Shown: positions 1 to 64,000 of the stretch, piece by piece | Numbering within the stretch: the stretch's first letter is position 1 | Layout of the letters: every line of letters begins with the position of its first letter | Source of the DNA: a virus | Reading direction: 5' to 3' (one strand) | DNA: 64,000 nt | IMG/VR virus record: IMGVR_UViG_3300039191_000589 | Span: 46,098 to 110,097 of that record | The notes under the pieces: model-generated | Seen by the model: only the letters and a program-made list of their open reading frames with translations | What the model was told of the DNA's origin: nothing | Database searches by the model: none | Position numbers and translations under genes: made by a program

Positions 1-663
1 ATAGAACATGATAAATTAGTTAACTTTTTTAAGAATTATTGTTTAGATATAGAAATTAAAGACGAATTAAATGATTATAAAAAGTCTGAATTTAATCCAC
101 CTAAATTAAATGGTGATCAATTAGTAGAAGAAAAAAATACTATGCAATCTCATTTATGTTGGGGGTTATTTGGGGCTCAACCTAATACTCAAGAATGTGT
201 TATAGGAGATGTTATTGTAACTTTATTAGGTGGTAATACATGTTCAAGGTTATATCAAATTATTCGTGAACAAAAAGGATTAGCTTATACTATTACAATG
301 GATAATGAAGAATTTAGTGATATTAGCATAATAAAAGGATATGTTGGTTTAAATAAAGAAAATATTAATGATGTAAAAAATATTATAAAAAAAGAAATGT
401 TTAAATTAAAAGATGAGTTAGTAACTGATGAAGAATTAGAACGGGCTAAATCATATATTGAAGGAAATTTAAAAATAGGATTAGAAACTCCATCAGCTCA
501 AAATGGTTTTCTTACTCAAGCTATAATAATTAATTCAGATATTGATATAGATAATTACTTTAATAAAATTAAATCAGTAACTAAAGAAGATATTATGGAT
601 TTTGCAAGAAAATATTTTAATAAAGATAATATTACATTTTCTCAAGTAATATCTAAAGATTAG
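1..663 (+). CDS. M16-family zinc peptidase, C-terminal part (cut by window edge)
   Basis: The frame is open from base 1 and ends at a TAG at 661-663, so only about 220 C-terminal residues are visible. The segment LGGNTCSRLYQIIREQKGLA matches the signature of the second, non-catalytic half of M16 (insulinase/processing peptidase) proteins, which forms part of the substrate chamber. It is followed by the usual helix with DEELERAKSYIEG and the closing VTKEDIMDFARKYFN. The HxxEH zinc site would lie upstream of the window. The sigma-factor gene starts 11 bases later with a ribosome site overlapping this stop. Whether it is a phage gene or a captured host gene cannot be told from here, but strand and composition match the downstream phage genes. 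Confidence 0.8.
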   Translation: MEHDKLVNFFKNYCLDIEIKDELNDYKKSEFNPPKLNGDQLVEEKNTMQSHLCWGLFGAQPNTQECVIGDVIVTLLGGNTCSRLYQIIREQKGLAYTITMDNEEFSDISIIKGYVGLNKENINDVKNIIKKEMFKLKDELVTDEELERAKSYIEGNLKIGLETPSAQNGFLTQAIIINSDIDIDNYFNKIKSVTKEDIMDFARKYFNKDNITFSQVISKD

Positions 664-674
664 GAGGGTAAACA

Positions 675-1265
675 TTGGCAATAGAAGATTTAGATATAGA
701 AGAAATTTTTGATAGAGAGGTACCTTTTGAGCAAGATTATCAGGATGCAAAAGAAAATAATAATGTAATTTGGGATAAATATCAAGATAAAATTTTTAAT
801 ACAATAAATGGATTATCATATTGGAAGAATTTTGATAAAGATGAATTAATTCAACAATCATATTTGTATTTTTCAGAATTATGTAATAGATATAATCCTT
901 ATTATGCAGGTAACTTTATTCCTTTTAATAAATATTTATTTAAAAATATAATAATTAAATTAAGAGCTTTTATTCAAAGATATTATTTTAAAAGAAAGCG
1001 TGAACAGCCTACTGAAATATCAGACTATATGTTTAATTATATGAATAATAATGATGTATCTAAAAGTGATTTAAAAATACATGTTGAATATTTATATTCT
1101 TTAATTACAAATAGACAAAAACAAATTTTAGAACTTTCATTAAAAGGATATAAACAACAAGAAATTGGTGAGATATTAGATATTTCTCAAAGTAGAGTTT
1201 CAGTTATAAAAAAGAAAACTCTACAAAAATTACAAAAAGTTATGGAAAAAAGAAAAGAAAAATAA
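675..1265 (+). CDS. sigma-70 family RNA polymerase sigma factor, small
   Basis: A 196-residue protein starting at TTG, with AGGAGGG at 662-668 giving correct spacing. Residues about 30-110 look like sigma region 2 (a run of helices with KDELIQQSYLYFSELCNRY). Residues about 140-190 form a region 4 helix-turn-helix: LTNRQ-type start, then YKQQEIGEILDISQSRVSVI and a basic end. Regions 1 and 3 are absent, as in small alternative or phage-type sigma factors. It probably directs host RNA polymerase to phage promoters; the recurring GTTAAAAA/TTTATA motif reported in this window is a candidate target. Followed by a terminator. Confidence 0.85.
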   Translation: MAIEDLDIEEIFDREVPFEQDYQDAKENNNVIWDKYQDKIFNTINGLSYWKNFDKDELIQQSYLYFSELCNRYNPYYAGNFIPFNKYLFKNIIIKLRAFIQRYYFKRKREQPTEISDYMFNYMNNNDVSKSDLKIHVEYLYSLITNRQKQILELSLKGYKQQEIGEILDISQSRVSVIKKKTLQKLQKVMEKRKEK

Positions 1266-1273
1266 TGTTAATT

Positions 1274-1307
1274 AAAGACCATTAAGAAATGTTTCTTGGT
1301 GGTCTTT
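1274..1307 (+). terminator. probable rho-independent terminator after sigma factor
   Basis: A 16-base arm at 1274-1289 pairs with 1292-1307 with a few G-T pairs and a two-base loop. A T-rich stretch follows. It lies 8 bases after the sigma-factor stop. Confidence 0.6.
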
Positions 1308-1484
1308 ATGTTTTATATAGTAATTTTGTATATTTTTTTTAAAAAAGCCATTGAATTATAATAATATAATAATGATTATAATATATTATAAGGTTCAATA
1401 TATTTATTAAATGAAATAATAAGCTATTCTTGGGGGATATTATAAAAATAAGGTTATAATTTTATAAGAGGTGATTATATTATA

Positions 1485-1586
1485 ATGGAAAATAAGAATA
1501 AATGTCAATATTGTGATACTGAAAATAAAAGTCATAAAATTTATTGTTCATATTGTAAAGGTAATTTATATAATAAAAATAATTAA
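1485..1586 (+). CDS. 33-residue zinc-ribbon microprotein
   Basis: ATG at 1485 preceded by AGAGGTG at 1467-1473, ending in TAA at 1584-1586. The product has two CxxC knuckles (CQYC and CSYC) separated by ten residues, the spacing of a minimal zinc ribbon, with lysines around them. It is the only coding signal in the 387-base gap between the sigma factor and the next large gene. The function is unknown; such proteins often bind nucleic acid or RNA polymerase. Confidence 0.6.
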   Translation: MENKNKCQYCDTENKSHKIYCSYCKGNLYNKNN

Positions 1587-1652
1587 AAAATAATTTAGTT
1601 TTAATATAATTTATTATAATATCCCTCAAAAAATAAGAAAGGAGGATTAATA

Positions 1653-2441
1653 ATGGCTAAGATTACTAGATCAAATGATTATAGTGGATTAGATAATAAA
1701 ACATTTAATAAGTTAGCTAAACAAATTAACAATATTAATGAAGAAAATTTAGTTGATATTGTAGAAAATGAAAAAGAGGCTAAAATATTAAAAAAAGAAT
1801 TAAGTCTTGAAGGGTATAATACTAAAATTAAACCTCATAATAATAAGTTTAAAGTTATAGCTGTAAAAAATAATGATCAAATTAAAATTGATTATCGAAA
1901 AGCTAAACAAAGTAATTGTTTTGAAAAAGTTGCTTGGGGAAGGTATTGTTTTCAAAGAAAAAATAATAATAATGATTTTAGTGATTATAATTTTGATGAT
2001 GGTTCAATTTGGAAAGTTGAAGAGGACGAGGAGGATAATAAATATTTAGTTAAAGAGCTTAATAATGATGGTGATATTATAAGAGCAGCCGATAATAATA
2101 TAAAATCAGTAGTAAATAAAGATAATTTAAAAAATGTATTATCTTTATTATATGATATTGATAATATTAATAATACTTTAGTAAAAGATTTATTAAATAA
2201 TATAGGAGATCAATTTTATTCTATGTTAAATAATAAAATATCATCATTAATTGATAATCAATTAGAAAAAAATTATAATATTGAATCTAATGCAATAAAA
2301 AATAATGTTAAAGGATTAATTACACAAGCAATTAATAAAAAAGAAATTAAAAATAAAAAACATTTTCAACAATTTATTAATAAATCAGTTGAAAATCAAG
2401 AATCATTAACTAATAAGCCTAATAAAATATTTAATCAATAA
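1653..2441 (+). CDS. unknown protein, 262 aa, Asn/Lys-rich
   Basis: ATG start with AAAGGAGG at 1639-1646. No family recognised. The N-terminal 90 residues are mixed charge and contain KILKKELSLEGYNTKIKPHN, similar in flavour to small alpha/beta domains. The middle holds a DDGSIWKVEEDEEDN segment also seen in spirit in the protein starting at 8412 (DEVVWKDETFYVMFDG). The rest is predicted helical and Asn-rich. It is first in a close run of genes reaching the portal, so a virion or assembly role is plausible by position only. Confidence 0.65.
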   Translation: MAKITRSNDYSGLDNKTFNKLAKQINNINEENLVDIVENEKEAKILKKELSLEGYNTKIKPHNNKFKVIAVKNNDQIKIDYRKAKQSNCFEKVAWGRYCFQRKNNNNDFSDYNFDDGSIWKVEEDEEDNKYLVKELNNDGDIIRAADNNIKSVVNKDNLKNVLSLLYDIDNINNTLVKDLLNNIGDQFYSMLNNKISSLIDNQLEKNYNIESNAIKNNVKGLITQAINKKEIKNKKHFQQFINKSVENQESLTNKPNKIFNQ

Positions 2442-2455
2442 GAGGGGGTTTATAA

Positions 2456-3397
2456 ATGACTAGTAAGAATTCTGATGTTTTATATGATAATAGAAAGAAT
2501 GTTAGTGAAGATCCAGCATATGATTATAGGAAAAATTTAAATTGGAGAATTGATGGTGGCCCTCATAATGATGAAATTGAGGATCCAGGAATTAATGAGT
2601 TTTATAAAGGTTACCAAATTAACCCTTATGAATTTAGACGGTGGGCTAATAAAAATTTATCAAAAAAACAACTAGAAAAATTATCAGCCCAAGAAGTAAT
2701 GCCAATGAAATTTACTACTGATTATTTAGCTGATAAAATTTTAACTTTATGGAATGGAGTCGATGGACCTTTACAATATTTCTTTGATGGGTTTACATTA
2801 AAATATGATAATAAATTAAAACAAGATATAGCTAAAAAATTAGAACAAAAAGGGTATAAAATATATCCAACCTTAACTGATGATCAACCAAATGATATAA
2901 GATCAAGAAATGGAGAACATCGCCAAGTATATAAAGAAGTAATGTCTTCTAACAATGTTGATAATATATTAAAATATGCCAAATGTGTTTCTCAACATTG
3001 TCAAGCGGTTAATTTATTAGAAGGAGAAATTAATGATTTAAAAGAAGCTGGAAATGAAATTGAAAAATCAGATGCAAGTGGATTAGCTGAATATTATAAA
3101 AATATATTTCCAGAAGATTATGCAGTTTCTTTAGTTAATATTATGTTAGATGATTCTTTAGATGGTGCTTCAATTAATGATGAAAGCTTAGATATTAGTT
3201 ATCCCCATGATCAATATCAACACATGTCAGAAGAATCACAAAAACAAATTGAAGATTATATGTCTGGAAATGCTGACCCTTATTATAATAAAGATGGTGG
3301 CGGAGAGTTTGGGTATAATTTTGTTACAGATATGAGAAATGATACAACACGCCCTACTCAGTATGAAACTAAAGTTAGTAATAAAAAAAAAGGTTAA
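2456..3397 (+). CDS. unknown protein, 313 aa, possible -1 frameshift parent
   Basis: ATG at 2456 with AGAGGGGG at 2442-2449. No family recognised; mostly hydrophilic with aromatic-rich acidic N-terminus and a helical middle. The end is notable: the last codons read AAT AAA AAA AAA GGT TAA, and the -1 frame is open from there and runs straight into the next reading frame (to 3801), which has no ribosome site of its own. A slipped product would be about 450 residues. See the slippery-site entry at 3383-3397. Confidence 0.7.
   Translation: MTSKNSDVLYDNRKNVSEDPAYDYRKNLNWRIDGGPHNDEIEDPGINEFYKGYQINPYEFRRWANKNLSKKQLEKLSAQEVMPMKFTTDYLADKILTLWNGVDGPLQYFFDGFTLKYDNKLKQDIAKKLEQKGYKIYPTLTDDQPNDIRSRNGEHRQVYKEVMSSNNVDNILKYAKCVSQHCQAVNLLEGEINDLKEAGNEIEKSDASGLAEYYKNIFPEDYAVSLVNIMLDDSLDGASINDESLDISYPHDQYQHMSEESQKQIEDYMSGNADPYYNKDGGGEFGYNFVTDMRNDTTRPTQYETKVSNKKKG
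3383..3397 (+). other. candidate -1 slippery site (A9 tract) before stop
   Basis: Nine A residues at 3383-3391 are placed so that A AAA AAA (3385-3391) sits in the zero frame of the upstream gene, two codons before its TAA. A -1 slip gives AGG TTA ATA AAA and enters the downstream frame. The resulting KRLIKKS equals the N-terminal motif of several other proteins here. A homopolymer sequencing error would produce the same picture. Confidence 0.45.
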
Positions 3398-3441
3398 TAA
3401 AAAAATCTAATGAAATTGAAAATATCCCTTTATATGAAGTA

Positions 3442-3801
3442 ATGAATGCTATTTCACAAGCTAGTAAAAATGTTTCAGGTTTATTAGGAGAAAAATTAGT
3501 TCAACCTCCAGTATTGGTAGATACTATACGAGAACAAGAATTTAGTAATATACAAGAAGATAATTCTAGTTTTGAAAATGTAGTAGATACAATTAATGTA
3601 GTTCGGGTTCATGAAATTTGGGAGGTTTATTTAGGCGATATTGATGATAAAAAAGATATAGAAACTATTTTTATAGTCATTTCAGGAGACAATAAAATTA
3701 AGCAAAAATATGAAAAAGGAGATTGGAATAATATTGAATATCAAGGTTTTTATTCTACCCTTGAAGAAGCTAAAAATAATATTAAAGGTTATTTAGACTA
3801 A
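3442..3801 (+). CDS. unknown protein, 119 aa; likely frameshift extension of preceding gene
   Basis: The first ATG is at 3442 but no Shine-Dalgarno sequence precedes it. The frame is open back to 3385 and the upstream codons spell KKRLIKKSNEIENIPLYEV, which carries the KRLIKKS motif seen at true N-termini at 13794, 15790 and 19124. So translation either comes from -1 slipping out of the 2456 gene or the original ATG has been lost. The body has an acidic central part, then VHEIWEVYLGDID and a FYSTLEEAKNNIKGYL end, resembling a small alpha/beta domain. Function unknown. Confidence 0.55.
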   Translation: MNAISQASKNVSGLLGEKLVQPPVLVDTIREQEFSNIQEDNSSFENVVDTINVVRVHEIWEVYLGDIDDKKDIETIFIVISGDNKIKQKYEKGDWNNIEYQGFYSTLEEAKNNIKGYLD

Positions 3802-3822
3802 TACAAATAGGAGTGAAATAAT

Positions 3823-6800
3823 ATGAGTGAAAAATTTTCTACAACTAGTTCATTGTTATTTAAAGAGAATAATAATAATAATGATAATTTACCTGATTGG
3901 ATGAAAGATCTTGATATAGATTTACAAAAACAAGCTAATAAAAATAAAAATATACCAGATTTACCAACTAAAGAAGAAGGAGTTTTTGCTTCTGAAAAAC
4001 AAAAAATTAATAGAGATAGCAAAAATGGAACTCCTCGACAAATGGAGGCATCATTAAGTAATGGTAGAATGGTAACAGGAGCTAAAATTAATTTAGCTAC
4101 ATTTTTATCAGGTAAATATTATAAAGTACAACCTGATATAAATGGTAATCAAATTCATTTAAAAACAAAAATTGAAGAAATTCCTGCTAAATTTAATTTT
4201 AAATTTACTGCAAGTAGTGGAAAAATAAAAAAAGCACAAACTTTCTCTGTGTTTTTTAATAATGAAACCGCTGAGTATCCTTTTAGTAAAGCTGGTTTTG
4301 ATGAATGTATTGATGATATTAATAATGAAGACATTAAAAGTGTTGAAGGTGAAGTTGGAGAAGGGGTTAATAAAACCTATCTTATTAGTAAAGAAGAAAT
4401 TGTAAGACGATTTAATGGGGAATTAAGAAAAGCTACTGATAAAATTAATGAATTATTAGAAAATGATATGATTGTTGGGGTAGGAAGTAATACTTTTGCT
4501 TCTTTATATAATGTAGATCAATTATTTCCTAATGAACCTAAAGAAAAACCTCAACAAAAAGAAGGTTCTTTTGATTTTGCACCAAATAGAGAACATGTTG
4601 CAGCTAAACCTCATAAAACTGCTAATGTATTATCAATTGAAGCTAGTAAAATGTTATCTAATTTCTTTTCTGATTTTGCTATTAAAAATCATTTTCGAGA
4701 AGGAAAAGAATTATTTATTGAAGCTAGTGTTTTAAGTAATAATGGAGTAAAAAGAACATGTAATTTTTGTTTTGGTATTGATAATGAAAAAGTAAAATCA
4801 TTAAAAGTAGCTGAATTAAATGGTGAAAGAATGACTGTGGAACAATTATTAAGTAAATTAAATATTAATAATAGTGTTTTAGATAAATACCTTACTAAAA
4901 ATAATAGTAATTCTAAAAGAATTTATCAAGGACGTGTATTAACAGCTCGAAGAATTAAAAATAAATTATTAGGAATTGTAAAAAAACAAAATATAAAAGA
5001 TATTATTCATAATTGGACAGATCGTGATTTAATTACTAAAATTAATAGCACAACATATACTACTCAACATAGTTTTGAAGAATTATTAGCTAATATTGAA
5101 GTTGATACATTATCAAATAAAGAACAACAAGAAATAAAGGCATATAAAAAGAAATTTGGTGAAGGTTTAGATATGAATAGAAATGATGTTGAAGATACTG
5201 GGGTAAGAGATTATGATCAAGTTAAACCTTCACGAGAATTAAGATTAGCTAATTTAAAGCAATTTTTATCAACTAAATTTAAAAACTTTAAAATTGAAAA
5301 CTTTATTAATGATAATGGTATAAAAGAAGCTAAAATAATTATTAAACAAGGATATAAATTAGATACTTGTGAAGCTGATTTATATTTTATTAATCCTGAA
5401 AATGGAGTAAAAAATAAAGTAAAAGCAAAAGCATATTTTTATAAAAATCATATTGATAATGTTTTAGTTCAATTAGGTAATAAACAAGTTTCTATTGATA
5501 AAGCTAGAACATTATTTAAACAAAGTGAATTATTATCTAACTATTTAGAAGATAATTCTATTAATAAAACAGCTGGATCAATTATTATTACTGAAAATAA
5601 AATTAAAGATAAACTATCTAATTATGTTAATAATGAAGAAATTGATAATATTATTAATGAATGGTATAATGAAGGTTATATTAAAGAAATTAATTCTGGA
5701 ATATATGCTTCAAATTATTCTTTTGAAAACTTATTAAATAAAACTGAAGCTCAATTATTATCAAATAAAGATAGAACAGAAATAAAATTAGCTAAACAAT
5801 ATTTTGGGGAACAAATTAAAATTGGTCGTAAAGAAATTGATGATACTGGCGTAAGAGAAGCTAATGAAAAATTATCAAATGTTAATGTATTAAATAAGGT
5901 TAATAAGTTTTTATCAAAACATTTTGATAATTTTAAACCTCAAGATTTTGAAGTTAATGGAGAAAATGTAACTTACACAATTAATTTATTTGATGAAGAA
6001 ACTGGATTATCAACTAATATTGATTTTGATTTTATTATTAATGATAATGAAATAACTAATTGTTTAGCCAATTTAAATGGTGAACAAATTAAAATTAATA
6101 ATATTAAAAGAGCATTTTCAACAAATGAAATTTTAAATAAATATTTAAATCAAAACAATAATAAAAAGACAAACGCACCAATGATTATTACAACTAAACA
6201 ATTACAGGGTAAATTAAATAAAATTGCTAATATACCATTGCAAGAAATTAAACAAATGGTTAATAAATGGCATAAAACAGGAAAAATTAAAAAAATGGGA
6301 TCCAATGTTTTTGCAAGTAATTATACCTTAGAGCAATTATTATCAATGTCTAATATTAGACCATTATCTGATAAAGAAATTGCTCAGAGGATTAATAAGA
6401 GTAAAAGAGATCGCGGTTTAGAAGTTAATGCTCAGCATATTAATGATCAAGATACAAGACAACCTATTGAACAATGGTCATCTCAAAGAATGGTAACTCA
6501 TGCTAAATCTGAATTAAATAAAATCTTTGAAGATTATAACATATTAGATGCAAAAGTTAATAATGATTCTTATGTTATTACTGCTCGTGTTGTTAATCCT
6601 AATAATGGAATAAATCAAAAATTATATTGTAAATTAAAAGTTTTAGGTGATAAATTAGGAAAATTAATAGCAATTAGTGATGGTAAAAATACTGTTAGTC
6701 CAGATCAATTAAGTAAATTAGATGTTTCTAATGAAGCTTTAAGAGAATTTAATAACATTAATAAAGCTACTAAGCGAAACTATAAAAATGTTATTTCTAA

Positions 6801-7266
6801 AAGAAAATTAAATAATAAATTAATGGCTGTTATAGATAACAATAAAATTAATGATATAGTTAAACATTTAGTTAAAAATTCTGTTTTAAAGCCTCTTAAT
6901 ACTAATAAATTTGCATCTGATTATTCTTTAAATGAGATTGTAGCTTATTTAGATAAATCTAGCAAAACTAATTTAAATGCCGGTAAAAAACAACAACAAT
7001 ACGCTCAAAGAGATGAAAGCAAATTAAAAATAGATTATCGTGTAAATAAAGATGATAATTCAAGACAAATTGAATCTAAAGAGGAAAAATTACATTCTAA
7101 TATGATTAAAGTTTGTAGTAAAATTAAAAATAAAGCTAAAGAAGCCTGTAAAAAGAAAATTATTACTAAAAATAAATTAGAACAATTAGAATTACAATTA
7201 GATAATGCTAAAAACAAAAAAGACATTGATAAAGTTTGGAAAGAATTAAAAAGATATTTTAAATAA
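3823..7266 (+). CDS. very long five-repeat protein, 1147 aa, unknown (virion-associated?)
   Basis: ATG with AGGAGTG at 3809-3815. The protein consists of about five divergent copies of a module of roughly 170-230 residues. Each copy begins with R(E/D/Q)-rich linker and a helix ending in LSxFF or LSKHF-like sequence, continues with beta strands and a (L)NGE/GKxV/I segment, then a helix with xxLxKYL, then a (I/V)xxxKIxxKL helix and a closing segment of the form (K)EINSGIYASNYSFENLL. The closing segment is recognisable near residues 228, 425, 625, 840 and 1040. A basic helical tail of about 90 residues ends the protein. No enzyme motif is visible. The repeat architecture and position before the head genes suggest a structural or DNA-compacting protein; this is inference. 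Confidence 0.75.
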   Translation: MSEKFSTTSSLLFKENNNNNDNLPDWMKDLDIDLQKQANKNKNIPDLPTKEEGVFASEKQKINRDSKNGTPRQMEASLSNGRMVTGAKINLATFLSGKYYKVQPDINGNQIHLKTKIEEIPAKFNFKFTASSGKIKKAQTFSVFFNNETAEYPFSKAGFDECIDDINNEDIKSVEGEVGEGVNKTYLISKEEIVRRFNGELRKATDKINELLENDMIVGVGSNTFASLYNVDQLFPNEPKEKPQQKEGSFDFAPNREHVAAKPHKTANVLSIEASKMLSNFFSDFAIKNHFREGKELFIEASVLSNNGVKRTCNFCFGIDNEKVKSLKVAELNGERMTVEQLLSKLNINNSVLDKYLTKNNSNSKRIYQGRVLTARRIKNKLLGIVKKQNIKDIIHNWTDRDLITKINSTTYTTQHSFEELLANIEVDTLSNKEQQEIKAYKKKFGEGLDMNRNDVEDTGVRDYDQVKPSRELRLANLKQFLSTKFKNFKIENFINDNGIKEAKIIIKQGYKLDTCEADLYFINPENGVKNKVKAKAYFYKNHIDNVLVQLGNKQVSIDKARTLFKQSELLSNYLEDNSINKTAGSIIITENKIKDKLSNYVNNEEIDNIINEWYNEGYIKEINSGIYASNYSFENLLNKTEAQLLSNKDRTEIKLAKQYFGEQIKIGRKEIDDTGVREANEKLSNVNVLNKVNKFLSKHFDNFKPQDFEVNGENVTYTINLFDEETGLSTNIDFDFIINDNEITNCLANLNGEQIKINNIKRAFSTNEILNKYLNQNNNKKTNAPMIITTKQLQGKLNKIANIPLQEIKQMVNKWHKTGKIKKMGSNVFASNYTLEQLLSMSNIRPLSDKEIAQRINKSKRDRGLEVNAQHINDQDTRQPIEQWSSQRMVTHAKSELNKIFEDYNILDAKVNNDSYVITARVVNPNNGINQKLYCKLKVLGDKLGKLIAISDGKNTVSPDQLSKLDVSNEALREFNNINKATKRNYKNVISKRKLNNKLMAVIDNNKINDIVKHLVKNSVLKPLNTNKFASDYSLNEIVAYLDKSSKTNLNAGKKQQQYAQRDESKLKIDYRVNKDDNSRQIESKEEKLHSNMIKVCSKIKNKAKEACKKKIITKNKLEQLELQLDNAKNKKDIDKVWKELKRYFK

Positions 7267-7283
7267 TAAAGGGGTTGATTTTA

Positions 7284-7673
7284 TTGAGTAAAGATGATTT
7301 TAAAATTAAACAACCTAAATTGATGGGTTCTTCTAATGAACAACATGCTAATCCTTCTGGAGTAGATTATGATGATTTAGCTAGTGCATTAGGGGTATGT
7401 GAAGAAGATGATAGTGGTAATAATGATGAAGAAGATGAAGAAAATATAAATAAAAAAGAAACAAAAGGTGAAGTAAAAGATTTAAGAAAAAATAGTAATA
7501 GATATTATATGAAAACAGATTTAAAAAATAATGATGAAAATGATGATGAAGAAGAAGATAATAAAACAACTTTATTACAACCAGGAGTAGAAATGAGTTT
7601 TAGCACGGATAATTTTTCAAGAAGACCTGAACATTCATCACCATATACTCAAGGTCCTACTTGGAGTGATTAA
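7284..7673 (+). CDS. small acidic protein, unknown
   Basis: I place the start at TTG 7284, nine bases after AAAGGGG (7268-7274); the TTG at 7275 touches the ribosome site and is unlikely. The product is about 129 residues, with a strongly acidic middle (runs of D, E and N) and a short C-terminal part with SPYTQGPTWSD. No domain recognised. It is co-transcribed with the repeat protein before it (17-base gap). Confidence 0.6.
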   Translation: MSKDDFKIKQPKLMGSSNEQHANPSGVDYDDLASALGVCEEDDSGNNDEEDEENINKKETKGEVKDLRKNSNRYYMKTDLKNNDENDDEEEDNKTTLLQPGVEMSFSTDNFSRRPEHSSPYTQGPTWSD

Positions 7674-7687
7674 TAAGGGGTGATATA

Positions 7688-8092
7688 ATGAAAAGTAGAT
7701 TAAAAAGAAATCACATAAAAAATCGTATAATGAATAAAACTGCTGCTTCAAAAGCATATATAGATCTTCACTCTATTGTATTACAAAGTGGGGATTATAT
7801 TGCTTTTGAGGCAAGAATTACTAATAATGAACCTTGGTTTAATATACGTCATGAAACACAATATAGTTCAAGTTCATTTTATAATGGAAATGATTTTGAT
7901 AGAGCATGTGAAGTATATGGTGAAATATTAATAGCTTTTAAGGGAACTGTTGGCACTGAAGAAATGAAAGAAATTAGAAATAATATTGAACAAGAAATTG
8001 AAATTTTAATGGAAGATCATAAATTAATTAATAGAGACAATCATAATCAGCTTAATAAAAACCCTTATTTTTTAGGAATAAATAATTTTTAG
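7688..8092 (+). CDS. unknown protein, 134 aa, basic N-terminus
   Basis: ATG at 7688 with AAGGGGTG at 7675-7682. The N-terminus is a basic patch (MKSRLKRNHIKNR) much like that of the next protein. The central part (GDYIAFEARITNNEPWFNI to FDRACEVYGEILIAF) looks like a small beta/alpha domain. The end is helical. The basic start may be a processing or DNA-contact element; family unknown. Confidence 0.65.
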   Translation: MKSRLKRNHIKNRIMNKTAASKAYIDLHSIVLQSGDYIAFEARITNNEPWFNIRHETQYSSSSFYNGNDFDRACEVYGEILIAFKGTVGTEEMKEIRNNIEQEIEILMEDHKLINRDNHNQLNKNPYFLGINNF

Positions 8093-8104
8093 GAGGGTCA
8101 TATA

Positions 8105-8335
8105 GTGAAATCAAGATTACGTAAAAATAATAGTAAATTAAAGAAAAATAAAAAAGTAGCTTTAGAAATTACTGGTCCTGTTGGTCTTATTTTTCCTGAT
8201 TTTCAAGATAAAGTTGATAATAAAGATGAAATTAAAGATAGAACCTATGGTCCTTCTTTTGAACATGAATGGTCGTTTGAAGATCCTATTAAAGATCCAG
8301 AATGGAATATGATTGAACAATATTATGGAGAATAA
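8105..8335 (+). CDS. unknown small protein, 76 aa
   Basis: GTG start at 8105 after AGGAGGG (8091-8097), which overlaps the preceding stop. The first 20 residues are very basic (MKSRLRKNN and more lysines), the rest acidic and aromatic with FEHEWSFEDPIKDPEW. The shared MKSRL start with the gene before suggests a common targeting or packaging signal. A 76-base AT-rich gap without further signal follows. Confidence 0.6.
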   Translation: MKSRLRKNNSKLKKNKKVALEITGPVGLIFPDFQDKVDNKDEIKDRTYGPSFEHEWSFEDPIKDPEWNMIEQYYGE

Positions 8336-8411
8336 AATATAAAAATATTATAAAACATTATTTTATTTTTATATTCTATATGAAAAGAAAAAACGAAATG
8401 GAGGGTTTAAT

Positions 8412-9728
8412 GTGCAAGTTTCTAATAATAAAGAATTACCTAAATGGTTAAATAACTTCGTTGATGCTTTTGAAGATGGCGATAATGAAACTAAGGTTGC
8501 TAAAGGTGATAATAGAGAAGATAATAATATTGAGGATAAAAATAATCAAGATAGTCAACAAGAAAAATATAGTGAGGTCAATATTGATGATTTAGATGAG
8601 GTTGTATGGAAAGATGAAACTTTTTATGTTATGTTTGATGGTGATGTTGCTACAATACTTAATAAATTTGGTAATACTGTAACAACTCTTCAAGGTACTT
8701 CAACAATAGAGGAGGTTAATGAAGAATTAAATGGTAAAGAAGTAGTAACTTCTAAAGAAAATAATCCTTTTGAAGAAGAAATTGAAAAAGTTTCTCCTTA
8801 TCGTGAAGAAATTGAAGGGTTTGATGAACAACAACCTAATAACAACAATAATAATCAAATGACTAACCAACAACCTAATAACAACAATAATAATCAACAA
8901 CAACAGCCTAATAATAACAATAATAACCAACAACCTAATAATAACAATAATAATCAACAACCTACAGGATTTGATGGTCAACCAGTTCAACAAGCTGAAA
9001 AAATAATTGCTAAGCAAAATGAAAAATTTGAAAAGCAAAGTGAAAAAATTAAACAAAAAGATAAAGAAATTAAAAAATTAAATGAAAAAGTTGCTAACTT
9101 ACAAAATGATTTATCAGATTTAAAGAAAACAATTGAAGCATTAATTCCTCAAGATTATGCTCGTAATAATCCTGGAAATATTTTTGATATAGATTCAGGA
9201 CAATTTGATAAACAACGAAAAGAAGAAGGGGAAGAAGTAGAAAAAACATTAAGAGATATAGAGCAAGAAGTTGATCTTACCACTCCTGAAGGTAGAGCTG
9301 ATTTCGTTGATAAAGTAGATAAAGATGTTAGAAAGAAAGATACTGAAAAAGAGGATTATAATGATTATAAAGATATTGAAGATGCTGAAATTAATTTTAA
9401 TGATATTGATTTAGAAGATGATAATTCAAGAACATTACAAGAAAATGATGATGTTGATAATGAAGTTGATATAGATATTGATTCATTGGATGAAGGAGAA
9501 GAAGTTGTTTTAGATAAAACAGCTAATAAAAAAATGCAAATTGAAAGATTATCAAATAAGAAAAAAATTAAGTTATTTAATAATAATATTTGTCCTAATT
9601 GTGATAGTGAAGAAGAAACCTTGACTAAGCATAATTCAACTGGTAATTTTGAAGGTAAATATTGTGAAGGTTGTGGTTCAGAATTTGCTATTAATACCAA
9701 AACTAATGAAGTTTATTGTAAACAATAA
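8412..9728 (+). CDS. modular protein: Asn/Gln repeats, coiled coil, acidic stretch, C-terminal zinc ribbon
   Basis: GTG at 8412 (the overlapping ATG at 8410 is in another frame), with GGAGGG at 8400-8405. In order: a small domain with VVWKDETFYVMFDGDV (about residues 60-80) likely to be beta-rich; a tandem tract of PNNNNNNQQ units (about 140-190, bases 8827-8960); a long charged coiled coil (about 195-250); an acidic segment (about 280-365); and a C-terminal zinc ribbon with CPNC and CEGC pairs (about 395-425). No catalytic motif. Looks like a virion or scaffold-type adaptor; function unknown. Confidence 0.7.
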   Translation: MQVSNNKELPKWLNNFVDAFEDGDNETKVAKGDNREDNNIEDKNNQDSQQEKYSEVNIDDLDEVVWKDETFYVMFDGDVATILNKFGNTVTTLQGTSTIEEVNEELNGKEVVTSKENNPFEEEIEKVSPYREEIEGFDEQQPNNNNNNQMTNQQPNNNNNNQQQQPNNNNNNQQPNNNNNNQQPTGFDGQPVQQAEKIIAKQNEKFEKQSEKIKQKDKEIKKLNEKVANLQNDLSDLKKTIEALIPQDYARNNPGNIFDIDSGQFDKQRKEEGEEVEKTLRDIEQEVDLTTPEGRADFVDKVDKDVRKKDTEKEDYNDYKDIEDAEINFNDIDLEDDNSRTLQENDDVDNEVDIDIDSLDEGEEVVLDKTANKKMQIERLSNKKKIKLFNNNICPNCDSEEETLTKHNSTGNFEGKYCEGCGSEFAINTKTNEVYCKQ

Positions 9729-9743
9729 AAGGAGGTTATTTAA

Positions 9744-10013
9744 ATGGAAGATTTAAGAAATAATGATACAAACCCTTTAAAGGGGAGTTTTGTTACAGCT
9801 GGTTATAGTGTTGAAGAAGAAAAGGTTAAGGAAATGTTAACTTTTATGGGTGTAGACCCTGATGAAGAAATAATTGCTGATGCTATAGGATATTTAAGTT
9901 CAAATAGTATGGAAATAGATATGAATAATTTACATCAATTTTTACAGACTAAACAAATAATGAGTTCTAAACATACTAATAAAGTTCATGATTTTAGAAA
10001 AAAAAACAAATAA
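9744..10013 (+). CDS. small protein, 89 aa, parent of likely -1 frameshift product
   Basis: ATG with AAAGGAGG at 9728-9735. The product has an acidic helical core (VKEMLTFMGVDPDEEIIADA) and ends in RKKNK. The last codons are AGA AAA AAA AAC AAA TAA, containing the classical A AAA AAC slippery heptamer at 10001-10007. A -1 slip adds about 91 residues from the frame ending at 10282. The size relation (short form and extended form) recalls phage proteins made by programmed frameshifting, such as tail chaperones, but the sequence is not recognisable as one. Confidence 0.65.
   Translation: MEDLRNNDTNPLKGSFVTAGYSVEEEKVKEMLTFMGVDPDEEIIADAIGYLSSNSMEIDMNNLHQFLQTKQIMSSKHTNKVHDFRKKNK
10001..10013 (+). 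other. candidate -1 programmed frameshift site A AAA AAC
   Basis: The heptamer at 10001-10007 lies exactly in the X XXY YYZ register of the 9744 gene and is followed by AAA TAA. The -1 frame is open from here to 10282, and the reading frame it enters has no ribosome site. No obvious stable stem follows in this AT-rich stretch. Confidence 0.55.
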
Positions 10014-10093
10014 CCAAACAAAATAATGATAATGATAGTAATATAATTAAAATTAATAAACCAATTCCTGATGAACAATTATTTAATTCAACT

Positions 10094-10282
10094 ATGAAAA
10101 ATTTATGTTATAAAGAAGTTTCTAATAGTTTTTTAGTTAAAAATATACAAGGGATTGAAATTAATATTACTCGAAGAAATAATCAAGTTAAATCTATTAC
10201 TGGCTATAAAAACAATGAGATTATAGAAATACCAAAAGAAATTATCGAACAAATAAAAAAAGATATAAATCAAGCTTTGTAG
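10094..10282 (+). CDS. 62-aa frame, probably the C-terminal extension made by -1 frameshifting
   Basis: The first ATG is at 10094, but nothing like a Shine-Dalgarno sequence precedes it. The frame is open upstream through the slippery site at 10001. The extension reads an Asn-rich linker and then a compact domain with NSFLVKNIQGIEINITRRNN and a helical end. I treat it as the second half of the 9744 product rather than a separate gene; separate expression from weak initiation cannot be excluded. Confidence 0.5.
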   Translation: MKNLCYKEVSNSFLVKNIQGIEINITRRNNQVKSITGYKNNEIIEIPKEIIEQIKKDINQAL

Positions 10283-10283
10283 T

Positions 10284-10310
10284 AAAAAGAGGGGATTATC
10301 CCCTCTTTTT
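10284..10310 (+). terminator. strong rho-independent terminator
   Basis: A perfect 12-base stem (10284-10295 with 10299-10310), three-base loop, GGGGA/TCCCC core and T tract, directly after the stop at 10282. It separates the upstream run from the portal gene. Confidence 0.9.
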
Positions 10311-10379
10311 ATTTATCTATAAAAAAAGTAAAAAAATTTTATTATTTTTTATATGTTATATATATGGAGGTGAAAATGA

Positions 10380-13300
10380 TTGAGTAGAATAATTACTAAC
10401 AATAACAGTAATAACAATAGTAATAATTCTCAACAAGGAACAATTAATCGAAGATATGCAAATCATGGAAACAATGGTAGTATGATGAAATCAGCTATAA
10501 CTGATAAAAATTCACTACCAAATAATGTACAAAATCAAATAAATAAGAAAAAAGGCCCTAGAGCTAGAACAGCTAACGTTAACCGAAATAATACTAATCA
10601 AAATAATAATGGTGGTATGCAAAAACAAGGTGCAGTACCACGTGGTGGATACAACGGGTATGGTGGTGGTATGGCTAGTGGATCAAGTGCTAACATAAAA
10701 CAATCTAGTCCAGAGTTTTATCATCCATTATTTCAAAATTTAAATATGATGTTACCACGTGATAGAAGGGAAAGAAATGAGTGGTGTAGACACTTTTACC
10801 GGGTTGAACCAATTATTGCTACAGCTTTAGATTTACATACTGAATTTCCTATTTCTGATTTTGATAATGTTGCTTCTGATCCATATATTAAAAAATTCTT
10901 TGATCATATGGCTTTTGATAAATTAAATATGGTTAATTTACTTCTTGATATAGGATTAGAATATTGGAAAATAGGTGATGTATTTCCATTTGGGCAAATA
11001 AATGAATCAGAAGGTATGTGGGAAAAGTTTGTATTATTAAATCCTGATTATATAGATATTCAATCATCAGTATTAGCGGAGGATCCAGTAATGGAATTAA
11101 TTCCTGATGCTGAAATACAATCAATTGTTAATTCAGGTCCAAATGGAAAATATGGTGATATATATGATCAATTACCTGATGATGTAATTAGGCAAGTAAA
11201 AATGGGGAAAAACATTAAATTGGATAGTAGATTAGTTTCACAAATTTCACATAAAGCTGCTCAGTATGAAACTTGGGGAACTCCAGTTATGATGCGTTGT
11301 TTTAAAACATTAATTTATAAAGATAAATTACGACAAGCACAAGATGCAATTGCTAATAGACATATTACTCCTTTAAGGGTAGCGAAGATTGGTCAACCAG
11401 GAGAACCAATGCCTTCGCAGGATGATTTAGATGCTTTTAGAGATACTTTAATGCAAGCTGATCAAGATCCTAATTTCTTTTTAGTATATCATTATGGATT
11501 ACAATTTGAATATGTTGGTTCTAATGGTAAAATTCTTCCACTAAACCAAGAATTTGATTTTATTCAAAAAGAACTAATGAATGGATTAGGAATAAATCAA
11601 GCAATGTTAAATGGTGAAGGTCCTACGTATTCAAATGCACAAGTTGGATATGATACTTTAGCACGTCGTTATATGGCTTATAGGTTGCGTTTAGAATCAT
11701 GGATTAAAAATAAGGTATATAAACCAATAGCTGAAATTCAAGGTTTTTATGAATCAAAGAATGGCGAAATAAGTGCTAGTAATATGACTCCTAAGCAAAG
11801 AAAAATTTCAGCTCAACGAGGTGATATGGAATTAGTTATTCCAGATATTACATGGCGTGAACAAGATTTAACTACTAATCAAAGTGCAATGAATTTTATC
11901 CAACAATTACAACAAAAAGGTTTAATTTCTATGCAAACAGTATTACCAATGTTAAACCTTGATCCTGAAACTGAAAAGAAACAACTTGAAGAAGAAAGAG
12001 GAACAGTATTTGATCCAGATGCACCTAAGACAGGTCCTTTACCAAATCAAGGTAGTGGTTCTGGAAATCCAAAACCAGGCGATAAAAAACCATCAACTCC
12101 AGATAAATCTGATAGTGGTGGAGATTCCGGTGGAGATTCAGATACTACTAAAGAAACAAGTATACAAGATTTTTTCAGTAAAACAGGAAGAATAAAAACT
12201 TCGTCATATAATAAAAAAAATAATAAAGAAAAACAATCAGTAGAAGCAACAATAAATTGGCGAAATACTATGGAACAAATTGGATTAAATAGTCAATTTA
12301 AAAAATATTTAATTTCAATAAATCAAGAAGTAGAAGATTATTATAATGAATTATTAAATAATATTGAAGTTGATATGGAGGAAGATCTAGATGAATTTTC
12401 AGAAAATGTTACAGCAGTATTAGATTATTATACTGAACCAATTGTAAAAATAGGAAAAGAAAAAATAGCAAATACAATTAATGAGGATATTGTTGAAGAG
12501 GAAGAGTTTATTAATCACTATAAAAATAATGATTTAAATGATTTTGAAAAAACTTTAAAGGATGCTTTAAATAATTGTTTTGGTGAATTAAATAATAAAA
12601 AATTATTTGAAGAAATTAGTGAAATTATTTTTGGTTTTTGTTTGAAATTATTTAGATATTCTCAATTATTAGAATGTCTTAATCATAATATTAAAACCGT
12701 TTCACTATCCAGTAATTATAATAGTTGTCCTATTTGTAGAACTAAAAGTAAATTTAATCATAATGTAGGTGATTTGATTGATAATATTGATGAGTTTCAT
12801 GAATCATGTAAATTAGTAATTAAACCTAATATAAAAGAAAGTGTTGAAGAATTATCTATTAAAAATACTAATATTAAATTTATTAATATACCAAAATCAA
12901 TCAAAAATGAAATTGAACCACTAATTAATAAGATAAAAATGTCAACACCAGAATTATTAAGTGATAAAACAATTAAATTTGTTAATAATATAAGTGATTT
13001 AGATGAATTTAATACTTTATTAAATAATAATCATCCTAAAGATAGAGTTAATCAAATTATTAATGATGTTCAAGGGAGTGTTGTTTCATTTGAGTATAAT
13101 AATGAGATATTTATTTCAAATGAACATTTAGAAAATATTAAAAATATTATTCTTAAATCAATATTAAAGGATAAATTAATGTTAAATAATGATTTAGGTT
13201 TTTGGAGAAAAGAATATAATAATAAGAAAAAATCAAAATATATTGGTAATGGAGTATCAATCTATGCTAAACCTTTTATAAATTATTTAGCTGAAGAAGA

Positions 13301-13430
13301 TTTTAAAACATATTTTATTGAAAGTGCTATATATTATATTTTAAATCCACAATTATTAAAATCTATTGATAAAAATAATTATAAACAGCTTAAGGAAAAT
13401 GTATTTAATAATATAGAGTTTAGGGTGTGA
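10380..13430 (+). CDS. phage portal protein with C-terminal minor-head-like domain
   Basis: TTG start at 10380 with GGAGGTG at 10365-10371. Residues 1-110 are a disordered Asn/Gly-rich arm. Residues about 115-545 are a portal protein, the ring through which DNA is packaged: RRERNEWCRHFYRVEPIIAT, a YWKIGDVFPFGQ strand, a LNPDYIDI segment, and helices with the YHYGLQFEYVG and NQAMLNGEGPTYSNAQVG pattern seen in large-phage portals. A Pro/Gly/Ser linker (about 545-600) leads to a 400-residue helical region with CPIC near residue 783 and HESCKLVI near 812, the Cys/His layout of SPP1 gp7/Mu F-type minor head proteins. At 1016 residues it is about twice a normal portal. It heads the capsid operon. 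Confidence 0.85.
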   Translation: MSRIITNNNSNNNSNNSQQGTINRRYANHGNNGSMMKSAITDKNSLPNNVQNQINKKKGPRARTANVNRNNTNQNNNGGMQKQGAVPRGGYNGYGGGMASGSSANIKQSSPEFYHPLFQNLNMMLPRDRRERNEWCRHFYRVEPIIATALDLHTEFPISDFDNVASDPYIKKFFDHMAFDKLNMVNLLLDIGLEYWKIGDVFPFGQINESEGMWEKFVLLNPDYIDIQSSVLAEDPVMELIPDAEIQSIVNSGPNGKYGDIYDQLPDDVIRQVKMGKNIKLDSRLVSQISHKAAQYETWGTPVMMRCFKTLIYKDKLRQAQDAIANRHITPLRVAKIGQPGEPMPSQDDLDAFRDTLMQADQDPNFFLVYHYGLQFEYVGSNGKILPLNQEFDFIQKELMNGLGINQAMLNGEGPTYSNAQVGYDTLARRYMAYRLRLESWIKNKVYKPIAEIQGFYESKNGEISASNMTPKQRKISAQRGDMELVIPDITWREQDLTTNQSAMNFIQQLQQKGLISMQTVLPMLNLDPETEKKQLEEERGTVFDPDAPKTGPLPNQGSGSGNPKPGDKKPSTPDKSDSGGDSGGDSDTTKETSIQDFFSKTGRIKTSSYNKKNNKEKQSVEATINWRNTMEQIGLNSQFKKYLISINQEVEDYYNELLNNIEVDMEEDLDEFSENVTAVLDYYTEPIVKIGKEKIANTINEDIVEEEEFINHYKNNDLNDFEKTLKDALNNCFGELNNKKLFEEISEIIFGFCLKLFRYSQLLECLNHNIKTVSLSSNYNSCPICRTKSKFNHNVGDLIDNIDEFHESCKLVIKPNIKESVEELSIKNTNIKFINIPKSIKNEIEPLINKIKMSTPELLSDKTIKFVNNISDLDEFNTLLNNNHPKDRVNQIINDVQGSVVSFEYNNEIFISNEHLENIKNIILKSILKDKLMLNNDLGFWRKEYNNKKKSKYIGNGVSIYAKPFINYLAEEDFKTYFIESAIYYILNPQLLKSIDKNNYKQLKENVFNNIEFRV

Positions 13431-13434
13431 TTAT

Positions 13435-13779
13435 ATGAATATAGGAATTATTTGTAATATAAATGATAATAAACCTATTGGAGTTATTGGAATTGAAGAT
13501 AGTGGTGGAGAAGTTGATTTTATTACTCAATCAGAAAAACTTAATAGTGCTATAAGTATAATTTTAGAGCAAGATAAAATTAAAATGCCAATTAAAGAAG
13601 GTTTAGAACAAAACGAAATTATTAGAAATAAATATGTTACTTCAAATACTCCTCATTATTTATCTGGAATTAATTATAATTTACCTCGTCCTTGGAGAAT
13701 ATTAGGGGTGAGGTATCTAAAGGGAACCTTACAAGATCAATTAAAGAAAATGTATGATGAAATAAATCAATTAGAATAA
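13435..13779 (+). CDS. unknown protein, 114 aa, in head operon
   Basis: ATG at 13435, four bases after the portal stop, so probably translationally coupled; GGGTG at 13423-13427. The N-terminus (MNIGIICNINDNKPIGVIGI) is a beta hairpin-like strand pair with a GG turn. The C-terminal half has PRPWRILGVRYLKGTL and a helix. No family recognised. Confidence 0.65.
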   Translation: MNIGIICNINDNKPIGVIGIEDSGGEVDFITQSEKLNSAISIILEQDKIKMPIKEGLEQNEIIRNKYVTSNTPHYLSGINYNLPRPWRILGVRYLKGTLQDQLKKMYDEINQLE

Positions 13780-13793
13780 GAGGGGGTGTTTTA

Positions 13794-14135
13794 ATGAAAA
13801 GACTAATAAAAAAAGAGGGTAATAATGTATCTCCAAAAATGCATGAAGAAGTTGAAAAACATATAGAAGATTCTAATAAAGGTAAAAATAGATCAAGAGA
13901 ATTATATTCTCAACAAGAATATATTACAGCCAAAAGAATTTTAGCGGAAATACCTGTTACTCCAACCAATGAAAGGATTTATGAATTAGTTGAAGATATA
14001 AAAAAAGGAGAGTTTAAAGATATTTCTACTGTTGCTCAAGCGAAAAAGAATTGGTCTGATTGGGTAAAAAGAACCACTACAATTTTAAAAGATCGTGGAG
14101 TAATTGGAACACAAGTTAATAATAATATAGAATAA
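13794..14135 (+). CDS. unknown protein, 113 aa, MKRLIKK-type N-terminus
   Basis: ATG with AGAGGGGGTG at 13778-13787. The first residues MKRLIKKEG belong to the recurrent N-terminal motif of this genome. The rest is helical and charged (SRELYSQQEYITAKRILAEI), ending in a helix with WSDWVKRTTTILKDRGVIG. Lies between portal and protease genes; a head-assembly role is positional inference. Confidence 0.65.
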   Translation: MKRLIKKEGNNVSPKMHEEVEKHIEDSNKGKNRSRELYSQQEYITAKRILAEIPVTPTNERIYELVEDIKKGEFKDISTVAQAKKNWSDWVKRTTTILKDRGVIGTQVNNNIE

Positions 14136-14156
14136 TATAAATGGAGGCTGGTTTTT

Positions 14157-14696
14157 ATGAGTAAAGTTAAAATTAAAAATAATATGAAAAATACTACATT
14201 AACATTAGGAAATAAAAAGGTTGGTTTTAATAAAACAATTAATTTAACTAATGAGGAATTTAATAAATATATTACATTAGATATGATTAATAATAATGAT
14301 GTTATTTTAATGGAAAAAATTCCTAATAAACTTGATGAGCTAAATAATTCTACTGGTGATGTTGATACAATTGATGAGGTAAAAGAAATAATTGATAATA
14401 TTAATAATAGTATTGATTCATTAGAAACAACAACTAGTTCACTTCAAAGTACAACTGGTGATTTATCCACTGAAAATTCTAATTTATCTAATGAAATTAA
14501 TACAATTAATGAGGATTTATCCTCTATTAAAACTGATATTACTAATTTACAAACTGATGTATCTTCATTACAAGATAATTTATCACAATTAACTACCGAC
14601 GTAAGTACAAATAGTGATGATATTTCCACAATTGAGACAGATTTAATAAATTTAGAAGATAGAATAACACAATTAGAAAATAATACAACTGCATAA
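14157..14696 (+). CDS. coiled-coil fibre-like protein, 179 aa
   Basis: ATG with TGGAGG at 14141-14146. Residues 1-65 form a small domain with KTINLTNEEFNKYITLDMI, related in layout to the starts of the proteins at 43745 and 54710. Residues about 70-175 are an uninterrupted heptad coiled coil rich in L, I, S, T and D (for example SLQDNLSQLTTDVSTNSDD), like trimeric phage fibre stalks. A terminator follows, so this is the last gene of the portal transcript. Confidence 0.7.
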   Translation: MSKVKIKNNMKNTTLTLGNKKVGFNKTINLTNEEFNKYITLDMINNNDVILMEKIPNKLDELNNSTGDVDTIDEVKEIIDNINNSIDSLETTTSSLQSTTGDLSTENSNLSNEINTINEDLSSIKTDITNLQTDVSSLQDNLSQLTTDVSTNSDDISTIETDLINLEDRITQLENNTTA

Positions 14697-14702
14697 TTTA
14701 TT

Positions 14703-14735
14703 AATAGAAGGGTTTTTTCCCTTCTATTTTTTTAT
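14703..14735 (+). terminator. rho-independent terminator
   Basis: Perfect 10-base stem (14703-14712 with 14719-14728), T6 loop, T-rich tail; 6 bases after the coiled-coil gene. Confidence 0.85.
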
Positions 14736-14804
14736 TTTATTATATTTTTTTATCTTATGTTTATTTAAAATATGAACAATAATATTATTTAAGGTGGTGA
14801 AGGT

Positions 14805-15728
14805 ATGTTAATTAAAACTGATACACAATTTAAAATTAATGATTATTATACCAACAAAGATGAAATAACTTTTGTTACTAATAAAGAGCCTGATTTTAAT
14901 TTATTAAAACAATCAGATACATTGAAGGTTAATAAAAAAGTAAAAAAAATTATGAAAACAGCAAAAAAGGTTAAAATTGCTCCTAAAGAAAGTGATTTTA
15001 TTTATGTAAGAAATAGAGCTGTTTCAGCAGGGAATGTAATTGATAAAAAAAATGGTGAAACACAATTAATTCCAATTGATGAATTTTATAAGTTTTTTGA
15101 GAAATATGCTAATAAAGTAAGAGGGGCAAATGATAATGGAGATTTCTTTTCCCATGAAGAGTTAAAAAGAACTTATAAAACGTTTATAGGTAAATCTGCT
15201 TTTGTTGATCATCAAAATGATAATGTAGAAGATGCTCGTGGTATTATTTTAGATGCAGTATATAATGAAAAAGGTAGGTTTGTTGAACTATTAAAAGCAG
15301 TAGATAAAAAAGCATATCCTGAATTAGCAAGAGGAATCGAATTGGGATATATTACAGATACTTCAATGGGATGTCGTTGTGGTTATTCTATATGTTCAAT
15401 TTGTCAAAATGAAGCTACAACTGAGGATGAATTTTGTGAACATGTTTTATATTATAAAGGTACTTCATATAATGGATTGCCGGTTTTTGAGGATAATAGA
15501 GAAATTGAATTTTTTGAAGATTCATTTGTTACTCAAGGTGCTGATGAAGATGCTAAAATTATGGAGAAGGTTGCTAAAATACAAAAAAATACTACTATTA
15601 AAAAACATAATAAAAGTTCACATAATAATAAACTAATGCAAAAAATTGCTAATGAACAAAATAAAAGAACTCGAAAAGGTAGAGTTAATACAATGTCAAA
15701 TAAATTAAATAATTTACCTTGGACTTAA
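14805..15728 (+). CDS. prohead (head maturation) protease
   Basis: ATG with AAGGTGGTGAAGG ahead. After a 55-residue lead, the core begins DFIYVRNRAVSAG. KSAFVDHQNDNVEDARGIIL (about residues 130-150) places the His-containing strand typical of phage capsid proteases, and ELARGIELGYITDTSMGC gives the later strand and helix. A zinc knuckle-like insert follows: CRCGYSICSIC with TEDEFCEHV (about 188-215), as known in prohead proteases of large phages. The basic end (residues after 265) is probably a removable tail. It would cleave scaffold and capsid proteins during head maturation, which fits its place just before scaffold-like and capsid genes. Confidence 0.75.
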   Translation: MLIKTDTQFKINDYYTNKDEITFVTNKEPDFNLLKQSDTLKVNKKVKKIMKTAKKVKIAPKESDFIYVRNRAVSAGNVIDKKNGETQLIPIDEFYKFFEKYANKVRGANDNGDFFSHEELKRTYKTFIGKSAFVDHQNDNVEDARGIILDAVYNEKGRFVELLKAVDKKAYPELARGIELGYITDTSMGCRCGYSICSICQNEATTEDEFCEHVLYYKGTSYNGLPVFEDNREIEFFEDSFVTQGADEDAKIMEKVAKIQKNTTIKKHNKSSHNNKLMQKIANEQNKRTRKGRVNTMSNKLNNLPWT

Positions 15729-15789
15729 CTTATATTTTATATATTTTATTTTATTTAAATATTAAAGAATTGAAATTAGGAGGAAAAAT

Positions 15790-16341
15790 ATGAAACGGTT
15801 AATAAGAAAAGCATTAATGGATCCTGAAACATTTGAAAATGCGATTGAACAATTAGGTACCCAAGGGAGAGATATTTTAAAAGAAATTGAAGAATTTAAA
15901 TATAAATTAGATCAAGTTACTAGGATTACTCAAAATGATGAACAATTAACTAATAAATTAGAAAATAAAAAAAATGCTGTAGATAAAGCTGCTAATCAAT
16001 TATATACAATTATATTTGATTTGGAAAATTTAGATATAACTCAATTATATCATCAATATGATGAAAATGTAAATGATCAAATGCCTCATAATCCATCTGA
16101 TACACCAGAACAGCCTGGGGATATGAATACTAATGATGAAGAAAATGAACGCGAATATGACTCACCTGATGACACTGAGGATATTGAGACGCCTGATAAT
16201 CCTAATAGTGATAATAATGAAGATGAAAATAATGAAGATAACGAAGATAATGAAAGTGGAGATAATGAAAATAATGATGATGGTGAAGAAGAAAATAATG
16301 AAGAAAATGAAAATAATGAAGAAAATGAAGAAAATAACTAA
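15790..16341 (+). CDS. scaffold-like protein, coiled coil plus very acidic tail
   Basis: ATG with TTAGGAGG ahead. Starts MKRLIRKALMD (recurrent basic motif), continues as a coiled coil (about residues 20-95), then about 75 residues composed almost only of D, E, N, P and S. Position between prohead protease and capsid genes and this charge pattern fit a scaffolding or core protein removed by the protease; sequence alone does not prove it. Confidence 0.6.
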   Translation: MKRLIRKALMDPETFENAIEQLGTQGRDILKEIEEFKYKLDQVTRITQNDEQLTNKLENKKNAVDKAANQLYTIIFDLENLDITQLYHQYDENVNDQMPHNPSDTPEQPGDMNTNDEENEREYDSPDDTEDIETPDNPNSDNNEDENNEDNEDNESGDNENNDDGEEENNEENENNEENEENN

Positions 16342-16370
16342 TATTTTTAAAAGAAAGGAGTATTAAGATT

Positions 16371-17372
16371 ATGAAGAATAAAAAATTGGGTATTAAAGTT
16401 ATTGATAAAATTAATAATGATCAAAAAACATCAACGAAAAAAAATGGATATAAAATAAAACTTTCCAACAATTCTCGGCTAAAGAAAAAGGAAAGTAAAC
16501 AAGAATATGTTGATGATATTCAAACTCAAGTTTCTCCTTTAAGCCCACAAATATCTAAAAATGAACAAAATAAAGATCAAAAAGATAAAGAGGTTAGTAA
16601 GGATGAAATTGAAGAAATTAAAACAAAAAGAAAAGTTAATCAATTAAAACAAGAACAAAATAAAAAGCAATCAGATAAATTAAAAGGTGATTTAGCCGAT
16701 GAATTAATTGATATTGCCGTTATGAAAGATATGATTGCCGAAGAAGATGTTGAAATAGAAAAACAAAAAATAATTGCAATGAATGATGAAGAATATAAGA
16801 AATATAAAGAAAAAGTTGTAAATTATGAAGTTAATGGAGAAGTAACTAGTAAGGAAGATGAGTTTGAAGATAAAGAAGAATTAAGTGAGGCTGAAAAAAT
16901 GCTACAAAGAGTTAAAGGAACTGGAGGAAATATTGGAGATTTTTCTAAAGGTCCATCAAAATCATCAATGCCATCTCCTTCATCAATGCCTCAGCAATCA
17001 CAATCTAATGATAATAATAAAAGATCATTAAGTGAAGCAAAAAATAAAAATTTAAGTAATAGTATTACATTTGATAATCAACAAGCTCCTCCTTCTTTTA
17101 AGGATGGGGTTGCTGCAAATTTATCAAAACAATTTAACCAACAAAACAATCAAACATCTAACCAACAAAGTAATCAAATGTCTAACCAGCAAAAAACTGC
17201 TAATAAACAAACAAAAGAAGCTAAAAAAGAGTTACCTGGATTTGAAGATTTACAGGGATTAACTAAACCATTACAAATCTCTGATAAATCATCATCTAAA
17301 TATCCATCAAATAGTAATATTAAACAATTAATTGAAAATTTAGATTGGACAACAATGTCTAAAGTTCATTAA
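16371..17372 (+). CDS. scaffold-like Lys/Gln-rich protein, 333 aa
   Basis: ATG with AAAGGAG at 16353-16359. The N-terminal 70 residues are Lys-rich; residues about 80-170 are a charged helix (KGDLADELIDIAVMKDMIAE), followed by a Ser/Pro/Gln/Asn low-complexity region with NNQTSNQQSNQMSNQQ, and a conserved-looking end (IKQLIENLDWTTMSKVH). The end resembles that of the protease gene product (LNNLPWT), which may mark shared processing sites. Next to the capsid genes; likely scaffold, head core or minor capsid component. Confidence 0.55.
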   Translation: MKNKKLGIKVIDKINNDQKTSTKKNGYKIKLSNNSRLKKKESKQEYVDDIQTQVSPLSPQISKNEQNKDQKDKEVSKDEIEEIKTKRKVNQLKQEQNKKQSDKLKGDLADELIDIAVMKDMIAEEDVEIEKQKIIAMNDEEYKKYKEKVVNYEVNGEVTSKEDEFEDKEELSEAEKMLQRVKGTGGNIGDFSKGPSKSSMPSPSSMPQQSQSNDNNKRSLSEAKNKNLSNSITFDNQQAPPSFKDGVAANLSKQFNQQNNQTSNQQSNQMSNQQKTANKQTKEAKKELPGFEDLQGLTKPLQISDKSSSKYPSNSNIKQLIENLDWTTMSKVH

Positions 17373-17503
17373 AATTTTAAAAAAACTGTTATATTTAGTT
17401 TTAAAAATAGTATATAATAATTGAAATGATATTTTGTTGCAATAGTTGTAAATCAGCAACATAAAAAAATATAAATATATTTTCATTTGGAGGTGCAAAT
17501 TAA

Positions 17504-18016
17504 ATGGCTGGAGGACACAAAGAGTTTGGACCAACTTATAATACTACTACGTGGGTCCGATTAGGAATTGAAGGAGATTTAAATGGTAATCATCCTGTAG
17601 ATGTTACTGAAGCTCAAAATGTAGATGGAGAATTAGCTGGAAAATTTGCTGCAATAGGTGCTAATGGAGTTAAGCTTGGAACAGATGGTGGAACTGATGT
17701 AGTTGGATTATATAGAGAAGATTTAGGAGATATGATGAGTGCTTCTGAGAAAGCTACTTTTTATTTCCGCGGTGGAGAATATTATGTTTCTGAGCATAGA
17801 TTAGGAACTGCTTTAGCAGATTTCTCTGAAGGTGATGAAATTACTAGTAATGCTAATGGAGAAATTATTCCAGTTGGACAATCTGCTGCTGCAACACCTA
17901 AAGTACTTGGTACTGTTGTTCACGCTGGCGAATATGATTCTGGTAATATGTATGAACATGTTGCACCAGGCAATTTAGAAGGCGGAAGTTATTTAGGCTT
18001 TATTATGCATGTTTAA
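17504..18016 (+). CDS. capsid decoration-type protein
   Basis: ATG with TGGAGGTG at 17489-17496. 170 residues, Gly/Ala-rich and beta-type, with far fewer Asn/Lys than its neighbours, as expected of a highly expressed virion protein. It contains DMMSASEKATFYFRGGEYY and ends YLGFIMHV. Small beta proteins directly upstream of the major capsid gene are usually decoration or stabilising proteins; the call rests on position and composition. A hairpin GTTGC...GCAAC at 17437-17461 lies in the leader. Confidence 0.6.
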   Translation: MAGGHKEFGPTYNTTTWVRLGIEGDLNGNHPVDVTEAQNVDGELAGKFAAIGANGVKLGTDGGTDVVGLYREDLGDMMSASEKATFYFRGGEYYVSEHRLGTALADFSEGDEITSNANGEIIPVGQSAAATPKVLGTVVHAGEYDSGNMYEHVAPGNLEGGSYLGFIMHV

Positions 18017-18065
18017 TCAAACAAAATTATATTAAAATAATGAAAATCTTTTGGAGGTGCAATAA

Positions 18066-19004
18066 ATGAATCTTGACAAAACTGCATTAACGAATAGTAA
18101 TGCATTTAGTAATATAGCTAATGGAGATGGTGGTGCTGCTCAAGGTGGCGGCGAAGGAATGTCGGATGAACAAAAAGAATATTTAATTGCAAAGGCGTTA
18201 GAAACTGAAGAAGGACGAAGTGCTTTAGCACAAGCAATGGCTAATCCAATTAGAACTTCTTTGGATTATCAAGGTGTAGGAAGAAAATTATTAGTGGTAG
18301 ATCCATTACCACAAGGTGCACTACCTGTTTATGATAAAGATGTAGATGCAAAAGCATTTACAATTAGTAAACGTGGTAAAGCTCCTGATCAAATTATTGA
18401 AGGAGACAGAATTCAAGTACCAACTTTTGAAGTTGTTTCTTATCCACAAGTTAGATTTAGTCAAGTTAAAGAAAGACGATTTAATGTTATTGATCGTGCT
18501 CAACAACGTGCTAAATCTGATATTATGGCTGTTGAAGATGAAAACATCTTTAATTTAATTGATTCTGCAGCTACTTCTGTTAATCCTAAAACAGTTTCAA
18601 CAGGTGGATTAACAAGAGACGCTTTAACTCAAGCATTTAAAGAAATTGAAAAGCATGATTTAGTAGTTACTAAGATTGTAATGAATGCTACTACATTTGC
18701 TGATATTAGAGCTTGGGGACGAGACGAATTTGATCCAGTTACTCAACATGAAGTATTACAAACTGGTTTATTCGGACATATCTGGACTGCTGATATTTTA
18801 ATTAGTAAGAAAGTTCCTCAAGATACAGTTTACGTATTAGCTGATCCTGAATTTGTTGGGGTAATGCCTATTCGTCAAGATATTCAAGTTATTCCTGCTG
18901 ATAAACCTGAAGAATTACGACTTGGTTGGGTTATTTATGAGGAAATTGGATTATCTGTTGTTAATGGTATGGCTGTTGCAAAGATTGAAATAACTAATAC
19001 TTAA
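18066..19004 (+). CDS. major capsid protein (HK97-fold type)
   Basis: ATG with TTGGAGGTGC ahead. 312 residues. After an N-terminal arm with a Gly/Ala-rich stretch, RTSLDYQGVGRKLLVVDPLP begins the fold. GDRIQVPTFEVVSYPQVRFS (about residues 118-138) is the E-loop/P-domain strand area, RAQQRAKSDIMAVEDENIFN (about 145-165) the long spine helix, and the end (RLGWVIYEEIGLSVVNGMAV) the last beta strands, a layout typical of phage capsid subunits. Codons are better balanced than in neighbours, consistent with high expression. Preceded by the decoration-type gene. Confidence 0.85.
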   Translation: MNLDKTALTNSNAFSNIANGDGGAAQGGGEGMSDEQKEYLIAKALETEEGRSALAQAMANPIRTSLDYQGVGRKLLVVDPLPQGALPVYDKDVDAKAFTISKRGKAPDQIIEGDRIQVPTFEVVSYPQVRFSQVKERRFNVIDRAQQRAKSDIMAVEDENIFNLIDSAATSVNPKTVSTGGLTRDALTQAFKEIEKHDLVVTKIVMNATTFADIRAWGRDEFDPVTQHEVLQTGLFGHIWTADILISKKVPQDTVYVLADPEFVGVMPIRQDIQVIPADKPEELRLGWVIYEEIGLSVVNGMAVAKIEITNT

Positions 19005-19074
19005 TAAATAATTATTATATTTTAAAATTATATTATATCGGATTAATATTTATATTATATATTATATTATATCT

Positions 19075-19102
19075 AAAGGATGGGGGTTATACCTCATCCT
19101 TT
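19075..19102 (+). terminator. hairpin between capsid gene and next gene
   Basis: Arms 19075-19085 and 19092-19102 pair (AAAGGATG.. with ..CATCCTTT) with a TTATAC-type loop. No T tract follows, so it may terminate weakly or protect the 3' end of the capsid mRNA. Confidence 0.55.
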
Positions 19103-19123
19103 AATTAGTATAGGGGGAGTATA

Positions 19124-19549
19124 ATGAAAAGGTTAATAAAAAAATCATTATTAGATGATGATATTGAACCAGATTTTAATTTTGATCCTGAAAATTTGGA
19201 TTTTAAAGAATACTTAATTAATTTAGATGGGATAATAGAGGATGAAAGAGATAGTGCTATTACTTATATTGATGGTGAGTTTTTTGAAGGGAATAGTCAT
19301 GGATATGGTATTAATCAATATTTTGATAATAATAAAAGTTTTTTAGAAAATTATCAGGAATTAGAAAATAACCATGAAATAGCATATTTAAATAAATTTA
19401 CTCATAATAATAAAATATACATTGTTATTGATTCAAATACATTTGATATGAATTTAAATAAATTACTTAAAGAAATAAAAAAAGAATATACTAATATAGA
19501 AGAAATATATCAAGCAAATTCTAGTAGAACAAACTTTAAAAAATTATAA
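19124..19549 (+). CDS. unknown protein, 141 aa, MKRLIKK-type N-terminus
   Basis: ATG with AGGGGGAG at 19112-19119. Begins MKRLIKKSLLDDD, the recurrent motif. The rest is acidic then alpha/beta (IYIVIDSNTFDMNLNKLLKE). Residues 60-80 contain GEFFEGNSHGYGINQYF. No family recognised; last gene before a terminator and possibly the last of the capsid transcript. Confidence 0.6.
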   Translation: MKRLIKKSLLDDDIEPDFNFDPENLDFKEYLINLDGIIEDERDSAITYIDGEFFEGNSHGYGINQYFDNNKSFLENYQELENNHEIAYLNKFTHNNKIYIVIDSNTFDMNLNKLLKEIKKEYTNIEEIYQANSSRTNFKKL

Positions 19550-19572
19550 TTAAATAAAAATAAAATAATAAA

Positions 19573-19602
19573 AAATGACCACTTACATAGGTGGTTATTT
19601 TT
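19573..19602 (+). terminator. rho-independent terminator
   Basis: Stem around CCAC-TTACATA-GTGG, extended with A/T pairs, ending in TTATTTTTTATTTTT; 24 bases after the preceding stop. Confidence 0.75.
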
Positions 19603-19751
19603 TATTTTTAATGGTATTATTAATTTTAATATGTTAATATTTAAGTTATATTTAATATTTGAAAAAGAAAATTAAATAAATAGAATATTTTTTTTTATTA
19701 TTCTATATGTAAAAGAGTTAAAAATTCTTAAAAAGGAGGGAATAAAATTAA

Positions 19752-20807
19752 ATGAGATTAGTATCCATTAATTCTTTAAAACCAGATATGGAACTGGCTG
19801 AGCCTATCAAGAGTAATGGTAGGAGGTTATTAAGTGCTGGATGTAGTAATTTAAATAGATATAAAGATAGACTGGAAAATTTAGGAATACATTATGTTTA
19901 TATTGATGATGAAATATCAAAAGATATTGAAGTTAATAGTGTTATAAATAATAAAACTAAAGATGAAAGTAAAAAAATGATAAAAGAAACTTTTAAAAAT
20001 GTTTCTATTGGTAAAAAAATGGATAGCCAAGCTGTAAAAGATGGAGTTACAAATATGGTAAAAGATATATTCAATAATGATGAGGTTTTAGCTAATCTAA
20101 TTGATCTTAAAAATGATAATGATTATACTTTTGGACATTCAATTAATGTAGGAGCTATTTCATTAGTAATTGGAAAGGCATTAGGATATAATCGTAAAAA
20201 ACTAATTAAATTAGGTACAGGTGCTTGTTTACATGATATAGGGAAAACCAAAATTCCTGATGAGATATTAAATAAACCAGGTAAATTAACTGATAAAGAA
20301 TATGAAATAATGAAACAACATCCTAAATTAGGATATGATATTTTAAAAAAATATCCTAATACTACAGCAACTTCTTTAGCTGCTGTAGTAGGACATCATG
20401 AAAAAGTAAATGGAAAGGGCTATCCACAAAATAAAGAGGGGAATGACATATATGTATATGGAAGAATAGTGGCGATTGCCGACGTTTTTGACGCATTAAC
20501 TAGTGACAGATGTTATCGTGATCGATGGCCAGTTCATAAAGCATTAGATTTAATTATTTCCGAAGCAGGTGAACACTTTGATTCTAAATTGGTAGAAACT
20601 TTTATTAGGAATGTTGCAGCTTATCCTAATGGAACAATAGTACAATTAAGTAATGGCTATAAAGCAATAGTAAAGAAACAAAATAAAAATTTCCCACAAC
20701 GGCCTATAGTTAAAATATTAGAAGATAACAATGGCAATAAAAAATCTAAAGAGATTAATTTAATGAATGCTTTAGATATAACAATCGTAGATACAAAAAA
20801 TGTATAA
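19752..20807 (+). CDS. HD-GYP domain phosphodiesterase (cyclic di-GMP type)
   Basis: ATG with AAAGGAGGG ahead. 351 residues. The N-terminal part (about 1-60) resembles the short domain often preceding HD-GYP (SLKPDMELAEPI...RRLLSAGC). The HD-GYP domain spans about 120-300: GHSINVGAIS, catalytic LHDIGKTKIPDEIL (HD at 161-162), GHHEKVNGKGYP (HH at 215-216, GYP at 223-225) and VAIADVFDALTSDR. All metal ligands expected of the family are visible. HD-GYP enzymes hydrolyse the second messenger c-di-GMP or related cyclic dinucleotides, in the cytoplasm. Such a complete domain is unusual in a phage. A C-terminal 50 residues form a small beta domain. Confidence 0.9.
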   Translation: MRLVSINSLKPDMELAEPIKSNGRRLLSAGCSNLNRYKDRLENLGIHYVYIDDEISKDIEVNSVINNKTKDESKKMIKETFKNVSIGKKMDSQAVKDGVTNMVKDIFNNDEVLANLIDLKNDNDYTFGHSINVGAISLVIGKALGYNRKKLIKLGTGACLHDIGKTKIPDEILNKPGKLTDKEYEIMKQHPKLGYDILKKYPNTTATSLAAVVGHHEKVNGKGYPQNKEGNDIYVYGRIVAIADVFDALTSDRCYRDRWPVHKALDLIISEAGEHFDSKLVETFIRNVAAYPNGTIVQLSNGYKAIVKKQNKNFPQRPIVKILEDNNGNKKSKEINLMNALDITIVDTKNV

Positions 20808-20883
20808 AAAAAATTAAAAAAATGACATTTTTTTAATATTATCTATATATAAAGTAGTAACAATAAGAAGGGAGGAGAATGAT

Positions 20884-21285
20884 GTGGTTGATAATGAAAA
20901 AATAATATCAGAACTTAATAAGATTATAAGGCCTTTAAGTAGAAATGTTTCTAGTAAAGAAAAAAGTAATATTAAAACTATTATTCAATTATGTTTAAGA
21001 TATAATTTTAAATACCAATTTGTTTCAAATTATGCTTTTATTTATTCAATTATTGATCAATGGTATTTTGATTATACTAACAATCAAGTAGTTAAATTAT
21101 TTCATAAAAATAAATTTCACTCTATTAATCAATATCATTTTCAAAAAAAATTTTCTAATATAAAACAAACTATTAAATATATTAAACAACATGATGATTT
21201 TTATTATACCCCTAATCAACACAATAAACACGATAAAATTTATAAAAAAATTACTCAAGCAAATAAAAAAATTAAAAAGAAGTAA
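20884..21285 (+). CDS. unknown basic protein, 133 aa
   Basis: GTG at 20884 (the ATG at 20882 is out of frame), with AAGGGAGGAG at 20868-20877. Helical and aromatic, rich in Asn, Lys, His and Tyr; ends in a strongly basic stretch (KITQANKKIKKK), suggesting nucleic-acid contact. No motif recognised. Confidence 0.55.
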   Translation: MVDNEKIISELNKIIRPLSRNVSSKEKSNIKTIIQLCLRYNFKYQFVSNYAFIYSIIDQWYFDYTNNQVVKLFHKNKFHSINQYHFQKKFSNIKQTIKYIKQHDDFYYTPNQHNKHDKIYKKITQANKKIKKK

Positions 21286-21289
21286 TTTT

Positions 21290-21332
21290 TTTGTTAAAAA
21301 CAATTTTTTATTTTTTTTATATAATTATAAGT
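21290..21332 (+). promoter_or_regulatory. candidate phage promoter motif (copy A)
   Basis: GTTAAAAA at 21293 followed after 23 bases by TTTATATAAT. The same arrangement occurs at 22238, 24278, 29726 and 31075, always in a short gap before a gene. AT-rich sequence makes chance matches easy. Confidence 0.35.
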
Positions 21333-21366
21333 AAACAATCAACAATAAAATGAAAGGATTGATAAT

Positions 21367-22200
21367 ATGAGTCAACTAAAACAACAAGCTGAACAACGTT
21401 ATAAGATGGATGCTAATTGCCCTTATCATGAAGCAAAATGTAATATGGAGGATTGTGAATGTGCAAAATATAAAGCATATAAAAAAATAAATGAACCTGG
21501 AGTAATTGAAGAAACTTTAAAAGAGATTGGATTTAATGTAAAAGATGAAAATTGGAATTCATGGGATTTATTAATGGGAATGCAAAAGAATTTTGCAAGT
21601 AAATTTCATAAAGTTGATAATTTTTCTGTTGATGAAATAGACCATTGGGTTGATAAATACTTAGTCTGCATTGAGGACGAAATTAGAGAAGTTAGAGAAC
21701 ATATTGATATTGTTCATAATAAGAAAAAAGAAAATTTAAAAGAACTACAAAAAGAAATTATTGATATTCTTCATTTTTTAATGGATTTATATATAGTAGG
21801 TGAAGCAACTTCAAGTGATATTAAAAGAGCATACTTAGATTTATATGCGTCTGAAGTTAAAGATATTGATGATCTAATTAAATTTGCTTGGAATAATCAA
21901 GAATTTGAATTAAAACATAAATTACATTATGATTATAAGGATAATTTTGATTTAGCTATGTTAGATTTAAGTAGTACATTATTAGATTATAATGGATTAG
22001 TACGACAACATATTTCTTGGAAACATTGGAAACAACCATCTGATGAAATTGATAAAAAATCATTATATAAAGCTTTTGCTAAAACTTTCAAATCATTAAT
22101 TGATTTATTTTTATTGGTTTTAGATAGCCCTGATGAAATTAAAGATATTTATGTTACTAAAAATATTGAAAATATTTGGCGGCAAAAATTCGATTATTAA
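21367..22200 (+). CDS. dimeric all-alpha dUTPase / MazG-like NTP pyrophosphatase
   Basis: ATG with GAAAGGATTG at 21351-21360. 277 residues. The core has LLMGMQKNFASKFHKVD, then WVDKYLVCIEDEIREVREH (EDExxE type metal site) and LQKEIIDILHFLMDLYI (ExxD type), the hallmark of dimeric dUTPases, which hydrolyse dUTP to dUMP to keep uracil out of DNA. An N-terminal Cys cluster (CPYHEAKCNMEDCEC) is an addition not usual in the family. Fits with the thymidine kinase at 33753 in a dTTP supply role. Confidence 0.75.
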   Translation: MSQLKQQAEQRYKMDANCPYHEAKCNMEDCECAKYKAYKKINEPGVIEETLKEIGFNVKDENWNSWDLLMGMQKNFASKFHKVDNFSVDEIDHWVDKYLVCIEDEIREVREHIDIVHNKKKENLKELQKEIIDILHFLMDLYIVGEATSSDIKRAYLDLYASEVKDIDDLIKFAWNNQEFELKHKLHYDYKDNFDLAMLDLSSTLLDYNGLVRQHISWKHWKQPSDEIDKKSLYKAFAKTFKSLIDLFLLVLDSPDEIKDIYVTKNIENIWRQKFDY

Positions 22201-22205
22201 ATATG

Positions 22206-22237
22206 TAAGGGGGCCATTAAGGCTCCTTATTTTTTTT
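22206..22237 (+). terminator. rho-independent terminator
   Basis: AAGGGGGCC pairs with GGCTCCTT around an ATTAA loop, followed by ATTTTTTTT; 5 bases after the dUTPase stop. Confidence 0.8.
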
Positions 22238-22278
22238 GTTAAAAAATAATAATATTTTTATTTATATTTAAATATAAA
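22235..22278 (+). promoter_or_regulatory. candidate phage promoter motif (copy B)
   Basis: GTTAAAAAA at 22238 and TTTATATTTAAATATA from 22261, 23 bases apart, 24 bases before the helicase start and right after a terminator. Confidence 0.35.
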
Positions 22279-22301
22279 CCTATTTAATAAAGGAGGATAA
22301 A

Positions 22302-23945
22302 ATGTTAAAATTAAATAAATTTCCTTATCCTGAAATGAGGGATATACAAAAAACTACATTGAAAAAATTAAAAGATAATTGGGATGATTATCGTTATTTT
22401 GTTTTAGAATTACCAACAGGAGCAGGTAAATCAGCTATTGGTAAAACAATCTGTGGATCATATAATAATGGTTTTCTTATTACTGCAACTAAACAATTAC
22501 AAGATCAATATATTAATGATTTTGGCCATTTAGGAGATATTAAATCAATTAAAGGAAAAGCAAATTATGTTTGTAATTATAATCCCGATTTAAATTGTGA
22601 AATTGGACCATGTGAGGTGGATGATTCTCTTAAAAAAGAGTGTAAGAAATATAATCGTTGTGAATATTATAAAGCTAGAGATGCTGCTTTACAGGCTAAT
22701 GCCGCTTTAACTTCTTATCAATATTTTCTACGGGCTACTGAGTGTGCTGGATTTTGGAAGCCAAGAAATGTAGTTGTATTTGATGAATGTCATTTATTAG
22801 AGCAACAAATAGTGCAATGGGCTGAAATTGAAATTAAACCAAGAGAATTAGATGAAAAATTTAGCATTTTTGATGGAATGAATTTCTCTAAAATGACCTC
22901 ATTAAGTATACCACCTGAAGAAGCTGGTTATCAAGAAAATAAACGTTGGATTAAAGACATATATACATTAATTAAAAAAAGAAGAAAAGAAATTGAACGA
23001 GAAATTAAAGCTACAATGAGTAATTCTGAATTAAATCAAATGAATCAAGATGAAATTGATGAAGTATTATTATATCATGAAGATTATTATGAAATTGATA
23101 AACTTTATAAACGATTAGATGTATTTTTTAATACTCGTGATTGTGATTGGATAATTGAACCTGAAGATGATGGATTAGTTATTACTCCAATTAAAGTTAA
23201 TGAATTATTTCAAAAATTTGTAGATAAACAAGCAATTGATAAAATTATTTTTATGTCAGCAACAGTTATTGATCTTCCGGGGTTTTGCAAGGAATTAGGA
23301 TTATCTAAAGAACAAACTGGATTAATACAAATGGATCCTATTTTCCCACCTAAAAAATCACCTATTGTATATTACCCAACAGGAAAAATGAATTATAAAC
23401 AATTAAACAAAACTATTCCAAAAATAAATAATAATGTAGAAAAGATATTAAAATATCATAAAGATCAAAAAGGCATTATCCATACAGGCAATTATAGGAT
23501 TGCTAGAGCCATTTGTAATGATGTTAATAGTAATAGGTTAATAATGAAACAAGATGATGAGAGCAATGAACAGTTGCTTTCTAGACACATTAATTCTAAT
23601 GATCCAACAGTGTTAGTATCACCATCATTATATACTGGTGCCGATCTAAAAGAAGAACTTAGTAGATTTCAAATAGCTGTTAAATTACCTTGGAGTTCTT
23701 TAAAAGATAAAAGAGTTAAGGCAAAATTAGATAATAATAATAATAGTTGGTATGCTGCTCAAATGTTTAGATCTTTTATACAATCTTGTGGACGTAGTAC
23801 TAGATCTCATAATGATTGGTCAACAACTTATGTTTTAGATAGTAGTTTTAAATATTGGATTAACAGATATAAAAAATGGTTTTCTCAAAAATTTTTAGAG
23901 AGAATAGTATGGAATAAGGATAATTTTTTAAATAAAAAGGAGTGA
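22302..23945 (+). CDS. DinG/Rad3-like (XPD-type) superfamily 2 DNA helicase
   Basis: ATG with AAAGGAGG ahead. 547 residues. Motif I LPTGAGKSAIGKT (about 38-50), four-cysteine region between residues about 88 and 125 (CNYNPDLNCEIGPC, then C..C), as in iron-sulphur helicases of the XPD/DinG group, motif II DECH (about 161-164), motif III FMSATVIDLPG, and C-terminal motifs IIHTGN, VLVSPSLYTGADL and SFIQSCGRSTRS. Such enzymes unwind DNA or DNA-RNA hybrids 5' to 3'. Its stop overlaps the next small reading frame. Probably part of replication or recombination. Confidence 0.85.
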   Translation: MLKLNKFPYPEMRDIQKTTLKKLKDNWDDYRYFVLELPTGAGKSAIGKTICGSYNNGFLITATKQLQDQYINDFGHLGDIKSIKGKANYVCNYNPDLNCEIGPCEVDDSLKKECKKYNRCEYYKARDAALQANAALTSYQYFLRATECAGFWKPRNVVVFDECHLLEQQIVQWAEIEIKPRELDEKFSIFDGMNFSKMTSLSIPPEEAGYQENKRWIKDIYTLIKKRRKEIEREIKATMSNSELNQMNQDEIDEVLLYHEDYYEIDKLYKRLDVFFNTRDCDWIIEPEDDGLVITPIKVNELFQKFVDKQAIDKIIFMSATVIDLPGFCKELGLSKEQTGLIQMDPIFPPKKSPIVYYPTGKMNYKQLNKTIPKINNNVEKILKYHKDQKGIIHTGNYRIARAICNDVNSNRLIMKQDDESNEQLLSRHINSNDPTVLVSPSLYTGADLKEELSRFQIAVKLPWSSLKDKRVKAKLDNNNNSWYAAQMFRSFIQSCGRSTRSHNDWSTTYVLDSSFKYWINRYKKWFSQKFLERIVWNKDNFLNKKE

Positions 23946-23950
23946 TTATA

Positions 23951-24193
23951 ATTCATTGTAAAACCTTAAGAGAATTAAAAGAATGGAAAAGGGATATTAA
24001 GGATAAAATTGAAGAGTTTGATTTTGATAATTATAATACTAGAGTAAAATTACAAAGTCAATTATTATCTATTAAAAATGCTATAAGTAAAATTGAAATA
24101 AAAAAAGAAAGTAAAAAAGCTAAAATACAAACTTTACAAAGATTAATCTTGGGTTTAATAATACTTGGTTATTTATGGTATGCTTTAGAATAA
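23951..24193 (+). CDS. small coiled-coil protein with C-terminal membrane segment
   Basis: The frame is open from 23942, but the GTG there lies inside the ribosome site AAGGAGTG (23937-23944). Correct spacing puts initiation at ATA 23948 or ATT 23951, both non-standard start codons. The product of about 80 residues is a charged coiled coil (LRELKEWKRDIKDKIEEF) followed by a hydrophobic segment LILGLIILGYLWYAL that ends the protein, so a C-tail-anchored membrane protein. Overlaps the helicase gene by a few bases if started early. Confidence 0.55.
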   Translation: MHCKTLRELKEWKRDIKDKIEEFDFDNYNTRVKLQSQLLSIKNAISKIEIKKESKKAKIQTLQRLILGLIILGYLWYALE

Positions 24194-24195
24194 AA

Positions 24196-24249
24196 TAGAG
24201 CTTGCTCTAGAGGTTAAATCGACAGCTTGTCTGGAGATTTAACCTCTAG
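24196..24249. repeat. nested inverted repeats (large cruciform-forming site)
   Basis: Perfect 14-base arms at 24207-24220 and 24236-24249 (CTAGAGGTTAAATC and its complement) enclose GACAGCTTGTC, itself a small hairpin. A further hairpin TAGAG-CTTG-CTCTA at 24196-24209 overlaps the left arm, so two alternative folds compete. No good T tract follows. It could be a terminator, an attenuator or a protein-binding/replication site. Confidence 0.7.
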
Positions 24250-24274
24250 TTTAATCCTTAAATTAATTAAATTT

Positions 24275-24320
24275 TTTGTTAAAAAAATCATTTCTTTTAT
24301 ATATTTATTATAGTATATTT
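24275..24320 (+). promoter_or_regulatory. candidate phage promoter motif (copy C)
   Basis: GTTAAAAAAA at 24278 with TTTATATATTTATTATA from 24296; upstream of a separate consensus promoter at 24372. Confidence 0.3.
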
Positions 24321-24371
24321 ATGGCTGCACTTTTTGAATCATAAGAAAATAAAATTATTTTAAAAATATTA

Positions 24372-24400
24372 TTTACAACATACTAAATTTATGATATAAT
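24372..24400 (+). promoter_or_regulatory. sigma-70 type promoter for UvrD-like helicase
   Basis: TTTACA at 24372-24377, a 17-base spacer and TATAAT at 24395-24400: near-perfect host vegetative consensus. It is 41 bases before the helicase start. Confidence 0.8.
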
Positions 24401-24440
24401 ATAAATACAAGGTAAGATAATAAAAGAGGGGGTAGGTAAT

Positions 24441-26363
24441 ATGTCAAAATTAAATTTACAAAAGAATTTAAATAAAGAACAATATAAAGCTGTTACAAAT
24501 ATTAATGGGGTTGTTCAGGTAAATTCTGTTGCTGGGTCAGGGAAAACAAGAGTTTTAACTTATAGAATTGCTCATATGATTAAACAAGGAATTAATCCCT
24601 CTAATATTTTAGTTACTACTTTTACAAAAAAATCTGCAAAAGAAATGAAAGAAAGATTATCAAAATTACTTCCTAAAAAATATGTTAGTTCATTAATTAT
24701 GGGGACTTTTCATTCTATTGGTTATAAAATATTAAAACATGAATATAAAAAATTAGATCACCCTTTAAAAGGATTTGATTTATTATATGGTAGTCCTCAA
24801 ACTTGGTTAATTAAAGATATTTTAAAAGATTTTGATATTGAAACAACTAAAACTTATAATGCTTCATATTTTAAAGGTAAAATAAAAAAATTAAAACAAA
24901 AATTAAAATCACCTGAAAGTCAACTGGCTCATTTATTAGGTGGTGATTTAAGTGATCAAGAAAAAGAATTATTAGAAGTTTATGATGAATATGAAAAAAG
25001 AAAAACTAAAAAAGGTAAAATTGATTTTTCAGATATGCTATATAAATTATATAATTTAATGTTAGAATATCCTGAAATTAAAAAATCTTATCAAGAAAGA
25101 TTTAAATATATATTAGTTGATGAAGCTCAAGATAATAATTATTCTCAATATGAATTAATTAAATTATTAGGAAAGCCAGAAAATAACATTTTTATTGTTG
25201 GAGATGATGATCAAAGTATATATGGTTTTCGTGGAGCAAGACCTGATAAATTTATTGATTTTGAAAATAATTTTGATGATAATATAACAATGATTAATTT
25301 AGAAACTAATTATCGTTCAGTTCTTTATGTTATTAATAGTGCAAATAAATTAATTAAAAATAATAATCATCGTATTAGAAAAGAAGCAAAATCTTCTAAA
25401 AAAGGATCTAAAAAACAAAGACCATATTATATTAAAGCTGATGATGAAGATCATGAAGCTGAAATTGTTGCCGATTCTATTCAAGAATTACAAAATCATG
25501 GTGAATCATTAGAAGATACAGCTATTTTATTTAGAACTAATGCCCAAGCTAGAGCTTTAGAAGATGCTTTAATATCTAAAGGAATTCCTTATGTAGTATT
25601 TAATTCTATTTCATTTTATGAAAGATCAGAAATTAAAGATTTAATTGCTTATTTAAGATTAGCTTATAATACTGATAATGATAATGCATTAGAAAGAGTT
25701 ATTAATAAACCTTCTCGATATTTAGGGAAAAAATTTATGCAGAAATTAACTAAAGAATCTATGAAAAGAAATATAAGTTTATATGAGGCATTAGAATATA
25801 TTGAAGTTAAAAATTATCAAAGAAGAGGGGCAAATAAGTTTAGAGATTGCATTGAAGAAATTCAAGTATGTATGAAAAAAAGTAATAATGTTGGTCAACT
25901 TTTTAAAGATATTAGAGAAATTATTGAGTATGATGAATATATTAATAAGAAAAATGGTGGTGAAGAAGATAATGATAAATTAGAAAACCTTAAATCTTTA
26001 ACATGTGCTGGTGAACGTTTTAATAAAGTTAGAGATTTTTTAAAACATGTAAGTGTAATTTTACAAGCAAAGCATAATGATGTCGATGCAGTAAAGTTAA
26101 TGACAGTTCATAAATCAAAAGGATTAGAATTTAATAATGTTTTTTTAGTGGGAATGTCTGATGGAGTATTACCTCATAACCATGCCATAGAGGGTACAGA
26201 GGAAGATATTGAAGAGGAACGTAGATTAACCTATGTAGCAATAACAAGGGCCAAGAAGTTCATTCTAGCAACCTCTCCACGTGAATATCAAGGTAATAGA
26301 TCTACTACATCACAATTTATATATGATGCTGATTTTAAAAGATTTGATTTAGATAAAGAATGA
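24441..26363 (+). CDS. UvrD/PcrA/Rep-type superfamily 1 DNA helicase
   Basis: ATG with AGAGGGGG at 24424-24431. 640 residues with all SF1A motifs: I AGSGKTRVLTYRIA (about 31-44), Ia TTFTKKSAKEMKERL, II LVDEAQDNN (about 226), III GDDDQSIYGFRGARP, IV ETNYRS, V MTVHKSKGLEFNNVFLVGM, VI EERRLTYVAITRAKK. It is a 3'-5' helicase for replication, repair or rolling-circle-type unwinding. Slightly shorter than chromosomal PcrA (about 720), missing most of the C-terminal polymerase-binding tail. It has its own consensus promoter. Confidence 0.93.
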   Translation: MSKLNLQKNLNKEQYKAVTNINGVVQVNSVAGSGKTRVLTYRIAHMIKQGINPSNILVTTFTKKSAKEMKERLSKLLPKKYVSSLIMGTFHSIGYKILKHEYKKLDHPLKGFDLLYGSPQTWLIKDILKDFDIETTKTYNASYFKGKIKKLKQKLKSPESQLAHLLGGDLSDQEKELLEVYDEYEKRKTKKGKIDFSDMLYKLYNLMLEYPEIKKSYQERFKYILVDEAQDNNYSQYELIKLLGKPENNIFIVGDDDQSIYGFRGARPDKFIDFENNFDDNITMINLETNYRSVLYVINSANKLIKNNNHRIRKEAKSSKKGSKKQRPYYIKADDEDHEAEIVADSIQELQNHGESLEDTAILFRTNAQARALEDALISKGIPYVVFNSISFYERSEIKDLIAYLRLAYNTDNDNALERVINKPSRYLGKKFMQKLTKESMKRNISLYEALEYIEVKNYQRRGANKFRDCIEEIQVCMKKSNNVGQLFKDIREIIEYDEYINKKNGGEEDNDKLENLKSLTCAGERFNKVRDFLKHVSVILQAKHNDVDAVKLMTVHKSKGLEFNNVFLVGMSDGVLPHNHAIEGTEEDIEEERRLTYVAITRAKKFILATSPREYQGNRSTTSQFIYDADFKRFDLDKE

Positions 26364-26694
26364 ATATTATACAATTAATAATATTGAAACAAAACAATCT
26401 TTAGAAAAATCAACCTTAGAGAGGTTATTAGATGATTCTAATTATTATCTAGTAATTAGTATTAATAATAATTTAAAAATAGAAATATTAAAAAAAGAAT
26501 ACAATAAAATTTTATATTATTTAAAAAAATATAAAAATATTAAAATTAAACAAAAATTTGAATCAATTTTTTATTTAAAAAGAAATAATAAAATTATATA
26601 TTGTAATGATCATTATTATACTAATTGTAAACAAAATTGTGATGAATATAAAGATTGTATTTATTGTGTAATAGGTAAATTAAATAATGATTAA
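26353..26694 (+). CDS. Cys-rich reading frame of about 113 aa with no standard start codon
   Basis: Open from 26353 (after a TAG at 26350) to TAA 26692-26694, overlapping the helicase stop in the +1 frame. No ATG, GTG or TTG is found anywhere useful in the frame, and no ribosome site. The product has an acidic helical start (SLEKSTLERLLDDSNYYLV), a Lys/Ile-rich middle and a C-terminal cysteine cluster (YCNDHYYTNCKQNCDEY, then CIYC). The cluster resembles that of the next frame. Either non-standard initiation, frameshifting from the helicase, or a decayed gene. Confidence 0.4.
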   Translation: MKNEYYTINNIETKQSLEKSTLERLLDDSNYYLVISINNNLKIEILKKEYNKILYYLKKYKNIKIKQKFESIFYLKRNNKIIYCNDHYYTNCKQNCDEYKDCIYCVIGKLNND

Positions 26695-26716
26695 TTTTAT
26701 AATTAGGAGGTGATTA

Positions 26717-27058
26717 ATAATAAAACACAAAAAATATAATATTACACAATGGGGATTAGAAGAAATATCAACAGGATTATTAATAGAAAGCCATCAAATA
26801 ATAATTAATAATAATAATGATAAAATTAGAGTTGAAAAAGAAATATATGATTTTTTTAATAATTTTGATTCTTTTAAAAAATTAAAAGTGTTCTATCAAT
26901 GTAAAACAGGAAGTAAAAAGTTTCAATATAAAGGGGAAATTATTAAATGTACTAATCCTAAAACAATTATTTTAGAAACTGATCATTGTTTATCATGTAA
27001 TTTTTATAATAATTGTAGTATTAAAATGCAATATAATTTAATAGAAGGAGGAAGATAA
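26717..27058 (+). CDS. Cys-containing protein of about 113 aa, apparent ATA start
   Basis: AGGAGG at 26705-26710 is followed in frame by TGA TTA ATA ATA AAA CAC, so the only well-placed start is ATA at 26717 or 26720. The frame then runs 112 codons to TAA at 27056-27058, four bases before the exonuclease ATG, and its end supplies that gene's ribosome site. The product has KYNITQWGLEEISTGLLIE near the start, a beta-rich middle and CLSCNFYNNCSI near the end, a likely metal site. Function unknown. Confidence 0.5.
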   Translation: MIKHKKYNITQWGLEEISTGLLIESHQIIINNNNDKIRVEKEIYDFFNNFDSFKKLKVFYQCKTGSKKFQYKGEIIKCTNPKTIILETDHCLSCNFYNNCSIKMQYNLIEGGR

Positions 27059-27061
27059 ATA

Positions 27062-27610
27062 ATGAAAAAATATTTTAGTGTTGATTGCGAGTTTTCAGGA
27101 TTAAATCATAGAAAAAACTGTTTATTATCAATAGGAATTGTTGAAATAATAAAAGAAGATGGTTTATTTAAACCATTACATAATAAAAAATTATATTTAG
27201 AACTTAAACCAACAGGAGATATTGACCCTGAATCAATGAAAATTAATAAATTAAATATACAACACTTATCCAAATATGGTATTAATAAAGATAATGCAAT
27301 TAGGGAGATAAAAAAATTTTTAAATTTAAATAAAGATGATACAGCTATTTTTATTGGATATTGTAATGTATTAGATAAAATTTTTATTGATCAATTATTT
27401 CAAGATTGTAATAAAAAATCACCATTTCACTATGAAACTATAGAAATTTCCTCTTTAGCTATTGGAAAATTAGGATTAGAATGGGGATTTACTGAAGAAG
27501 AATTATTAAATAAATTAAATTTAAGTGATTTACCTTCAAATAAAAAACATAAAGCCGATGAAGATGCCTTTTTACAGGCAAAAGAATTTTGTAAAATTAT
27601 GAATTATTAA
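27062..27610 (+). CDS. DEDDh-type 3'-5' exonuclease (DnaQ/RNase T fold)
   Basis: ATG at 27062 with GAAGGAGGAAG at 27044-27054. 182 residues. Exo I motif VDCEFSGLNH gives Asp and Glu; Exo II lies in IGYCNVLDKIFIDQLF with the second Asp; Exo III HKADEDAFLQAKEF has the His and last Asp. The fold fits proofreading or RNA-trimming exonucleases of phage replication modules. The three preceding genes and the helicases make a nucleic-acid processing block. A terminator follows. Confidence 0.8.
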   Translation: MKKYFSVDCEFSGLNHRKNCLLSIGIVEIIKEDGLFKPLHNKKLYLELKPTGDIDPESMKINKLNIQHLSKYGINKDNAIREIKKFLNLNKDDTAIFIGYCNVLDKIFIDQLFQDCNKKSPFHYETIEISSLAIGKLGLEWGFTEEELLNKLNLSDLPSNKKHKADEDAFLQAKEFCKIMNY

Positions 27611-27634
27611 AAAAAATAATACATTTTTTTCACT

Positions 27635-27662
27635 TAACCAGCTTATTGCTGGTTATTTTTTT
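27635..27662 (+). terminator. rho-independent terminator
   Basis: AACCAGC-TTATT-GCTGGTT followed by ATTTTTTTT; 25 bases after the exonuclease stop. Confidence 0.9.
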
Positions 27663-27752
27663 TATCTTATTTAATAATAATATAGAAAAAAATATAATAT
27701 AAAAAAAATTATATTTCTAAAATAGAACATACGAAAGAAGGGGGATAAAAAA

Positions 27753-27995
27753 TTGATTTATAATTCTCAATATTTTAAAACAATCAAACAAGCTGGTTAT
27801 GAATATTCTAAAGATAGTTTAGGGTATTATTTTACAAAAGGTGATAAGAAATTTAGTATTATGAAATCTGGTCCTTTATTTAAATGCTATTATAATATTA
27901 ATAATAATGGACAATGGATACTTCAAGATAACAAAAGTGATTTTTTCGATTTTGAGCAATGTTTAATTTGGATTTTACAAAAAATTAATAATTAA
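27753..27995 (+). CDS. unknown protein, 80 aa
   Basis: TTG start at 27753 with AAGGGGG at 27738-27744. Tyr/Phe-rich beta-type small protein (KTIKQAGYEYSKDSLGYYF, QWILQDN) ending in a hydrophobic helix CLIWILQKI. No family recognised. Thirteen bases upstream of the tail-type repeat gene. Confidence 0.6.
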   Translation: MIYNSQYFKTIKQAGYEYSKDSLGYYFTKGDKKFSIMKSGPLFKCYYNINNNGQWILQDNKSDFFDFEQCLIWILQKINN

Positions 27996-28008
27996 GGAGG
28001 GAGGTAAA

Positions 28009-29085
28009 ATGACATTACAAAAAATTAAATTAAGACAAATTGATTCTCCATTAGATAGTTATGTTGATTTTGAACAACAAATGATTGCTATGTTAGGTGA
28101 AGAAAGAATAGAAAGATTTACTGCAACTGAGGGACAACAAACATTTACATTAGATCAAGAATATGCTATTGGTCAAAATTCATTAAAAGTATTTGTAAAT
28201 GGTATTTTACAAAAGCCAGATAATGAAAATGGGTATATGGAAATTAATAGCCAAATGATTCAATTTACAGAGCCGCTATTTAAAGATGATTTAGTTATTG
28301 TGGTTCATAATGTTGCTAAATCAAAAGCATATGAAATGGCTTTAGAACGAGTAAAGGCATATAATGTTGAACGAACAACATATTTTATTGATGATACTAA
28401 CAATACTCAATTGGAATTTGAAACTCCAGTAAGATATAACACTGGTGAAAGACATTTAAAGATTTATGTAAATGGTATATTATTATCTGTAGGTACTAAT
28501 TTTGATTATGTTGAAACTTCTGAAAATACATTTACGTTAAATGAGTCTTTAACTACTGGAGATACTCTAACTGTTGAAGTTATTAGTGGAGGTAAGTTGG
28601 CATATTCATGCTACCGTTATCCATATTATATAGATTCTAATAAAGAAGGAAAAACAACATTTACATTACCAAGAACTTATTATGTTGGAGATAATAATTT
28701 AAAAGTATATTTAGATGGAGTATTATTAAGAGAAGGTGAAGGTGAAGATTATGTAGAGGTTAACTCTAATACTGTTGAAATGAATTATGCTCCTTCATTA
28801 GGTAGTACTTTAGAATTTGAAAATACTAGTTTTGCTGTTGACATTTTTGATATTATTAGAAAAGATGAACTTATTAGTTCTACTAATAGTAATTTAGATA
28901 AAGTAACTTTTAATACTTCACAAGAATATCCTATGGGAGAATTTCTTTTAAGGGTTTATTTAAATGGAGTATTATTAAGAGAAGGAGCCGGTGAAGATTA
29001 TACAGAGGTTGATAATACTACTTTCCAAATGAATTATGCTTTATCTGAAGGAGATATAATTGAATATGAAATTGTAACTTATTAA
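28009..29085 (+). CDS. tail/fibre-type protein with four beta repeats
   Basis: ATG with AAGGAGGGAGG ahead. 358 residues. After about 35 residues come four copies of an 70-85 residue module: a T/F-rich strand (QQTFTLDQEY, THFID, KTTFTLPRTY, DKVTFNTSQEY), then L(K)VYVNGILQ or VYLDGVLLREG, then a strand and an LxxGDxLxVE end. The same module ends the protein at 47095 (VQVYVNGILQANG). This arrangement is familiar from phage baseplate and fibre proteins. Likely part of the virion's host-binding or baseplate structure. Confidence 0.7.
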   Translation: MTLQKIKLRQIDSPLDSYVDFEQQMIAMLGEERIERFTATEGQQTFTLDQEYAIGQNSLKVFVNGILQKPDNENGYMEINSQMIQFTEPLFKDDLVIVVHNVAKSKAYEMALERVKAYNVERTTYFIDDTNNTQLEFETPVRYNTGERHLKIYVNGILLSVGTNFDYVETSENTFTLNESLTTGDTLTVEVISGGKLAYSCYRYPYYIDSNKEGKTTFTLPRTYYVGDNNLKVYLDGVLLREGEGEDYVEVNSNTVEMNYAPSLGSTLEFENTSFAVDIFDIIRKDELISSTNSNLDKVTFNTSQEYPMGEFLLRVYLNGVLLREGAGEDYTEVDNTTFQMNYALSEGDIIEYEIVTY

Positions 29086-29150
29086 AAAATATTTAATTTT
29101 TTTGGTTAACTTTTATATTATAATTATAAAGATAGTAAAGGAGGATTATT

Positions 29151-29423
29151 TTGCAAGTAATTCCACCAAATCAATTACCTGAAGAAGTTAAACAAATAGA
29201 ATTACAAAATGGTGATGTTGCTACACTTCATCAAGCAATTGAAACTAGGGTTCCTGAGGTTAATCCTGATGAAGATATTATTGTTTATAGATATAAAGTT
29301 CCCTGTCCTGTATGTAATGATGAAGTGTTAGCGCACAGTTATGATGGTAAATATTTTAGTAATATTCAAGTTAATTGTAGATATTGTGGTGTATTTTTTA
29401 AACCAGTTGTAAAAAGATTTTAA
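29151..29423 (+). CDS. small zinc-binding protein, 90 aa
   Basis: TTG start at 29151 with AAAGGAGG at 29137-29144. The C-terminal half has CPVC and CRYC pairs 24 residues apart, a zinc ribbon (ribbon loop DGKYFSNIQVN). The N-terminal half is acidic. Function unknown; a DNA or protein adaptor is possible. Confidence 0.65.
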   Translation: MQVIPPNQLPEEVKQIELQNGDVATLHQAIETRVPEVNPDEDIIVYRYKVPCPVCNDEVLAHSYDGKYFSNIQVNCRYCGVFFKPVVKRF

Positions 29424-29499
29424 AGTTTTATTATATCTCAAAGAATTATTTTTATATATTAAATGACTAAGAAAATAATAAATTAAGGAGTGTGTTTAT

Positions 29500-29682
29500 A
29501 TGAAAATAGTTAATGTTACAGTTGTAGATGATAATGGTGATGAACAAGTTTTGGATGTTAATGATGGGTTTGCATTATTAGCATGTCAAGAAAGTGGAGA
29601 AGATAGAGTTTTAACACAAACTACTAGTAATCCAGCAATTATGTTACAAGCTGCTAGAATGGTATTAAATGAACAAGAATAA
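29500..29682 (+). CDS. unknown protein, 60 aa
   Basis: ATG with AAGGAGTG at 29485-29492. A beta-alpha product (IVNVTVVDDNGDEQVLDV) ending in a helix (NPAIMLQAARMVLNEQE). No family recognised. Terminator follows. Confidence 0.6.
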   Translation: MKIVNVTVVDDNGDEQVLDVNDGFALLACQESGEDRVLTQTTSNPAIMLQAARMVLNEQE

Positions 29683-29694
29683 ATATAAAAATAA

Positions 29695-29722
29695 TCCCTC
29701 ACAATTATTGTGGGGGTTTTAA
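29695..29722 (+). terminator. rho-independent terminator
   Basis: CCCTCACAA pairs with TTGTGGGGG around TTA, followed by TTTTAATTT; 13 bases after the preceding stop. Confidence 0.85.
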
Positions 29723-29762
29723 TTTGTTAAAAAAATATATAGATTTTTATAATATATACATA
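29723..29762 (+). promoter_or_regulatory. candidate phage promoter motif (copy D)
   Basis: GTTAAAAAAA at 29726 and TTTATAATATATA from 29746, immediately after a terminator and 40 bases before a gene start. Confidence 0.35.
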
Positions 29763-29786
29763 TAATAATATAAAAGGAGTGAAATA

Positions 29787-29999
29787 ATGTTTATAGTTAC
29801 AACTTTTGAAAAAATGGATAAAGTTAATTCTCCTTTAAAAAGTGAAAAAAAACAATGGGATCTTGGTAGTATTAGAACTATTGGGATGTTTGAAAAATTT
29901 GAAGATGCTGAGAAAATTGTTAAAAATAATCATTGTGATATTTGTGAAACTATTTATAATTTTGCAATAGTTGAAAAAATTCAAACTAATCAATTATAA
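29787..29999 (+). CDS. unknown protein, 70 aa
   Basis: ATG with AAAGGAGTG at 29772-29780. Small alpha/beta protein: MFIVTTFEKMDKV, then IRTIGMFEKFEDAEKIVKNN, then CDICETIYNFAIVEKI. The layout (strand, helix, strand) is common among small phage proteins of unknown function. Confidence 0.6.
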   Translation: MFIVTTFEKMDKVNSPLKSEKKQWDLGSIRTIGMFEKFEDAEKIVKNNHCDICETIYNFAIVEKIQTNQL

Positions 30000-30041
30000 C
30001 CTTATTTTATTTTTAGAAAATTATATAAAGTAAAAAATATA

Positions 30042-30146
30042 ATGAAAGAAAAAAATGGTGAAAAATATTATAATCCTGATTTAACATATGAGGAAATTGA
30101 TATTCCTAATGATTTTATTAAATCTTTAATAGCACCAATAGGATAA
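30042..30146 (+). CDS. possible 34-aa microprotein
   Basis: ATG 30042 to TAA 30144. Acidic, with GEKYYNPDLTYEEIDIPNDF. The ribosome site is weak (AAAG), and the frame is the same as the preceding gene's, open right after its stop. It may be a separate small gene or a readthrough remnant. Confidence 0.3.
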   Translation: MKEKNGEKYYNPDLTYEEIDIPNDFIKSLIAPIG

Positions 30147-30222
30147 TAAAAATAGATCTTTATTTATTTTTTTATATTAAATTAATAAAAATTATTGAAA
30201 TAAAATATAGGGGGAAATTAAA

Positions 30223-30456
30223 ATGGGTAAATGTACTTGGTGTAATTGTCCTGATGAAGAACATGATTATTATGTAGAATGTCCTTTAATTGATGGTAAA
30301 TTATTATGTGATGTATGTTGTAAATATAATATTATGGCTGATGATGCTGTTGATTTTGTTAAGGGAGTTACTAATAAAGATATTACTAGAGGAGAAATAA
30401 TTGATACTTGTAGAAATTGTGTAAAGAAAATAAAAGAAGTGACTAAGAATGGTTAA
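30223..30456 (+). CDS. small protein with Cys clusters, 77 aa
   Basis: ATG with AGGGGGAAA at 30210-30218. Cysteines in CTWCNC, VECPL, CDVCC and CRNC arrangement, suggesting two metal sites. The middle has ADDAVDFVKGVTNKDI. Overlaps the FliN-like gene by 8 bases, so the two are translationally coupled. Confidence 0.6.
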   Translation: MGKCTWCNCPDEEHDYYVECPLIDGKLLCDVCCKYNIMADDAVDFVKGVTNKDITRGEIIDTCRNCVKKIKEVTKNG

Positions 30457-30754
30457 TAAATATAATTTTGATGATTTAAATAATATAAATAGTATTAATC
30501 AAAATAATGATTATAATAAAATAAAAGATATTGATATGGAAATATCAGTTGAATTGGGTAAAACTACAATGTCCATTGATAATATACTTAATTTACAAAA
30601 AAAATCAGTAATTGAATTAGATAAACTAATTGGTGATGATGTTGAAATTAAAGCTAATGATAAAATTATAGCTAAAGGTGAAGTAGTAACATTTGATGAT
30701 AAATTTGGAGTAAGAATTACTAAAATTTTAAAGGGTGACTCTTATGTCTACTAG
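30449..30754 (+). CDS. fliN-like: FliN/SpoA-domain protein (flagellar motor switch-like)
   Basis: ATG at 30449 inside the end of the preceding gene. 101 residues. After an Asn-rich 28-residue lead, residues about 29-98 match the FliN C-terminal (SpoA) domain closely: DIDMEISVELGKTTMSIDNI, then LNLQKKSVIELDKLIGDDVE, IKANDKIIAKGEVV and DKFGVRITKI. FliN forms the lower C-ring of the flagellar motor, where it binds other switch and export proteins. The free FliN domain (without FliY/CheC part) is the size of a single FliN. Finding it in a phage-type operon is very unusual. It could interfere with host motility or export. Confidence 0.85.
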   Translation: MVNKYNFDDLNNINSINQNNDYNKIKDIDMEISVELGKTTMSIDNILNLQKKSVIELDKLIGDDVEIKANDKIIAKGEVVTFDDKFGVRITKILKGDSYVY

Positions 30755-31052
30755 TTATATTGATTGTGCTGGAATTCAAGATGCTATTTTAAATATTATT
30801 AAACAATATAAAAGTATTTATGATTTTAATTTTGATATTAATCAAGATTTTATATCAGATACAACTAATATTGAAATTAAATTAAAAATAAGAGAATCAG
30901 AATATACAATGGATGTAATGAATTTAGGTAAGATAAATGAAAGAATATTTTCTAAATTAAAAAATATTTATAAATTTAATATTAAAATAATTATAGATTT
31001 TAAAAAGAAAAATGATTTTAAATATAAAACAGTTATATGGGAGTATCATTAA
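30744..31052 (+). CDS. unknown protein, about 102 aa
   Basis: Start at ATG 30744, seven bases after AAAGGGTG (30729-30736); the GTG at 30735 is too close to that site. The gene overlaps the FliN-like gene by 11 bases. An alpha/beta product with CAGIQDAILNIIKQY and DTTNIEIKLKIRESEYTM, ending KTVIWEYH. No family recognised. The stop codon lies within the terminator loop. Confidence 0.55.
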   Translation: MSTSYIDCAGIQDAILNIIKQYKSIYDFNFDINQDFISDTTNIEIKLKIRESEYTMDVMNLGKINERIFSKLKNIYKFNIKIIIDFKKKNDFKYKTVIWEYH

Positions 31053-31067
31053 GATACTCTTTTTTTA
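31040..31067 (+). terminator. rho-independent terminator overlapping the stop codon
   Basis: GAGTATC pairs with GATACTC around ATTAA (which includes the TAA stop), followed by TTTTTTTATTT. Confidence 0.85.
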
Positions 31068-31072
31068 TTTAA

Positions 31073-31113
31073 ATGTTAAAAAAAATATTTGCTATATTTA
31101 TAATATTATATAG
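31073..31113 (+). promoter_or_regulatory. candidate phage promoter motif (copy E)
   Basis: GTTAAAAAAAA at 31075 and TTTATAATATTATATAG from 31097, between a terminator and the next gene. Confidence 0.35.
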
Positions 31114-31150
31114 ATAAAACTAATAAACCAATAGGAGGATCAAATAATAT

Positions 31151-31435
31151 ATGTTTGCAAATGTAAATAAATATTATCCTAAATTTGATGATTATGAAAT
31201 TAATTTTAATAAAGTAAAAGAAGAAATAGATAAGCATTTTGAAAGGCACGATGATTGTGATGATATAGTTATTATTAATCAATTAGATTATATGATTAGT
31301 ATTAAAGATAATGGTAAAGTAATATTCTTTTATGAGGATAATGTTGAATATGATATAATTAAAGAAAATGTTTTAAAAATTAAAAAATGTTTTACAAAAT
31401 ATAATTCTGAATTTAATTACAAGAAAAACCCATAA
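31151..31435 (+). CDS. unknown protein, 94 aa
   Basis: ATG at 31151 with AGGAGG at 31133-31138 (12-base spacing, a little long). Acidic and aromatic with FDDYEINFNKVKEEIDKHFE and IVIINQLDYMISIKDNGKVI; helix at the end. No family recognised. Confidence 0.55.
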   Translation: MFANVNKYYPKFDDYEINFNKVKEEIDKHFERHDDCDDIVIINQLDYMISIKDNGKVIFFYEDNVEYDIIKENVLKIKKCFTKYNSEFNYKKNP

Positions 31436-31450
31436 GGAGGAATTTAATTA

Positions 31451-31684
31451 ATGACAAAAAAATTTAAAGATATGAAGAATAATAAAACAACGATTGAAAT
31501 TGAAATTAAAATTGAAGGTGATCCAATAACAGTAGCTTTTGAAAAAGATCCAAATAAAAAATTTATTAAAATTAATTTTTTAGAAGCATTAGAAGATATA
31601 GTTGATACTAAAATGCTAGAAAAATCACAAATAATAAAAAATAACCAACAATTAAAAATTACTTATGATAGAAAATATTGTTAA
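31451..31684 (+). CDS. unknown protein, 77 aa
   Basis: ATG with AAGGAGG at 31434-31440. Beta-rich: TTIEIEIKIEGDPITVAFE, then a helix FLEALEDIVDTKM and a strand LKITYDRK. No family recognised. Eighteen bases before the radical SAM gene, probably in one operon with it. Confidence 0.55.
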   Translation: MTKKFKDMKNNKTTIEIEIKIEGDPITVAFEKDPNKKFIKINFLEALEDIVDTKMLEKSQIIKNNQQLKITYDRKYC

Positions 31685-31702
31685 CTAAAGAGGAGGATTA
31701 TA

Positions 31703-32578
31703 ATGAAGATTCAAAGTTTATCAATTGATGTTCCAGCATCTTGTCCAAATGATTGTCGTTTTTGTGTTGCACATATGCATCGTGAAGATTATATAAATCA
31801 CATTGAAGATAATCATAGATTTAGACATCTTTATAAAGATGACTATAAAAAAAGATTATTATTTGCTAAAGATAATGGATGTAATACTATTGTTCTCACA
31901 GGTAATGGAGAGCCTTTAGCAAATCGTAATTTTCTTCAAAATTTTGCTGAATGGAATTCTAATTTACCTGACCCTTTTTATTGGATAGAATTACAAACAT
32001 CAGGTGTTTTATTAGATGATGAATATTTAAGATTTTTAAGAAATGAAATAGGGGTTAGTACTATTAGTTTATCTTTATCAAGCATTTTTAATAGTGATAA
32101 AAACGCAGAATATAATCAAACACCACAAAAATTAAAAGTTGATATTGATGAAATATGTAGTGAAATTAAAAGGTATGATTTTAATTTAAGGCTTTCACTA
32201 AATATGACTGATGTATATAATAACGTTCCTGTTAAAGAAATTTTTAATAGAGCTAAAGAATTAAAAGCTGATCAAATTACTTTTCGAGAATTATATATAT
32301 CTAATAAAAATAGTAATTGCAAACAAAATAAATGGATAAAAAAACATCGTTGTAATCCTGAAAAAATTGTTGAAATTGAAAAGTATATTGAAGATAATGG
32401 TATTGAATTACAAATTCTTCCTTTTGGTGCTATTAAATATTCTGTTCATAATATATCTACTGTATTAGATATTGATTGTATGTCAACTCAAGTAAAAGAT
32501 GTGGTAAAATATTTAATATTAAGACCTAATGGTAAATTATATAGTTCTTGGGCAGATAAAGGTAGTTTAATTTTTTAA
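31703..32578 (+). CDS. radical SAM superfamily enzyme
   Basis: ATG with AGAGGAGG at 31688-31695. 291 residues. The 4Fe-4S motif CPNDCRFC (C14, C18, C21) is the CxxxCxxC of radical SAM enzymes; it is followed by LTGNGEPLANRNFL (the GGE-type SAM-binding strand, about residues 72-85), and ISLSLSS and ITFRELYIS strands of the barrel. The enzyme cleaves S-adenosylmethionine to make a radical. The substrate cannot be told: a second set of cysteines is limited (C near 211, 221 and 262), and queuosine partners such as QueC/QueD are not in the window. QueE-like or an orphan modification enzyme are options. Confidence 0.85.
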   Translation: MKIQSLSIDVPASCPNDCRFCVAHMHREDYINHIEDNHRFRHLYKDDYKKRLLFAKDNGCNTIVLTGNGEPLANRNFLQNFAEWNSNLPDPFYWIELQTSGVLLDDEYLRFLRNEIGVSTISLSLSSIFNSDKNAEYNQTPQKLKVDIDEICSEIKRYDFNLRLSLNMTDVYNNVPVKEIFNRAKELKADQITFRELYISNKNSNCKQNKWIKKHRCNPEKIVEIEKYIEDNGIELQILPFGAIKYSVHNISTVLDIDCMSTQVKDVVKYLILRPNGKLYSSWADKGSLIF

Positions 32579-32596
32579 TAAAAAGGAGAGAAAAAA

Positions 32597-33370
32597 ATGA
32601 TAGAAAGAATAGATAGTGGAGATATTGATGATGGAGGGGTTAAAGAAAATGACTTAGATAAAGAAATTATAAAAAATGATCATATTAATATTAATGCTAA
32701 TATTGATATAGATAAAATTAATATACCTAAAGGATTATATTTGGAAAATGTTTCAATAATAAAATATGGTTTTGCTTCAGCAATAGATGGTTATTCTTAT
32801 ATTTCAAATAGATATTTACCATACCCTTTAGAAGTAAGTAAAATACATTTTGCTGTGGAACCGAAAAATAATTGTCGAAATGTAAGGGTTTATGATAATC
32901 TTAATTTATTTAATAATTTAAGGGAAACTTTTAATGGATTTGATTATAGTAATATGATAACTTCTCAACCTAATAATCCTAATGCTACAGTTGGAATAGA
33001 TAATAAATTAAATAATTTCTCATTACCAAATGAAAGTGATACATATAATATAGTAATTTCAATTTATAATTCAAATGGTGAAATTGTAACTTCGGTAGGA
33101 ACTATAGTTGATCATAGTTATAATAATTTAAAAAATAGAAAGTATACAATAGATATTTCACCTCTAATATTAATGCCTGATATTTATTATTTTTTAATAA
33201 ATATAACTGATAAAAGTTTTAAACTTGTATGTTCAAAGGATAAAAAATTAGATTTATTACCTAATACAGGTGTTTATCCTACTGTTGATTTAAATGTTCC
33301 TAATCAATTAGATTTCACTTTAATAGAAGATTTTTATGTAAAACAACCTTGGATATTATTAACTAATTAG
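32597..33370 (+). CDS. fibre/appendage-type protein, 257 aa, unknown
   Basis: ATG with AAAGGAGAG ahead. The start RIDSGDIDDGGVKENDL recalls the short N-terminal motif of the fibre proteins at 53694 and 61074. The rest is beta-rich (FASAIDGYSYISNRYLPYPL, NIVISIYNSNGEIVTSVGTI), compatible with a virion surface domain. No enzyme motif. Confidence 0.55.
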   Translation: MIERIDSGDIDDGGVKENDLDKEIIKNDHININANIDIDKINIPKGLYLENVSIIKYGFASAIDGYSYISNRYLPYPLEVSKIHFAVEPKNNCRNVRVYDNLNLFNNLRETFNGFDYSNMITSQPNNPNATVGIDNKLNNFSLPNESDTYNIVISIYNSNGEIVTSVGTIVDHSYNNLKNRKYTIDISPLILMPDIYYFLINITDKSFKLVCSKDKKLDLLPNTGVYPTVDLNVPNQLDFTLIEDFYVKQPWILLTN

Positions 33371-33381
33371 AAGGTGATAAA

Positions 33382-33735
33382 ATGGATGATAATCAAATTA
33401 AAAAACAATTAAAAGAAAATAATCAGTTATTAGAAAAATTATTACAAAAACAAGATACTTTATTAAAAACTTTAAATAATCAACAAAGTATTATTACTAA
33501 TATGGGAAATATTATTGATAGACAGTCTCAGTTATTAAATCAAATGCATAGACAATCACAACAAAATTCTAAAAAAATATCTGATATGGAAATTATGAAT
33601 AGTAATATAAGTAATACTATCAATGATTTAAATCAATTTAATAATACTTTTCAAAGACAATTACAAGTTATTGAGCAAAAAATTGATAATATAAAAATTT
33701 ATAAAGTACCAGAAGGACAACAACAATATTTTTAA
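33382..33735 (+). CDS. coiled-coil protein, 117 aa
   Basis: ATG with AGAAGGTG at 33370-33377. Nearly all heptad coiled coil rich in Q, N and L (LLEKLLQKQDTLLKTLNNQQ), ending in a short segment KIYKVPEGQQQYF. Likely an oligomerisation stalk or linker; co-transcribed with the gene before (11-base gap). Confidence 0.65.
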   Translation: MDDNQIKKQLKENNQLLEKLLQKQDTLLKTLNNQQSIITNMGNIIDRQSQLLNQMHRQSQQNSKKISDMEIMNSNISNTINDLNQFNNTFQRQLQVIEQKIDNIKIYKVPEGQQQYF

Positions 33736-33752
33736 GATAAGGAGGAAAAATA

Positions 33753-34421
33753 ATGGCAGGGTGGGGAGAATTAATTTTTGGATCAATGTATAGTGGTAAA
33801 TCTGAGGAATTAATTAGAAGATTAAAAAGAGCTCAATATGGTGGTCAACAATATAAATTATTTAAACCAGAATTAGATAATAGATATAGTAATAATAAAG
33901 TTGTTACTCATGAAAATAATGATATTACACAAAATGTAAATGATGTTTTAGAATCACATTTAGATAGTAAAGTAAAGAAACATTTAGTACAAAGAATAAC
34001 TGAAAATTTATCAGGATCATTAGTAGCACATTCAGTAAAAAATGCTGAGGAAATTTTAGATTTAACTAGGGATAATATTGATGTTGTTGGCATAGATGAA
34101 GTTCAATTTTTTGATGAAGATTTAATTAAAGTAATTGATAAACTAATAAAAAAAGATATTAGAGTAATTATGGCTGGATTAGATTTATACTCTTCTGAAG
34201 AACCTTTTGGTATTGTTCCTAAATTAGCTTGTAAAACAAAATATGTTGATAAATTACATGCTGTATGTGTTGATTGTGGAGAAAATGCTTACATTTCTCA
34301 TAAAATTGATAATAATAATGATAATAAAAAATCTAATATAGATGTGGGAAGTACTGGAAAATATATTCCATTATGTAAAACATGTAGAGAAAAGAGATTA
34401 AAAAATGAAAAGACTACTTAA
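33753..34421 (+). CDS. tdk: thymidine kinase (type II)
   Basis: ATG with AAGGAGG at 33740-33746. 222 residues. P-loop GSMYSGKSEELIRRL (10-17 core), IDVVGIDEVQFFDEDL with the catalytic Glu and magnesium Asp, IMAGLDLYSSEEPF lasso area, and zinc cysteines CVDC and CKTC. It phosphorylates thymidine to dTMP with ATP, complementing the dUTPase at 21367. A loop between the Cys pairs is lengthened by Asn/Asp/Lys. The end overlaps the next gene by 17 bases. Confidence 0.93.
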   Translation: MAGWGELIFGSMYSGKSEELIRRLKRAQYGGQQYKLFKPELDNRYSNNKVVTHENNDITQNVNDVLESHLDSKVKKHLVQRITENLSGSLVAHSVKNAEEILDLTRDNIDVVGIDEVQFFDEDLIKVIDKLIKKDIRVIMAGLDLYSSEEPFGIVPKLACKTKYVDKLHAVCVDCGENAYISHKIDNNNDNKKSNIDVGSTGKYIPLCKTCREKRLKNEKTT

Positions 34422-34893
34422 AAATTGTTCAACAAAATGGTATCATTTAACTAATAATTCTAATTTTAACCCTTCACAATCATATAATAATAACCAACAA
34501 GAATTTGGTTCAGGATTATATATTACTCCTGAACATGATGTAAAAACATGGGATAATTTATTAAATAGAGAATGGGCATTTCCAATAGATATTTCTCAAT
34601 TAAATATTATTAATGAAAGTGATTTTCCTTCAAAACATAAAATGGTTAATGACATATTAGATTCAGGATATACTAAAAAAGATGTAAAAAATATGCAACC
34701 TAGTAATACTTTTAATAGAGATCCAATGGATATTGCTACTAAAAGATTATGGGCCCAAATAAATGGATATGATGCTGTAAAACCTTTTTTAGATAAACAA
34801 GAAGGAGAACAAATAGTAATCTTTAATTTATCTAAAATATCTATTGATGACCCTTTAAAAACTGATGAAGTTAGAAAAAATATTAAGGAGTGA
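34405..34893 (+). CDS. putative ADP-ribosyltransferase-like protein, 162 aa
   Basis: ATG at 34405 within the thymidine kinase end. WYHLTNNSNF near residue 12 and FGSGLYITPEHDVKTW near residue 33 resemble the [YH]xxT...G.G.Yxt core strands of ADP-ribosyltransferase folds (as in phage Alt/Mod, DUF-type toxins and Tpt1-like enzymes). A catalytic Glu could be that in EGEQIVIFNL at the end. N-terminus MKRLLKN resembles the recurrent MKRLIKK motif, a feature that might send it into the virion as with injected ADP-ribosyltransferases. Family assignment is tentative. Confidence 0.5.
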   Translation: MKRLLKNCSTKWYHLTNNSNFNPSQSYNNNQQEFGSGLYITPEHDVKTWDNLLNREWAFPIDISQLNIINESDFPSKHKMVNDILDSGYTKKDVKNMQPSNTFNRDPMDIATKRLWAQINGYDAVKPFLDKQEGEQIVIFNLSKISIDDPLKTDEVRKNIKE

Positions 34894-34897
34894 TTAA

Positions 34898-35293
34898 ATG
34901 AATATTGGTTTTATAGGTTATAGTGCAAGTAAATTTGATAGTGATAAAGCTTATAAAATTATTAGAAATATTTTTAAAAATAAAATTGACCCTTTAGATA
35001 AGGATATAAAAATAGTTTCAGGAGCTACGAATTTAGGAATTCCTAAAATAGTATATGAAATTGCAGATAAAAAAAATTATTATACTATTGGAATAATGTG
35101 TTCTAAGGGGTTTAATTATGAAATGTTTGATGTTAATAAATTATATGTCGAAGGTAATGAATGGGGAGAAGAAAGTGAATTATTTTTAGATACCATCGAT
35201 ATTCTTTTTAAAGTTGGTGGCGGAGAACAATCTAAAAAAGAATTAAATAAAGCTAAAAAAAGAGGAATTAAAACATTTGAATATGATTTATAA
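34898..35293 (+). CDS. SLOG/LOG-like Rossmann protein, 131 aa
   Basis: ATG with AAGGAGTG at 34886-34893. IGFIGYSASKF, IKIVSGATNLGIPKIVYEI, YTIGIMCSKG and DILFKVGGGEQSKKELNKA are the strand-helix elements of SLOG-type nucleotide-binding domains (DprA/LOG/TIR-associated family), which bind NAD, ADP-ribose or similar ligands. Four bases after the ADP-ribosyltransferase-like gene, so the two may act together on NAD-derived molecules. A terminator follows. Confidence 0.65.
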   Translation: MNIGFIGYSASKFDSDKAYKIIRNIFKNKIDPLDKDIKIVSGATNLGIPKIVYEIADKKNYYTIGIMCSKGFNYEMFDVNKLYVEGNEWGEESELFLDTIDILFKVGGGEQSKKELNKAKKRGIKTFEYDL

Positions 35294-35320
35294 TAACCAC
35301 ATTTGTGGTTATTTTTTTAT
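35292..35320 (+). terminator. rho-independent terminator
   Basis: ATAACCACA pairs with TGTGGTTAT, loop TT, then TTTTTTTATTTTTT; overlaps the stop of the SLOG-like gene. Confidence 0.85.
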
Positions 35321-35337
35321 TTTTTATTAAAAAAATA

Positions 35338-35366
35338 TTTACAAAATAAAATTTACATGATATAAT
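35338..35366 (+). promoter_or_regulatory. sigma-70 type promoter
   Basis: TTTACA at 35338-35343, a 17-base spacer and TATAAT at 35361-35366, 31 bases before the next start. Same consensus as the promoter at 24372; both would be read early by host polymerase. Confidence 0.8.
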
Positions 35367-35396
35367 ATTATTGTAACATAAAAAGGAGGAGATAAT

Positions 35397-35852
35397 ATGA
35401 AATTTGATGATTTAATTAATAATGTTATTGAATATCCTAACGAAGAATTATTAAATGGAATTGAAAATAATACTATGTATCGTTATGTATCAAATTTCTT
35501 TGTTAATGGAATAATTAATTATGTAGATATTTATTATGCAATTACTATTAAAAGGTATGTAGGTGGGTGTAAATTAAATTTTGATACTACCATAACTAAT
35601 GAATTGGACCAACAAGGAAGATACCATACTGAATATAATAAATTATCAGATGATGTTTTAGTTTTAGCAGGAACTGAAAATGAATTGTGGATGTTTTGGT
35701 CAGATCGTGATGTAAGTGATTGTAAAATTTTTAGGACTAATAAAGATATTACAAAAGAACAATTTAAGAAATTATTTATTAATTGGATTAAAGAAAAAGG
35801 CTATGATCATTATTATGAATTACCCATTCCAAATGGATGGTGTAAAATATAA
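35397..35852 (+). CDS. unknown protein, 151 aa, from strong host-type promoter
   Basis: ATG with AAAGGAGGAG at 35382-35391. Mixed alpha/beta with RYVSNFFVNGIINYVDIYYA, WMFWSDRDVSDCKIFRTN and ITKEQFKKLFINWIKEKGYD. No family recognised. Single-gene transcript between two terminators with a near-consensus promoter, the usual setting of an early host-takeover or immunity gene. Confidence 0.6.
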   Translation: MKFDDLINNVIEYPNEELLNGIENNTMYRYVSNFFVNGIINYVDIYYAITIKRYVGGCKLNFDTTITNELDQQGRYHTEYNKLSDDVLVLAGTENELWMFWSDRDVSDCKIFRTNKDITKEQFKKLFINWIKEKGYDHYYELPIPNGWCKI

Positions 35853-35892
35853 TATATAATAATAAGGTATAAACTATAAAATAACCATTTAA

Positions 35893-35922
35893 GATCACCC
35901 AATAAAGGGTGGTCTTTTTTTA
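35893..35922 (+). terminator. rho-independent terminator
   Basis: GATCACCC pairs with GGGTGGTC around AATAAA, followed by TTTTTTTATT. Confidence 0.88.
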
Positions 35923-35955
35923 TTATAGGGAGGTTATTTAAAAAAAATTTAAATT

Positions 35956-35976
35956 TTAGTAATAAATTAGTAATAA
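35956..35976. repeat. two 10-base direct repeats upstream of the TubR-like gene
   Basis: TTAGTAATAA occurs at 35956-35965 and again at 35967-35976, one helical turn apart. In type III partition systems TubR binds short repeats (tubC) upstream of tubR; this pair is a candidate, but two copies in AT-rich DNA are weak evidence. Confidence 0.3.
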
Positions 35977-36040
35977 TTAAGAAACAATCGAATAGATATA
36001 TACTAAATAAGGTAAAAAAATGAAAAGAGGTGTTAAAAAA

Positions 36041-36355
36041 GTGTTTTGTGAAGATTGTTTGGTTAATGTTATTATTCCTAAGTTAAAAGATAATGATTTG
36101 CTTATCATGGAATACTTATACAATCATGGAATTACACTTCCCCAAACAAGTAAAATGCAAGATGAAATCATTGAAGAAACTGGATTATCAAATTTTAAAG
36201 GATGGAAAGCTGTATATAGTTTAAGATGTTATAATTTAGTTAAAAAAATTCAAAAAGGCCGTGCAAATTATTATTACCTAACAAAAGATGGTAAAAGAGC
36301 ATTGAGCATTTTTTCTGAGCAAATTGCTAATGAGCATGCTGAACAAGAGGTTTAA
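36041..36355 (+). CDS. tubR (candidate): winged-helix DNA-binding protein, TubR-like
   Basis: I prefer GTG 36041 because AGAGGTG at 36026-36032 is correctly spaced; the upstream ATG 36020 would place this site inside the gene. About 104 residues: helices LLIMEYLYNHG and TSKMQDEIIEETGLSNFKGW, recognition area KAVYSLRCYNLVKKI and a wing KGRANYYYLTKDGKRAL. Size, winged-helix layout and position just before tubZ match TubR, which binds the centromere and represses its operon. CEDC near the start may bind a metal. Confidence 0.65.
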   Translation: MFCEDCLVNVIIPKLKDNDLLIMEYLYNHGITLPQTSKMQDEIIEETGLSNFKGWKAVYSLRCYNLVKKIQKGRANYYYLTKDGKRALSIFSEQIANEHAEQEV

Positions 36356-36393
36356 TAATTTATTTTAATAAATCATTTAAGGAGGAAGATAAT

Positions 36394-37590
36394 ATGCTTA
36401 AATTTGGAATGTTGTGCTTAGGTCAAGGTGGAGGAAATATTGGTGAATATGCTTATACGAAGAACTTTGAGGTGGTAGTAGCTAATACTGCTAAAGTGGA
36501 TTTAAAACAGTTAAAGTATATTCCTGAAAATGATCGTATTCATTTAGGTGGACATGGTGCTGGTAGAGATAGACAAGTTGGTGTTGATGCTTTTATTGAA
36601 AATGCTGAAGAAATTTATGAAAAATGCCTTAATAAGTTTGAAGATTGTGATGCTGTATTTGCCGTTGGAACTGGTGGAGGTGGTACTGGATCAGGAGCAT
36701 TACCTGCAGCACTTGAAATGTTATCTAGTACATTTAAATATGTAGGCTGTATAATTGGATTACCAGCTAAAAATGAAGCACCTAGGGCCCAAATGAACAC
36801 TGTAGAATGCTTTTCAGAATTATCTCAATTAAATGAATTAGGATCAGTATTTATTGTAGATAATGAGGAAACAAAAAAGATGAACCCTAATACTTCACGG
36901 AGAGATATTTATCGACTTACTAATCGCCGACTTATAGATTGTCTTAACGAACTTAATCAATTAACGGATAAAATGTCTTATGTTGACAATTTTGATGCTA
37001 ATGATTTATTAAGTATTATTCAAGAACGTGGCTATACTCATATCACTAAAACTAGTTATTATCCTACCAATAGTGAAAATAAATATAATATTTCTGAGAA
37101 AATTAGAAAAAGTTGGGAAAAAAGCTATCAACCTAAATTTGATCTTAGCACTGTTGTAAAAGGAGCTTTAATTGGGATAATCCCTGAAGAAATATCTATT
37201 GAAGTTGAAAGTGATTTAATCTTTAAGGATAATGGTCTCCCTTATGATTTCAAAGATATATATTTTCGTCCTAATCCTAATGAATTAGAAAAAAAGGCTG
37301 GCAAATCTAAAAATACCTTTTATACTTTATTGTCTGGATTAAAGTTTCCTCAGTCTAGATTGGATCAAATTAAAAATGATATTAATAAGGTTGAAGATAA
37401 GTTAGTTAATAATTATAAAAATTCAGTAAACCAAAAAATTAAAAGTCAAAGTTATAATAGTAAATTTTCCCAAAGTGGATCCCCAATGTCTCATAAATTA
37501 AACAATTTAAGATCAAATAATAATAATGATGATGGAAAAAAGAAAAAAATGAACGTAATGGATCAACTATCAAAATATCGTGAAAAATAA
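36394..37590 (+). CDS. tubZ: TubZ-like tubulin/FtsZ-family GTPase (plasmid/phage partition)
   Basis: ATG with AAGGAGGAAG ahead. 398 residues. GQGGGNIGEYAY (residues about 9-20) is the first phosphate loop, GGGGTGSG (94-101) the tubulin signature, GLPAKNEAPRAQMNTVECFSELSQ gives later nucleotide-pocket helices, followed by VFIVDNEE and helix NRRLIDCLNELNQLTDK. The end is a basic, Asn-rich tail (GKKKKMNVMDQLSKYREK), as in TubZ where the tail contacts TubR. FtsZ differs by its acidic conserved tail. TubZ filaments treadmill and move the replicon in low-copy plasmids and phage-plasmids such as c-st. Confidence 0.85.
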   Translation: MLKFGMLCLGQGGGNIGEYAYTKNFEVVVANTAKVDLKQLKYIPENDRIHLGGHGAGRDRQVGVDAFIENAEEIYEKCLNKFEDCDAVFAVGTGGGGTGSGALPAALEMLSSTFKYVGCIIGLPAKNEAPRAQMNTVECFSELSQLNELGSVFIVDNEETKKMNPNTSRRDIYRLTNRRLIDCLNELNQLTDKMSYVDNFDANDLLSIIQERGYTHITKTSYYPTNSENKYNISEKIRKSWEKSYQPKFDLSTVVKGALIGIIPEEISIEVESDLIFKDNGLPYDFKDIYFRPNPNELEKKAGKSKNTFYTLLSGLKFPQSRLDQIKNDINKVEDKLVNNYKNSVNQKIKSQSYNSKFSQSGSPMSHKLNNLRSNNNNDDGKKKKMNVMDQLSKYREK

Positions 37591-37595
37591 AGTAG

Positions 37596-37622
37596 AAAAG
37601 GGGGTATAATCCCCCTTTTTAC
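37596..37622 (+). terminator. rho-independent terminator after tubZ
   Basis: AAAAGGGGG pairs with CCCCCTTTT around TATAAT, 5 bases after the tubZ stop. Confidence 0.88.
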
Positions 37623-37674
37623 TTAATAAGTATTAAATAAATATTGGCTAAAAATTAACAACGGAGGTTGTATT

Positions 37675-38091
37675 ATGAATCAGAAAAAAATAATTATAAT
37701 TTTATTATTATTGTGTTTATTTGTAAATTGTTCAATTGCATTAGGTAATAATGGAAATAATAAAAAAACTAATAATAAACAACAATCTAAAATCAGTATT
37801 CCTGATTCTGTTCCAGATGAATATATTGATGAATATATTAGACAGTCTAAAGCCCTTAGAAAAGCAATTGATTATCTTGATTTTATTGTTGAGTTAATTC
37901 GTTTAGCTGCCGCTGCTTATTTAGGACTACATGTAACAATTATAGGTTATCAAATTTACCGTTTAGATAATGGAATAGAACATTCTAAACAAAATTTTAA
38001 AAAAGCTGCTTATGGCTTATTCTTTGTATTTTGGGGCCAAGCATTGGCAAATTGGTTTATGGCAAAATTATTTGATATACTTTTTGGATAG
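37675..38091 (+). CDS. VirB2/TrbC-type pilin-like membrane protein
   Basis: ATG with GGAGGTTG ahead. 138 residues. An N-terminal signal peptide (KKIIIILLLLCLFVNCSIALG), a short polar segment, then two hydrophobic helices (about residues 68-93 with LIRLAAAAYLGLHVTIIGYQ, and about 108-138 with YGLFFVFWGQALANWFMAKL). Size and layout equal type IV secretion pilin subunits. It is first in a run of membrane proteins and ATPases of conjugation type, which supports the call. Confidence 0.6.
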   Translation: MNQKKIIIILLLLCLFVNCSIALGNNGNNKKTNNKQQSKISIPDSVPDEYIDEYIRQSKALRKAIDYLDFIVELIRLAAAAYLGLHVTIIGYQIYRLDNGIEHSKQNFKKAAYGLFFVFWGQALANWFMAKLFDILFG

Positions 38092-38103
38092 GAGGCGGCA
38101 GTA

Positions 38104-38256
38104 ATGCTTAACAATTGGGATGAGTTATTATATGAAATCTCAACTATTCTTTTTGGATTATGTTGTGGGCTAATGGGGTTTGTTGTAACTTATTATTTAT
38201 TAGGTTGGATAGGTGATTTTATCATAAAAGTAATTTTAAGGGGGTTACTAACATGA
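38104..38256 (+). CDS. 50-aa membrane protein in type IV secretion block
   Basis: ATG with AGGAGGCGG at 38090-38098. One hydrophobic helix (FGLCCGLMGFVVTYYLLGW) flanked by charged ends. The stop overlaps the next ATG (ATGA), so the two are coupled. Too short for a family call. Confidence 0.6.
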   Translation: MLNNWDELLYEISTILFGLCCGLMGFVVTYYLLGWIGDFIIKVILRGLLT

Positions 38257-38378
38257 TTTTTAATATTTTAAGAATTACTTTCTCTTTTACAGTGGGAGTT
38301 TATTGTTTTCAATTTGCAATTAAAAAATTTCATAATTTTTTTAGAAGTAATAGGGATGAACACTATAAAATTTATTAA
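38253..38378 (+). CDS. 41-aa membrane protein in type IV secretion block
   Basis: ATG at 38253 overlapping the stop of the previous gene; ribosome site AAGGGGG at 38238-38244. An amphipathic to hydrophobic helix (ILRITFSFTVGVYCFQFAI) then a basic tail. Followed 15 bases later by the VirB6-like gene. Confidence 0.55.
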   Translation: MIFNILRITFSFTVGVYCFQFAIKKFHNFFRSNRDEHYKIY

Positions 38379-38393
38379 AGAGAGGGGTTAAAT

Positions 38394-39302
38394 ATGCCTG
38401 ATAAAGCATTAAAATTATTAGAAAAAATATCAGGAGTGTTAGATAAATTTTGGACATTTATTACTAACATTCCTGAAAAAGCTTATGATTCTTTAGCTTA
38501 TATTATGAAAGAAATGGTTGATTTATTAATTAAATTTCCTAGAATTACATCATTTCCTGAAATTATTGAAGTGTGGCAAGTAGTATTAGTATTATCACTA
38601 TCTATGTTAGGATTAGTATTTATTTATATAGCAGTGCGTAATAGAATATCTTTGAATAGTAATATTATTAGATCAATTGAAATCAAACAAGTTATTGCTA
38701 GAACTTTTTATATGGGCTTTTTCATTATTTTGAGTAGAACCTTTGTAGATTGGCTTATTATGTTAAACAATGTATTAATTAATGTATTAATGCATCATTT
38801 TGATATTCGAAAAGTAATAGATCACATTGGTAATTCTCATTTTGGGAAAGATATAATAGCAACCGCAATAATAGGGTATCAAATATACCTAGTTGTGTGG
38901 ATTATGATTCAATATTGGTTAAGAGTTACGGAAGTATTAGTGATGTATGTTTCTAGCCCTGTTATGTATTTATTATGGGTTAATCCAGAGTGGGGAGGGT
39001 ACTTATCTAGCTGGTTAAAACGAATTAGCTCATTAATTTTTACACAATTAGCTCAAATACTAATATTAATTATTCATGGGCATTTAGTTTTTAAATTTTT
39101 TGTTTCAGGATCAATTTCAAGTTTAGCTTTAGGGGTAGCTGGATTAATTTTAATGAAAAAAACTCCAGCCTTTTTTAAAATGTTTATTGCCCAAACAAAT
39201 TCATTGCAAATTATGACGGGGACTTATGATAAAATTTCTAATTCTAATACTGTTAAAAAAATTAAAAATAAAATGTCAGGGGGTAATGATGACGATGAGT
39301 AA
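38394..39302 (+). CDS. VirB6/TrbL-like polytopic membrane protein
   Basis: ATG with AGAGAGGGG at 38379-38387. 302 residues with about six to seven hydrophobic helices, including VVLVLSLSMLGLVFIYIAV, TFYMGFFIILSRTFVDWLIM and VVWIMIQYWLRVTEVLVMYV, a YLLWVNPEWGGYLSSWLKR loop and an acidic cytoplasmic tail (GGNDDDE). This is the architecture of the Gram-positive conjugation channel protein (VirB6/TrbL). It sits directly ahead of VirB3- and VirB4-like genes in the normal order. Confidence 0.65.
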   Translation: MPDKALKLLEKISGVLDKFWTFITNIPEKAYDSLAYIMKEMVDLLIKFPRITSFPEIIEVWQVVLVLSLSMLGLVFIYIAVRNRISLNSNIIRSIEIKQVIARTFYMGFFIILSRTFVDWLIMLNNVLINVLMHHFDIRKVIDHIGNSHFGKDIIATAIIGYQIYLVVWIMIQYWLRVTEVLVMYVSSPVMYLLWVNPEWGGYLSSWLKRISSLIFTQLAQILILIIHGHLVFKFFVSGSISSLALGVAGLILMKKTPAFFKMFIAQTNSLQIMTGTYDKISNSNTVKKIKNKMSGGNDDDE

Positions 39303-39588
39303 AGATAAATTATCAACTTGGATTCCGCGAAATTTAAATGAGGAAGATAAAATTGATTTAGGTTTTGGTATTAAATTAACTTGGTCCAATTTACCTTTAA
39401 TTCTAGGAGGAGGAACAATGGGGTATCTTTTATCTACAAAATACAATGATTTCTTAATGAAAACAGCAATTATTTTAATGTGTGTAGTTCCTCCTTATGT
39501 ATTTTGGAAAATAGCTCTTAATGAACAGAATCCAATTGATGTAATGTGGAATATGATAATTTTTATAAGAAAATTATTAAGGGGGTAA
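39289..39588 (+). CDS. VirB3/PrgI-like membrane protein
   Basis: Several ATGs (39286, 39289, 39295) follow AGGGGG (39278-39283); 39289 or 39295 fits best. About 100 residues: TWIPRNLNEEDKIDLGFGIK, then two hydrophobic helices around LPLILGGGTMGYLLS and FLMKTAIILMCVVPPYVFWK, the paired-helix form of VirB3/PrgI proteins that always precede VirB4. Overlaps the VirB6-like gene and ends 4 bases before virB4. Confidence 0.65.
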   Translation: MTMSKDKLSTWIPRNLNEEDKIDLGFGIKLTWSNLPLILGGGTMGYLLSTKYNDFLMKTAIILMCVVPPYVFWKIALNEQNPIDVMWNMIIFIRKLLRG

Positions 39589-39592
39589 TAAT

Positions 39593-41284
39593 ATGGTGAC
39601 GGTTAATACTAATATTCATAATGGTAATCAAATTGGTATAATAGAAATTGAACCAACTAATATTTTAATGAAAGATGAAGATTATAAAATTCAAATAATG
39701 GAAAATTTCAAAAAACTAGTAAATTCAATTAATACTTCAATTCAAATATTGTGTAGCAGTGATAATTTTAGTAGTAATAAATTTAGTATTGAAGGGTATG
39801 ACGAATATAATACTTTAATTAATAATAAAATTAATAACGTTGTAAAAAAGAAATTTAAAATAATAGTAAATAATGATGATGAGAGTATATTGAGAAATAA
39901 TTTAAAGACTATTAAAAGACATTTAAAATCTTGTAGCATACAATGTAGCGATTATAAAATTACTACTTATGATAATATTTGTAGTGATGAATTAAATGTG
40001 GACTATATGCAAATTAATGATCAATATGTTAAAACGTTTTATGTAACTGATTATCCTCATAGTTGTTCTTTTGGGTGGTTAAAAGATATATATAATAGTG
40101 AATTAAATGTAGATATTAGTTTCTTTATTCATCCTGTATCAAAATCTGATGCTGAAGAATATTTAACAAAAAAATTAAATCAAAACACCTCTAATTCTTC
40201 ATTAGAAGATGAAAAAGATGTAGTAAATGATAAATATGATGAACGAATTAATAGTGCCATTAAAATGAGAAAACAATTAAGAAAAAACAAATGTAAATTC
40301 TTTTTTACATCCTTTTATATAACATTAAAGGCTGATAATATCAACCAATTAAACCGCGAGAGTGAATATCTGAGGACATTAATGTCAGGTTTAAATGTTA
40401 ATATTAAAAATAGTTATTTACGCCAAGAGGATGCATATAAGTGCACTAGAGCCTTTGGGAGAGATGTATTAGAAAAATATTATAATTTAACTACTAAACA
40501 ATTAGGGTGCTTTTTTCCATTTACCAATTCAAATATTATTGATAAGAAAGGAATATTGGTTGGGGATAATATTGTGAACTCCAGTTTGGTTTTTTTAGAT
40601 CCTTTTAAATACGATTCTTATTTAATGTTTATCATTGGAAAAGTAGGTGGGGGAAAGAGTTATTTATCAAAATTATTATGTTTAAGATTACTACAAAAAG
40701 GAGTAAAAATTGATATTTTTGATAAAGAGGGGGAATATTTACAATTAAAAGAACTAACCAATTCACCAAATTTACGGGTTCATAATTATAATAATTATTC
40801 TGATTACCTTCCTATGTTAGAAAGATATGTGTATGATATGGATAATAATAATGAATTACAAAAAAGGATGTTATTTATAGATGAATTTTGGCAATTTGTT
40901 GATAACACTAATAAAGAATTTTTAGAGTATGTTAAATATATTACTCTTACTTCACGAAAAAAACATCAAGCATTATGTGCTATTAGCCAAGAAATAGAAC
41001 ATTTATTAGAAACCCCAGAAACTTATACTATTATAAAACAAGCAAGTATTAAAGCTCTTATGAAGTCAGAACCAAGTGAGGCTAGAATGATAAAAGAGGA
41101 ATTAAATTTAACTGAGTCTGAGGTTAATTTTTTAATTTCCGCTGATAATGAAGGTTTATTATTAGCTGATAATAAACAGGTTCAATTTAAAGCTTTATCT
41201 ACAGATAAAGAAGATAAAATTATTACTACTGATCCTTCACAAATTTTACAATTAAGAGAGGAGGGTAAACGTGGGATTATTTAA
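39593..41284 (+). CDS. virB4: VirB4/TraC-family type IV secretion ATPase
   Basis: ATG with AAGGGGG at 39579-39585. 563 residues. The N-terminal domain (about 1-330) carries a long Asn/Lys-rich part; the ATPase part has IGKVGGGKSYLSKLL (Walker A 349-356), IDIFDKEGEYLQL, RMLFIDEFWQFV (Walker B near 426-433), TSRKKHQALCAISQE and the end motif VNFLISADNEGLLLA. This is the standard VirB4 C-terminal half. It energises pilus or channel assembly. It is somewhat shorter than usual VirB4 (about 600-800). Overlaps the next gene by 14 bases. Confidence 0.9.
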   Translation: MVTVNTNIHNGNQIGIIEIEPTNILMKDEDYKIQIMENFKKLVNSINTSIQILCSSDNFSSNKFSIEGYDEYNTLINNKINNVVKKKFKIIVNNDDESILRNNLKTIKRHLKSCSIQCSDYKITTYDNICSDELNVDYMQINDQYVKTFYVTDYPHSCSFGWLKDIYNSELNVDISFFIHPVSKSDAEEYLTKKLNQNTSNSSLEDEKDVVNDKYDERINSAIKMRKQLRKNKCKFFFTSFYITLKADNINQLNRESEYLRTLMSGLNVNIKNSYLRQEDAYKCTRAFGRDVLEKYYNLTTKQLGCFFPFTNSNIIDKKGILVGDNIVNSSLVFLDPFKYDSYLMFIIGKVGGGKSYLSKLLCLRLLQKGVKIDIFDKEGEYLQLKELTNSPNLRVHNYNNYSDYLPMLERYVYDMDNNNELQKRMLFIDEFWQFVDNTNKEFLEYVKYITLTSRKKHQALCAISQEIEHLLETPETYTIIKQASIKALMKSEPSEARMIKEELNLTESEVNFLISADNEGLLLADNKQVQFKALSTDKEDKIITTDPSQILQLREEGKRGII

Positions 41285-43586
41285 TAATTTTAAACAACAA
41301 AAAGGAGAAAAATTTAATTCAGAGTGTTTTAAAATTAATTTTGATATTAACCGAAAATCAATTGAAGAATACCAAATGATGTTAAGTAATATCTATGGTT
41401 TACAGTTTATTAATAAACATGAATATACCCCTAAATTTACTTTTGGAATTATTGTTGAAGAAGATCAATATGATTTTTATGCTGTTTGTCCTGAGGAATA
41501 TAGTAATATCATTAAAGAACAACATAAGATAATACACCCACATATTAGATATTCTTCTTTTAATGACCCTCTGAAACAATTTGAAAATTATTTAAGTAAT
41601 GGTAAAATGCATTATATTAGTGGATACAGGTTAATGTTAAATGATAATACTGATAAATCGATACAAACACCTAACAAATCAAGATTTTTATTAAATATTA
41701 TATCAAATATGATGGATGATAAATATAATGATAAAAGTATTTTTGAGATTACTTTTAAACCTATAAATAATAACAATAATATTAATAATAATAAAATATT
41801 AAATACATTAGATACAACTGTAAAAGGATTAAGTTATGCTATGGATTTTTTCTTTAATAGTAATTTAAGTGATCCTTATAAGAATAAAGAGAAAACAAAG
41901 ATTAAAGATAATAAAAAAGATAACAGCAATAAATTTACTGCAAAATTTAATGTTGATATAAAAATTATATGTAAATCTAAAAGTAAACAAAGATCTTTAG
42001 ATAAAGTTAAAAGTGTTAGTGCATCATTTTCTAATCTTAATAAAAATTCTAAATTTAATGCTATTAAGTTAAAACATGATGATATTATTAATCGTCAATA
42101 TAATCATAAAAATATATTAACTGTTGAAGAAATTTCTCAATTTATGCATTTGCCTCATGATATAGGTGAAGAAAATTATACTAGACTATATGATGATAGA
42201 GTACCAAGCAAAGGAATAGTATATGGTGATAGCAATGGTAAAGATGTAGCTTTTCCAATGGAAAAAATTAGCCCTGAAAATTATAGTAAAAAGTATAAAG
42301 AAATAGAAAAATATATTGATGATTTTTCTAAACCATTAGTAATTACAGGGCGTCAAGGTAATGGTAAATCAGAATGGATAGTAAATTTAGCAATAGCTGT
42401 AGCAAAATGTGGGATTTCAGTAATCATAGTAGACCCTAAAGTAGATACTCAAAAAAGATTTATAGAGAGTTTACCTAAAAGTGAAATGGATAGGTTAGAT
42501 TATTTAAATTATGGTGATTTAAGGCATCCTCCAGCTATGAATTTATTTCGACAAAGAAAAGATAATGATCCTATAGAAAATTCATTAATTACATCATCTT
42601 TTATTGCTTTAATGAAAAAACACTCACGCCACTGGGGATTTAAAATGCAAAGAATGCTCCAAAGAGCTTGTGAGGCTGTATTATTAAATCAAACAAGTAC
42701 ATTAAATGAATTAGATTTACTTTTAAATGATCCATTATTTAGAGAGCATATTATAGAAGTAATGGAAGGTAAACTAAATGATAATGATCAAAAAAATAAA
42801 GCCCATATAAGAAAATTATTAAGATATTGGAAAAAATTTCATAATGATGATCAAAAGGATATTGATAAAAAAATCGAACCAGCTATGAATGTTATTGGAC
42901 CATTTATAGATAATCAAATTATTAAGACAATAGTTGGCCAAGAAGAATGTTATGATTTTAGAGAAGCTGCTGATAATGGGAGAATAACTATTGTAAATAT
43001 TCCAGAAGGTTCGTTAGAAGAAAATACTAAAATATTATCATCAATTATCAATAAAAGAATTTGGTTAGATATGCAATCACGAGCTGATAGTGAATTAAAG
43101 GATCGTTATCCAACATTTTGGGTTATGGATGAAGCTCATGAAATTTTAGATGAGGAATTTACTGGTATATTAACAAAGGCACGTGCATATCGATTAGGAG
43201 TGGCATTAATTACACAAGGATTAACTAATTTTAGAAGTAGGGGAATGGATAATATGAAAGACTTAATAGAAACTAATTGTCAAAAGAAAATAACTTTTAA
43301 TATATCATCGTCTGAAAGTAGGCAATTAGCTGAAGAATTTGCTCCTTTGACTCTTAAGGATTTATCTAATTGTCCTAAATATCATTTTTATGCTAAAACA
43401 TTTTTAAAATCAGGGGAAATATCTGACCCATTTTTTGTTCACGCACCTTTACCAGCTAACAAAGAAAGGGATTATAATAAGTTTATTGAAAATCATAAAA
43501 AGGGGAGAAAAACAATGGAGGAAATTGAAATAGAGATTGAAGAGAGGATGGATCATATTAGAACAATGAATAAATTAAAGCAATAA
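41271..43586 (+). CDS. VirD4/TraG-like (HerA/FtsK-type) coupling ATPase
   Basis: GTG at 41271 with AGGAGGG at 41260-41266. 771 residues. The N-terminal 340 residues are variable. The motor domain has ITGRQGNGKSEWIVNLAIAV (Walker A about 360-367), SVIIVDPKVDTQKRF, TFWVMDEAHEILDEEFTGIL (Walker B DEAH about 620-623), LGVALITQGLTNFR and KKITFNISSSESRQLAEEF. This is the pattern of conjugative coupling proteins of Gram-positive elements, which hand DNA to the secretion channel. No N-terminal membrane helix is obvious, so HerA-like or packaging functions remain options. Confidence 0.8.
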   Translation: MGLFNNFKQQKGEKFNSECFKINFDINRKSIEEYQMMLSNIYGLQFINKHEYTPKFTFGIIVEEDQYDFYAVCPEEYSNIIKEQHKIIHPHIRYSSFNDPLKQFENYLSNGKMHYISGYRLMLNDNTDKSIQTPNKSRFLLNIISNMMDDKYNDKSIFEITFKPINNNNNINNNKILNTLDTTVKGLSYAMDFFFNSNLSDPYKNKEKTKIKDNKKDNSNKFTAKFNVDIKIICKSKSKQRSLDKVKSVSASFSNLNKNSKFNAIKLKHDDIINRQYNHKNILTVEEISQFMHLPHDIGEENYTRLYDDRVPSKGIVYGDSNGKDVAFPMEKISPENYSKKYKEIEKYIDDFSKPLVITGRQGNGKSEWIVNLAIAVAKCGISVIIVDPKVDTQKRFIESLPKSEMDRLDYLNYGDLRHPPAMNLFRQRKDNDPIENSLITSSFIALMKKHSRHWGFKMQRMLQRACEAVLLNQTSTLNELDLLLNDPLFREHIIEVMEGKLNDNDQKNKAHIRKLLRYWKKFHNDDQKDIDKKIEPAMNVIGPFIDNQIIKTIVGQEECYDFREAADNGRITIVNIPEGSLEENTKILSSIINKRIWLDMQSRADSELKDRYPTFWVMDEAHEILDEEFTGILTKARAYRLGVALITQGLTNFRSRGMDNMKDLIETNCQKKITFNISSSESRQLAEEFAPLTLKDLSNCPKYHFYAKTFLKSGEISDPFFVHAPLPANKERDYNKFIENHKKGRKTMEEIEIEIEERMDHIRTMNKLKQ

Positions 43587-43590
43587 TTAG

Positions 43591-43622
43591 TAACCAGCTT
43601 AGTGGCTGGTTATTTTTTTTTT
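43591..43622 (+). terminator. rho-independent terminator ending the type IV secretion block
   Basis: TAACCAGC pairs with GCTGGTTA around a TTAGTG loop, followed by TTTTTTTTTT. Confidence 0.9.
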
Positions 43623-43744
43623 AAAAAAAAATAGAAATAGTGTTATATTATTTAATATAAAAATTATATATTTTATAGAAGATAACATGATGTTGTGCTC
43701 TCTCAATAAAAATAGACAAAATATCAAAAGAAGGAGAGATTGAT

Positions 43745-44164
43745 GTGTATAGAATTAAGACTAAAGAGAATTTAAATTTATTAATTCAAGATATTGGGGT
43801 TACCTTAAAAGCTGACACAGATACTTGGAGATATATTAATGAGGATGTGTTAGATAATTCCACAGATTTTAAGAATATTAAACATTTAGTTAATATAGAA
43901 CAGATAGATAGCCGGAAAGAAGAAGATATTCCTACTAATGATGAAGAAAATGAGGATGTTACTGAAGTAAATGAAGGGGCTTATGTAATTGATGGTGATT
44001 CACCGAAAAACCCTGATGATGCTTTTGTAGCAAACCCTAATGAAGAAGGAAATCCCGTTACTGATGATACAATTGAAGAAAATGATGAAACTGATAATAT
44101 TGATAATAAAGAGACTGATAAAGATACAACTAAAGAAGAAAATAATGATAGTGAAGAAAATTAA
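43745..44164 (+). CDS. small N-terminal domain plus acidic tail, 139 aa
   Basis: GTG at 43745 (the ATG at 43743 is out of frame), with AAGGAGAG ahead. Residues 1-55 (NLNLLIQDIGVTLKADTDTW) resemble the starts of the proteins at 14157 and 54710, a small beta domain. The rest is almost all E, D, N and T. Likely a virion or assembly protein; function unknown. Confidence 0.6.
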   Translation: MYRIKTKENLNLLIQDIGVTLKADTDTWRYINEDVLDNSTDFKNIKHLVNIEQIDSRKEEDIPTNDEENEDVTEVNEGAYVIDGDSPKNPDDAFVANPNEEGNPVTDDTIEENDETDNIDNKETDKDTTKEENNDSEEN

Positions 44165-44179
44165 TAGGAGGTTAATCAT

Positions 44180-45142
44180 ATGTCTAAAAGATTAGGGTGG
44201 TTAGAAGAGTTTGCTCAACAGCAAGCTAAAAAAATGCAAAAACAAGCTAGTGTTGAAAATAAAGAAGCTACGACTGTAAAAGAAGGAGATAAAATTATTG
44301 TTGATACTGATGTAGCACCTAAAGCTGATCAGGATGATGAAATAACTTATCAAAATAATCCATATAAAGTAGTGGATGCTGATTTTGAAGATGATCATGG
44401 TCCTGGTTTAGTATTAAGAGCATTATCTATCGAGGCTGATGAGGATGAAGATGATGATGTAGAAATTGAAGTTGAAGATGATGACGTTGATATAGATGAT
44501 GTTGATTTCGGTGATTTAGAAGATGATCTTGATGAATTAGATAATTATGAAACTGAAGAAGTTGAAGTTGATGATACTGAAGATATTGAAATTGATGAAT
44601 TAGGTCCTGAGGAAGATAATGAATTTTTAGACGAAGATTTAGAAGTAGTTGATGAAGAACCTGGTGATGATTTAGGTTTGGATGAAGACAATGAATTTAT
44701 CGATGAAGATTTAGAAGTTATTGATGAAGGGCCTACTGGTGACCAATTAGAAGATAATTGGACTGGTGATGTTGGTGAAGGTAAAGAAGATGCTCAAGAA
44801 TATGCCCGAAATAATCCTGGCCACCAATATCATATTGAAACTCAAGATAGAGATGTTAAGGATTTCAATGATGCTGCTGATAAAACTCAACAGCAAATTG
44901 AAGAAGAAAGAAATACTGATCGAACTACAGTAGATGGATATTATTCTCATAATAATATTTTAAATGATATTGTAGAAGAAGCTATAGATACTGAACAAGA
45001 AACTAGTAAAATGGTAAATAAAACAATGGAAGAACCAAGTGAAGTTAATCAAGAACCAATAGGGCAAGATCCAGAAGATGAAGTTAAAACTGACAAAGGT
45101 TTAAATATTAGAAATACTGTTTTAGATAATATATTAAATTAA
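44180..45142 (+). CDS. highly acidic protein, 320 aa
   Basis: ATG with ATAGGAGG ahead. A basic N-terminal helix (LGWLEEFAQQQAKKMQKQA), then a small beta segment (YQNNPYKVVDADFEDDHGPG), then about 110 residues mostly D and E with the repeat EDNEFLDEDLEVVDEEP and EDNEFIDEDLEVIDEGP. DAQEYARNNPGHQYHI near residue 205 resembles QDYARNNPGNIFDI in the protein at 8412, so the two share a small element. Function unknown; DNA mimicry or scaffold are possible. Confidence 0.6.
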   Translation: MSKRLGWLEEFAQQQAKKMQKQASVENKEATTVKEGDKIIVDTDVAPKADQDDEITYQNNPYKVVDADFEDDHGPGLVLRALSIEADEDEDDDVEIEVEDDDVDIDDVDFGDLEDDLDELDNYETEEVEVDDTEDIEIDELGPEEDNEFLDEDLEVVDEEPGDDLGLDEDNEFIDEDLEVIDEGPTGDQLEDNWTGDVGEGKEDAQEYARNNPGHQYHIETQDRDVKDFNDAADKTQQQIEEERNTDRTTVDGYYSHNNILNDIVEEAIDTEQETSKMVNKTMEEPSEVNQEPIGQDPEDEVKTDKGLNIRNTVLDNILN

Positions 45143-45203
45143 AAGGTATTTAAAAATAAATCGGTAAAATTATAAAATAAAATTTGTAGGGAGGATTTTA
45201 ATA

Positions 45204-45746
45204 ATGAAAAAAAGAGCTAAATTAAATAAAAAAGTATTAAGTTTAGGTAAGAAAGTTGCAAAGGCTGTTGAATTAGAAACTGAGGAGATTTTACAGGATG
45301 CTGAGGAACTTATTAAAAAACACGTTCCAGCACGATATGTAAAAAAAGCATTAGCAAAATTAGAAAATAAAATTGATTCTGAAGGTATAGAGGCTTTATT
45401 TGATAAAGCAGTAACACGTGAAGCTCTTAGAAAAACAGCAGATAAAACTGCTTCTGCTGAAGAAATTAATGAGGCACTTGATACATTTGCTGACGCTATT
45501 GTAGCGGAAATGGAAGAAGTATTAGAACATGCTGATAATTATATGACTAATAAAGTTAAAACAGCTAAAAGTGAGAAACTCCAATATGAAATTGAATCAA
45601 AATTAAAGAAAACAGTTGAGGCTAAATTAAAAGAAAAAGGTATTTATTCTAAATTTTCTAGAGTTGTTGAAAAGCCTAAAACTAAAAATACAGAAGCACA
45701 AAAGAAAGAAGCTAATTCTTTCTTAGAAAAAATGAAACAATTATAA
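45204..45746 (+). CDS. all-helical protein, 180 aa
   Basis: ATG with AGGGAGG at 45188-45194. Begins with a basic stretch MKKRAKLNKKVLS and is helical throughout (LETEEILQDAEELIKKHVPA, IVAEMEEVLEHADNYM). More alanine than neighbours. The basic start matches other proteins here. Possibly a head-internal or scaffold protein. A terminator follows. Confidence 0.6.
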   Translation: MKKRAKLNKKVLSLGKKVAKAVELETEEILQDAEELIKKHVPARYVKKALAKLENKIDSEGIEALFDKAVTREALRKTADKTASAEEINEALDTFADAIVAEMEEVLEHADNYMTNKVKTAKSEKLQYEIESKLKKTVEAKLKEKGIYSKFSRVVEKPKTKNTEAQKKEANSFLEKMKQL

Positions 45747-45768
45747 TATAAAATTAATTTTTAATCAG

Positions 45769-45803
45769 AACAGGGGACCAAATTATTGGTCCTCTGTTTT
45801 TTA
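45769..45803 (+). terminator. rho-independent terminator
   Basis: CAGGGGACCAA pairs with TTGGTCCTCTG around TTA, then TTTTTTATTTT. Confidence 0.88.
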
Positions 45804-45838
45804 TTTTATAATTGATATTTAATTAGGAGGTGTATTTA

Positions 45839-46990
45839 ATGGATAAATTAAATAATTTATATCATAGAGGAGACAGCGTATTTTTATATATTAAATTTAA
45901 ACCACAAAATGATAATGAGAATATAGAAACTATAGAAAATGCTGAAGTAAGAATATTACAAGATCAAGGTGAAACTATTAAAGAAATATTAAAATGGACA
46001 AAAATGGATAATCTTAGTGAAGATGAATATTATTATAATTATCAAATACCTTATGATGGCGATATTGGTGAATACCAAGTAATATATAATGGTAATGTAA
46101 ATGGTAAAACTGCTCATATAGTAAAAACATTTCATGTAATTCCTAATTCTGAAAAATATGAAAATGCTATTAAATTATATGGTTATGCTTATGATTTTAG
46201 AACTGATAATCCTTTGGTTGATGTATCATTAAAATTAAAAAATAGAAATAATAATGAAATTGTTTATCAAAGTTTAACTAATCAAGATGGATATTGGGAG
46301 GCTTATGTTTATCCTAATGAATATGAATTTATTTTTAGCAAAGAAGGGTTTGATGATAGAAAAGTAGCTGCTCAAATTGGAAATGAATCTAATGAAATTC
46401 AATTTAATAATATTAGTTTAAAACCAATTAATGCTGAAAAAAAAGGGAATGGAATGTATGAAATATCTGATCAATATGTTACTAAAAAAGGAACTCCTTT
46501 AAGTGGATTAAAAGTAGAAATTGCTAATATTTTTGATCCTAAAACTATCATAGCTAAAGATGCTACTGATGATAATGGTGAATGGATTTGCTATTTAGAT
46601 CCAGGTGATTATTTAATTAATGTTCAAGGAGAATCAATGGGGATTACATTTGATAAAACAATTAAAGTTAAAATAGATGATGAAGGTGAATATGATTTTG
46701 TTGATTTATCTAATAATGTTGCAGTTGCAAGTAATTCTGAGTATATAGGTCGAGGAGATGGAGAAATAACAGTAACTGATAAAGTTCAAAATAAACAGGG
46801 TGATGGAATTATTGATGTTCAAATAAATGCTTTTAATAAAGGGGATAAATTAATAGAGGAAAATATTATTGCTCGTGATTATACAAACACTAATGGTGAA
46901 TGGACATTAAAATTAGACCCAGGTAAATATATAATAGAATTTTATCATCCTAATTTCAAAACAATTACCAATGAACGCATAGTAGAATAG
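45839..46990 (+). CDS. protein with carboxypeptidase-regulatory-like (Ig/transthyretin-type) repeats
   Basis: ATG 45839 after AGGAGG (45825-45830); the GTG at 45830 overlaps the ribosome site. About 383 residues. An N-terminal beta domain (about 1-110), then three repeats at about 115-190, 205-285 and 300-383, each with a strand, a (L)NPL(V)DV or PLSGLKVEI segment, a TxxxGxW turn (NQDGYWEAYVYPNEY, DDNGEWICYLDPGDY, NTNGEWTLKLDPGKY) and a closing strand. Such domains occur in surface and phage fibre proteins for adhesion or as spacers. First gene of the fibre region. Confidence 0.75.
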   Translation: MDKLNNLYHRGDSVFLYIKFKPQNDNENIETIENAEVRILQDQGETIKEILKWTKMDNLSEDEYYYNYQIPYDGDIGEYQVIYNGNVNGKTAHIVKTFHVIPNSEKYENAIKLYGYAYDFRTDNPLVDVSLKLKNRNNNEIVYQSLTNQDGYWEAYVYPNEYEFIFSKEGFDDRKVAAQIGNESNEIQFNNISLKPINAEKKGNGMYEISDQYVTKKGTPLSGLKVEIANIFDPKTIIAKDATDDNGEWICYLDPGDYLINVQGESMGITFDKTIKVKIDDEGEYDFVDLSNNVAVASNSEYIGRGDGEITVTDKVQNKQGDGIIDVQINAFNKGDKLIEENIIARDYTNTNGEWTLKLDPGKYIIEFYHPNFKTITNERIVE

Positions 46991-47094
46991 TTTTTTTGAT
47001 ATATTTAAAAGTTAATTGATTGCTTATTAAAAAGTATATAAAAAATAGAAGTACAATTGATTAATATCCTAAAAAATAAAGAGGTGAATTGTAT

Positions 47095-49296
47095 ATGGCA
47101 ATTTTTAGAGGTAATAAAATTAGAGGTGGACAGATACAAGATAAAACAGTTGATGGTGCTAAAATAATTAATGATGCATTAACTGATACTCATATTGCAA
47201 GTGATGCAGCAATTAGTGAGAGTAAGTTAGATATTGATTGGCATGCTCATACTGAGGTTTTACAGGATAAAAAAGTTGTTGATTATGTACAGGCTGATAA
47301 TTTAACAGTAGAAGGTCAAGTAATTAATTTAGAAACATTAATACCAGAAATTAGTGATGTTCCTAATGTTACATCAGATGGAACTGATGAAGGTATTATT
47401 GTTGATAATCCTAAAAATGTAATAAGATATGGAAGAAGTTCTGATGGAGAACCTATTATGACTCAAATCGATGGTGTTGACTATGAGGTTAAAGGTAAAG
47501 TAACTTATAATTCAACTAATGGAAATTATAATTTAGAATTCTACACTAATTCTGGAACTGATGGAGCAGAAGTTGCATATGATCTTAGCTCAGTTCATAA
47601 TAAAACTGGTGCTAGTTTAACAGATAGTGGTGATGGTTTAACATTTAATTTCCCTGATGATGAATTACAAAGTGGAACAGTAACATTATATGATAATGGT
47701 GTTGAGGTAACTTCTGGATTTACTATTGATCATGCTAATGGTACTGTAACATTTGATACTTCTCCTGGTACACCTGTTACTGCTGATTATGATTATGCTG
47801 GACCAGTAGATATTGATATTCAATATGCTCGTAGATTTAACTTAAATACAATTGGAGAAATGTTTGCTGCTAATGAAAAATTTGTTCACAATGCAGCTGA
47901 TATTACTTCTACTCTTAATATTGAACAGGTTGCTAAAGACTTATATGGGTCTACTTATTCTTTAGATAGGGATGGAGATGCTAATTTAAGTACTTCATTA
48001 GCTGATCAAATTGCTAATGAAACATCTCGAGCTCAATCAGCAGAACAAGCAAATGCTCAAGCAATTTCTGATGAAGAAAGTGCACGTCAGAATGCTGATG
48101 CCAATTTACAAAACCAATTAGATACATTAAATGGTGATGCTACTGTTACGGGTTCTGTTGATAGTAAGATTAAGAGTCAAGTATTAGATCCTTTATCTTC
48201 AGATGCAGCTGGTAATGGAGCAGCAATGGTTGCAATTGAACCTGTTTCTGGAATGGACACTGCCACTACTGTTCAAGATGCAATTGAATACTTAAAGAAT
48301 AATGGATCAGATGCAGTAACTACTTTAGAAGGCGATTTAAGTTCTACTGAAGCAGATAATAGTGGTGCTACTTTAGTTGGTGTAGATGGATCATTTGGGT
48401 ATGATGGTGGAACTACTGTAGAGGCTGTTTTACAAGATCATGAAACTAGATTAGATGTAATTGAAGGAGATGCTTCTACTGAAGGATCTATTGATAATAA
48501 GATTAAAACTCAAGTTACTGATCCTTTAGCTGACGATAATGCAGACGGATCTGGTCAAGCTGGTGCTACTTTAGTTGCAGTTGATGCTAATGAAGCATTT
48601 AATGGGGCTAATGTAGAGGCAGTATTAGTTGATCATGAAAGTAGAATTACTGATCTAGAAAATGGATTAGGAAATGGTACTGATAGATCAGAAACAACTA
48701 ATGGATATTTCACTGCTGTTTCATTTGATACTATTGATGCTAGATTAGAAGATAGTGAATCTATTGTAGATGCTGAATTAGATAGAATTGATGATCGATA
48801 TAATACAGATAAAAATAGAGCAGCTACAACAAATGGAGTATTTGCCGCAGCTGATAAAGCTACATTAGATGCAAGATTTGAAGATATTGAAAATGAAGTT
48901 GATGCTAAGAGTAATGAAATAGAAACAGCTCGTGGAAGTGCTGATGATTTAAATGGTAGATTATCTGTTTCTTTAAATGATGATGGTACATTAGTAAATG
49001 GAGAACAAATTCACTCTCACAAAAAGTATACTTATACTATGACAAGTAATCAAACACAAGTTATTTTACCAAATGGAGAGTACTTTAATATTAGTGGTGC
49101 TACTGGATCTGGATCAGTTGCAACAGATACAGTTCAGGTATATGTAAATGGTATTTTACAAGCTAATGGAATTAACTTTACAGAGCTTGAAGATACTGAA
49201 GATACTACTAAAGGTGTTGGAGTAGACTTTGGTACTGAAGAATTAGTAAGTGGAGATGTTGTAGTAATTGAATGGGTTGAAAATAACGAACAATAA
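47095..49296 (+). CDS. tail fibre-type protein, 733 aa
   Basis: ATG 47095 (the TTG at 47089 is too close to GAGGTG). Starts FRGNKIRGGQIQDKTVDGAK, the short motif shared with the fibre proteins at 53694 and 61074, then SESKLDIDWHAHTEV. Then beta domains, a long part with repeating SLADQIANETSRAQSAEQANAQ-type coiled coil and DHETRLDVIEGDA / DHESRITDLENG repeats (about 290-600), and a C-terminal module VQVYVNGILQANG like the repeats of the 28009 protein. Higher G+C and Ala/Asp content than neighbours suggest high expression or foreign origin. A long structural fibre is likely. Confidence 0.75.
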   Translation: MAIFRGNKIRGGQIQDKTVDGAKIINDALTDTHIASDAAISESKLDIDWHAHTEVLQDKKVVDYVQADNLTVEGQVINLETLIPEISDVPNVTSDGTDEGIIVDNPKNVIRYGRSSDGEPIMTQIDGVDYEVKGKVTYNSTNGNYNLEFYTNSGTDGAEVAYDLSSVHNKTGASLTDSGDGLTFNFPDDELQSGTVTLYDNGVEVTSGFTIDHANGTVTFDTSPGTPVTADYDYAGPVDIDIQYARRFNLNTIGEMFAANEKFVHNAADITSTLNIEQVAKDLYGSTYSLDRDGDANLSTSLADQIANETSRAQSAEQANAQAISDEESARQNADANLQNQLDTLNGDATVTGSVDSKIKSQVLDPLSSDAAGNGAAMVAIEPVSGMDTATTVQDAIEYLKNNGSDAVTTLEGDLSSTEADNSGATLVGVDGSFGYDGGTTVEAVLQDHETRLDVIEGDASTEGSIDNKIKTQVTDPLADDNADGSGQAGATLVAVDANEAFNGANVEAVLVDHESRITDLENGLGNGTDRSETTNGYFTAVSFDTIDARLEDSESIVDAELDRIDDRYNTDKNRAATTNGVFAAADKATLDARFEDIENEVDAKSNEIETARGSADDLNGRLSVSLNDDGTLVNGEQIHSHKKYTYTMTSNQTQVILPNGEYFNISGATGSGSVATDTVQVYVNGILQANGINFTELEDTEDTTKGVGVDFGTEELVSGDVVVIEWVENNEQ

Positions 49297-49321
49297 TAAT
49301 AAATAATAAAAATATTTAATC

Positions 49322-49347
49322 AATCCCCTGTGGCATCACAGGGGATT
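49322..49347 (+). terminator. rho-independent terminator (weak T tract)
   Basis: A perfect 11-base stem AATCCCCTGTG with its complement, loop GCAT, followed by ATTTAATT. Confidence 0.75.
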
Positions 49348-49384
49348 ATTTAATTCTAATTAAATAATTAAAATATTTTCTATA

Positions 49385-49413
49385 TATACTAGGATTAATC
49401 CTAGTATATTTTT
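49385..49413 (+). repeat. repeated ACTAGG hairpin, copy 1
   Basis: TATACTAGGA-TTAA-TCCTAGTATA, perfect 10-base stem followed by TTTTT; the same hairpin core recurs at 55204, 59606 and 61009, each between fibre genes. Confidence 0.85.
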
Positions 49414-49514
49414 ATGTACTATTCTATTTTTAACTTCATAAGGAAATGAATATTAAAAAATTAAAAATATATTTAAAATATTGAATCAATAAAACATAGG
49501 AGGTGTTTTTATAA

Positions 49515-51194
49515 ATGATTAATTATGGTTTAAGTTTTAATGGAACAAGTAGTTTTATAGATTTAGGTGATATTAATACTCCATCTAATACTAATAATGT
49601 AGTAGTAATTAAAGCAAGAGTTAAATTTAATTCTTTAATTGGGCACCAAGCAATTTTTAATGATGGTGGATATAAACAGGGTATTGAATTTGGTTTATAT
49701 AATGGAGAATTACATTTAGCAGTTGAAAATAGTGATAGTCATAGAAGTATTGGTTATGATGTTTCAAATTTAAAATCTAACAAATGGTATGAATTAGAAG
49801 GGATAGCAGATGGATCAAGTGGACAAATGTATCTTAAGGTTGATGGTAATGTAGTTAAGTCTGATATATCATTAAATTCTTTTACTAGTTTTGATGGGAC
49901 TGATGGAACTAAAATAGGATATACAAATCAATCACCTTCAGCAAATGATTATGCATATGATTCATATTTTAATGGAATAATAGACGAAATTCAAATTTGG
50001 AAGGAATATAGTTTAGATGATCCAATGAATAAAATAGATGGTACTGAAGAAGGGTTATTTACAGCATGGAAATTAAATGAAAATAGCGGTACTCAAATAA
50101 ATAGTATTAATAATAATTATTCTGGAACCTTAACAGATTGTACTTGGGTTAAAATAAGTGAAAGTAAATTTTTAATTCAAGATGGAAATGATATAAAAAC
50201 TTATGATTTTAATAATTCCCAATGGAATACTTTAGGAACTAATACAACAAAAGGAATGTTTATTAATAATGGAATGGATAGTTTAATTAATATAACTTTT
50301 AATGAATTATCACAATTAACTTCAAATACTCCTAAAATTTTAAGTTGGTCTAATGATTTAACATCAACAAAACAAAATATTATGAAAGGTACCCCTAGTG
50401 AACAAACTATAATACCTACTGGTGATATTAATATTGAACATGTTGATAGTTTTAATGAGGTTTCAATAGAAGGATTTACAGTTTATTCAGGAGATTTAGG
50501 TGATCTTACTGGAGACACAAGAAAAGAAACAGAAACTTTTAATTGTTCTAATTATAATGGAGTAGAAATATCCTTTTATATGAGTAATTCATCTATGGAT
50601 GATGGTGATGAATATGGTCATTTACTTTGGTATACTGGTACCGAATGGAAAATAATCAAGGAAATACAAAACACAAGTGGAAATTATAATGTAGATATTC
50701 CAAGTGAATGGTTAAGTAATAATAATAAAATACAAATGGATTTAATTGCAGGAGGGAGTGGAGTTATACATTCTGATGGAAATGGTAATGCTGATTATCT
50801 TACGGTTAATGATATTGAAGTTAAAGCCCATGATGATTCTTCTAAAATAGCAATTTCAAATGATCAAGGTGTTAATTGGTATACTTATAATTTTAATACT
50901 AATAAATGGGAAGTAATTGATATTAGTAATATTAATACTGATGGAATATTAGCTTATAAAATAATAAATATACCAAATAATAAATTAAATGAGTTATTAC
51001 AAGATTATGATATTATAAGATTAGCTTATTATATAAATGAAGATAGTATAATTGATAATTTACTTATTGATGCTAATATTAAAGGTACTTGGAATAGTAC
51101 AATACCAGGGGAGGATTATGATTATCAATATACTTATAGTGACCAATTGAAAATTAAATTATTTAATGATGGAGCGTATAAAATTAATTATTAG
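49515..51194 (+). CDS. LamG-domain fibre protein, 559 aa
   Basis: ATG with AGGAGGTG ahead. Residues 1-210 are a concanavalin-like/LamG beta sandwich: LSFNGTSSFIDLGDINTPSN, WYELEGIADGSSGQMYLKVDG, YFNGIIDEIQIWKEY and EEGLFTAWKLNENSGT, a domain binding glycans. Residues about 215-300 start the common module (IKTYDFNNSQWNTLG, then PKILSWSNDL), followed by a beta domain and an end (YDYQYTYSDQLKIKLFNDGA, YKINY) also seen at 51210 and 61827. A phage fibre with sugar-binding tip is likely. Confidence 0.8.
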   Translation: MINYGLSFNGTSSFIDLGDINTPSNTNNVVVIKARVKFNSLIGHQAIFNDGGYKQGIEFGLYNGELHLAVENSDSHRSIGYDVSNLKSNKWYELEGIADGSSGQMYLKVDGNVVKSDISLNSFTSFDGTDGTKIGYTNQSPSANDYAYDSYFNGIIDEIQIWKEYSLDDPMNKIDGTEEGLFTAWKLNENSGTQINSINNNYSGTLTDCTWVKISESKFLIQDGNDIKTYDFNNSQWNTLGTNTTKGMFINNGMDSLINITFNELSQLTSNTPKILSWSNDLTSTKQNIMKGTPSEQTIIPTGDINIEHVDSFNEVSIEGFTVYSGDLGDLTGDTRKETETFNCSNYNGVEISFYMSNSSMDDGDEYGHLLWYTGTEWKIIKEIQNTSGNYNVDIPSEWLSNNNKIQMDLIAGGSGVIHSDGNGNADYLTVNDIEVKAHDDSSKIAISNDQGVNWYTYNFNTNKWEVIDISNINTDGILAYKIINIPNNKLNELLQDYDIIRLAYYINEDSIIDNLLIDANIKGTWNSTIPGEDYDYQYTYSDQLKIKLFNDGAYKINY

Positions 51195-51209
51195 GAGGTG
51201 TAATTTTAA

Positions 51210-53627
51210 ATGGGAAATATTAGAATTAACAAGGAAATTTTAGAATATAATAATATAATTTATATAAATAGCAAAAATGGAAGTGATTTAAATGGAAATG
51301 GGTCCAGTGGTAAACCTTATAAAACAATTTCTAAAGCTATCTTTAACATTTCTGAAGGTGATGCAATTTTTATTAATGAAGGTGAATATTCATGTAATTT
51401 TTTTAAACTTGCCTTTATTGATGCTTATGGGGTTGATTTTATAGGGGAAGGAATAGAAAGTAAAATTTATATTACCAGTAATTTTAATTTTCAAAATTAT
51501 TATTCTAGAAATGAAATGGGAATTAAAAATGATTTTTATAACTTAAATTTTATTATTGAAATAAATTATGATATGTTAGTTGATACTAGTGATATTGGGA
51601 GTGATGAAATTTTAGAGGTTGGATTTTATAATTGTGGATTTCAAGATTATACAGGAACTGGTGATATTTTTGCTTGGAATAGAGGAATAGAACATACTTT
51701 AAATAAATGTGAATATATTAATTGTTCTTTTGATATTACTCAAGATTTACTCCTTGGTAATTTAGATTATCAAGCAAATGAATTTTTAATTAAAAATTGT
51801 GTTAATACTTATCATCAATATACTAGTAAAGATAAACCTAATATTATTACCTCTTTAACGGATATAACACTTGATTCTGAATATAATATGTTATCATTAG
51901 GATGGGAAAATAAAGGGACTGGAATCAACCCTGATGGTTCTCAGGCACATTTAGGTATATATGGAGGGTTATTTTCTTGGTATGATTGGTTTGAATATCA
52001 TTATTTAGTTCAAGATGGAAGTAATATAAAAACTTATGACTTTAATAATTCACAATGGAATGTTTTAGGAACTAATATAAGAAAAGATATGTTTATTAAT
52101 AATGGATTAAAAAAAGAGGATTTAAATAATTTAATAAAATTAAAATCTAATAATTATACTATAAGTGATACTAGTCCAATTAATGAAGGAAAAGTTTTTT
52201 CATATCAATTAGATAGATCACAATTTAATTATATTAATAATATTGATATAAATAATATATTAAATGAAAGAATAATAGATTTTGAGGATGGTAATTTAAA
52301 TGATTGGGTTATATTAAGTGATTATTTAAAAATATATGATTCTCAATCATATGAAGGTAATTATTCAATTGGAGCTGAGAAAGATAGTTTACCAGTTGAA
52401 GATTTAGGATATATTATTCCTAATGGATTAAAAGATGGATGCCAATTAGATGAGTTTGAGTATTATTATAAAGAAGTATCAAGTAGTCATGGAGGAGGTA
52501 TTTCTTTAATTAATAGTAATGGTAATAGAGAATTATATGCTGGGACTGATAATCCTCAATGGGAAGTTATTCATCAAAATGGAACTACACAAGTTGGAAC
52601 TGGGGGTACTTATGGAACATGGATGAAAGTAAATATTAATTTTGATTGGGATAATAAAACTTTTACAATCACATATACAAGAACGAGTGATAATATGTCT
52701 AGTTCCCAAACATTTGATTTAATTAATGGAAAAGATATAGAAAAAATAGTAATTAGTAATTATAATGGATCTTCAACAGGATCAGGTACTGATTTTAATA
52801 TGTGGATTGACAACATTAAAGTAGTTGGATCATTTAAAAATATATTAATTAATGATAATGGAGATATAAAAACTTATAACTTTGATAATCACCAATGGGA
52901 GTTTATTACAACTAAAGGAAATGAAAGTAAATCTGATTTTATTAATAAAGGGATTAAACATAATATTCCATTTAATAAAATTAAACAATTAAATTCTAAT
53001 CCAGAAATATTATGTTGGATATTGGATGATAACATTAATGAAATAGAATTAAATATTGATGATAATATTAATAAATTTAATTTATTAAACAATAATCCAA
53101 AAATATTATCTTGGAGTACTAAATTAAATAATACTCAATTAGAAATAAATGCTTTATCTAATGACCAATTAATATTATCTAATGATAATATTAATCTTAA
53201 TGATGTAAATGATATAAATTATTTTAATTTGAGTATTGAAAAAGACTATATTAATGATATAAGAATTATTATTTCCATAGATAATGGAAGCACATGGAAA
53301 TATTTAAATTCAGATAGTTGGTTAAACATTAATCCAATTAAACAAGAGGTAAAAGAAAAAGGTATAAAAATTGAAGAGTTTAATAATATTTCAAAACAAC
53401 AATGGGGAAATTTACTTCAAGATTCTAATGGTATTAGATTTGGTTATTATATTAATCAAAATAGTAATAATACTAATGCTAAAATTGGTTCATTAACTTT
53501 ACAAGGTAATTTAGAAGGTTATTGGAAACATGCTTTAAAAGGTACAGAATATGATTATAAATATAGTTTTAATAATAAAATTACTATAAATATAATGAGT
53601 GATGGATCATATAAGATAAATTATTAA
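51210..53627 (+). CDS. right-handed beta-helix fibre protein, 805 aa
   Basis: ATG with AGGAGGTG at 51193-51200. IYINSKNGSDLNGNGSSGKP near residue 18 and YKTISKAIFNISEGDAIFIN are the beginning of a pectin-lyase-like beta helix; GTGINPDGSQAHLGIYGG near residue 245 closes it. Then two copies of the KTYDFNNSQWN / KTYNFDNHQWE module (about residues 275 and 555) enclosing a LamG-like domain (about 350-540), and the common end YKINY. The helix could bind or cut polysaccharide, but catalytic residues cannot be assigned. Close paralogues follow at 55274 and 63683. Confidence 0.8.
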   Translation: MGNIRINKEILEYNNIIYINSKNGSDLNGNGSSGKPYKTISKAIFNISEGDAIFINEGEYSCNFFKLAFIDAYGVDFIGEGIESKIYITSNFNFQNYYSRNEMGIKNDFYNLNFIIEINYDMLVDTSDIGSDEILEVGFYNCGFQDYTGTGDIFAWNRGIEHTLNKCEYINCSFDITQDLLLGNLDYQANEFLIKNCVNTYHQYTSKDKPNIITSLTDITLDSEYNMLSLGWENKGTGINPDGSQAHLGIYGGLFSWYDWFEYHYLVQDGSNIKTYDFNNSQWNVLGTNIRKDMFINNGLKKEDLNNLIKLKSNNYTISDTSPINEGKVFSYQLDRSQFNYINNIDINNILNERIIDFEDGNLNDWVILSDYLKIYDSQSYEGNYSIGAEKDSLPVEDLGYIIPNGLKDGCQLDEFEYYYKEVSSSHGGGISLINSNGNRELYAGTDNPQWEVIHQNGTTQVGTGGTYGTWMKVNINFDWDNKTFTITYTRTSDNMSSSQTFDLINGKDIEKIVISNYNGSSTGSGTDFNMWIDNIKVVGSFKNILINDNGDIKTYNFDNHQWEFITTKGNESKSDFINKGIKHNIPFNKIKQLNSNPEILCWILDDNINEIELNIDDNINKFNLLNNNPKILSWSTKLNNTQLEINALSNDQLILSNDNINLNDVNDINYFNLSIEKDYINDIRIIISIDNGSTWKYLNSDSWLNINPIKQEVKEKGIKIEEFNNISKQQWGNLLQDSNGIRFGYYINQNSNNTNAKIGSLTLQGNLEGYWKHALKGTEYDYKYSFNNKITINIMSDGSYKINY

Positions 53628-53693
53628 TAATATTCACATACTAATATAATAAAAAAAGTAATATATTTTTTAATAAAAAGGGAGGTGTTTTAA

Positions 53694-54623
53694 GTGCCAA
53701 GAACAAAAATTAATGGAGATCAAATTCAAGATTCCAATATTAAAAATAATCATATTTCAAATGAAGGAATTGATGCTGAAAAAGTAGTAATTAAAGAGGT
53801 AATTGATGATACTACTTCTATTAGTTCAATGGAGGCAATGATTAATGAATTAGAAAATAAAATTAATAATACTTCAACTACAACAGGTTCATTACAAATG
53901 AATCAAATAACAAAATTAGGAGTTACTGCTTCTTCTAGTGAGCCTAAGGAAATTATATTAGATATTCCTCAAACTTTTAATTTTGATCGACCACCTATTG
54001 AAGTTTTAAAATTTGTTTCAGGAAATGATAATATCCTTAAAACCTTAATTGATTTTGATAATTCTGATGAAGATGATTTTGAAAATAATAATTTTGTTGA
54101 ATTTGATGGAACTATGCATTTAAAAACAAAATTCAAAAAAAATATGATAGATCAAGGGGAATTAGTTAATTATACTTCAGATTTAAATAATGGTATAATA
54201 ACTTTTAATTCAGCTAATGAAAACTCAATAAATGGGGAAACATTATTAAATACTGGCGATGATTTAACATTTGAAACAGCTAATAATAATATTAAAGATG
54301 GTAGTATAATAGTTTATGAAGATGGTGTTGATATTACTTCTGATATTTCTTCGGTTGATTTACAAAATGGTAATATTACATTTAACAATACTCATACCGG
54401 GGTAATTACAGCTGATTATACTTGGGTAGAATATAATGAGTATCAAGTTATTAATGAACAACCTACAACATCAGATAATATTAATTATCAACTTCAAAAT
54501 TCTTCAATTAAAGATGGTAGTGTAATAATATATAAAAATGGCAACAAAGTGACAGGTAAGTTATGGAGTCAAACAATAGATTTAACAAATTATAAAACTA
54601 TTAATGAAATTAATATATTATAA
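53694..54623 (+). CDS. fibre-associated protein, NGDQIQD-type N-terminus, 309 aa
   Basis: GTG start at 53694 with GGGAGGTG at 53680-53687. N-terminal RTKINGDQIQDSNIKNNHI, then a helix; the body (about 75-309) is homologous to the protein at 61074: ITKLGVTASSSEPKEI, FDRPPIEVLKF, TLIDFDNSDEDDFENN and an end KTINEIN-type. Contains two copies of SIKDGSVIIYKNG-like beta units. Probably joins fibres to the baseplate; inference from the shared N-terminus. Confidence 0.7.
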   Translation: MPRTKINGDQIQDSNIKNNHISNEGIDAEKVVIKEVIDDTTSISSMEAMINELENKINNTSTTTGSLQMNQITKLGVTASSSEPKEIILDIPQTFNFDRPPIEVLKFVSGNDNILKTLIDFDNSDEDDFENNNFVEFDGTMHLKTKFKKNMIDQGELVNYTSDLNNGIITFNSANENSINGETLLNTGDDLTFETANNNIKDGSIIVYEDGVDITSDISSVDLQNGNITFNNTHTGVITADYTWVEYNEYQVINEQPTTSDNINYQLQNSSIKDGSVIIYKNGNKVTGKLWSQTIDLTNYKTINEINIL

Positions 54624-54650
54624 GAGAGGGATTTCCTCTCTTTTTTTTAT
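54622..54650 (+). terminator. rho-independent terminator
   Basis: AAGAGAGG pairs with CCTCTCTT around GATTT, followed by TTTTTTAT; overlaps the preceding stop. Confidence 0.9.
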
Positions 54651-54709
54651 GATATATATGTTAAATAATTATATTAAAAAAATAGAAGATATAAGAAAGG
54701 TGGGATAAA

Positions 54710-55186
54710 ATGTATTATTTGATTAAAAATATATCTGATAGTAATATTGTAATTGGGAAAGAAGTATTAAAACCAGATGAAGAAACAAAAGTATTTAATA
54801 TTGATAATTTAGGAAAAATTATAAAGAAGAAATATGTTAAAATAAAAGAAATAAAAGAAAATAATGAGAAAAATATACCAAAAAAAATAGAAAATAATAA
54901 AAAAGAAAATATTAGTAATAAAAAAAATATTGATAAAGGTGATTTTATTACTGAACCTTTAGAAAAAGAATTAATAGAAAGTTTTTTTAATTTTTATTTA
55001 AATGATAAAGAAGTAGAAGGTGATTTAGAATTATTAAAATGGTTTTATAAAAAAATAGGTTTTACAAAAGATATAGATAAAGAAACGTTATCATTATTAG
55101 ATGAAGCAAATACATATGAAGAATTAACGGTTATTTTATTAAATCATATTTATCCTAAGTTATTAAAAATATATAAAACAAAATAA
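54710..55186 (+). CDS. small N-terminal domain plus helical C-terminal domain, 158 aa
   Basis: ATG with AAAGGTGGG ahead. Residues 1-45 (YYLIKNISDSNIVIGKEVL, KPDEETKV) match in layout the starts at 14157 and 43745. A Lys/Asn linker follows, then a helical domain (ELIESFFNFYLNDKEVEGDL to PKLLKIYKTK). Unknown function; followed by the second ACTAGG hairpin. Confidence 0.6.
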   Translation: MYYLIKNISDSNIVIGKEVLKPDEETKVFNIDNLGKIIKKKYVKIKEIKENNEKNIPKKIENNKKENISNKKNIDKGDFITEPLEKELIESFFNFYLNDKEVEGDLELLKWFYKKIGFTKDIDKETLSLLDEANTYEELTVILLNHIYPKLLKIYKTK

Positions 55187-55203
55187 TAATATAATTTGAT
55201 ATG

Positions 55204-55236
55204 AATACTAGGATTAAACCCTAGTATTTTTTTTTA
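55204..55236 (+). repeat. repeated ACTAGG hairpin, copy 2
   Basis: AATACTAGG (55204-55212) pairs with CCTAGTATT (55220-55228), loop ATTAAAC, then a T9 tract. Acts as terminator. Confidence 0.85.
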
Positions 55237-55273
55237 TAGATAATATTTTTATAAAAAATGGAGGTGTATTAAC

Positions 55274-56839
55274 TTGGATTTTGAAGTTAAAAGTAAAATT
55301 AATCAAAATTTAGATCAATATAATTCAGTATTATATGTAGACTCAGAAAATGGATTGGATGTAAATAATGGGACTGAAAGTAATCCATATAAAACAATTC
55401 AAACTGCACTTAATAATGCTAACAATGGGGATGTATTAATATTAAAAGGAAGTTTTGAAGGTGCTGTAGATAATGATGGGTTTGTTAATATTGGAAAATC
55501 TATAGATATTATAGGTAAAGATTTACCTCTTATCAAATCTACTGACCATAATACTATTCAATTATCTGCTAGTGATTTAAATGTTAATATTTATAACTGT
55601 AGGATTGAAAATTATGGTGATACAGGTACTAATTATGATGATAGCTATGCTTTAATGATTAATTGTGAAAGTGTTGATAATATTAAATTAAATTTCTACA
55701 ATTGTGTTATTAAGCCTAGAGGTAGACAATTCATATCTATTAGAACAGGTGCTAATAATGTTATTTTCAATAATTGTATATTAGATTATAACGAATATAC
55801 TTTTACTGGCACATATAGTATTGTAGAATCAAGCATTGCAAAAGTGTTGTTTAATAATTGTGTTGAAATTGGTAATTTTACAAGTAGTGTTTATAAAGAT
55901 AAATTTGATAATGAAAATATTATATTTAAAGAAGATATCTATACAGGAGAAAGTAGAGAATATATAACTTATCAAAATTGTATTATTGAGCCAAATATAT
56001 CGGTAGATTCTAATTATAATATCAACCAACCTGAATGGTTAGTTGATAAAGATCATATGAATGATAAATTTTTAGTTTGGGAAGAAATGACTAATAATAT
56101 TCCTACAGGGGTAATTGATGCTTATTATAATGAAGACAGAGGTAATGTAATAGCTTATTGTGGTAGTGAAACTTATGAATATATTGATGGTAATTGGGAA
56201 TTAGTTATTAAAGATGTTGATGCAACACCTAATTTATCATCTTATAATACTGTAATTTATGTAGATACAAATAATGGTGATGATACTAATGGTGATGGAA
56301 GTGAAAGTAATCCATATGCTACCCTTGATAAAGGTATAAATAATATTAGTAGTGATAATGTTGTTAAATTAAATGAAGGAAATTATACTTATGGAATTGG
56401 TTCCTTATCAAAAAATGTAACAATAATTGGTGAAGGTTTAAGTACATCTGTTGATGTAATTAACAAAATATCTGGAAGTGGAACAATTAATACTTATAAT
56501 ATGTATATAAAACAAGATGGTGAAGGTGGAATAAGTGATATAGATAACTTTTATGGTTATAATTGTTTCTTTGAATCATTAGACCATGCACCTTTTAGAA
56601 CTTTAGGAAATAGTATATATGTTTATATTGAAAACTGTTCAATATATACAAATTATACAGGTTCAACATCTGGAGTAAATGATAGTGCATTTTATGGAGA
56701 AGAAATTATAGCAGATGTGAAAAACTGTGCTATTTTCAATCCTAGCTTTAAAGGAGAAAGTGCACAAACTATATCAGTAACAACTTCGTTAACAGGTGTT
56801 ACTTTTGATTCTGATTATAATATTACATCAGATGGTTAG
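55274..56839 (+). pseudogene. beta-helix fibre gene, first fragment (ends at premature TAG)
   Basis: TTG start with GGAGGTG at 55260-55266. 521 residues. Two pectin-lyase-like helix starts: YVDSENGLDVNNGTESNPYK (about 17-36) and VDTNNGDDTNGDGSESNPYA (about 332). The frame stays open after the TAG at 56837-56839 and continues QNTGTGTNPDDSTAHIGVYG, which matches WENKGTGINPDGSQAHLGIY in the 51210 protein: the TAG stands exactly where the paralogue has Trp (TGG). So a point mutation broke a gene that ran to 59572. Truncated product may still fold as a beta helix. Confidence 0.75.
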
Positions 56840-58417
56840 CAAAATACAGGTACAGGTACTAACCCTGATGACTCTACAGCTCACATAGGAGTTTATGGTG
56901 GTACTTATGCCTGGGATTGGAAAGAACCTATTGATTATCCTAGTAAAGAAGTGTTTGATGGTAGTTCAAATACAACTTTAACTGACTATAACCAATCTAT
57001 AGATGATAACTATATTTATACTGATACAGGTGTTTATGACAAATCAAACTTTAGTCAAATTGCTACTTTTTCTGAACCTTCGTATACAATTAGTGCTGTA
57101 TATAATGATGACAACTATATTTATCTAGGTGAAAGTGACTATAGTTCAAACACATATCAGGTTCATGTTTATAGTAAGTCAGACTATTCTCAAGTAACTA
57201 CTTTATCCTTAACTGATAATATTATTGGGATTGTAACAGGTATAGATTATGTTTATGTTCTAGATGGTTTAAATTCTGGACATACTACTATATTTAATAA
57301 GTCTGATTGGAGTCAAAATACGACTATAGAAGTTACTCCTACAAAGGGTAAATCTATAGATAGTGATAGTTCTTATGTATATGTAGGAGATGCAGTAGGA
57401 AATATAGGTATATTAGAAAAATCAAGCTTATCATTAACTGCTAGTTCTCCAATCCAACCAGGAAGTAATGATATATATGCTTTAGATGTTACAAATAATT
57501 ATATATATGCAGGTGGAGATGATTATGAGTTATATATAATAGATAAATCAGATTATTCAACAATTCAAACACTTACTGATTTTTCTAATGCAATACACGA
57601 TATAGATATTAGTGCTAATTATATTTATGCAGGTGGAAGTAGTGCTCAATTGTTTATTTATGATTTGTCTGATTATTCATTGTTTAATACAGATATAATA
57701 ACACCTGATACAATAGATGTAATAGATACTGATAGCAACTATGTTTATGTTGCCTCAAATGAAATTGGTATCTATAACAACTTTATTAATGCTCCTTTAA
57801 AATCTAAAACATCTAGTAATGTATTATCATTAGGAACTTATGATAATACTAATCTAGTACAAGAAACTTGGGAATTAGACTTAACTGCTCCAGCTTGGAA
57901 TAAGCTATCACCATCAATACAACCTTCTGCAAGGGAAGATCATGAGTTTGAAGATGGATTATTATTTGGAGGGTTTGATGATACTAACTACCTAAATGAT
58001 ACTTGGCAATGGGATGATACTAACACTACTTGGACACAATTAAGTCCATTTACTACTCCACCTGCTAGAGCTAATTTTGCTATGACTAAAGCAGATGATG
58101 GTAACTGGTATATTTATGGTGGAGAGAATAGTAATGGAGTGTTAAATGACTTATGGAAGTTTGATGGTAGTGATTGGAATGAAGTTAATGCTGAAACTAG
58201 TTTAGTTGGTAGAGAAGGTTTTGCTCAAGCCGATACTACAACATATACAGGACATGCTGTTTTTATAGATGATGAAAAATTATATCTTGGTTCAGATAAT
58301 AATTATTTGTACATCTTTGATAAAAATAATTTAAGTTCAGAAACTCATTTTTCTGATACAAGTTACTCTATAAAATCAGTTTATGTTGACAATAATTATA
58401 TTTATGTTGGTAGTTAA
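56840..58417 (+). pseudogene. propeller/Kelch part of the broken fibre gene, second fragment
   Basis: In frame with the fragment before; a separate start could be GTG 56951. About six repeats of the kind YIYxGxxD....IYDKSDYS, a beta-propeller of the PQQ/WD-like type, then a Kelch block (about 57830-58200): LLFGGFDDTNYLNDTWQWDD and WYIYGGENSNGVLNDLWKFD. More GAC, AAC and CTA codons than neighbouring genes, suggesting a recent arrival. Ends at an in-frame TAA (58415-58417) in the middle of a repeat. Confidence 0.7.
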
Positions 58418-59572
58418 TATGAATTTATGATTTATAACAAAAGTGACTACTCATTAAATACTAAAATAACTGATTTGGGTAATTATATATATGGATTAAC
58501 TGCTGATGATTCTTACATTTATGTTGGAACATCAAATGGTGACTTTTATATATATAACAAATCAGATTTTACCATTAATACATCATTAACTCCTGCTAGT
58601 GTAGTATATTCTATCTCTTATGATGAGAATTATATTTACTTAGGTTGTGCAGATAATGATAATGTTTATATTTACAACAAGTCGGACTTTACTCTTAATA
58701 CCCAACTAAGTGAACCAGATGATGCAGTTTGGTCTGTTGATAATGATGAAAACTATGTATATGCATCATCTCAAGATAACAATGTTTATGTATATAATAA
58801 GTCTGACTTTACACTTAATACAATTCTAACTGACTCAACTGTTCTTGTTAGAAGTTTGTGTGTTGATAATGAGTACTTGTACTCTGGTAATGATAATGGT
58901 AAAGTGTTTATATATGACAAATCAGATTTTTCATTATTTACAACTATAACAGATTATAGTTCTTACATAGAGGATATTTATTCTAGTGGAACTGAATTAT
59001 CATTCGTAGGTTTTTCTATGAGTTCAATACCTATTTACACTGCACCAATGTCTGGTAGAAAAGATTCTGTTTTATACCCTAACTTAACAGTGTTTGGTGG
59101 TAAGACTGGTGACGTTTATCATAACGACCTCTACAAAATAGATAATGGAACAGCTACTAAACTAGGTGATTTCTCACATCTACCAGAAACAAGAAGTAAT
59201 TCAGTAGTAGCTGGTGATTTAATTTTTGGAGGACAAGATAACTCTACAGTTTATAATGATCTCTGGAATTTAAAAGAAATAGAAGTAGGAGTTTATGGTG
59301 GAGAATATAGATGGTTATATGAAATAATTAAATACCTTTTAGATAATAATGGAAATATAAAAACATTGGATAATAATAGTTTAATAAATTTAAATTCAAA
59401 AAGTGAGGATAGTTTTAAAAATAATGGAATATCAGATTTATCTAATTTAAAAACTACTGTTTCTAACAATAAAACAGAATTAAATCAAAATATTTTAGGA
59501 AATGGTATGGAATTTAATCATGATATTAATTTTAATAATTTAGAAAATATAAATAATATTACTTTAAATTAA
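58418..59572 (+). pseudogene. propeller/Kelch part and shared C-terminal module, third fragment
   Basis: Same frame again; next ATG is at 58427 without a ribosome site. Repeats YIYVGTSNGDFYIYNKSDF and similar continue (58430-58980), then a Kelch block with LTVFGGKTGDVYHNDLYKI and LIFGGQDNSTVYNDLWNL, and a final 80-residue module (LLDNNGNIKTLDNNSLINL to NNITLN) that also ends the proteins at 60493 and 62698. The first stop-broken repeat shows this was one reading frame of about 1432 codons. Confidence 0.7.
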
Positions 59573-59605
59573 AGATTTTATAAAAATAAATATATGATTA
59601 TATTT

Positions 59606-59639
59606 AAATACTAGGGTTAAGTCCTAGTATTTTTTTTAT
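59606..59639 (+). repeat. repeated ACTAGG hairpin, copy 3
   Basis: AAATACTAGG (59606-59615) pairs with CCTAGTATTT (59623-59632), loop GTTAAGT, T tract after. Confidence 0.87.
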
Positions 59640-59671
59640 AAATAATATTTTATAAAAAGAGGTGAAATAAA

Positions 59672-60499
59672 TTGTCTTTATATACAAGTAAAGAAACATT
59701 AATGGAATATATTAGAATGGATATTCCTGATGGGAATCATACATTTCAAACTAATGCTAATAATGAATTAGTAGATATTGATGTAGAATTTGTTAATTAT
59801 TATGATAATGTTACATGGACAGGTGTAGATAATGTAGGAAACACCACTACTGACTCTAGAATGTTAATATTAAAATTTCATGGAGATTTAATAATTGAAT
59901 CAGATGCTAGGTTAAAACCTCAAGTAAGAAAAAAAGGAATGTTTGTATATGTTAATGGAACACTAGAAAATAATGGAACTATTTCAATGACTGCTAGGGG
60001 TGCTAATGCAGAAGGACAAAATGTTTACATTTGTAAAGATGAAAATGATAATCTGCAATACATTCCAGCTACTGGTGGTGGTGGTGGAAATAGAGCATAT
60101 GGTTATGCTGGGGAATCTTCTGTAAATGTAAAAGGTAATAACGGAAATGATGGTAATAATAGAACTACTGGTGGTGGTGGTAGTGGTGGTGTTTATGCTA
60201 GCGGTGGATCAGTGCATCCAGGAGAAGGTGCTTATTCTGGTGCTGGAGCTCATGGTACTTCATATTCTGGTGGTTCTGGTGGTGGTGCTGTATCTTTAAA
60301 TGGAGGACATAGTAATTGGTATGGTGATAATGGTTCACCTAATGGTGGCGCTGGTGGTAGAGGTGATACTTATCAAAAAAGAGACCATTGGCCAACAAGG
60401 CGTGCTGGTGGTGGTGCTGGTAATCCAGGAGGTATGGGTGAAGAAAATTATGATGATGACCCTAGTTACCAAGGTGACAATGGGCAGGTGGATTGTTAA
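59672..60499 (+). pseudogene. glycine-rich fibre gene, first part (frameshifted)
   Basis: TTG start at 59672 with AGAGGTG at 59659-59665. 275 residues. Residues 1-125 are a beta domain (ILKFHGDLIIESDARLKPQV, FVYVNGTLENNGTISMTARG), then a Gly-rich region with GGGGSGGVYASGGSVHPGEG-like runs, as in phage tail adhesins with polyglycine sandwich tips. The end DNGQVDC* is abrupt. Reading one base earlier near 60484 restores GGLLILTGNFICNNGNIN of the following frame, so one base (probably one G of a G run at 60481-60483) is missing. Confidence 0.65.
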
Positions 60500-60975
60500 T
60501 TTTAACGGGTAATTTCATTTGTAATAATGGAAATATAAATTCTGAGGGTTGTGATGGTGGATATTATGGTGGTGGTGCTTCTGGAGGAGGTAATATTAAT
60601 ATTTTCTATAATAATTATCAAAATAATGGAAACATTAGTTCTAAAGGGGGAACAGGGGGTTTTCCATCAGAAAGACAAGGTGGTGATGGGGGTAATGGTT
60701 CCATAATTACAACTCCTATTCAATTATTTACTTATAAATACCTTCTAAACGACAATGGAGATATTAAAACATATAATAATGGTTGGAGCACATTAGGAAC
60801 ATCAATCTCAGAAATTATGTTTAAAAACAATGGAATGAATAATATTGCTGTTAGAGAAAACGTTAGTATTTCAGAAAGTATGACTAGCAATAATGTATTA
60901 GATAATGGTATGGAATTTAATCATAATATCAATTTTGATACCTTAGAAAATATAACTACTTTAACTTTAAATTAA
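60493..60975 (+). pseudogene. glycine-rich fibre gene, second part with shared C-terminal module
   Basis: A continuation in another frame, overlapping the previous stop and without a ribosome site of its own. The Gly-rich domain continues (GGYYGGGASGGGNINIFYNN), followed by the common C-terminal module LLNDNGDIKTYNNGWSTLG ... NITTLTLN (about 80 residues) found also at 59340-59572 and 63440-63669. Confidence 0.65.
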
Positions 60976-61008
60976 AAAATTTATAAAATTAAATATATGG
61001 TTAAATTT

Positions 61009-61040
61009 AAATACTAGGATTAAGTCCTAGTATTTTTTTT
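61009..61040 (+). repeat. repeated ACTAGG hairpin, copy 4
   Basis: AAATACTAGG (61009-61018) pairs with CCTAGTATTT (61026-61035), loop ATTAAGT, T tract after. The copy is nearly identical to copy 3. Confidence 0.87.
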
Positions 61041-61073
61041 ATAGGTGATAAAATAATTAAGGAGGTGCTTGTT

Positions 61074-61805
61074 ATGCCTAAAACAACAATTAATGGTGAT
61101 CAGATTCGAGATGCAAATATTAATGATAATCATATTGCTCAAGATGGTATTAATGCTCAAAGAATTATATTTTCTAATGGAGAAAGTATTCCAATGTCAG
61201 AACTTATGACACAAGTCAAAGATAAAGTATATGAACAAGAGGTTCAACAAATAACAAAATTAAATGTTACAGCTAGTAGTACAACTCCTAAAGTGATTGA
61301 ATTGGATTTAAATCAAACTTTAGATTTCAAAAGAAAACCTATTGATGTATTAAAATTAACTTCTGGAGTAGCAGATACAACTAAAACTTTAATGGATTTT
61401 TCTAATGGTGAGGCTGATGATTTTCAAACTAATAATAATATTACTTTTGATGGAAAAATGTATCCTAAAACTGAATATACTGAAACTCCAGTTGACGAAG
61501 GATTATTAAAAAATTATACAACTGATCTTCAAAATGGTAATATTACTTTTGATAATGCTAAAACTGATACTGATACTGTAGAAGCTGATTATATTTATTT
61601 TGATAGTAATAATAATGAGGTTCAAATTAATCAGGAAAGTTTAACTACTAGTGATTATCAAACTTATAATTTTGTTAATGCTCCTATTAAAGAAGGAAGT
61701 ATTGTTTTATATGTAAATGGTACTAAAAAAGATTATGGAAAAGTGTATTCTAAACAAGTTGATTTAACTAATGTTAAATCTTTAGAAAATATTGAATTAA
61801 TATAA
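61074..61805 (+). CDS. fibre-associated protein, NGDQIRD-type N-terminus, about 243 aa
   Basis: ATG 61074 with AAGGAGG at 61059-61065 (the GTG at 61065 lies in the ribosome site). PKTTINGDQIRDANINDNHI opens the protein; the body QQITKLNVTASSTTPKVIEL, FKRKPIDVLKL, TLMDFSNGEADDFQTNN and SLENIELI is paralogous to the protein at 53694. One SIVLYVNGTKKDYGK unit. Likely the same role in a second fibre set. Confidence 0.7.
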   Translation: MPKTTINGDQIRDANINDNHIAQDGINAQRIIFSNGESIPMSELMTQVKDKVYEQEVQQITKLNVTASSTTPKVIELDLNQTLDFKRKPIDVLKLTSGVADTTKTLMDFSNGEADDFQTNNNITFDGKMYPKTEYTETPVDEGLLKNYTTDLQNGNITFDNAKTDTDTVEADYIYFDSNNNEVQINQESLTTSDYQTYNFVNAPIKEGSIVLYVNGTKKDYGKVYSKQVDLTNVKSLENIELI

Positions 61806-61826
61806 ATAAAATAGAGGTGATTATAA

Positions 61827-62633
61827 ATGGCATTTACTGTATCAAAACATTTATTTAAAACAGCAGAAGGTATTAAAACATATAATTTTAATACTCACAA
61901 TTGGGAAGTGGTATGTAGTGTAGGAAATGAAACTCAAACAATTTTTGAAAATCAAGGGGTAGATGATATAACACAAATCCCTATTGAAAAATTACATGAG
62001 TTATCAGAATCAGATGAATTATTAACCTGGGTAGATGATACTAATAAAACTAGTTTAGAAATTACTGTAGAAGGAACCAAAAATTATTTAAGAGAGTTAG
62101 ATAATCCTAAAATATTAGCTTGGGCAGATGATACAGATAATACTAAACAAGTTAAAACTACTGCTGCCCCTTATGGTCAATTGGTATTACCTAATGATGA
62201 TTTATTAATTAGTGATGTAGATTCTTTTGATTCCTTCTCTGTAACATCAAATATTAGTGGGAATGGTATAATTCGTATAATTGTTTCTGTTGATTCTGGG
62301 GCAACCTGGAAGGTATATAATGGTGGATGGCAAGATATTACAACAGATAAATATGTAGTTAAAGATGGTGGAATGAATATATCTACTTTTAATGGATTAA
62401 CAAGTACTGATTGGAACAACTTAAGAGGTACATCAGATACAATTAGATTTGGATATTATTTAGAAGTTGATAATTCTAGTGATATAGCAGAAACTGATGT
62501 ATTAGAAATGCAAGCAGATATGAAAGGTACTTGGAAAAAATGTAATCCAAATGATTATGATTATGAATATGCTTATAATAATAAAATTGTTGTAAAATTA
62601 TTAGTAGATGGTTCATATAAAATAAATTATTAA
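61827..62633 (+). CDS. common fibre-module protein, 268 aa
   Basis: ATG with AGAGGTG at 61814-61820. Consists of the module that is fused to longer proteins at 49515 and 51210: KTYNFNTHNWEVVCSVGNET, LTWVDDTNKTSLEIT, PKILAWADDTDNTKQ, then LVLPNDDLLISDVDSFDSFS, SVDSGATWKVYNGGW and the end YDYEYAYNNKIVVKLLVDGS with YKINY. Here it stands alone. Beta-rich; probably a fibre shaft or trimerisation block. Confidence 0.7.
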   Translation: MAFTVSKHLFKTAEGIKTYNFNTHNWEVVCSVGNETQTIFENQGVDDITQIPIEKLHELSESDELLTWVDDTNKTSLEITVEGTKNYLRELDNPKILAWADDTDNTKQVKTTAAPYGQLVLPNDDLLISDVDSFDSFSVTSNISGNGIIRIIVSVDSGATWKVYNGGWQDITTDKYVVKDGGMNISTFNGLTSTDWNNLRGTSDTIRFGYYLEVDNSSDIAETDVLEMQADMKGTWKKCNPNDYDYEYAYNNKIVVKLLVDGSYKINY

Positions 62634-62644
62634 ATTTAATATAA

Positions 62645-62679
62645 AAATAATGGGTACCTATCATAGTACTCATTATTTT
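62645..62679 (+). terminator. rho-independent terminator
   Basis: AAATAATGGGTAC (62645-62657) pairs with GTACTCATTATTT (62666-62678) with one G-T pair; ends in TTTTA. Confidence 0.75.
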
Positions 62680-62697
62680 ATAAATAGAGGTGATATG

Positions 62698-63669
62698 ATG
62701 TTAAGCCAACATACTGTAGGGATAAATGAGGATGGAACTGTAGTAGGTTGTGGAAATGATTATTATAATCAAGTATCAGGAACATCTAATTGGGCTAATA
62801 TTAAACAAGTTGCTTGTGGTAAAAATCACACAATAGGATTAAAAGAAGATGGAACTGTAATAGGTTGTGGTCAAAATAATTATAATTCAGTTTCTGATGT
62901 ATCTAATTGGAGTAATATTAAACAAATAAGTTGTGGAATTTGGCAGAGTTTTGGATTAAAAGAAGATGGTACGGTTATAGGATGTGGGTATGATAATTAT
63001 AATTCAGTTTCTGGTGTATCTAATTGGAGTGGTATTAAACAAATAGTTGGAGGTAAATTTCATACAATAGGATTAAAAAAAGATGGTACAGTTGTAGGTT
63101 GTGGGCAAGATAGTGATAATCAAGTGTCAGGAACATTTAATTGGACTAATATTAAACAGATTACTTGTGGTGATTATCATACTGTAGGGCTTAAAGAAGA
63201 TGGTATTATAATTGGATGTGGAAGGGATGGTAATAATCAAATATCGGGAACATCAAATTGGAGTAATATTAAACAAATAACTTGTGGTAAATATTTCACA
63301 ATAGGATTAAAAGAAGATAGAACTGCAGTTGGATGTGGAAATGATACTGATAATAGATCATCAGGGGTTAATAATTGGAATATAAATAAATTAATGTCTA
63401 ATTATAAAACTATTTTAATTATATTAAAATATCTTTTAAGTGATAATGATAATATTAAAACATTAGATAACGGTAGTTTAATAGATTTAAATTCAATAAC
63501 AGAAAGTAATTTTAAAGATAATGGAATATCAGATTTATCCAATTTAAAAGCAACTATTTCTAACAATAAATTAGAATTAAATAATAATATTTTAGGAAAT
63601 GGTATGAAATTTAATCATAATATAAGTTTTAGTACTTTAGAAAATGTTAGTAATATTATTTTAAACTAA
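62698..63669 (+). CDS. RCC1-repeat (beta-propeller) fibre protein
   Basis: ATG 62698 (second of two) after AGAGGTG at 62686-62692. About 323 residues. Seven repeats of about 33 residues with GLKEDGTVIGCGxNNYNSVS and NWSNIKQIxCGxxHTI form an RCC1-type seven-bladed propeller (about 1-230). The C-terminal 80 residues are the shared module (LLSDNDNIKTLDNGSLIDL ... NIILN). RCC1 propellers bind proteins or other surfaces; here probably the receptor-binding tip. Confidence 0.75.
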   Translation: MLSQHTVGINEDGTVVGCGNDYYNQVSGTSNWANIKQVACGKNHTIGLKEDGTVIGCGQNNYNSVSDVSNWSNIKQISCGIWQSFGLKEDGTVIGCGYDNYNSVSGVSNWSGIKQIVGGKFHTIGLKKDGTVVGCGQDSDNQVSGTFNWTNIKQITCGDYHTVGLKEDGIIIGCGRDGNNQISGTSNWSNIKQITCGKYFTIGLKEDRTAVGCGNDTDNRSSGVNNWNINKLMSNYKTILIILKYLLSDNDNIKTLDNGSLIDLNSITESNFKDNGISDLSNLKATISNNKLELNNNILGNGMKFNHNISFSTLENVSNIILN

Positions 63670-63682
63670 AGAGGTGGTTTAA

Positions 63683-64000
63683 ATGGAACAAATAAAAATT
63701 AATAATGAGGTTTTAGAATATAATAATATAATCTATGTAGATAGTGTTAATGGTAATGATACTAATGGTGATGGTAATAAAAGTAATCCTTATGCTAGTA
63801 TTAATTATGCTATACAACAAGCCTCTTCAGGTGATGCAATTTATTTAGTTAATGGTACATTCTACCCTCCTATGACAGAATTAGATTCAAGTCGAAGAAG
63901 CGCTGGAATTCATGATTTAAACGGTACAAAAAATTTAACATTTATTGGAAACCCATCTAACTCAAAAATTATTATAGATGGTGGAGCTGCTTCCAGTAGA
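63683..64000 (+). CDS. beta-helix fibre protein, 5' part (cut by window end)
   Basis: ATG with AGAGGTGG at 63669-63676; open to the last base. IKINNEVLEYNNIIYVDSVN equals in style the start of the 51210 protein (INKEILEYNNIIYINSKN), followed by GNDTNGDGNKSNPYASINYA and AIYLVNGTFYPP, the beginning of a pectin-lyase-like helix. Another member of the fibre family. Confidence 0.75.
   Translation, partial: MEQIKINNEVLEYNNIIYVDSVNGNDTNGDGNKSNPYASINYAIQQASSGDAIYLVNGTFYPPMTELDSSRRSAGIHDLNGTKNLTFIGNPSNSKIIIDGGAASSR

Follow-up and report, generated by a model that had tools for sequence, protein, structure and literature searches.

A plasmid-type tubR-tubZ gene pair in a jumbo phage related to Bacillus phage G

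Introduction

Bacillus phage G carries two adjacent genes, gp137 and gp138, with a thymidine kinase gene upstream and genes resembling type IV secretion system (T4SS) components downstream; in its GenBank annotation gp138 is labelled only as a 'putative FtsZ-like cell division protein' and gp137 is unnamed. Phage G lyses liquid cultures of B. megaterium and packages its genome of 497 kb, probably by a headful mechanism, as approximately 626 kb of terminally redundant DNA (PMC5646251). Pairs of tubR and tubZ genes, with tubR immediately upstream of tubZ, are borne by plasmid pBM400 of Priestia megaterium and by the plasmid of B. pumilus FUA2116, and the TubZRC system of Clostridium phage c-st is a phage-borne example. 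PhuZ of the phiKZ-like phages is also a tubulin of jumbo phages. Partition proteins alone do not guarantee replication as a plasmid and can serve in intracellular transport (PMC8026635), and the tubulin-like proteins of some jumbo phages have been attributed to segregation during pseudolysogeny (PMC7824862).

Here we describe a locus on a linear viral record of 110,097 bp where the gp137-gp138 pair of phage G recurs with its order and neighbourhood kept. The DNA analysed (the window) is a stretch of 64,000 nucleotides, bases 46098-110097 of that record. An earlier note on this DNA had read the two genes as a TubR/TubZ-like partition pair and had taken them as a sign that the replicon persists as a phage-plasmid.

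Results

Capsid type and gene order point to a jumbo phage related to phage G

The window has a GC content of approximately 25%, and its clear genes all lie on one strand. Capsid, portal and terminase, the phage structural genes present in the record, are of the G type and in collinear order, as in the phage-G-like (Donellivirus) group, with identities to phage G of 61% for terminase, 62% for portal and 85.6% for the major capsid protein. When ORFs from terminase onward were compared by tblastn with the first 100 kb of phage G, 30 ORFs of the record matched collinearly, running through terminase, portal, capsid, thymidine kinase, tubR, tubZ and VirB4/VirD4-like genes to approximately 55 kb in the window. 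As the capsid is of the G type and these 30 ORFs are collinear, we assign the replicon, from its sequence, to the jumbo phages related to Bacillus phage G (Donellivirus gee) and no longer regard it as an anonymous replicon bearing head genes; the 110-kb record is probably a fragment of such a genome.

Among 50,697 phage records (a set from which records very close to the window may have been left out, searched by tblastn, which misses distant TubZs) phage G was the only one with a relative of TubZ at E ≤ 1e-3. Three TubZ loci were found in IMG/VR, in phage G, a 156-kb contig and a 175-kb contig, and the viral contigs searched yielded no relatives beyond these; a scan of genome contigs gave a single match, in Natronomonas, at 29%. 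A search with the winged-helix (wHTH) protein alone returned exactly phage G and the same two contigs and, as both searches yielded the same three genomes, tubR and tubZ appear to have been co-inherited as a pair. In all four phages tubR is immediately upstream of tubZ in the same genomic place, and in phage G and both contigs a thymidine kinase gene lies upstream of the pair, within a few kb. The features of the locus are collected in Table 1.

Table 1. Features of the tubRZ locus and its surroundings. Coordinates are window positions unless another sequence is named.
Feature	Coordinates	Strand	Basis
Major capsid protein, phage G gp27 type, identifying the replicon	18066..19004	+	85.6% identity to phage G gp27
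Thymidine kinase gene	33753..34421	+	46.8% to phage G gp135; same position upstream in G and both relatives
Intrinsic terminator ahead of tubRZ	35891..35916	+	10-pair stem and T run
Direct repeat TTAGTAATAA x2, 11-bp period, candidate TubR site	35956..35976 (copies at 35956, 35967)	+	not above chance
tubR, TubR-family winged-helix DNA-binding protein, 104 aa	36041..36355	+	profile, predicted fold, start-site homology
tubZ, TubZ-family tubulin GTPase, 398 aa	36394..37590	+	profile, predicted fold, scores
Intrinsic terminator behind tubZ, closing the two-gene unit	37600..37614	+	terminator prediction
VirB2/T4SS-pilin-like small membrane protein	37675..38091	+	PF18895 E 0.098; G gp150 at same position 3.7e-6
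VirB6/TrbL-like polytopic membrane protein, G gp153 homologue	38394..39302	+	homologues in three relatives, E 2e-41 to 6e-33
PrgI/VirB3-like short membrane protein in an ORF open from 39226, exact start uncertain	39265..39588	+	position of the relatives' PrgI-like proteins
VirB4-type conjugation ATPase, G gp155 homologue	39593..41284	+	NF045975 6.5e-47 (below model cut-off); PF19044 2.4e-10
VirD4/TraD-like ATPase, G gp156 homologue	41271..43586	+	40-42% to G and both relatives; weak TraG-D_C, TrwB
Replic_Relax genes of phage G (gp146) and relatives	L005:18362-19186 (gp146); L010:13558-14391; L031:1342-2151	-	PF13814

Profiles and predicted folds place the two products with TubZ and TubR

The larger gene of the pair has the ribosome site AAGGAGG and encodes, as the earlier note had recognised, a tubulin-family GTPase with the signature loop GGGGTGSG and a basic tail. 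Its T7 motif, N-x-D-x-x-D, is intact (N199, D201 and D204) and invariant in the four phages; the homologues in phage G and the two contigs are 39-43% identical to the window protein (phage G, 43%). A profile built from the four phage proteins matched the B. cereus TubZ 4ei7 over nearly its full length (E 2.1e-33), with TubZ of c-st, CetZ and FtsZ next, and gave 158 bits for TubZ of the B. pumilus plasmid and 142 bits for that of pBM400, against 48 for E. coli FtsZ and a barely detectable 5.8 for phiKZ PhuZ. TubZ entries also headed the fold matches of the AlphaFold model (pLDDT 77), with 4ei7 first (Z 37.0; 336 residues at rmsd 2.4) and CetZ and FtsZ lower; c-st TubZ matched the fold at Z ~33. 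The basic motif at the C-terminus, DQLSKYREK in the window and SDRLTRFTK in phage G, resembles the tail of pBM400 TubZ (ILDKYQNR). The TubRZ proteins of pBM400 and B. pumilus have the same folds where these are solved, and similar basic tail ends.

Membership in the FtsZ family was rejected on the scores, the product reaching 62.5 bits against a cut-off of 295.2 for the FtsZ equivalog TIGR00065, and membership in PhuZ was rejected in the same way. In the tree a branch with 98/97 support joined the four phages to TubZ of Pontibacillus, pBM400 and B. pumilus, with the phage proteins grouped at 82/88; PhuZ also fell within this phage and plasmid set, on a branch so long that the tree by itself can neither place PhuZ nor exclude it. 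The earlier note had held beforehand that grouping with PhuZ or FtsZ would speak against TubZ, and neither grouping was seen on scores or on folds. We assign the protein, on profile and model, to the TubZ family, with GTPase motifs that are intact.

The smaller gene has an ORF open from an ATG at 36020 (111 aa), and a GTG at 36041 gives the 104-aa product. The GTG, chosen with its ribosome site in the earlier note, is supported as the better start by a Shine-Dalgarno sequence, GAGGTG, 8 nt upstream, and by phage G gp137 and the homologue of the 175-kb contig, both of which begin there, two residues ahead of the first Cys. As a single sequence the protein had ribosomal S10/plectin as its top Pfam match, a candidate displaced by TubR when the four-sequence profile was used: the top PDB match was then TubR of pBM400 (4asn, E 5.4e-8), with pBtoxis TubR weak, and among the plasmid proteins fetched TubR of pBM400 and of B. 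pumilus scored above threshold as the nearest matches. For the AlphaFold model (pLDDT 86), 4asn came first in Foldseek (1.6e-5) and also in VIA-align, which aligned 90 residues at rmsd 1.4 and Z 14.5, with the runner-up 1.7 Z units lower. Identity of the window protein to those of phage G and the two metagenomic phages was 27-35% (gp137, 29%). An N-terminal CxxCL motif, common to all four phage proteins and absent from plasmid TubRs, is a mark of the phage lineage.

On these profiles and models we place the wHTH protein in the TubR family. Profiles, predicted folds and gene order agree with plasmid TubRZ, and the reading of the pair in the earlier note, which had proposed structure prediction against TubR and TubZ as its check, was borne out. 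The label of gp138 in phage G is amended accordingly from FtsZ-like to TubZ, and the unnamed gp137 becomes TubR.

The pair is probably its own transcription unit and its upstream repeat is at chance level

As terminators were predicted on both sides of the pair, tubR and tubZ probably form a transcription unit of their own; hairpins resembling terminators, read directly, also lie ahead of tubR in the three relatives (phage G, L010 and L011). A small gene lies directly ahead of tubZ in all six of the Bacillales plasmid relatives that were fetched, and no tubR is annotated upstream of tubZ on the Pontibacillus megaplasmid. The search for a MerR-like TubY near tubRZ, made with MerR_1, a model that may miss TubY, gave no match in the record and, in phage G and one relative, only short frames of approximately 100 aa distant from tubRZ.

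The direct repeat upstream of tubR, which the earlier note had pointed out, does exist as a pair of copies of TTAGTAATAA, but it is at chance level and unconserved and so was rejected as a demonstrable centromere. When the interval was shuffled with a Markov model, 27% of the shuffles contained a repeat as long, as did 14% of all 167-bp tiles of the window and 21% of the AT-rich ones; the pair was one of 80 rows in a tandem-repeat scan of the window, where TTAGTAAT occurs at 21 places on both strands. The repeat was not found in the two metagenomic relatives, and phage G had one partial match. The space before tubR is 118 bp after the terminator in the window, compared with 462-641 bp in pBM400 and the B. 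pumilus plasmid, and only ~58 bp separate terminator and tubR in the 156-kb relative, so that a canonical iteron array upstream of tubR is not general in this lineage. A 14-mer, ATTATTATTTAGTG, is common to the regions upstream of tubR in phage G and the 175-kb relative (P ~0.005) and is absent from the window. As centromere sequences differ between known TubZRC systems and are not conserved (PMC7762940), a tubC site may lie elsewhere.

A type IV secretion-like module follows tubRZ

Downstream of tubRZ each of the four phages has a small T4SS-like channel module (window 37675-43586; phage G gp150-gp156). The homologues of its TrbL-like protein in the relatives match TrbL_4 (E 5e-11 to 6e-12), and both the TrbL-like and the VirD4-like proteins have homologues in all three relatives. 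The window's candidate PrgI-like protein itself had no domain match, and proteins at the same position in relatives matched PF12666 PrgI at 2.4e-5 and 2.1e-4, below the cut-off. The VirB4-type product matched the solved VirB4-like structure 4ag5 (2.2e-10) and is 31.7% identical to gp155; the PHROGs label for this VirB4-like family, 'terminase large subunit', seems to be a misannotation. One full-text search of the literature for a T4SS/VirB4 module in jumbo phages gave no relevant paper.

Phage G and both metagenomic relatives differ from the window in that a Replic_Relax gene (PF13814), encoded on the other strand, stands between tubZ and the T4SS-like set; this 110-kb record yielded none. 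This family also lies beside tubRZ on Planococcus and Paenibacillus plasmids, and it occurs in SPO1-like phages too, which weakens it as a sign of plasmid life. TrbC/VirB2 and Replic_Relax, without a partition motor, are reported in Bacillus phages Novomoskovsk and Bolokhovo (PMC9658697). The nearest plasmid TubZ by profile (224 bits) is on the 898-kb plasmid of Pontibacillus sp. ALD_SL1, with a VirB4-like gene ~27 kb away, and the phage block may have come from this megaplasmid or been passed to it.

Discussion

The window's pair adds to the TubRZ family, which is otherwise known from plasmids, as a genuine tubR-tubZ unit of a phage-G-like jumbo phage, and we think it probable that its products haul phage DNA in the cell. 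TubR dimers would bind a site on the phage genome, and TubR would probably also repress its own promoter; through the basic C-terminal tail of TubZ, TubR would hook this DNA site to treadmilling TubZ filaments, which would then haul the DNA through the cell. The most likely role of tubRZ is thus the movement of phage DNA within the host cell. Positioning or spreading replicated phage genomes during infection would be the likelier use, and faithful partition of a long-lived, plasmid-like carrier state a second. As the closest relatives outside the phage group are on Bacillales plasmids, the unit itself is probably of plasmid origin, judging by these matches.

Persistence as a low-copy circular episome, partitioned at cell division by TubRZ and an upstream centromere as in c-st, was the life style proposed in the earlier note; it overlaps with the second of these uses, and we consider it rather unlikely. 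The protein family is that of plasmid TubRZ, and the FUA2116 plasmid of B. pumilus, among the nearest carriers of tubRZ, is itself phage-like, with holin, tape measure, tail and YonK genes; together with the attribution of jumbo-phage tubulins to pseudolysogeny (PMC7824862), this plasmid leads us to keep a carrier state open at that lesser chance. So do the plasmid-flavoured neighbours, T4SS-like genes and, in the relatives, Replic_Relax, which adjoin tubRZ as they do on some tubRZ plasmids. Against an episome, the replicon is phage-G-like and phage G is lytic, with headful-packaged, terminally redundant DNA (PMC5646251), and a G-like capsid was not found among 72,556 plasmids, where the sole match was a Streptomyces protein at 27.5%. 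Unlike c-st, a plasmid prophage with a Xer-type recombinase (PMC8026635), none of the four phages yielded a tyrosine or serine recombinase (PF00589, PF00239), phage G being searched complete and the other three records being fragments, a criterion tempered by the fact that not every plasmid prophage has one. With the upstream repeat at chance level and the space for a canonical centromere missing in one relative, a phage-plasmid life style of the window phage is not supported. A spindle of the PhuZ type, in which the tubulin would keep a phage nucleus centred, as it does in phages like phiKZ, with the wHTH protein an unrelated regulator, is suggested by the tubulin being that of a jumbo phage, in which PhuZ is the known use (PMC7950403); it is highly improbable given the gap between 5.8 bits for PhuZ and 142-158 for plasmid TubZ, and the TubR homologue immediately upstream in every one of the four phages.

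TubZ might alternatively serve another cargo or a host-directed role, such as capsid transport, interference with host division or coupling of DNA to the type IV channel at the membrane. The T4SS-like module is constantly near in the four phages, and some Clostridia chromosomes have TubZ and TubY without TubR, probably for a purpose other than segregation (PMC7762940). We regard such a role as improbable, as co-conservation of TubR favours DNA as the cargo, and tubZ is probably transcribed separately from the T4SS-like genes, from which unrelated genes divide it in phage G. We also hypothesise that the whole block of tubRZ and T4SS-like genes may be of common plasmid origin. That the phage-G lineage uses such a plasmid-derived block as a unit, consisting of the TubRZ motor, Replic_Relax in most members and a minimal pilin/TrbL/PrgI/VirB4/VirD4 channel, with TubRZ bringing genomes to the membrane channel or partitioning them in a carrier state, is a speculative extension with a small chance of being right; if true, apparently lytic giants could also spread or persist in a plasmid-like manner, perhaps one resembling conjugation.

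The tubulin of phage G, a classic giant phage with a 497-kb genome, thus moves from its FtsZ-like label to the TubRZ family of plasmids, and a partner that binds DNA can be recognised for it. Use of a plasmid-type motor to move DNA has become directly testable in a jumbo phage with a tubulin other than the phiKZ-type PhuZ. As four related phages keep this motor next to a secretion-channel module, one may further ask what use a lytic giant has for plasmid machinery.

Other features of the record

Several recurrent sequences were seen elsewhere in the record. The peptide MKRLI[KR]K[SA] starts several otherwise different proteins (L004: 3887, 9327, 10157 and 13468; window 15790 and 19124), is present once in each sampled region of the relatives, and recalls a putative targeting or capsid-internal tag. 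Four small proteins that otherwise differ have a short motif, [KN]KRKI[FS][ILM]L, close to the C-terminus (L003: near 6251, 7536 and 7857; L004: near 5943). Regions L002 and L003 (record bases ~6,700-32,000) contain dozens of genes for proteins of ~80-110 aa, many in tandem, whose C-termini follow a common pattern like '...KNKxxAxxAKEWLESxxIxxKM'; they form a large expansion of paralogues. Host-like metabolic or cell-surface genes were found at L003:8624-9997, L004:138-1394, L004:13607-14458 and window 31703-32578, and comprise a Na+/H+ antiporter (PF03553, 1.9e-31), an alpha-amylase (7.5e-16), a subtilase (4.2e-39) and a radical SAM protein (1.1e-13).

What the first reader, a model, noticed from the sequence alone, without database searches (positions are those of the whole stretch)
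37675..43586. Compact type IV secretion (conjugation-like) block inside a tailed-phage genome
Directly seen: a signal-peptide pilin-like protein, two coupled tiny membrane proteins, a polytopic VirB6/TrbL-like protein, a VirB3-like two-helix protein, VirB4 with GKVGGGKS and DEF, and a VirD4/TraG-like ATPase with GRQGNGKS and DEAH, with overlapping or near-touching genes on one strand and a terminator after them. Known: order B2-B6-B3-B4 and a coupling ATPase define Gram-positive conjugation machines. The flanks are phage portal/capsid/protease genes on one side and fibre genes on the other, with no composition break. Inference: the element may move both as virions and by contact transfer, or may use the apparatus to alter the host envelope or fibre display. 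No relaxase or VirB8/VirB1 homologue is visible.
Basis: partly seen in the sequence, partly recalled or inferred. Interest (0 to 1): 0.88.

Follow-up and report, generated by a model that had tools for sequence, protein, structure and literature searches.

The report
Conjugation-type machine in phage-G-like giant phages
A tailed virus of bacteria, related to the giant Bacillus/Lysinibacillus phage G, carries a compact set of genes for a conjugation-type (type IV) transfer machine, kept by four related phages and missing as a unit from two others, so these phages may be able to move DNA or proteins through the envelope of the infected cell as well as in virus particles.

Summary
Window 37675-43586 encodes, on one strand and between two terminators, a VirB2-type pilin, two tiny membrane proteins, VirB6, VirB3/PrgI, VirB4 and a TraD/VirD4-like ATPase. 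The host genome is a phage-G-like myovirus (major capsid protein 86% identical to phage G, portal 63%, its own terminase 61%). The same gene order is present in phage G (gp150-gp156) and two further independent contigs. Divergence of the block ranks like the helicase and tubulin genes, so it is inherited with the phage; chimera and neighbouring ICE are excluded. Two sister phages with the same flanking genes lack the whole TubR-TubZ-T4SS stretch cleanly. In the three relatives a MOBC-type Replic_Relax gene lies divergently upstream, and one adds an M23 peptidase; a plasmid operon in Embleya has the same kinds of partners. No VirB8 was found, and none of these extras is in the window's fragmentary record. 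Best reading: a minimal Gram-positive-type T4SS made in the infected cell, most likely for contact-dependent transfer of nicked phage DNA; substrate and direction are inferred, not shown. Rivals: protein export or exclusion, DNA import, own-genome uptake. Only phage G gp155 carried a prior 'VirB-like' note; I found no paper on the system.

The parts
36020..36355 (+). TubR-like winged-helix DNA-binding protein, directly before TubZ
   Evidence: profile of three orthologues hits TubR of phage c-st (4asn) at 1.4e-6; orthologues before TubZ in phage G, G002, G003
36394..37590 (+). TubZ/FtsZ-type tubulin GTPase
   Evidence: Pfam Tubulin 6.4e-14; 39-45% identity to orthologues in phage G, G002, G003
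37596..37619 (.). hairpin with T-tract between TubZ and the block (terminator-like, both strands)
37675..38091 (+). VirB2-type pilin (T4SS_pilin/TrbC)
   Evidence: orthologues: T4SS_pilin 3.7e-6 (over cut-off), 1.1e-5, 1.5e-4; alignment
38104..38256 (+). 50-aa single-helix membrane protein
   Evidence: position and CG-x-x-GF-x-x-TY motif shared with phage G gp151 and G002
38253..38378 (+). 41-aa hydrophobic protein, start overlaps the preceding stop
   Evidence: positional counterpart of phage G gp152 and a 49-aa ORF in G002
38394..39302 (+). VirB6/TrbL-like polytopic membrane protein
   Evidence: 28-33% identity to orthologues that match TrbL_4 at 5.6e-12 to 5.2e-11, over cut-off
39295..39588 (+). 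VirB3/PrgI-like small membrane protein (listed ORF begins 39226)
   Evidence: 22-26% identity to orthologues; two of these match PrgI at 2.4e-5 and 2.1e-4
39593..41284 (+). VirB4 ATPase
   Evidence: Walker A and DEF conserved in all four phages
41271..43586 (+). TraD/VirD4-like coupling-type ATPase
   Evidence: 38-41% identity to orthologues; TIGR03743 2.6e-6 in the window, 1.5e-9 in phage G; CD1115 VirD4-like 5.4e-8 in phage G; homologue directly follows VirB4 in an Embleya plasmid operon
43589..43614 (+). terminator-like hairpin after the block
35338..35366 (+). early-type promoter (TTTACA-N14-TGATATAAT) before a 151-aa gene (35397-35852) that ends at its own terminator (35891-35916); not in front of the block

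Best explanation
The block is a minimal Gram-positive-type (MPF-FATA-like) type IV secretion apparatus with a pilin (VirB2) and a TraD/VirD4-like coupling ATPase, carried and vertically inherited by phage-G-like giant myoviruses. It is probably made after the early phase, inserts in the membrane of the infected cell (VirB6/VirB3/VirB2 channel and short pilus, powered by VirB4), and most likely passes DNA fed by the coupling ATPase to touching cells: phage DNA nicked by the MOBC-type Replic_Relax protein that relatives encode beside the block, with local wall opening by a peptidase. Shown: the genes, their families, their conserved order, inheritance with the phage, absence as a unit with TubRZ in sister phages, presence of the relaxase-family gene in three of four. 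Inferred: timing, assembly, that the substrate is DNA, and export to neighbours.
For: Component families. Same gene order in phage G, G002 and G003. Block identities rank like TubZ and helicase across the four phages. TubR-TubZ and block cleanly absent together in G004 and G007 with flanking genes kept; no tubulin or VirB4 elsewhere in those records. PF13814 gene divergently upstream in three (5e-26, 5e-26, 2e-23), with conserved R-P/T-D, F-E-I-D, T-E and K residues, compatible with the PD-(D/E)XK MOBC relaxases, which also have an N-terminal winged helix (PMC12857230; PF13814 equated with MobC in PMC5357655). M23 peptidase beside the block in G002. An Embleya plasmid operon pairs homologues of both ATPases with PrgI, a replication-relaxation protein and NlpC/P60. 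Mycoplasma ICEs are described as relying on a minimal conjugation apparatus lacking VirB1 and VirB8 (PMC12857230), and the window's VirB4 best matches that family (6.5e-47).
Against: No relaxase, M23 peptidase or VirB8 in the window's record, which is a fragment lacking the tail region. SPO1-like phages have a PF13814 homologue (gp27.3) but gave no VirB4 match, so that gene may serve replication. The nuclease fold of gp146 was not confirmed (model pLDDT 63, best Foldseek E 2.8e-3). The window's coupling ATPase lacks the hydrophobic segment seen in the other three. Phage G is known only as a virulent phage, and no transfer has been observed. Sister phages manage without the block.
Confidence: 0.42

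Rival explanations
1. A co-opted secretion/pilus machine: the T4SS exports phage proteins or displays a pilus on the infected cell, to block other phages, to aggregate cells, or to deliver proteins into neighbours; the relaxase-family gene next door serves replication instead.
For: Pilin-bearing, mostly relaxase-less MPF-FATA-like systems have been co-opted in Patescibacteria (PMC12102498). No relaxase in the window's record. SPO1-like phages keep PF13814 without VirB4. Block proteins diverge faster than capsid (18-41% against 86%), as expected of envelope-facing parts.
Against: Three of four carry the MOBC-type gene at the block, and a TraD/VirD4-like partner of DNA-transfer operons is present. 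No obvious secreted effector in the operon. Helicase and TubZ are also only 39-50% identical to the window's, so divergence is not special to the block.
Confidence: 0.33
2. A DNA importer like the archaeal Ced/Ted systems: the infected cell takes up DNA from neighbours or debris for nucleotides, repair or recombination.
For: VirB2 + VirB6 + VirB4 homologues make up Ced/Ted (PMC9905601); phage VirB4s match CedB at 2e-8, 2e-7 and 3e-12.
Against: CedB scores are far below the CD1110 and Mbov_0397 conjugation families; a TraD/VirD4-like ATPase and a MOBC-type gene point to export.
Confidence: 0.1
3. An entry aid: the apparatus pulls in or shelters the rest of the very long phage genome after the tail has delivered the first part.
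For: Genome of about 500 kb and a membrane-spanning DNA-pump type; inference only.
Against: Early-type promoters cluster at 360-480 kb in phage G (68 of 87) and none lies in front of the block in any of the four, so the block is unlikely to be expressed first; sister phages with closely related capsids lack it.
Confidence: 0.07
4. A genome-packaging or segregation pump working with TubRZ, as the PHROG label 'terminase large subunit' for the VirB4 family would suggest.
For: phrog_2666 label; block next to TubRZ.
Against: A true terminase large subunit is present (record 41959-43611, 61% to phage G gene 1, Pfam Terminase_6N 2.8e-6); a packaging pump needs neither pilin nor VirB6; the family is VirB4.
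Confidence: 0.05
5. Assembly chimera or a host ICE beside a prophage.
For: None found.
Against: Same block between the same phage genes in an isolate genome and two independent contigs; vertical divergence pattern.
Confidence: 0.01

Closest known systems
Bacillus (Lysinibacillus) phage G gp150-gp156 (NC_023719), Donellivirus gee
   Same: same seven-gene order, 26-41% identity for the five main proteins, same tubulin upstream and acidic/fibre-like genes downstream
   Different: phage G has extra genes between tubulin and block, including PF13814 gp146; in the record gp155 is noted as type IV secretory pathway, VirB-like, and gp156 as MsbA-like
MPF-FATA conjugation systems of Gram-positive plasmids and ICEs (CD1110 and CD1115 families; mycoplasma ICE Mbov_0397)
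   Same: VirB4, PrgI-type VirB3, TrbL-type VirB6, VirD4-like ATPase in one operon; minimal set like mycoplasma ICEs
   Different: in a tailed phage; VirB4 short (563 aa) and far below the families' curated cut-offs; no VirB8 found; relaxase only of the MOBC type and only in relatives
Embleya sp. NBC_00896 plasmid T4SS operon (NZ_CP108778 274386-284702)
   Same: PrgI, VirB4, VirD4-like, replication-relaxation protein and a wall hydrolase
   Different: plasmid; 25-29% identity; relaxase and hydrolase downstream; no pilin recognised
Patescibacteria T4SS
   Same: MPF-FATA-like core with VirB2 pilin, often no relaxase (PMC12102498)
   Different: chromosomal; pilin arrays; not a virus
Ced/Ted DNA import systems of archaea
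   Same: reduced VirB2/VirB4/VirB6 set (PMC9905601)
   Different: import, no recognised relaxase; weaker VirB4 match
TubZRC partition systems (phage c-st, pBtoxis)
   Same: TubR before TubZ, TubR matched to 4asn
   Different: no iterated centromere repeats seen next to tubR; linked to a T4SS

Membership tests
MPF-FATA-type type IV secretion system | VirB4 ATPase | tested here: met
   below the curated cut-offs of individual equivalog models
MPF-FATA-type type IV secretion system | VirB3/PrgI-like protein next to VirB4 | tested here: met
   PrgI 2.4e-5 and 2.1e-4 in two orthologues, below the Pfam cut-off; window and phage G members by synteny and alignment only
MPF-FATA-type type IV secretion system | VirB6/TrbL-like channel protein | tested here: met
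   TrbL_4 over cut-off in three orthologues; window member by orthology
MPF-FATA-type type IV secretion system | VirB8/TcpC-like NTF2 protein | tested here: not met
   no TcpC match in four genomes; Pfam cannot exclude a divergent one. The absence is shared with mycoplasma ICEs (PMC12857230). I therefore do not file it as a full member, only as MPF-FATA-like
MPF-FATA-type type IV secretion system | VirB1-like wall hydrolase | tested here: inconclusive
   M23 peptidase at the block in G002 only
Conjugative element | VirD4/T4CP coupling ATPase | tested here: met
   TIGR03743 1.5e-9, CD1115 5.4e-8 in phage G; operon neighbour evidence. Structure model too poor to use
Conjugative element | relaxase | tested here: inconclusive
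   PF13814 (MOBC) in three relatives, none in the window record; PF03432 absent; SPO1-like phages have it without T4SS
Conjugative element | oriT and contact-dependent DNA transfer | not testable with these tools
   needs experiment
Phage-G-like Caudoviricetes (Donellivirus relatives) | HK97 capsid, portal, terminase of the phage G type with conserved order | tested here: met
   MCP 86%, portal 63%, terminase 61% to phage G
TubZRC type III partition | TubZ and TubR | tested here: met
TubZRC type III partition | tubC iterated centromere | tested here: not met
   no repeat family beyond short chance-like pairs beside tubR in four phages; a centromere elsewhere was not sought
Ced/Ted DNA import | CedB-type ATPase with import direction | tested here: inconclusive
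   weak CedB match in relatives; direction not testable

The most novel reading that the evidence does not exclude
Phage-G-like giant phages have two transmission routes: virions, and contact transfer of their nicked genome through a phage-encoded conjugation machine, with TubRZ positioning or maintaining the genome; that is, a tailed phage that is also a conjugative element, able to reach receptor-less neighbours.
Probability: 0.3. Interest if true: 0.95.

Novelty: new variant of a known kind. Interest (0 to 1): 0.8.

Why it matters
If the machine is functional, a tailed virus builds a conjugation-type channel during infection, which would blur the line between virus and conjugative element and give an unrecognised route for virus or gene spread that does not need a receptor. 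It is testable in an isolated phage (phage G). It also means a PHROG family labelled terminase is really VirB4, which misguides annotation.

Tried and rejected
Chimera/ICE-next-to-prophage: rejected by synteny in three other genomes. Terminase label of phrog_2666: rejected. Structure of the VirD4-like ATPase from a four-row alignment: pLDDT 39.6, not searched. Structure of gp146: pLDDT 63, Foldseek best E 2.8e-3, FokI nuclease at 4e-3, suggestive only. GTDB genome scans with both ATPases found no close bacterial relative. A shared late-promoter motif could not be defined; only the early class is clear. tubC-type repeats: none. TcpC and PF03432 relaxase: none. Paper searches for phage-encoded T4SS, jumbo phage with T4SS, phage-plasmid with conjugation system, and TubZ/TubR in phage G gave nothing on this block; the phage G capsid-structure paper, cited for the virion mass spectrometry, is not held, and the passages I read of the tail paper do not mention the block.

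Full report
What the sequence is. The window is bases 46098-110097 of a 110,097-base linear IMG/VR record. It is a piece of a phage-G-like myovirus: terminase large subunit at record 41959-43611 (61% to phage G gene 1; Pfam Terminase_6N 2.8e-6), portal at window 10380-13430 (phrog_16240 8.6e-143; 63% to phage G), head protease at 14805-15728 (57%), HK97 major capsid protein at 18066-19004 (86% to phage G; NCBIfam 3.2e-66), helicases at 22302 and 24441, thymidine kinase at 33753. The record ends among fibre-like genes, so the tail module and probably most of the genome are missing.

The block. Between a hairpin at 37596-37619 and a terminator-like hairpin at 43589-43614 lie seven genes on the + strand: pilin (138 aa), 50 aa, 41 aa, VirB6-like (302 aa), VirB3-like (about 97 aa from 39295), VirB4 (563 aa), and a TraD/VirD4-like ATPase (771 aa). 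VirB4 is identified directly. The window's pilin, VirB6 and VirB3 are not recognised by Pfam on their own; they are assigned through syntenic orthologues in relatives, which match T4SS_pilin (3.7e-6, over cut-off in phage G), TrbL_4 (5.6e-12 to 5.2e-11, over cut-off) and PrgI (2.4e-5, below cut-off). The second ATPase scores modestly against TraD and CD1115 VirD4 models, but its homologue directly follows the VirB4 homologue in an Embleya plasmid operon and is annotated there as a conjugative DNA transfer protein.

Conservation. tblastn and profile searches found the block in phage G (gp150-gp156), in a 175-kb contig (G002) and in a 156-kb contig (G003), same order, overlapping or mostly near-touching genes, identities to the window 18-41%. 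In G003 only one of the two tiny genes was recognised. The phage G record notes gp155 as 'type IV secretory pathway protein; VirB-like' and gp156 as 'MsbA-like'. Pairwise identities of the block proteins rank the genome pairs much as TubZ and the helicase do (phage G with G002 highest, pairs with the window lowest), so the block has been inherited with the phage. This, with four independent sequences, excludes a chimera or an ICE beside a prophage.

Presence and absence. A capsid-based search found 33 related contigs. Two sister phages, G004 and G007, keep the flanking genes: in G004 the homologue of window 34898-35293 is followed after 60 bases by the homologues of 43745, 44180, 45204 and 45830, so the whole stretch 35397-43586 with TubR, TubZ and the block is absent; G007 is similar. 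Neither tubulin nor VirB4 was found elsewhere in those records (the two ATPase searches had no positive control in the same call, but the same alignments recover the three known carriers, and the tubulin searches had positives). In IMG/VR the three records with this tubulin are the three with VirB4. On a capsid tree block-bearers and lackers are each one side of a branch (99/99); the window sits nearest the lackers (91/97), which favours a clean loss in that lineage over several gains, although the root is not fixed. In that tree G010 was counted with the block-bearers because it comes from the same sample as G002 and is probably part of the same genome; G010 itself does not cover the block.

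Partners. In phage G, G002 and G003 a PF13814 Replic_Relax gene lies divergently just upstream of the block (4.8e-26, 4.6e-26, 2.3e-23). PF13814 is treated as the MOBC relaxase family in a survey of Streptococcus elements (PMC5357655), and MOBC relaxases are related to PD-(D/E)XK nucleases, the studied one having an N-terminal winged helix (PMC12857230). The phage proteins have an N-terminal HTH match (2d1h, 4.6e-4) and conserved R-x-D, F-E-I-D, T-E and K residues; the predicted fold is of too low confidence to settle the matter. SPO1-like phages carry a 29-30% homologue, gp27.3, and none of them matched VirB4, so the gene can exist without a T4SS. G002 adds an M23 peptidase with a hydrophobic N-terminus beside the block (1.7e-30). 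An Embleya plasmid operon has PrgI, VirB4, VirD4-like, replication-relaxation and NlpC/P60 genes in a row: the same set of partners in an unrelated element. TcpC/VirB8 and the PF03432 relaxase were not found in any of the four. The TubR before TubZ matches phage c-st TubR (1.4e-6), but no centromere-like repeats are present next to it.

Timing. A strand-specific early-type promoter, TTTACA-N14-TGnTATAAT, occurs 87 times (both strands) in phage G, 68 of them on the + strand at 360-480 kb, and clusters in the first 20 kb of the window's record; none lies in front of the block in any of the four phages. The window's copy at 35338 serves a 151-aa gene that ends at its own terminator. This weakly places the block after the early phase and counts against a role in entry. 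That the class is early is itself an inference from sigma-70-like sequence and position; no expression data were available.

Mechanism. The gene set is that of a DNA-conjugation machine reduced to its core, comparable to mycoplasma ICEs, described as relying on a minimal apparatus lacking VirB1 and VirB8 (PMC12857230), plus a VirB2 pilin as in Patescibacteria (PMC12102498). I judge DNA export to touching cells the single most likely function (0.42), because the coupling ATPase and MOBC-type partner are those of DNA-transfer operons. From general knowledge of conjugation speed (tens of kb per minute in E. coli) a 500-kb genome could pass within one infection cycle; that is an argument of feasibility only. 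Protein export or surface exclusion by a co-opted machine remains close behind (0.33), and neither direction nor substrate is shown.

Novelty. T4SSs are known; a vertically inherited one in tailed phages appears undescribed apart from a one-line note on gp155. Paper searches in the held library found nothing on it, but subscription papers and preprints were not covered, and the phage G capsid-structure paper cited for the virion mass spectrometry could not be read.

Noticed in passing
window 39593-41284; phrog_2666: PHROG family 2666, labelled 'terminase large subunit', is a VirB4 family; the phage has a separate true terminase.
   Followed up: yes
window 36020-37590; phage G gp137-gp138: TubR-TubZ pair in phage-G-like phages, absent together with the T4SS block in G004 and G007; no tubC-like repeats beside tubR.
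   Followed up: partly
window 10380-13430: The 1016-aa portal ORF looks like a fusion: in phage G and G010 it corresponds to two adjacent genes (portal and a following protein).
   Followed up: no
phage G 360-480 kb; record bases 1-20000: Strong strand-specific promoter class (AAAACAGTTTACA...TGATATAAT) marks what is probably the early region.
   Followed up: partly
L105 3802-13355 (Pontibacillus megaplasmid) and L104 (Priestia megaterium pFDU301A): T4SS genes sit inside or beside flagellar/chemotaxis genes on Bacillus-group megaplasmids (with pilins and an M23 protein in Pontibacillus); the P. megaterium copies look broken into several ORFs.
   Followed up: no
L008 14677-15450: A sigma-70-family factor gene directly follows the block in G002.
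   Followed up: no
phage G gp149, L008 7274-7723, L009 7184-7606: A putative phage metallopeptidase (PF18894, found in the L009 member) precedes the pilin in three phages; L009 has a second, similar-looking ORF at 12-491 that was not tested.
   Followed up: no
MT83xxxx human faecal contigs: Twenty short unannotated 'Bacteriophage sp.' records carry distant VirB4 segments; they may be mislabelled conjugative elements.
   Followed up: no
window 31703-32578: Radical SAM protein (1.1e-13), with no match in the three block-bearing relatives.
   Followed up: no
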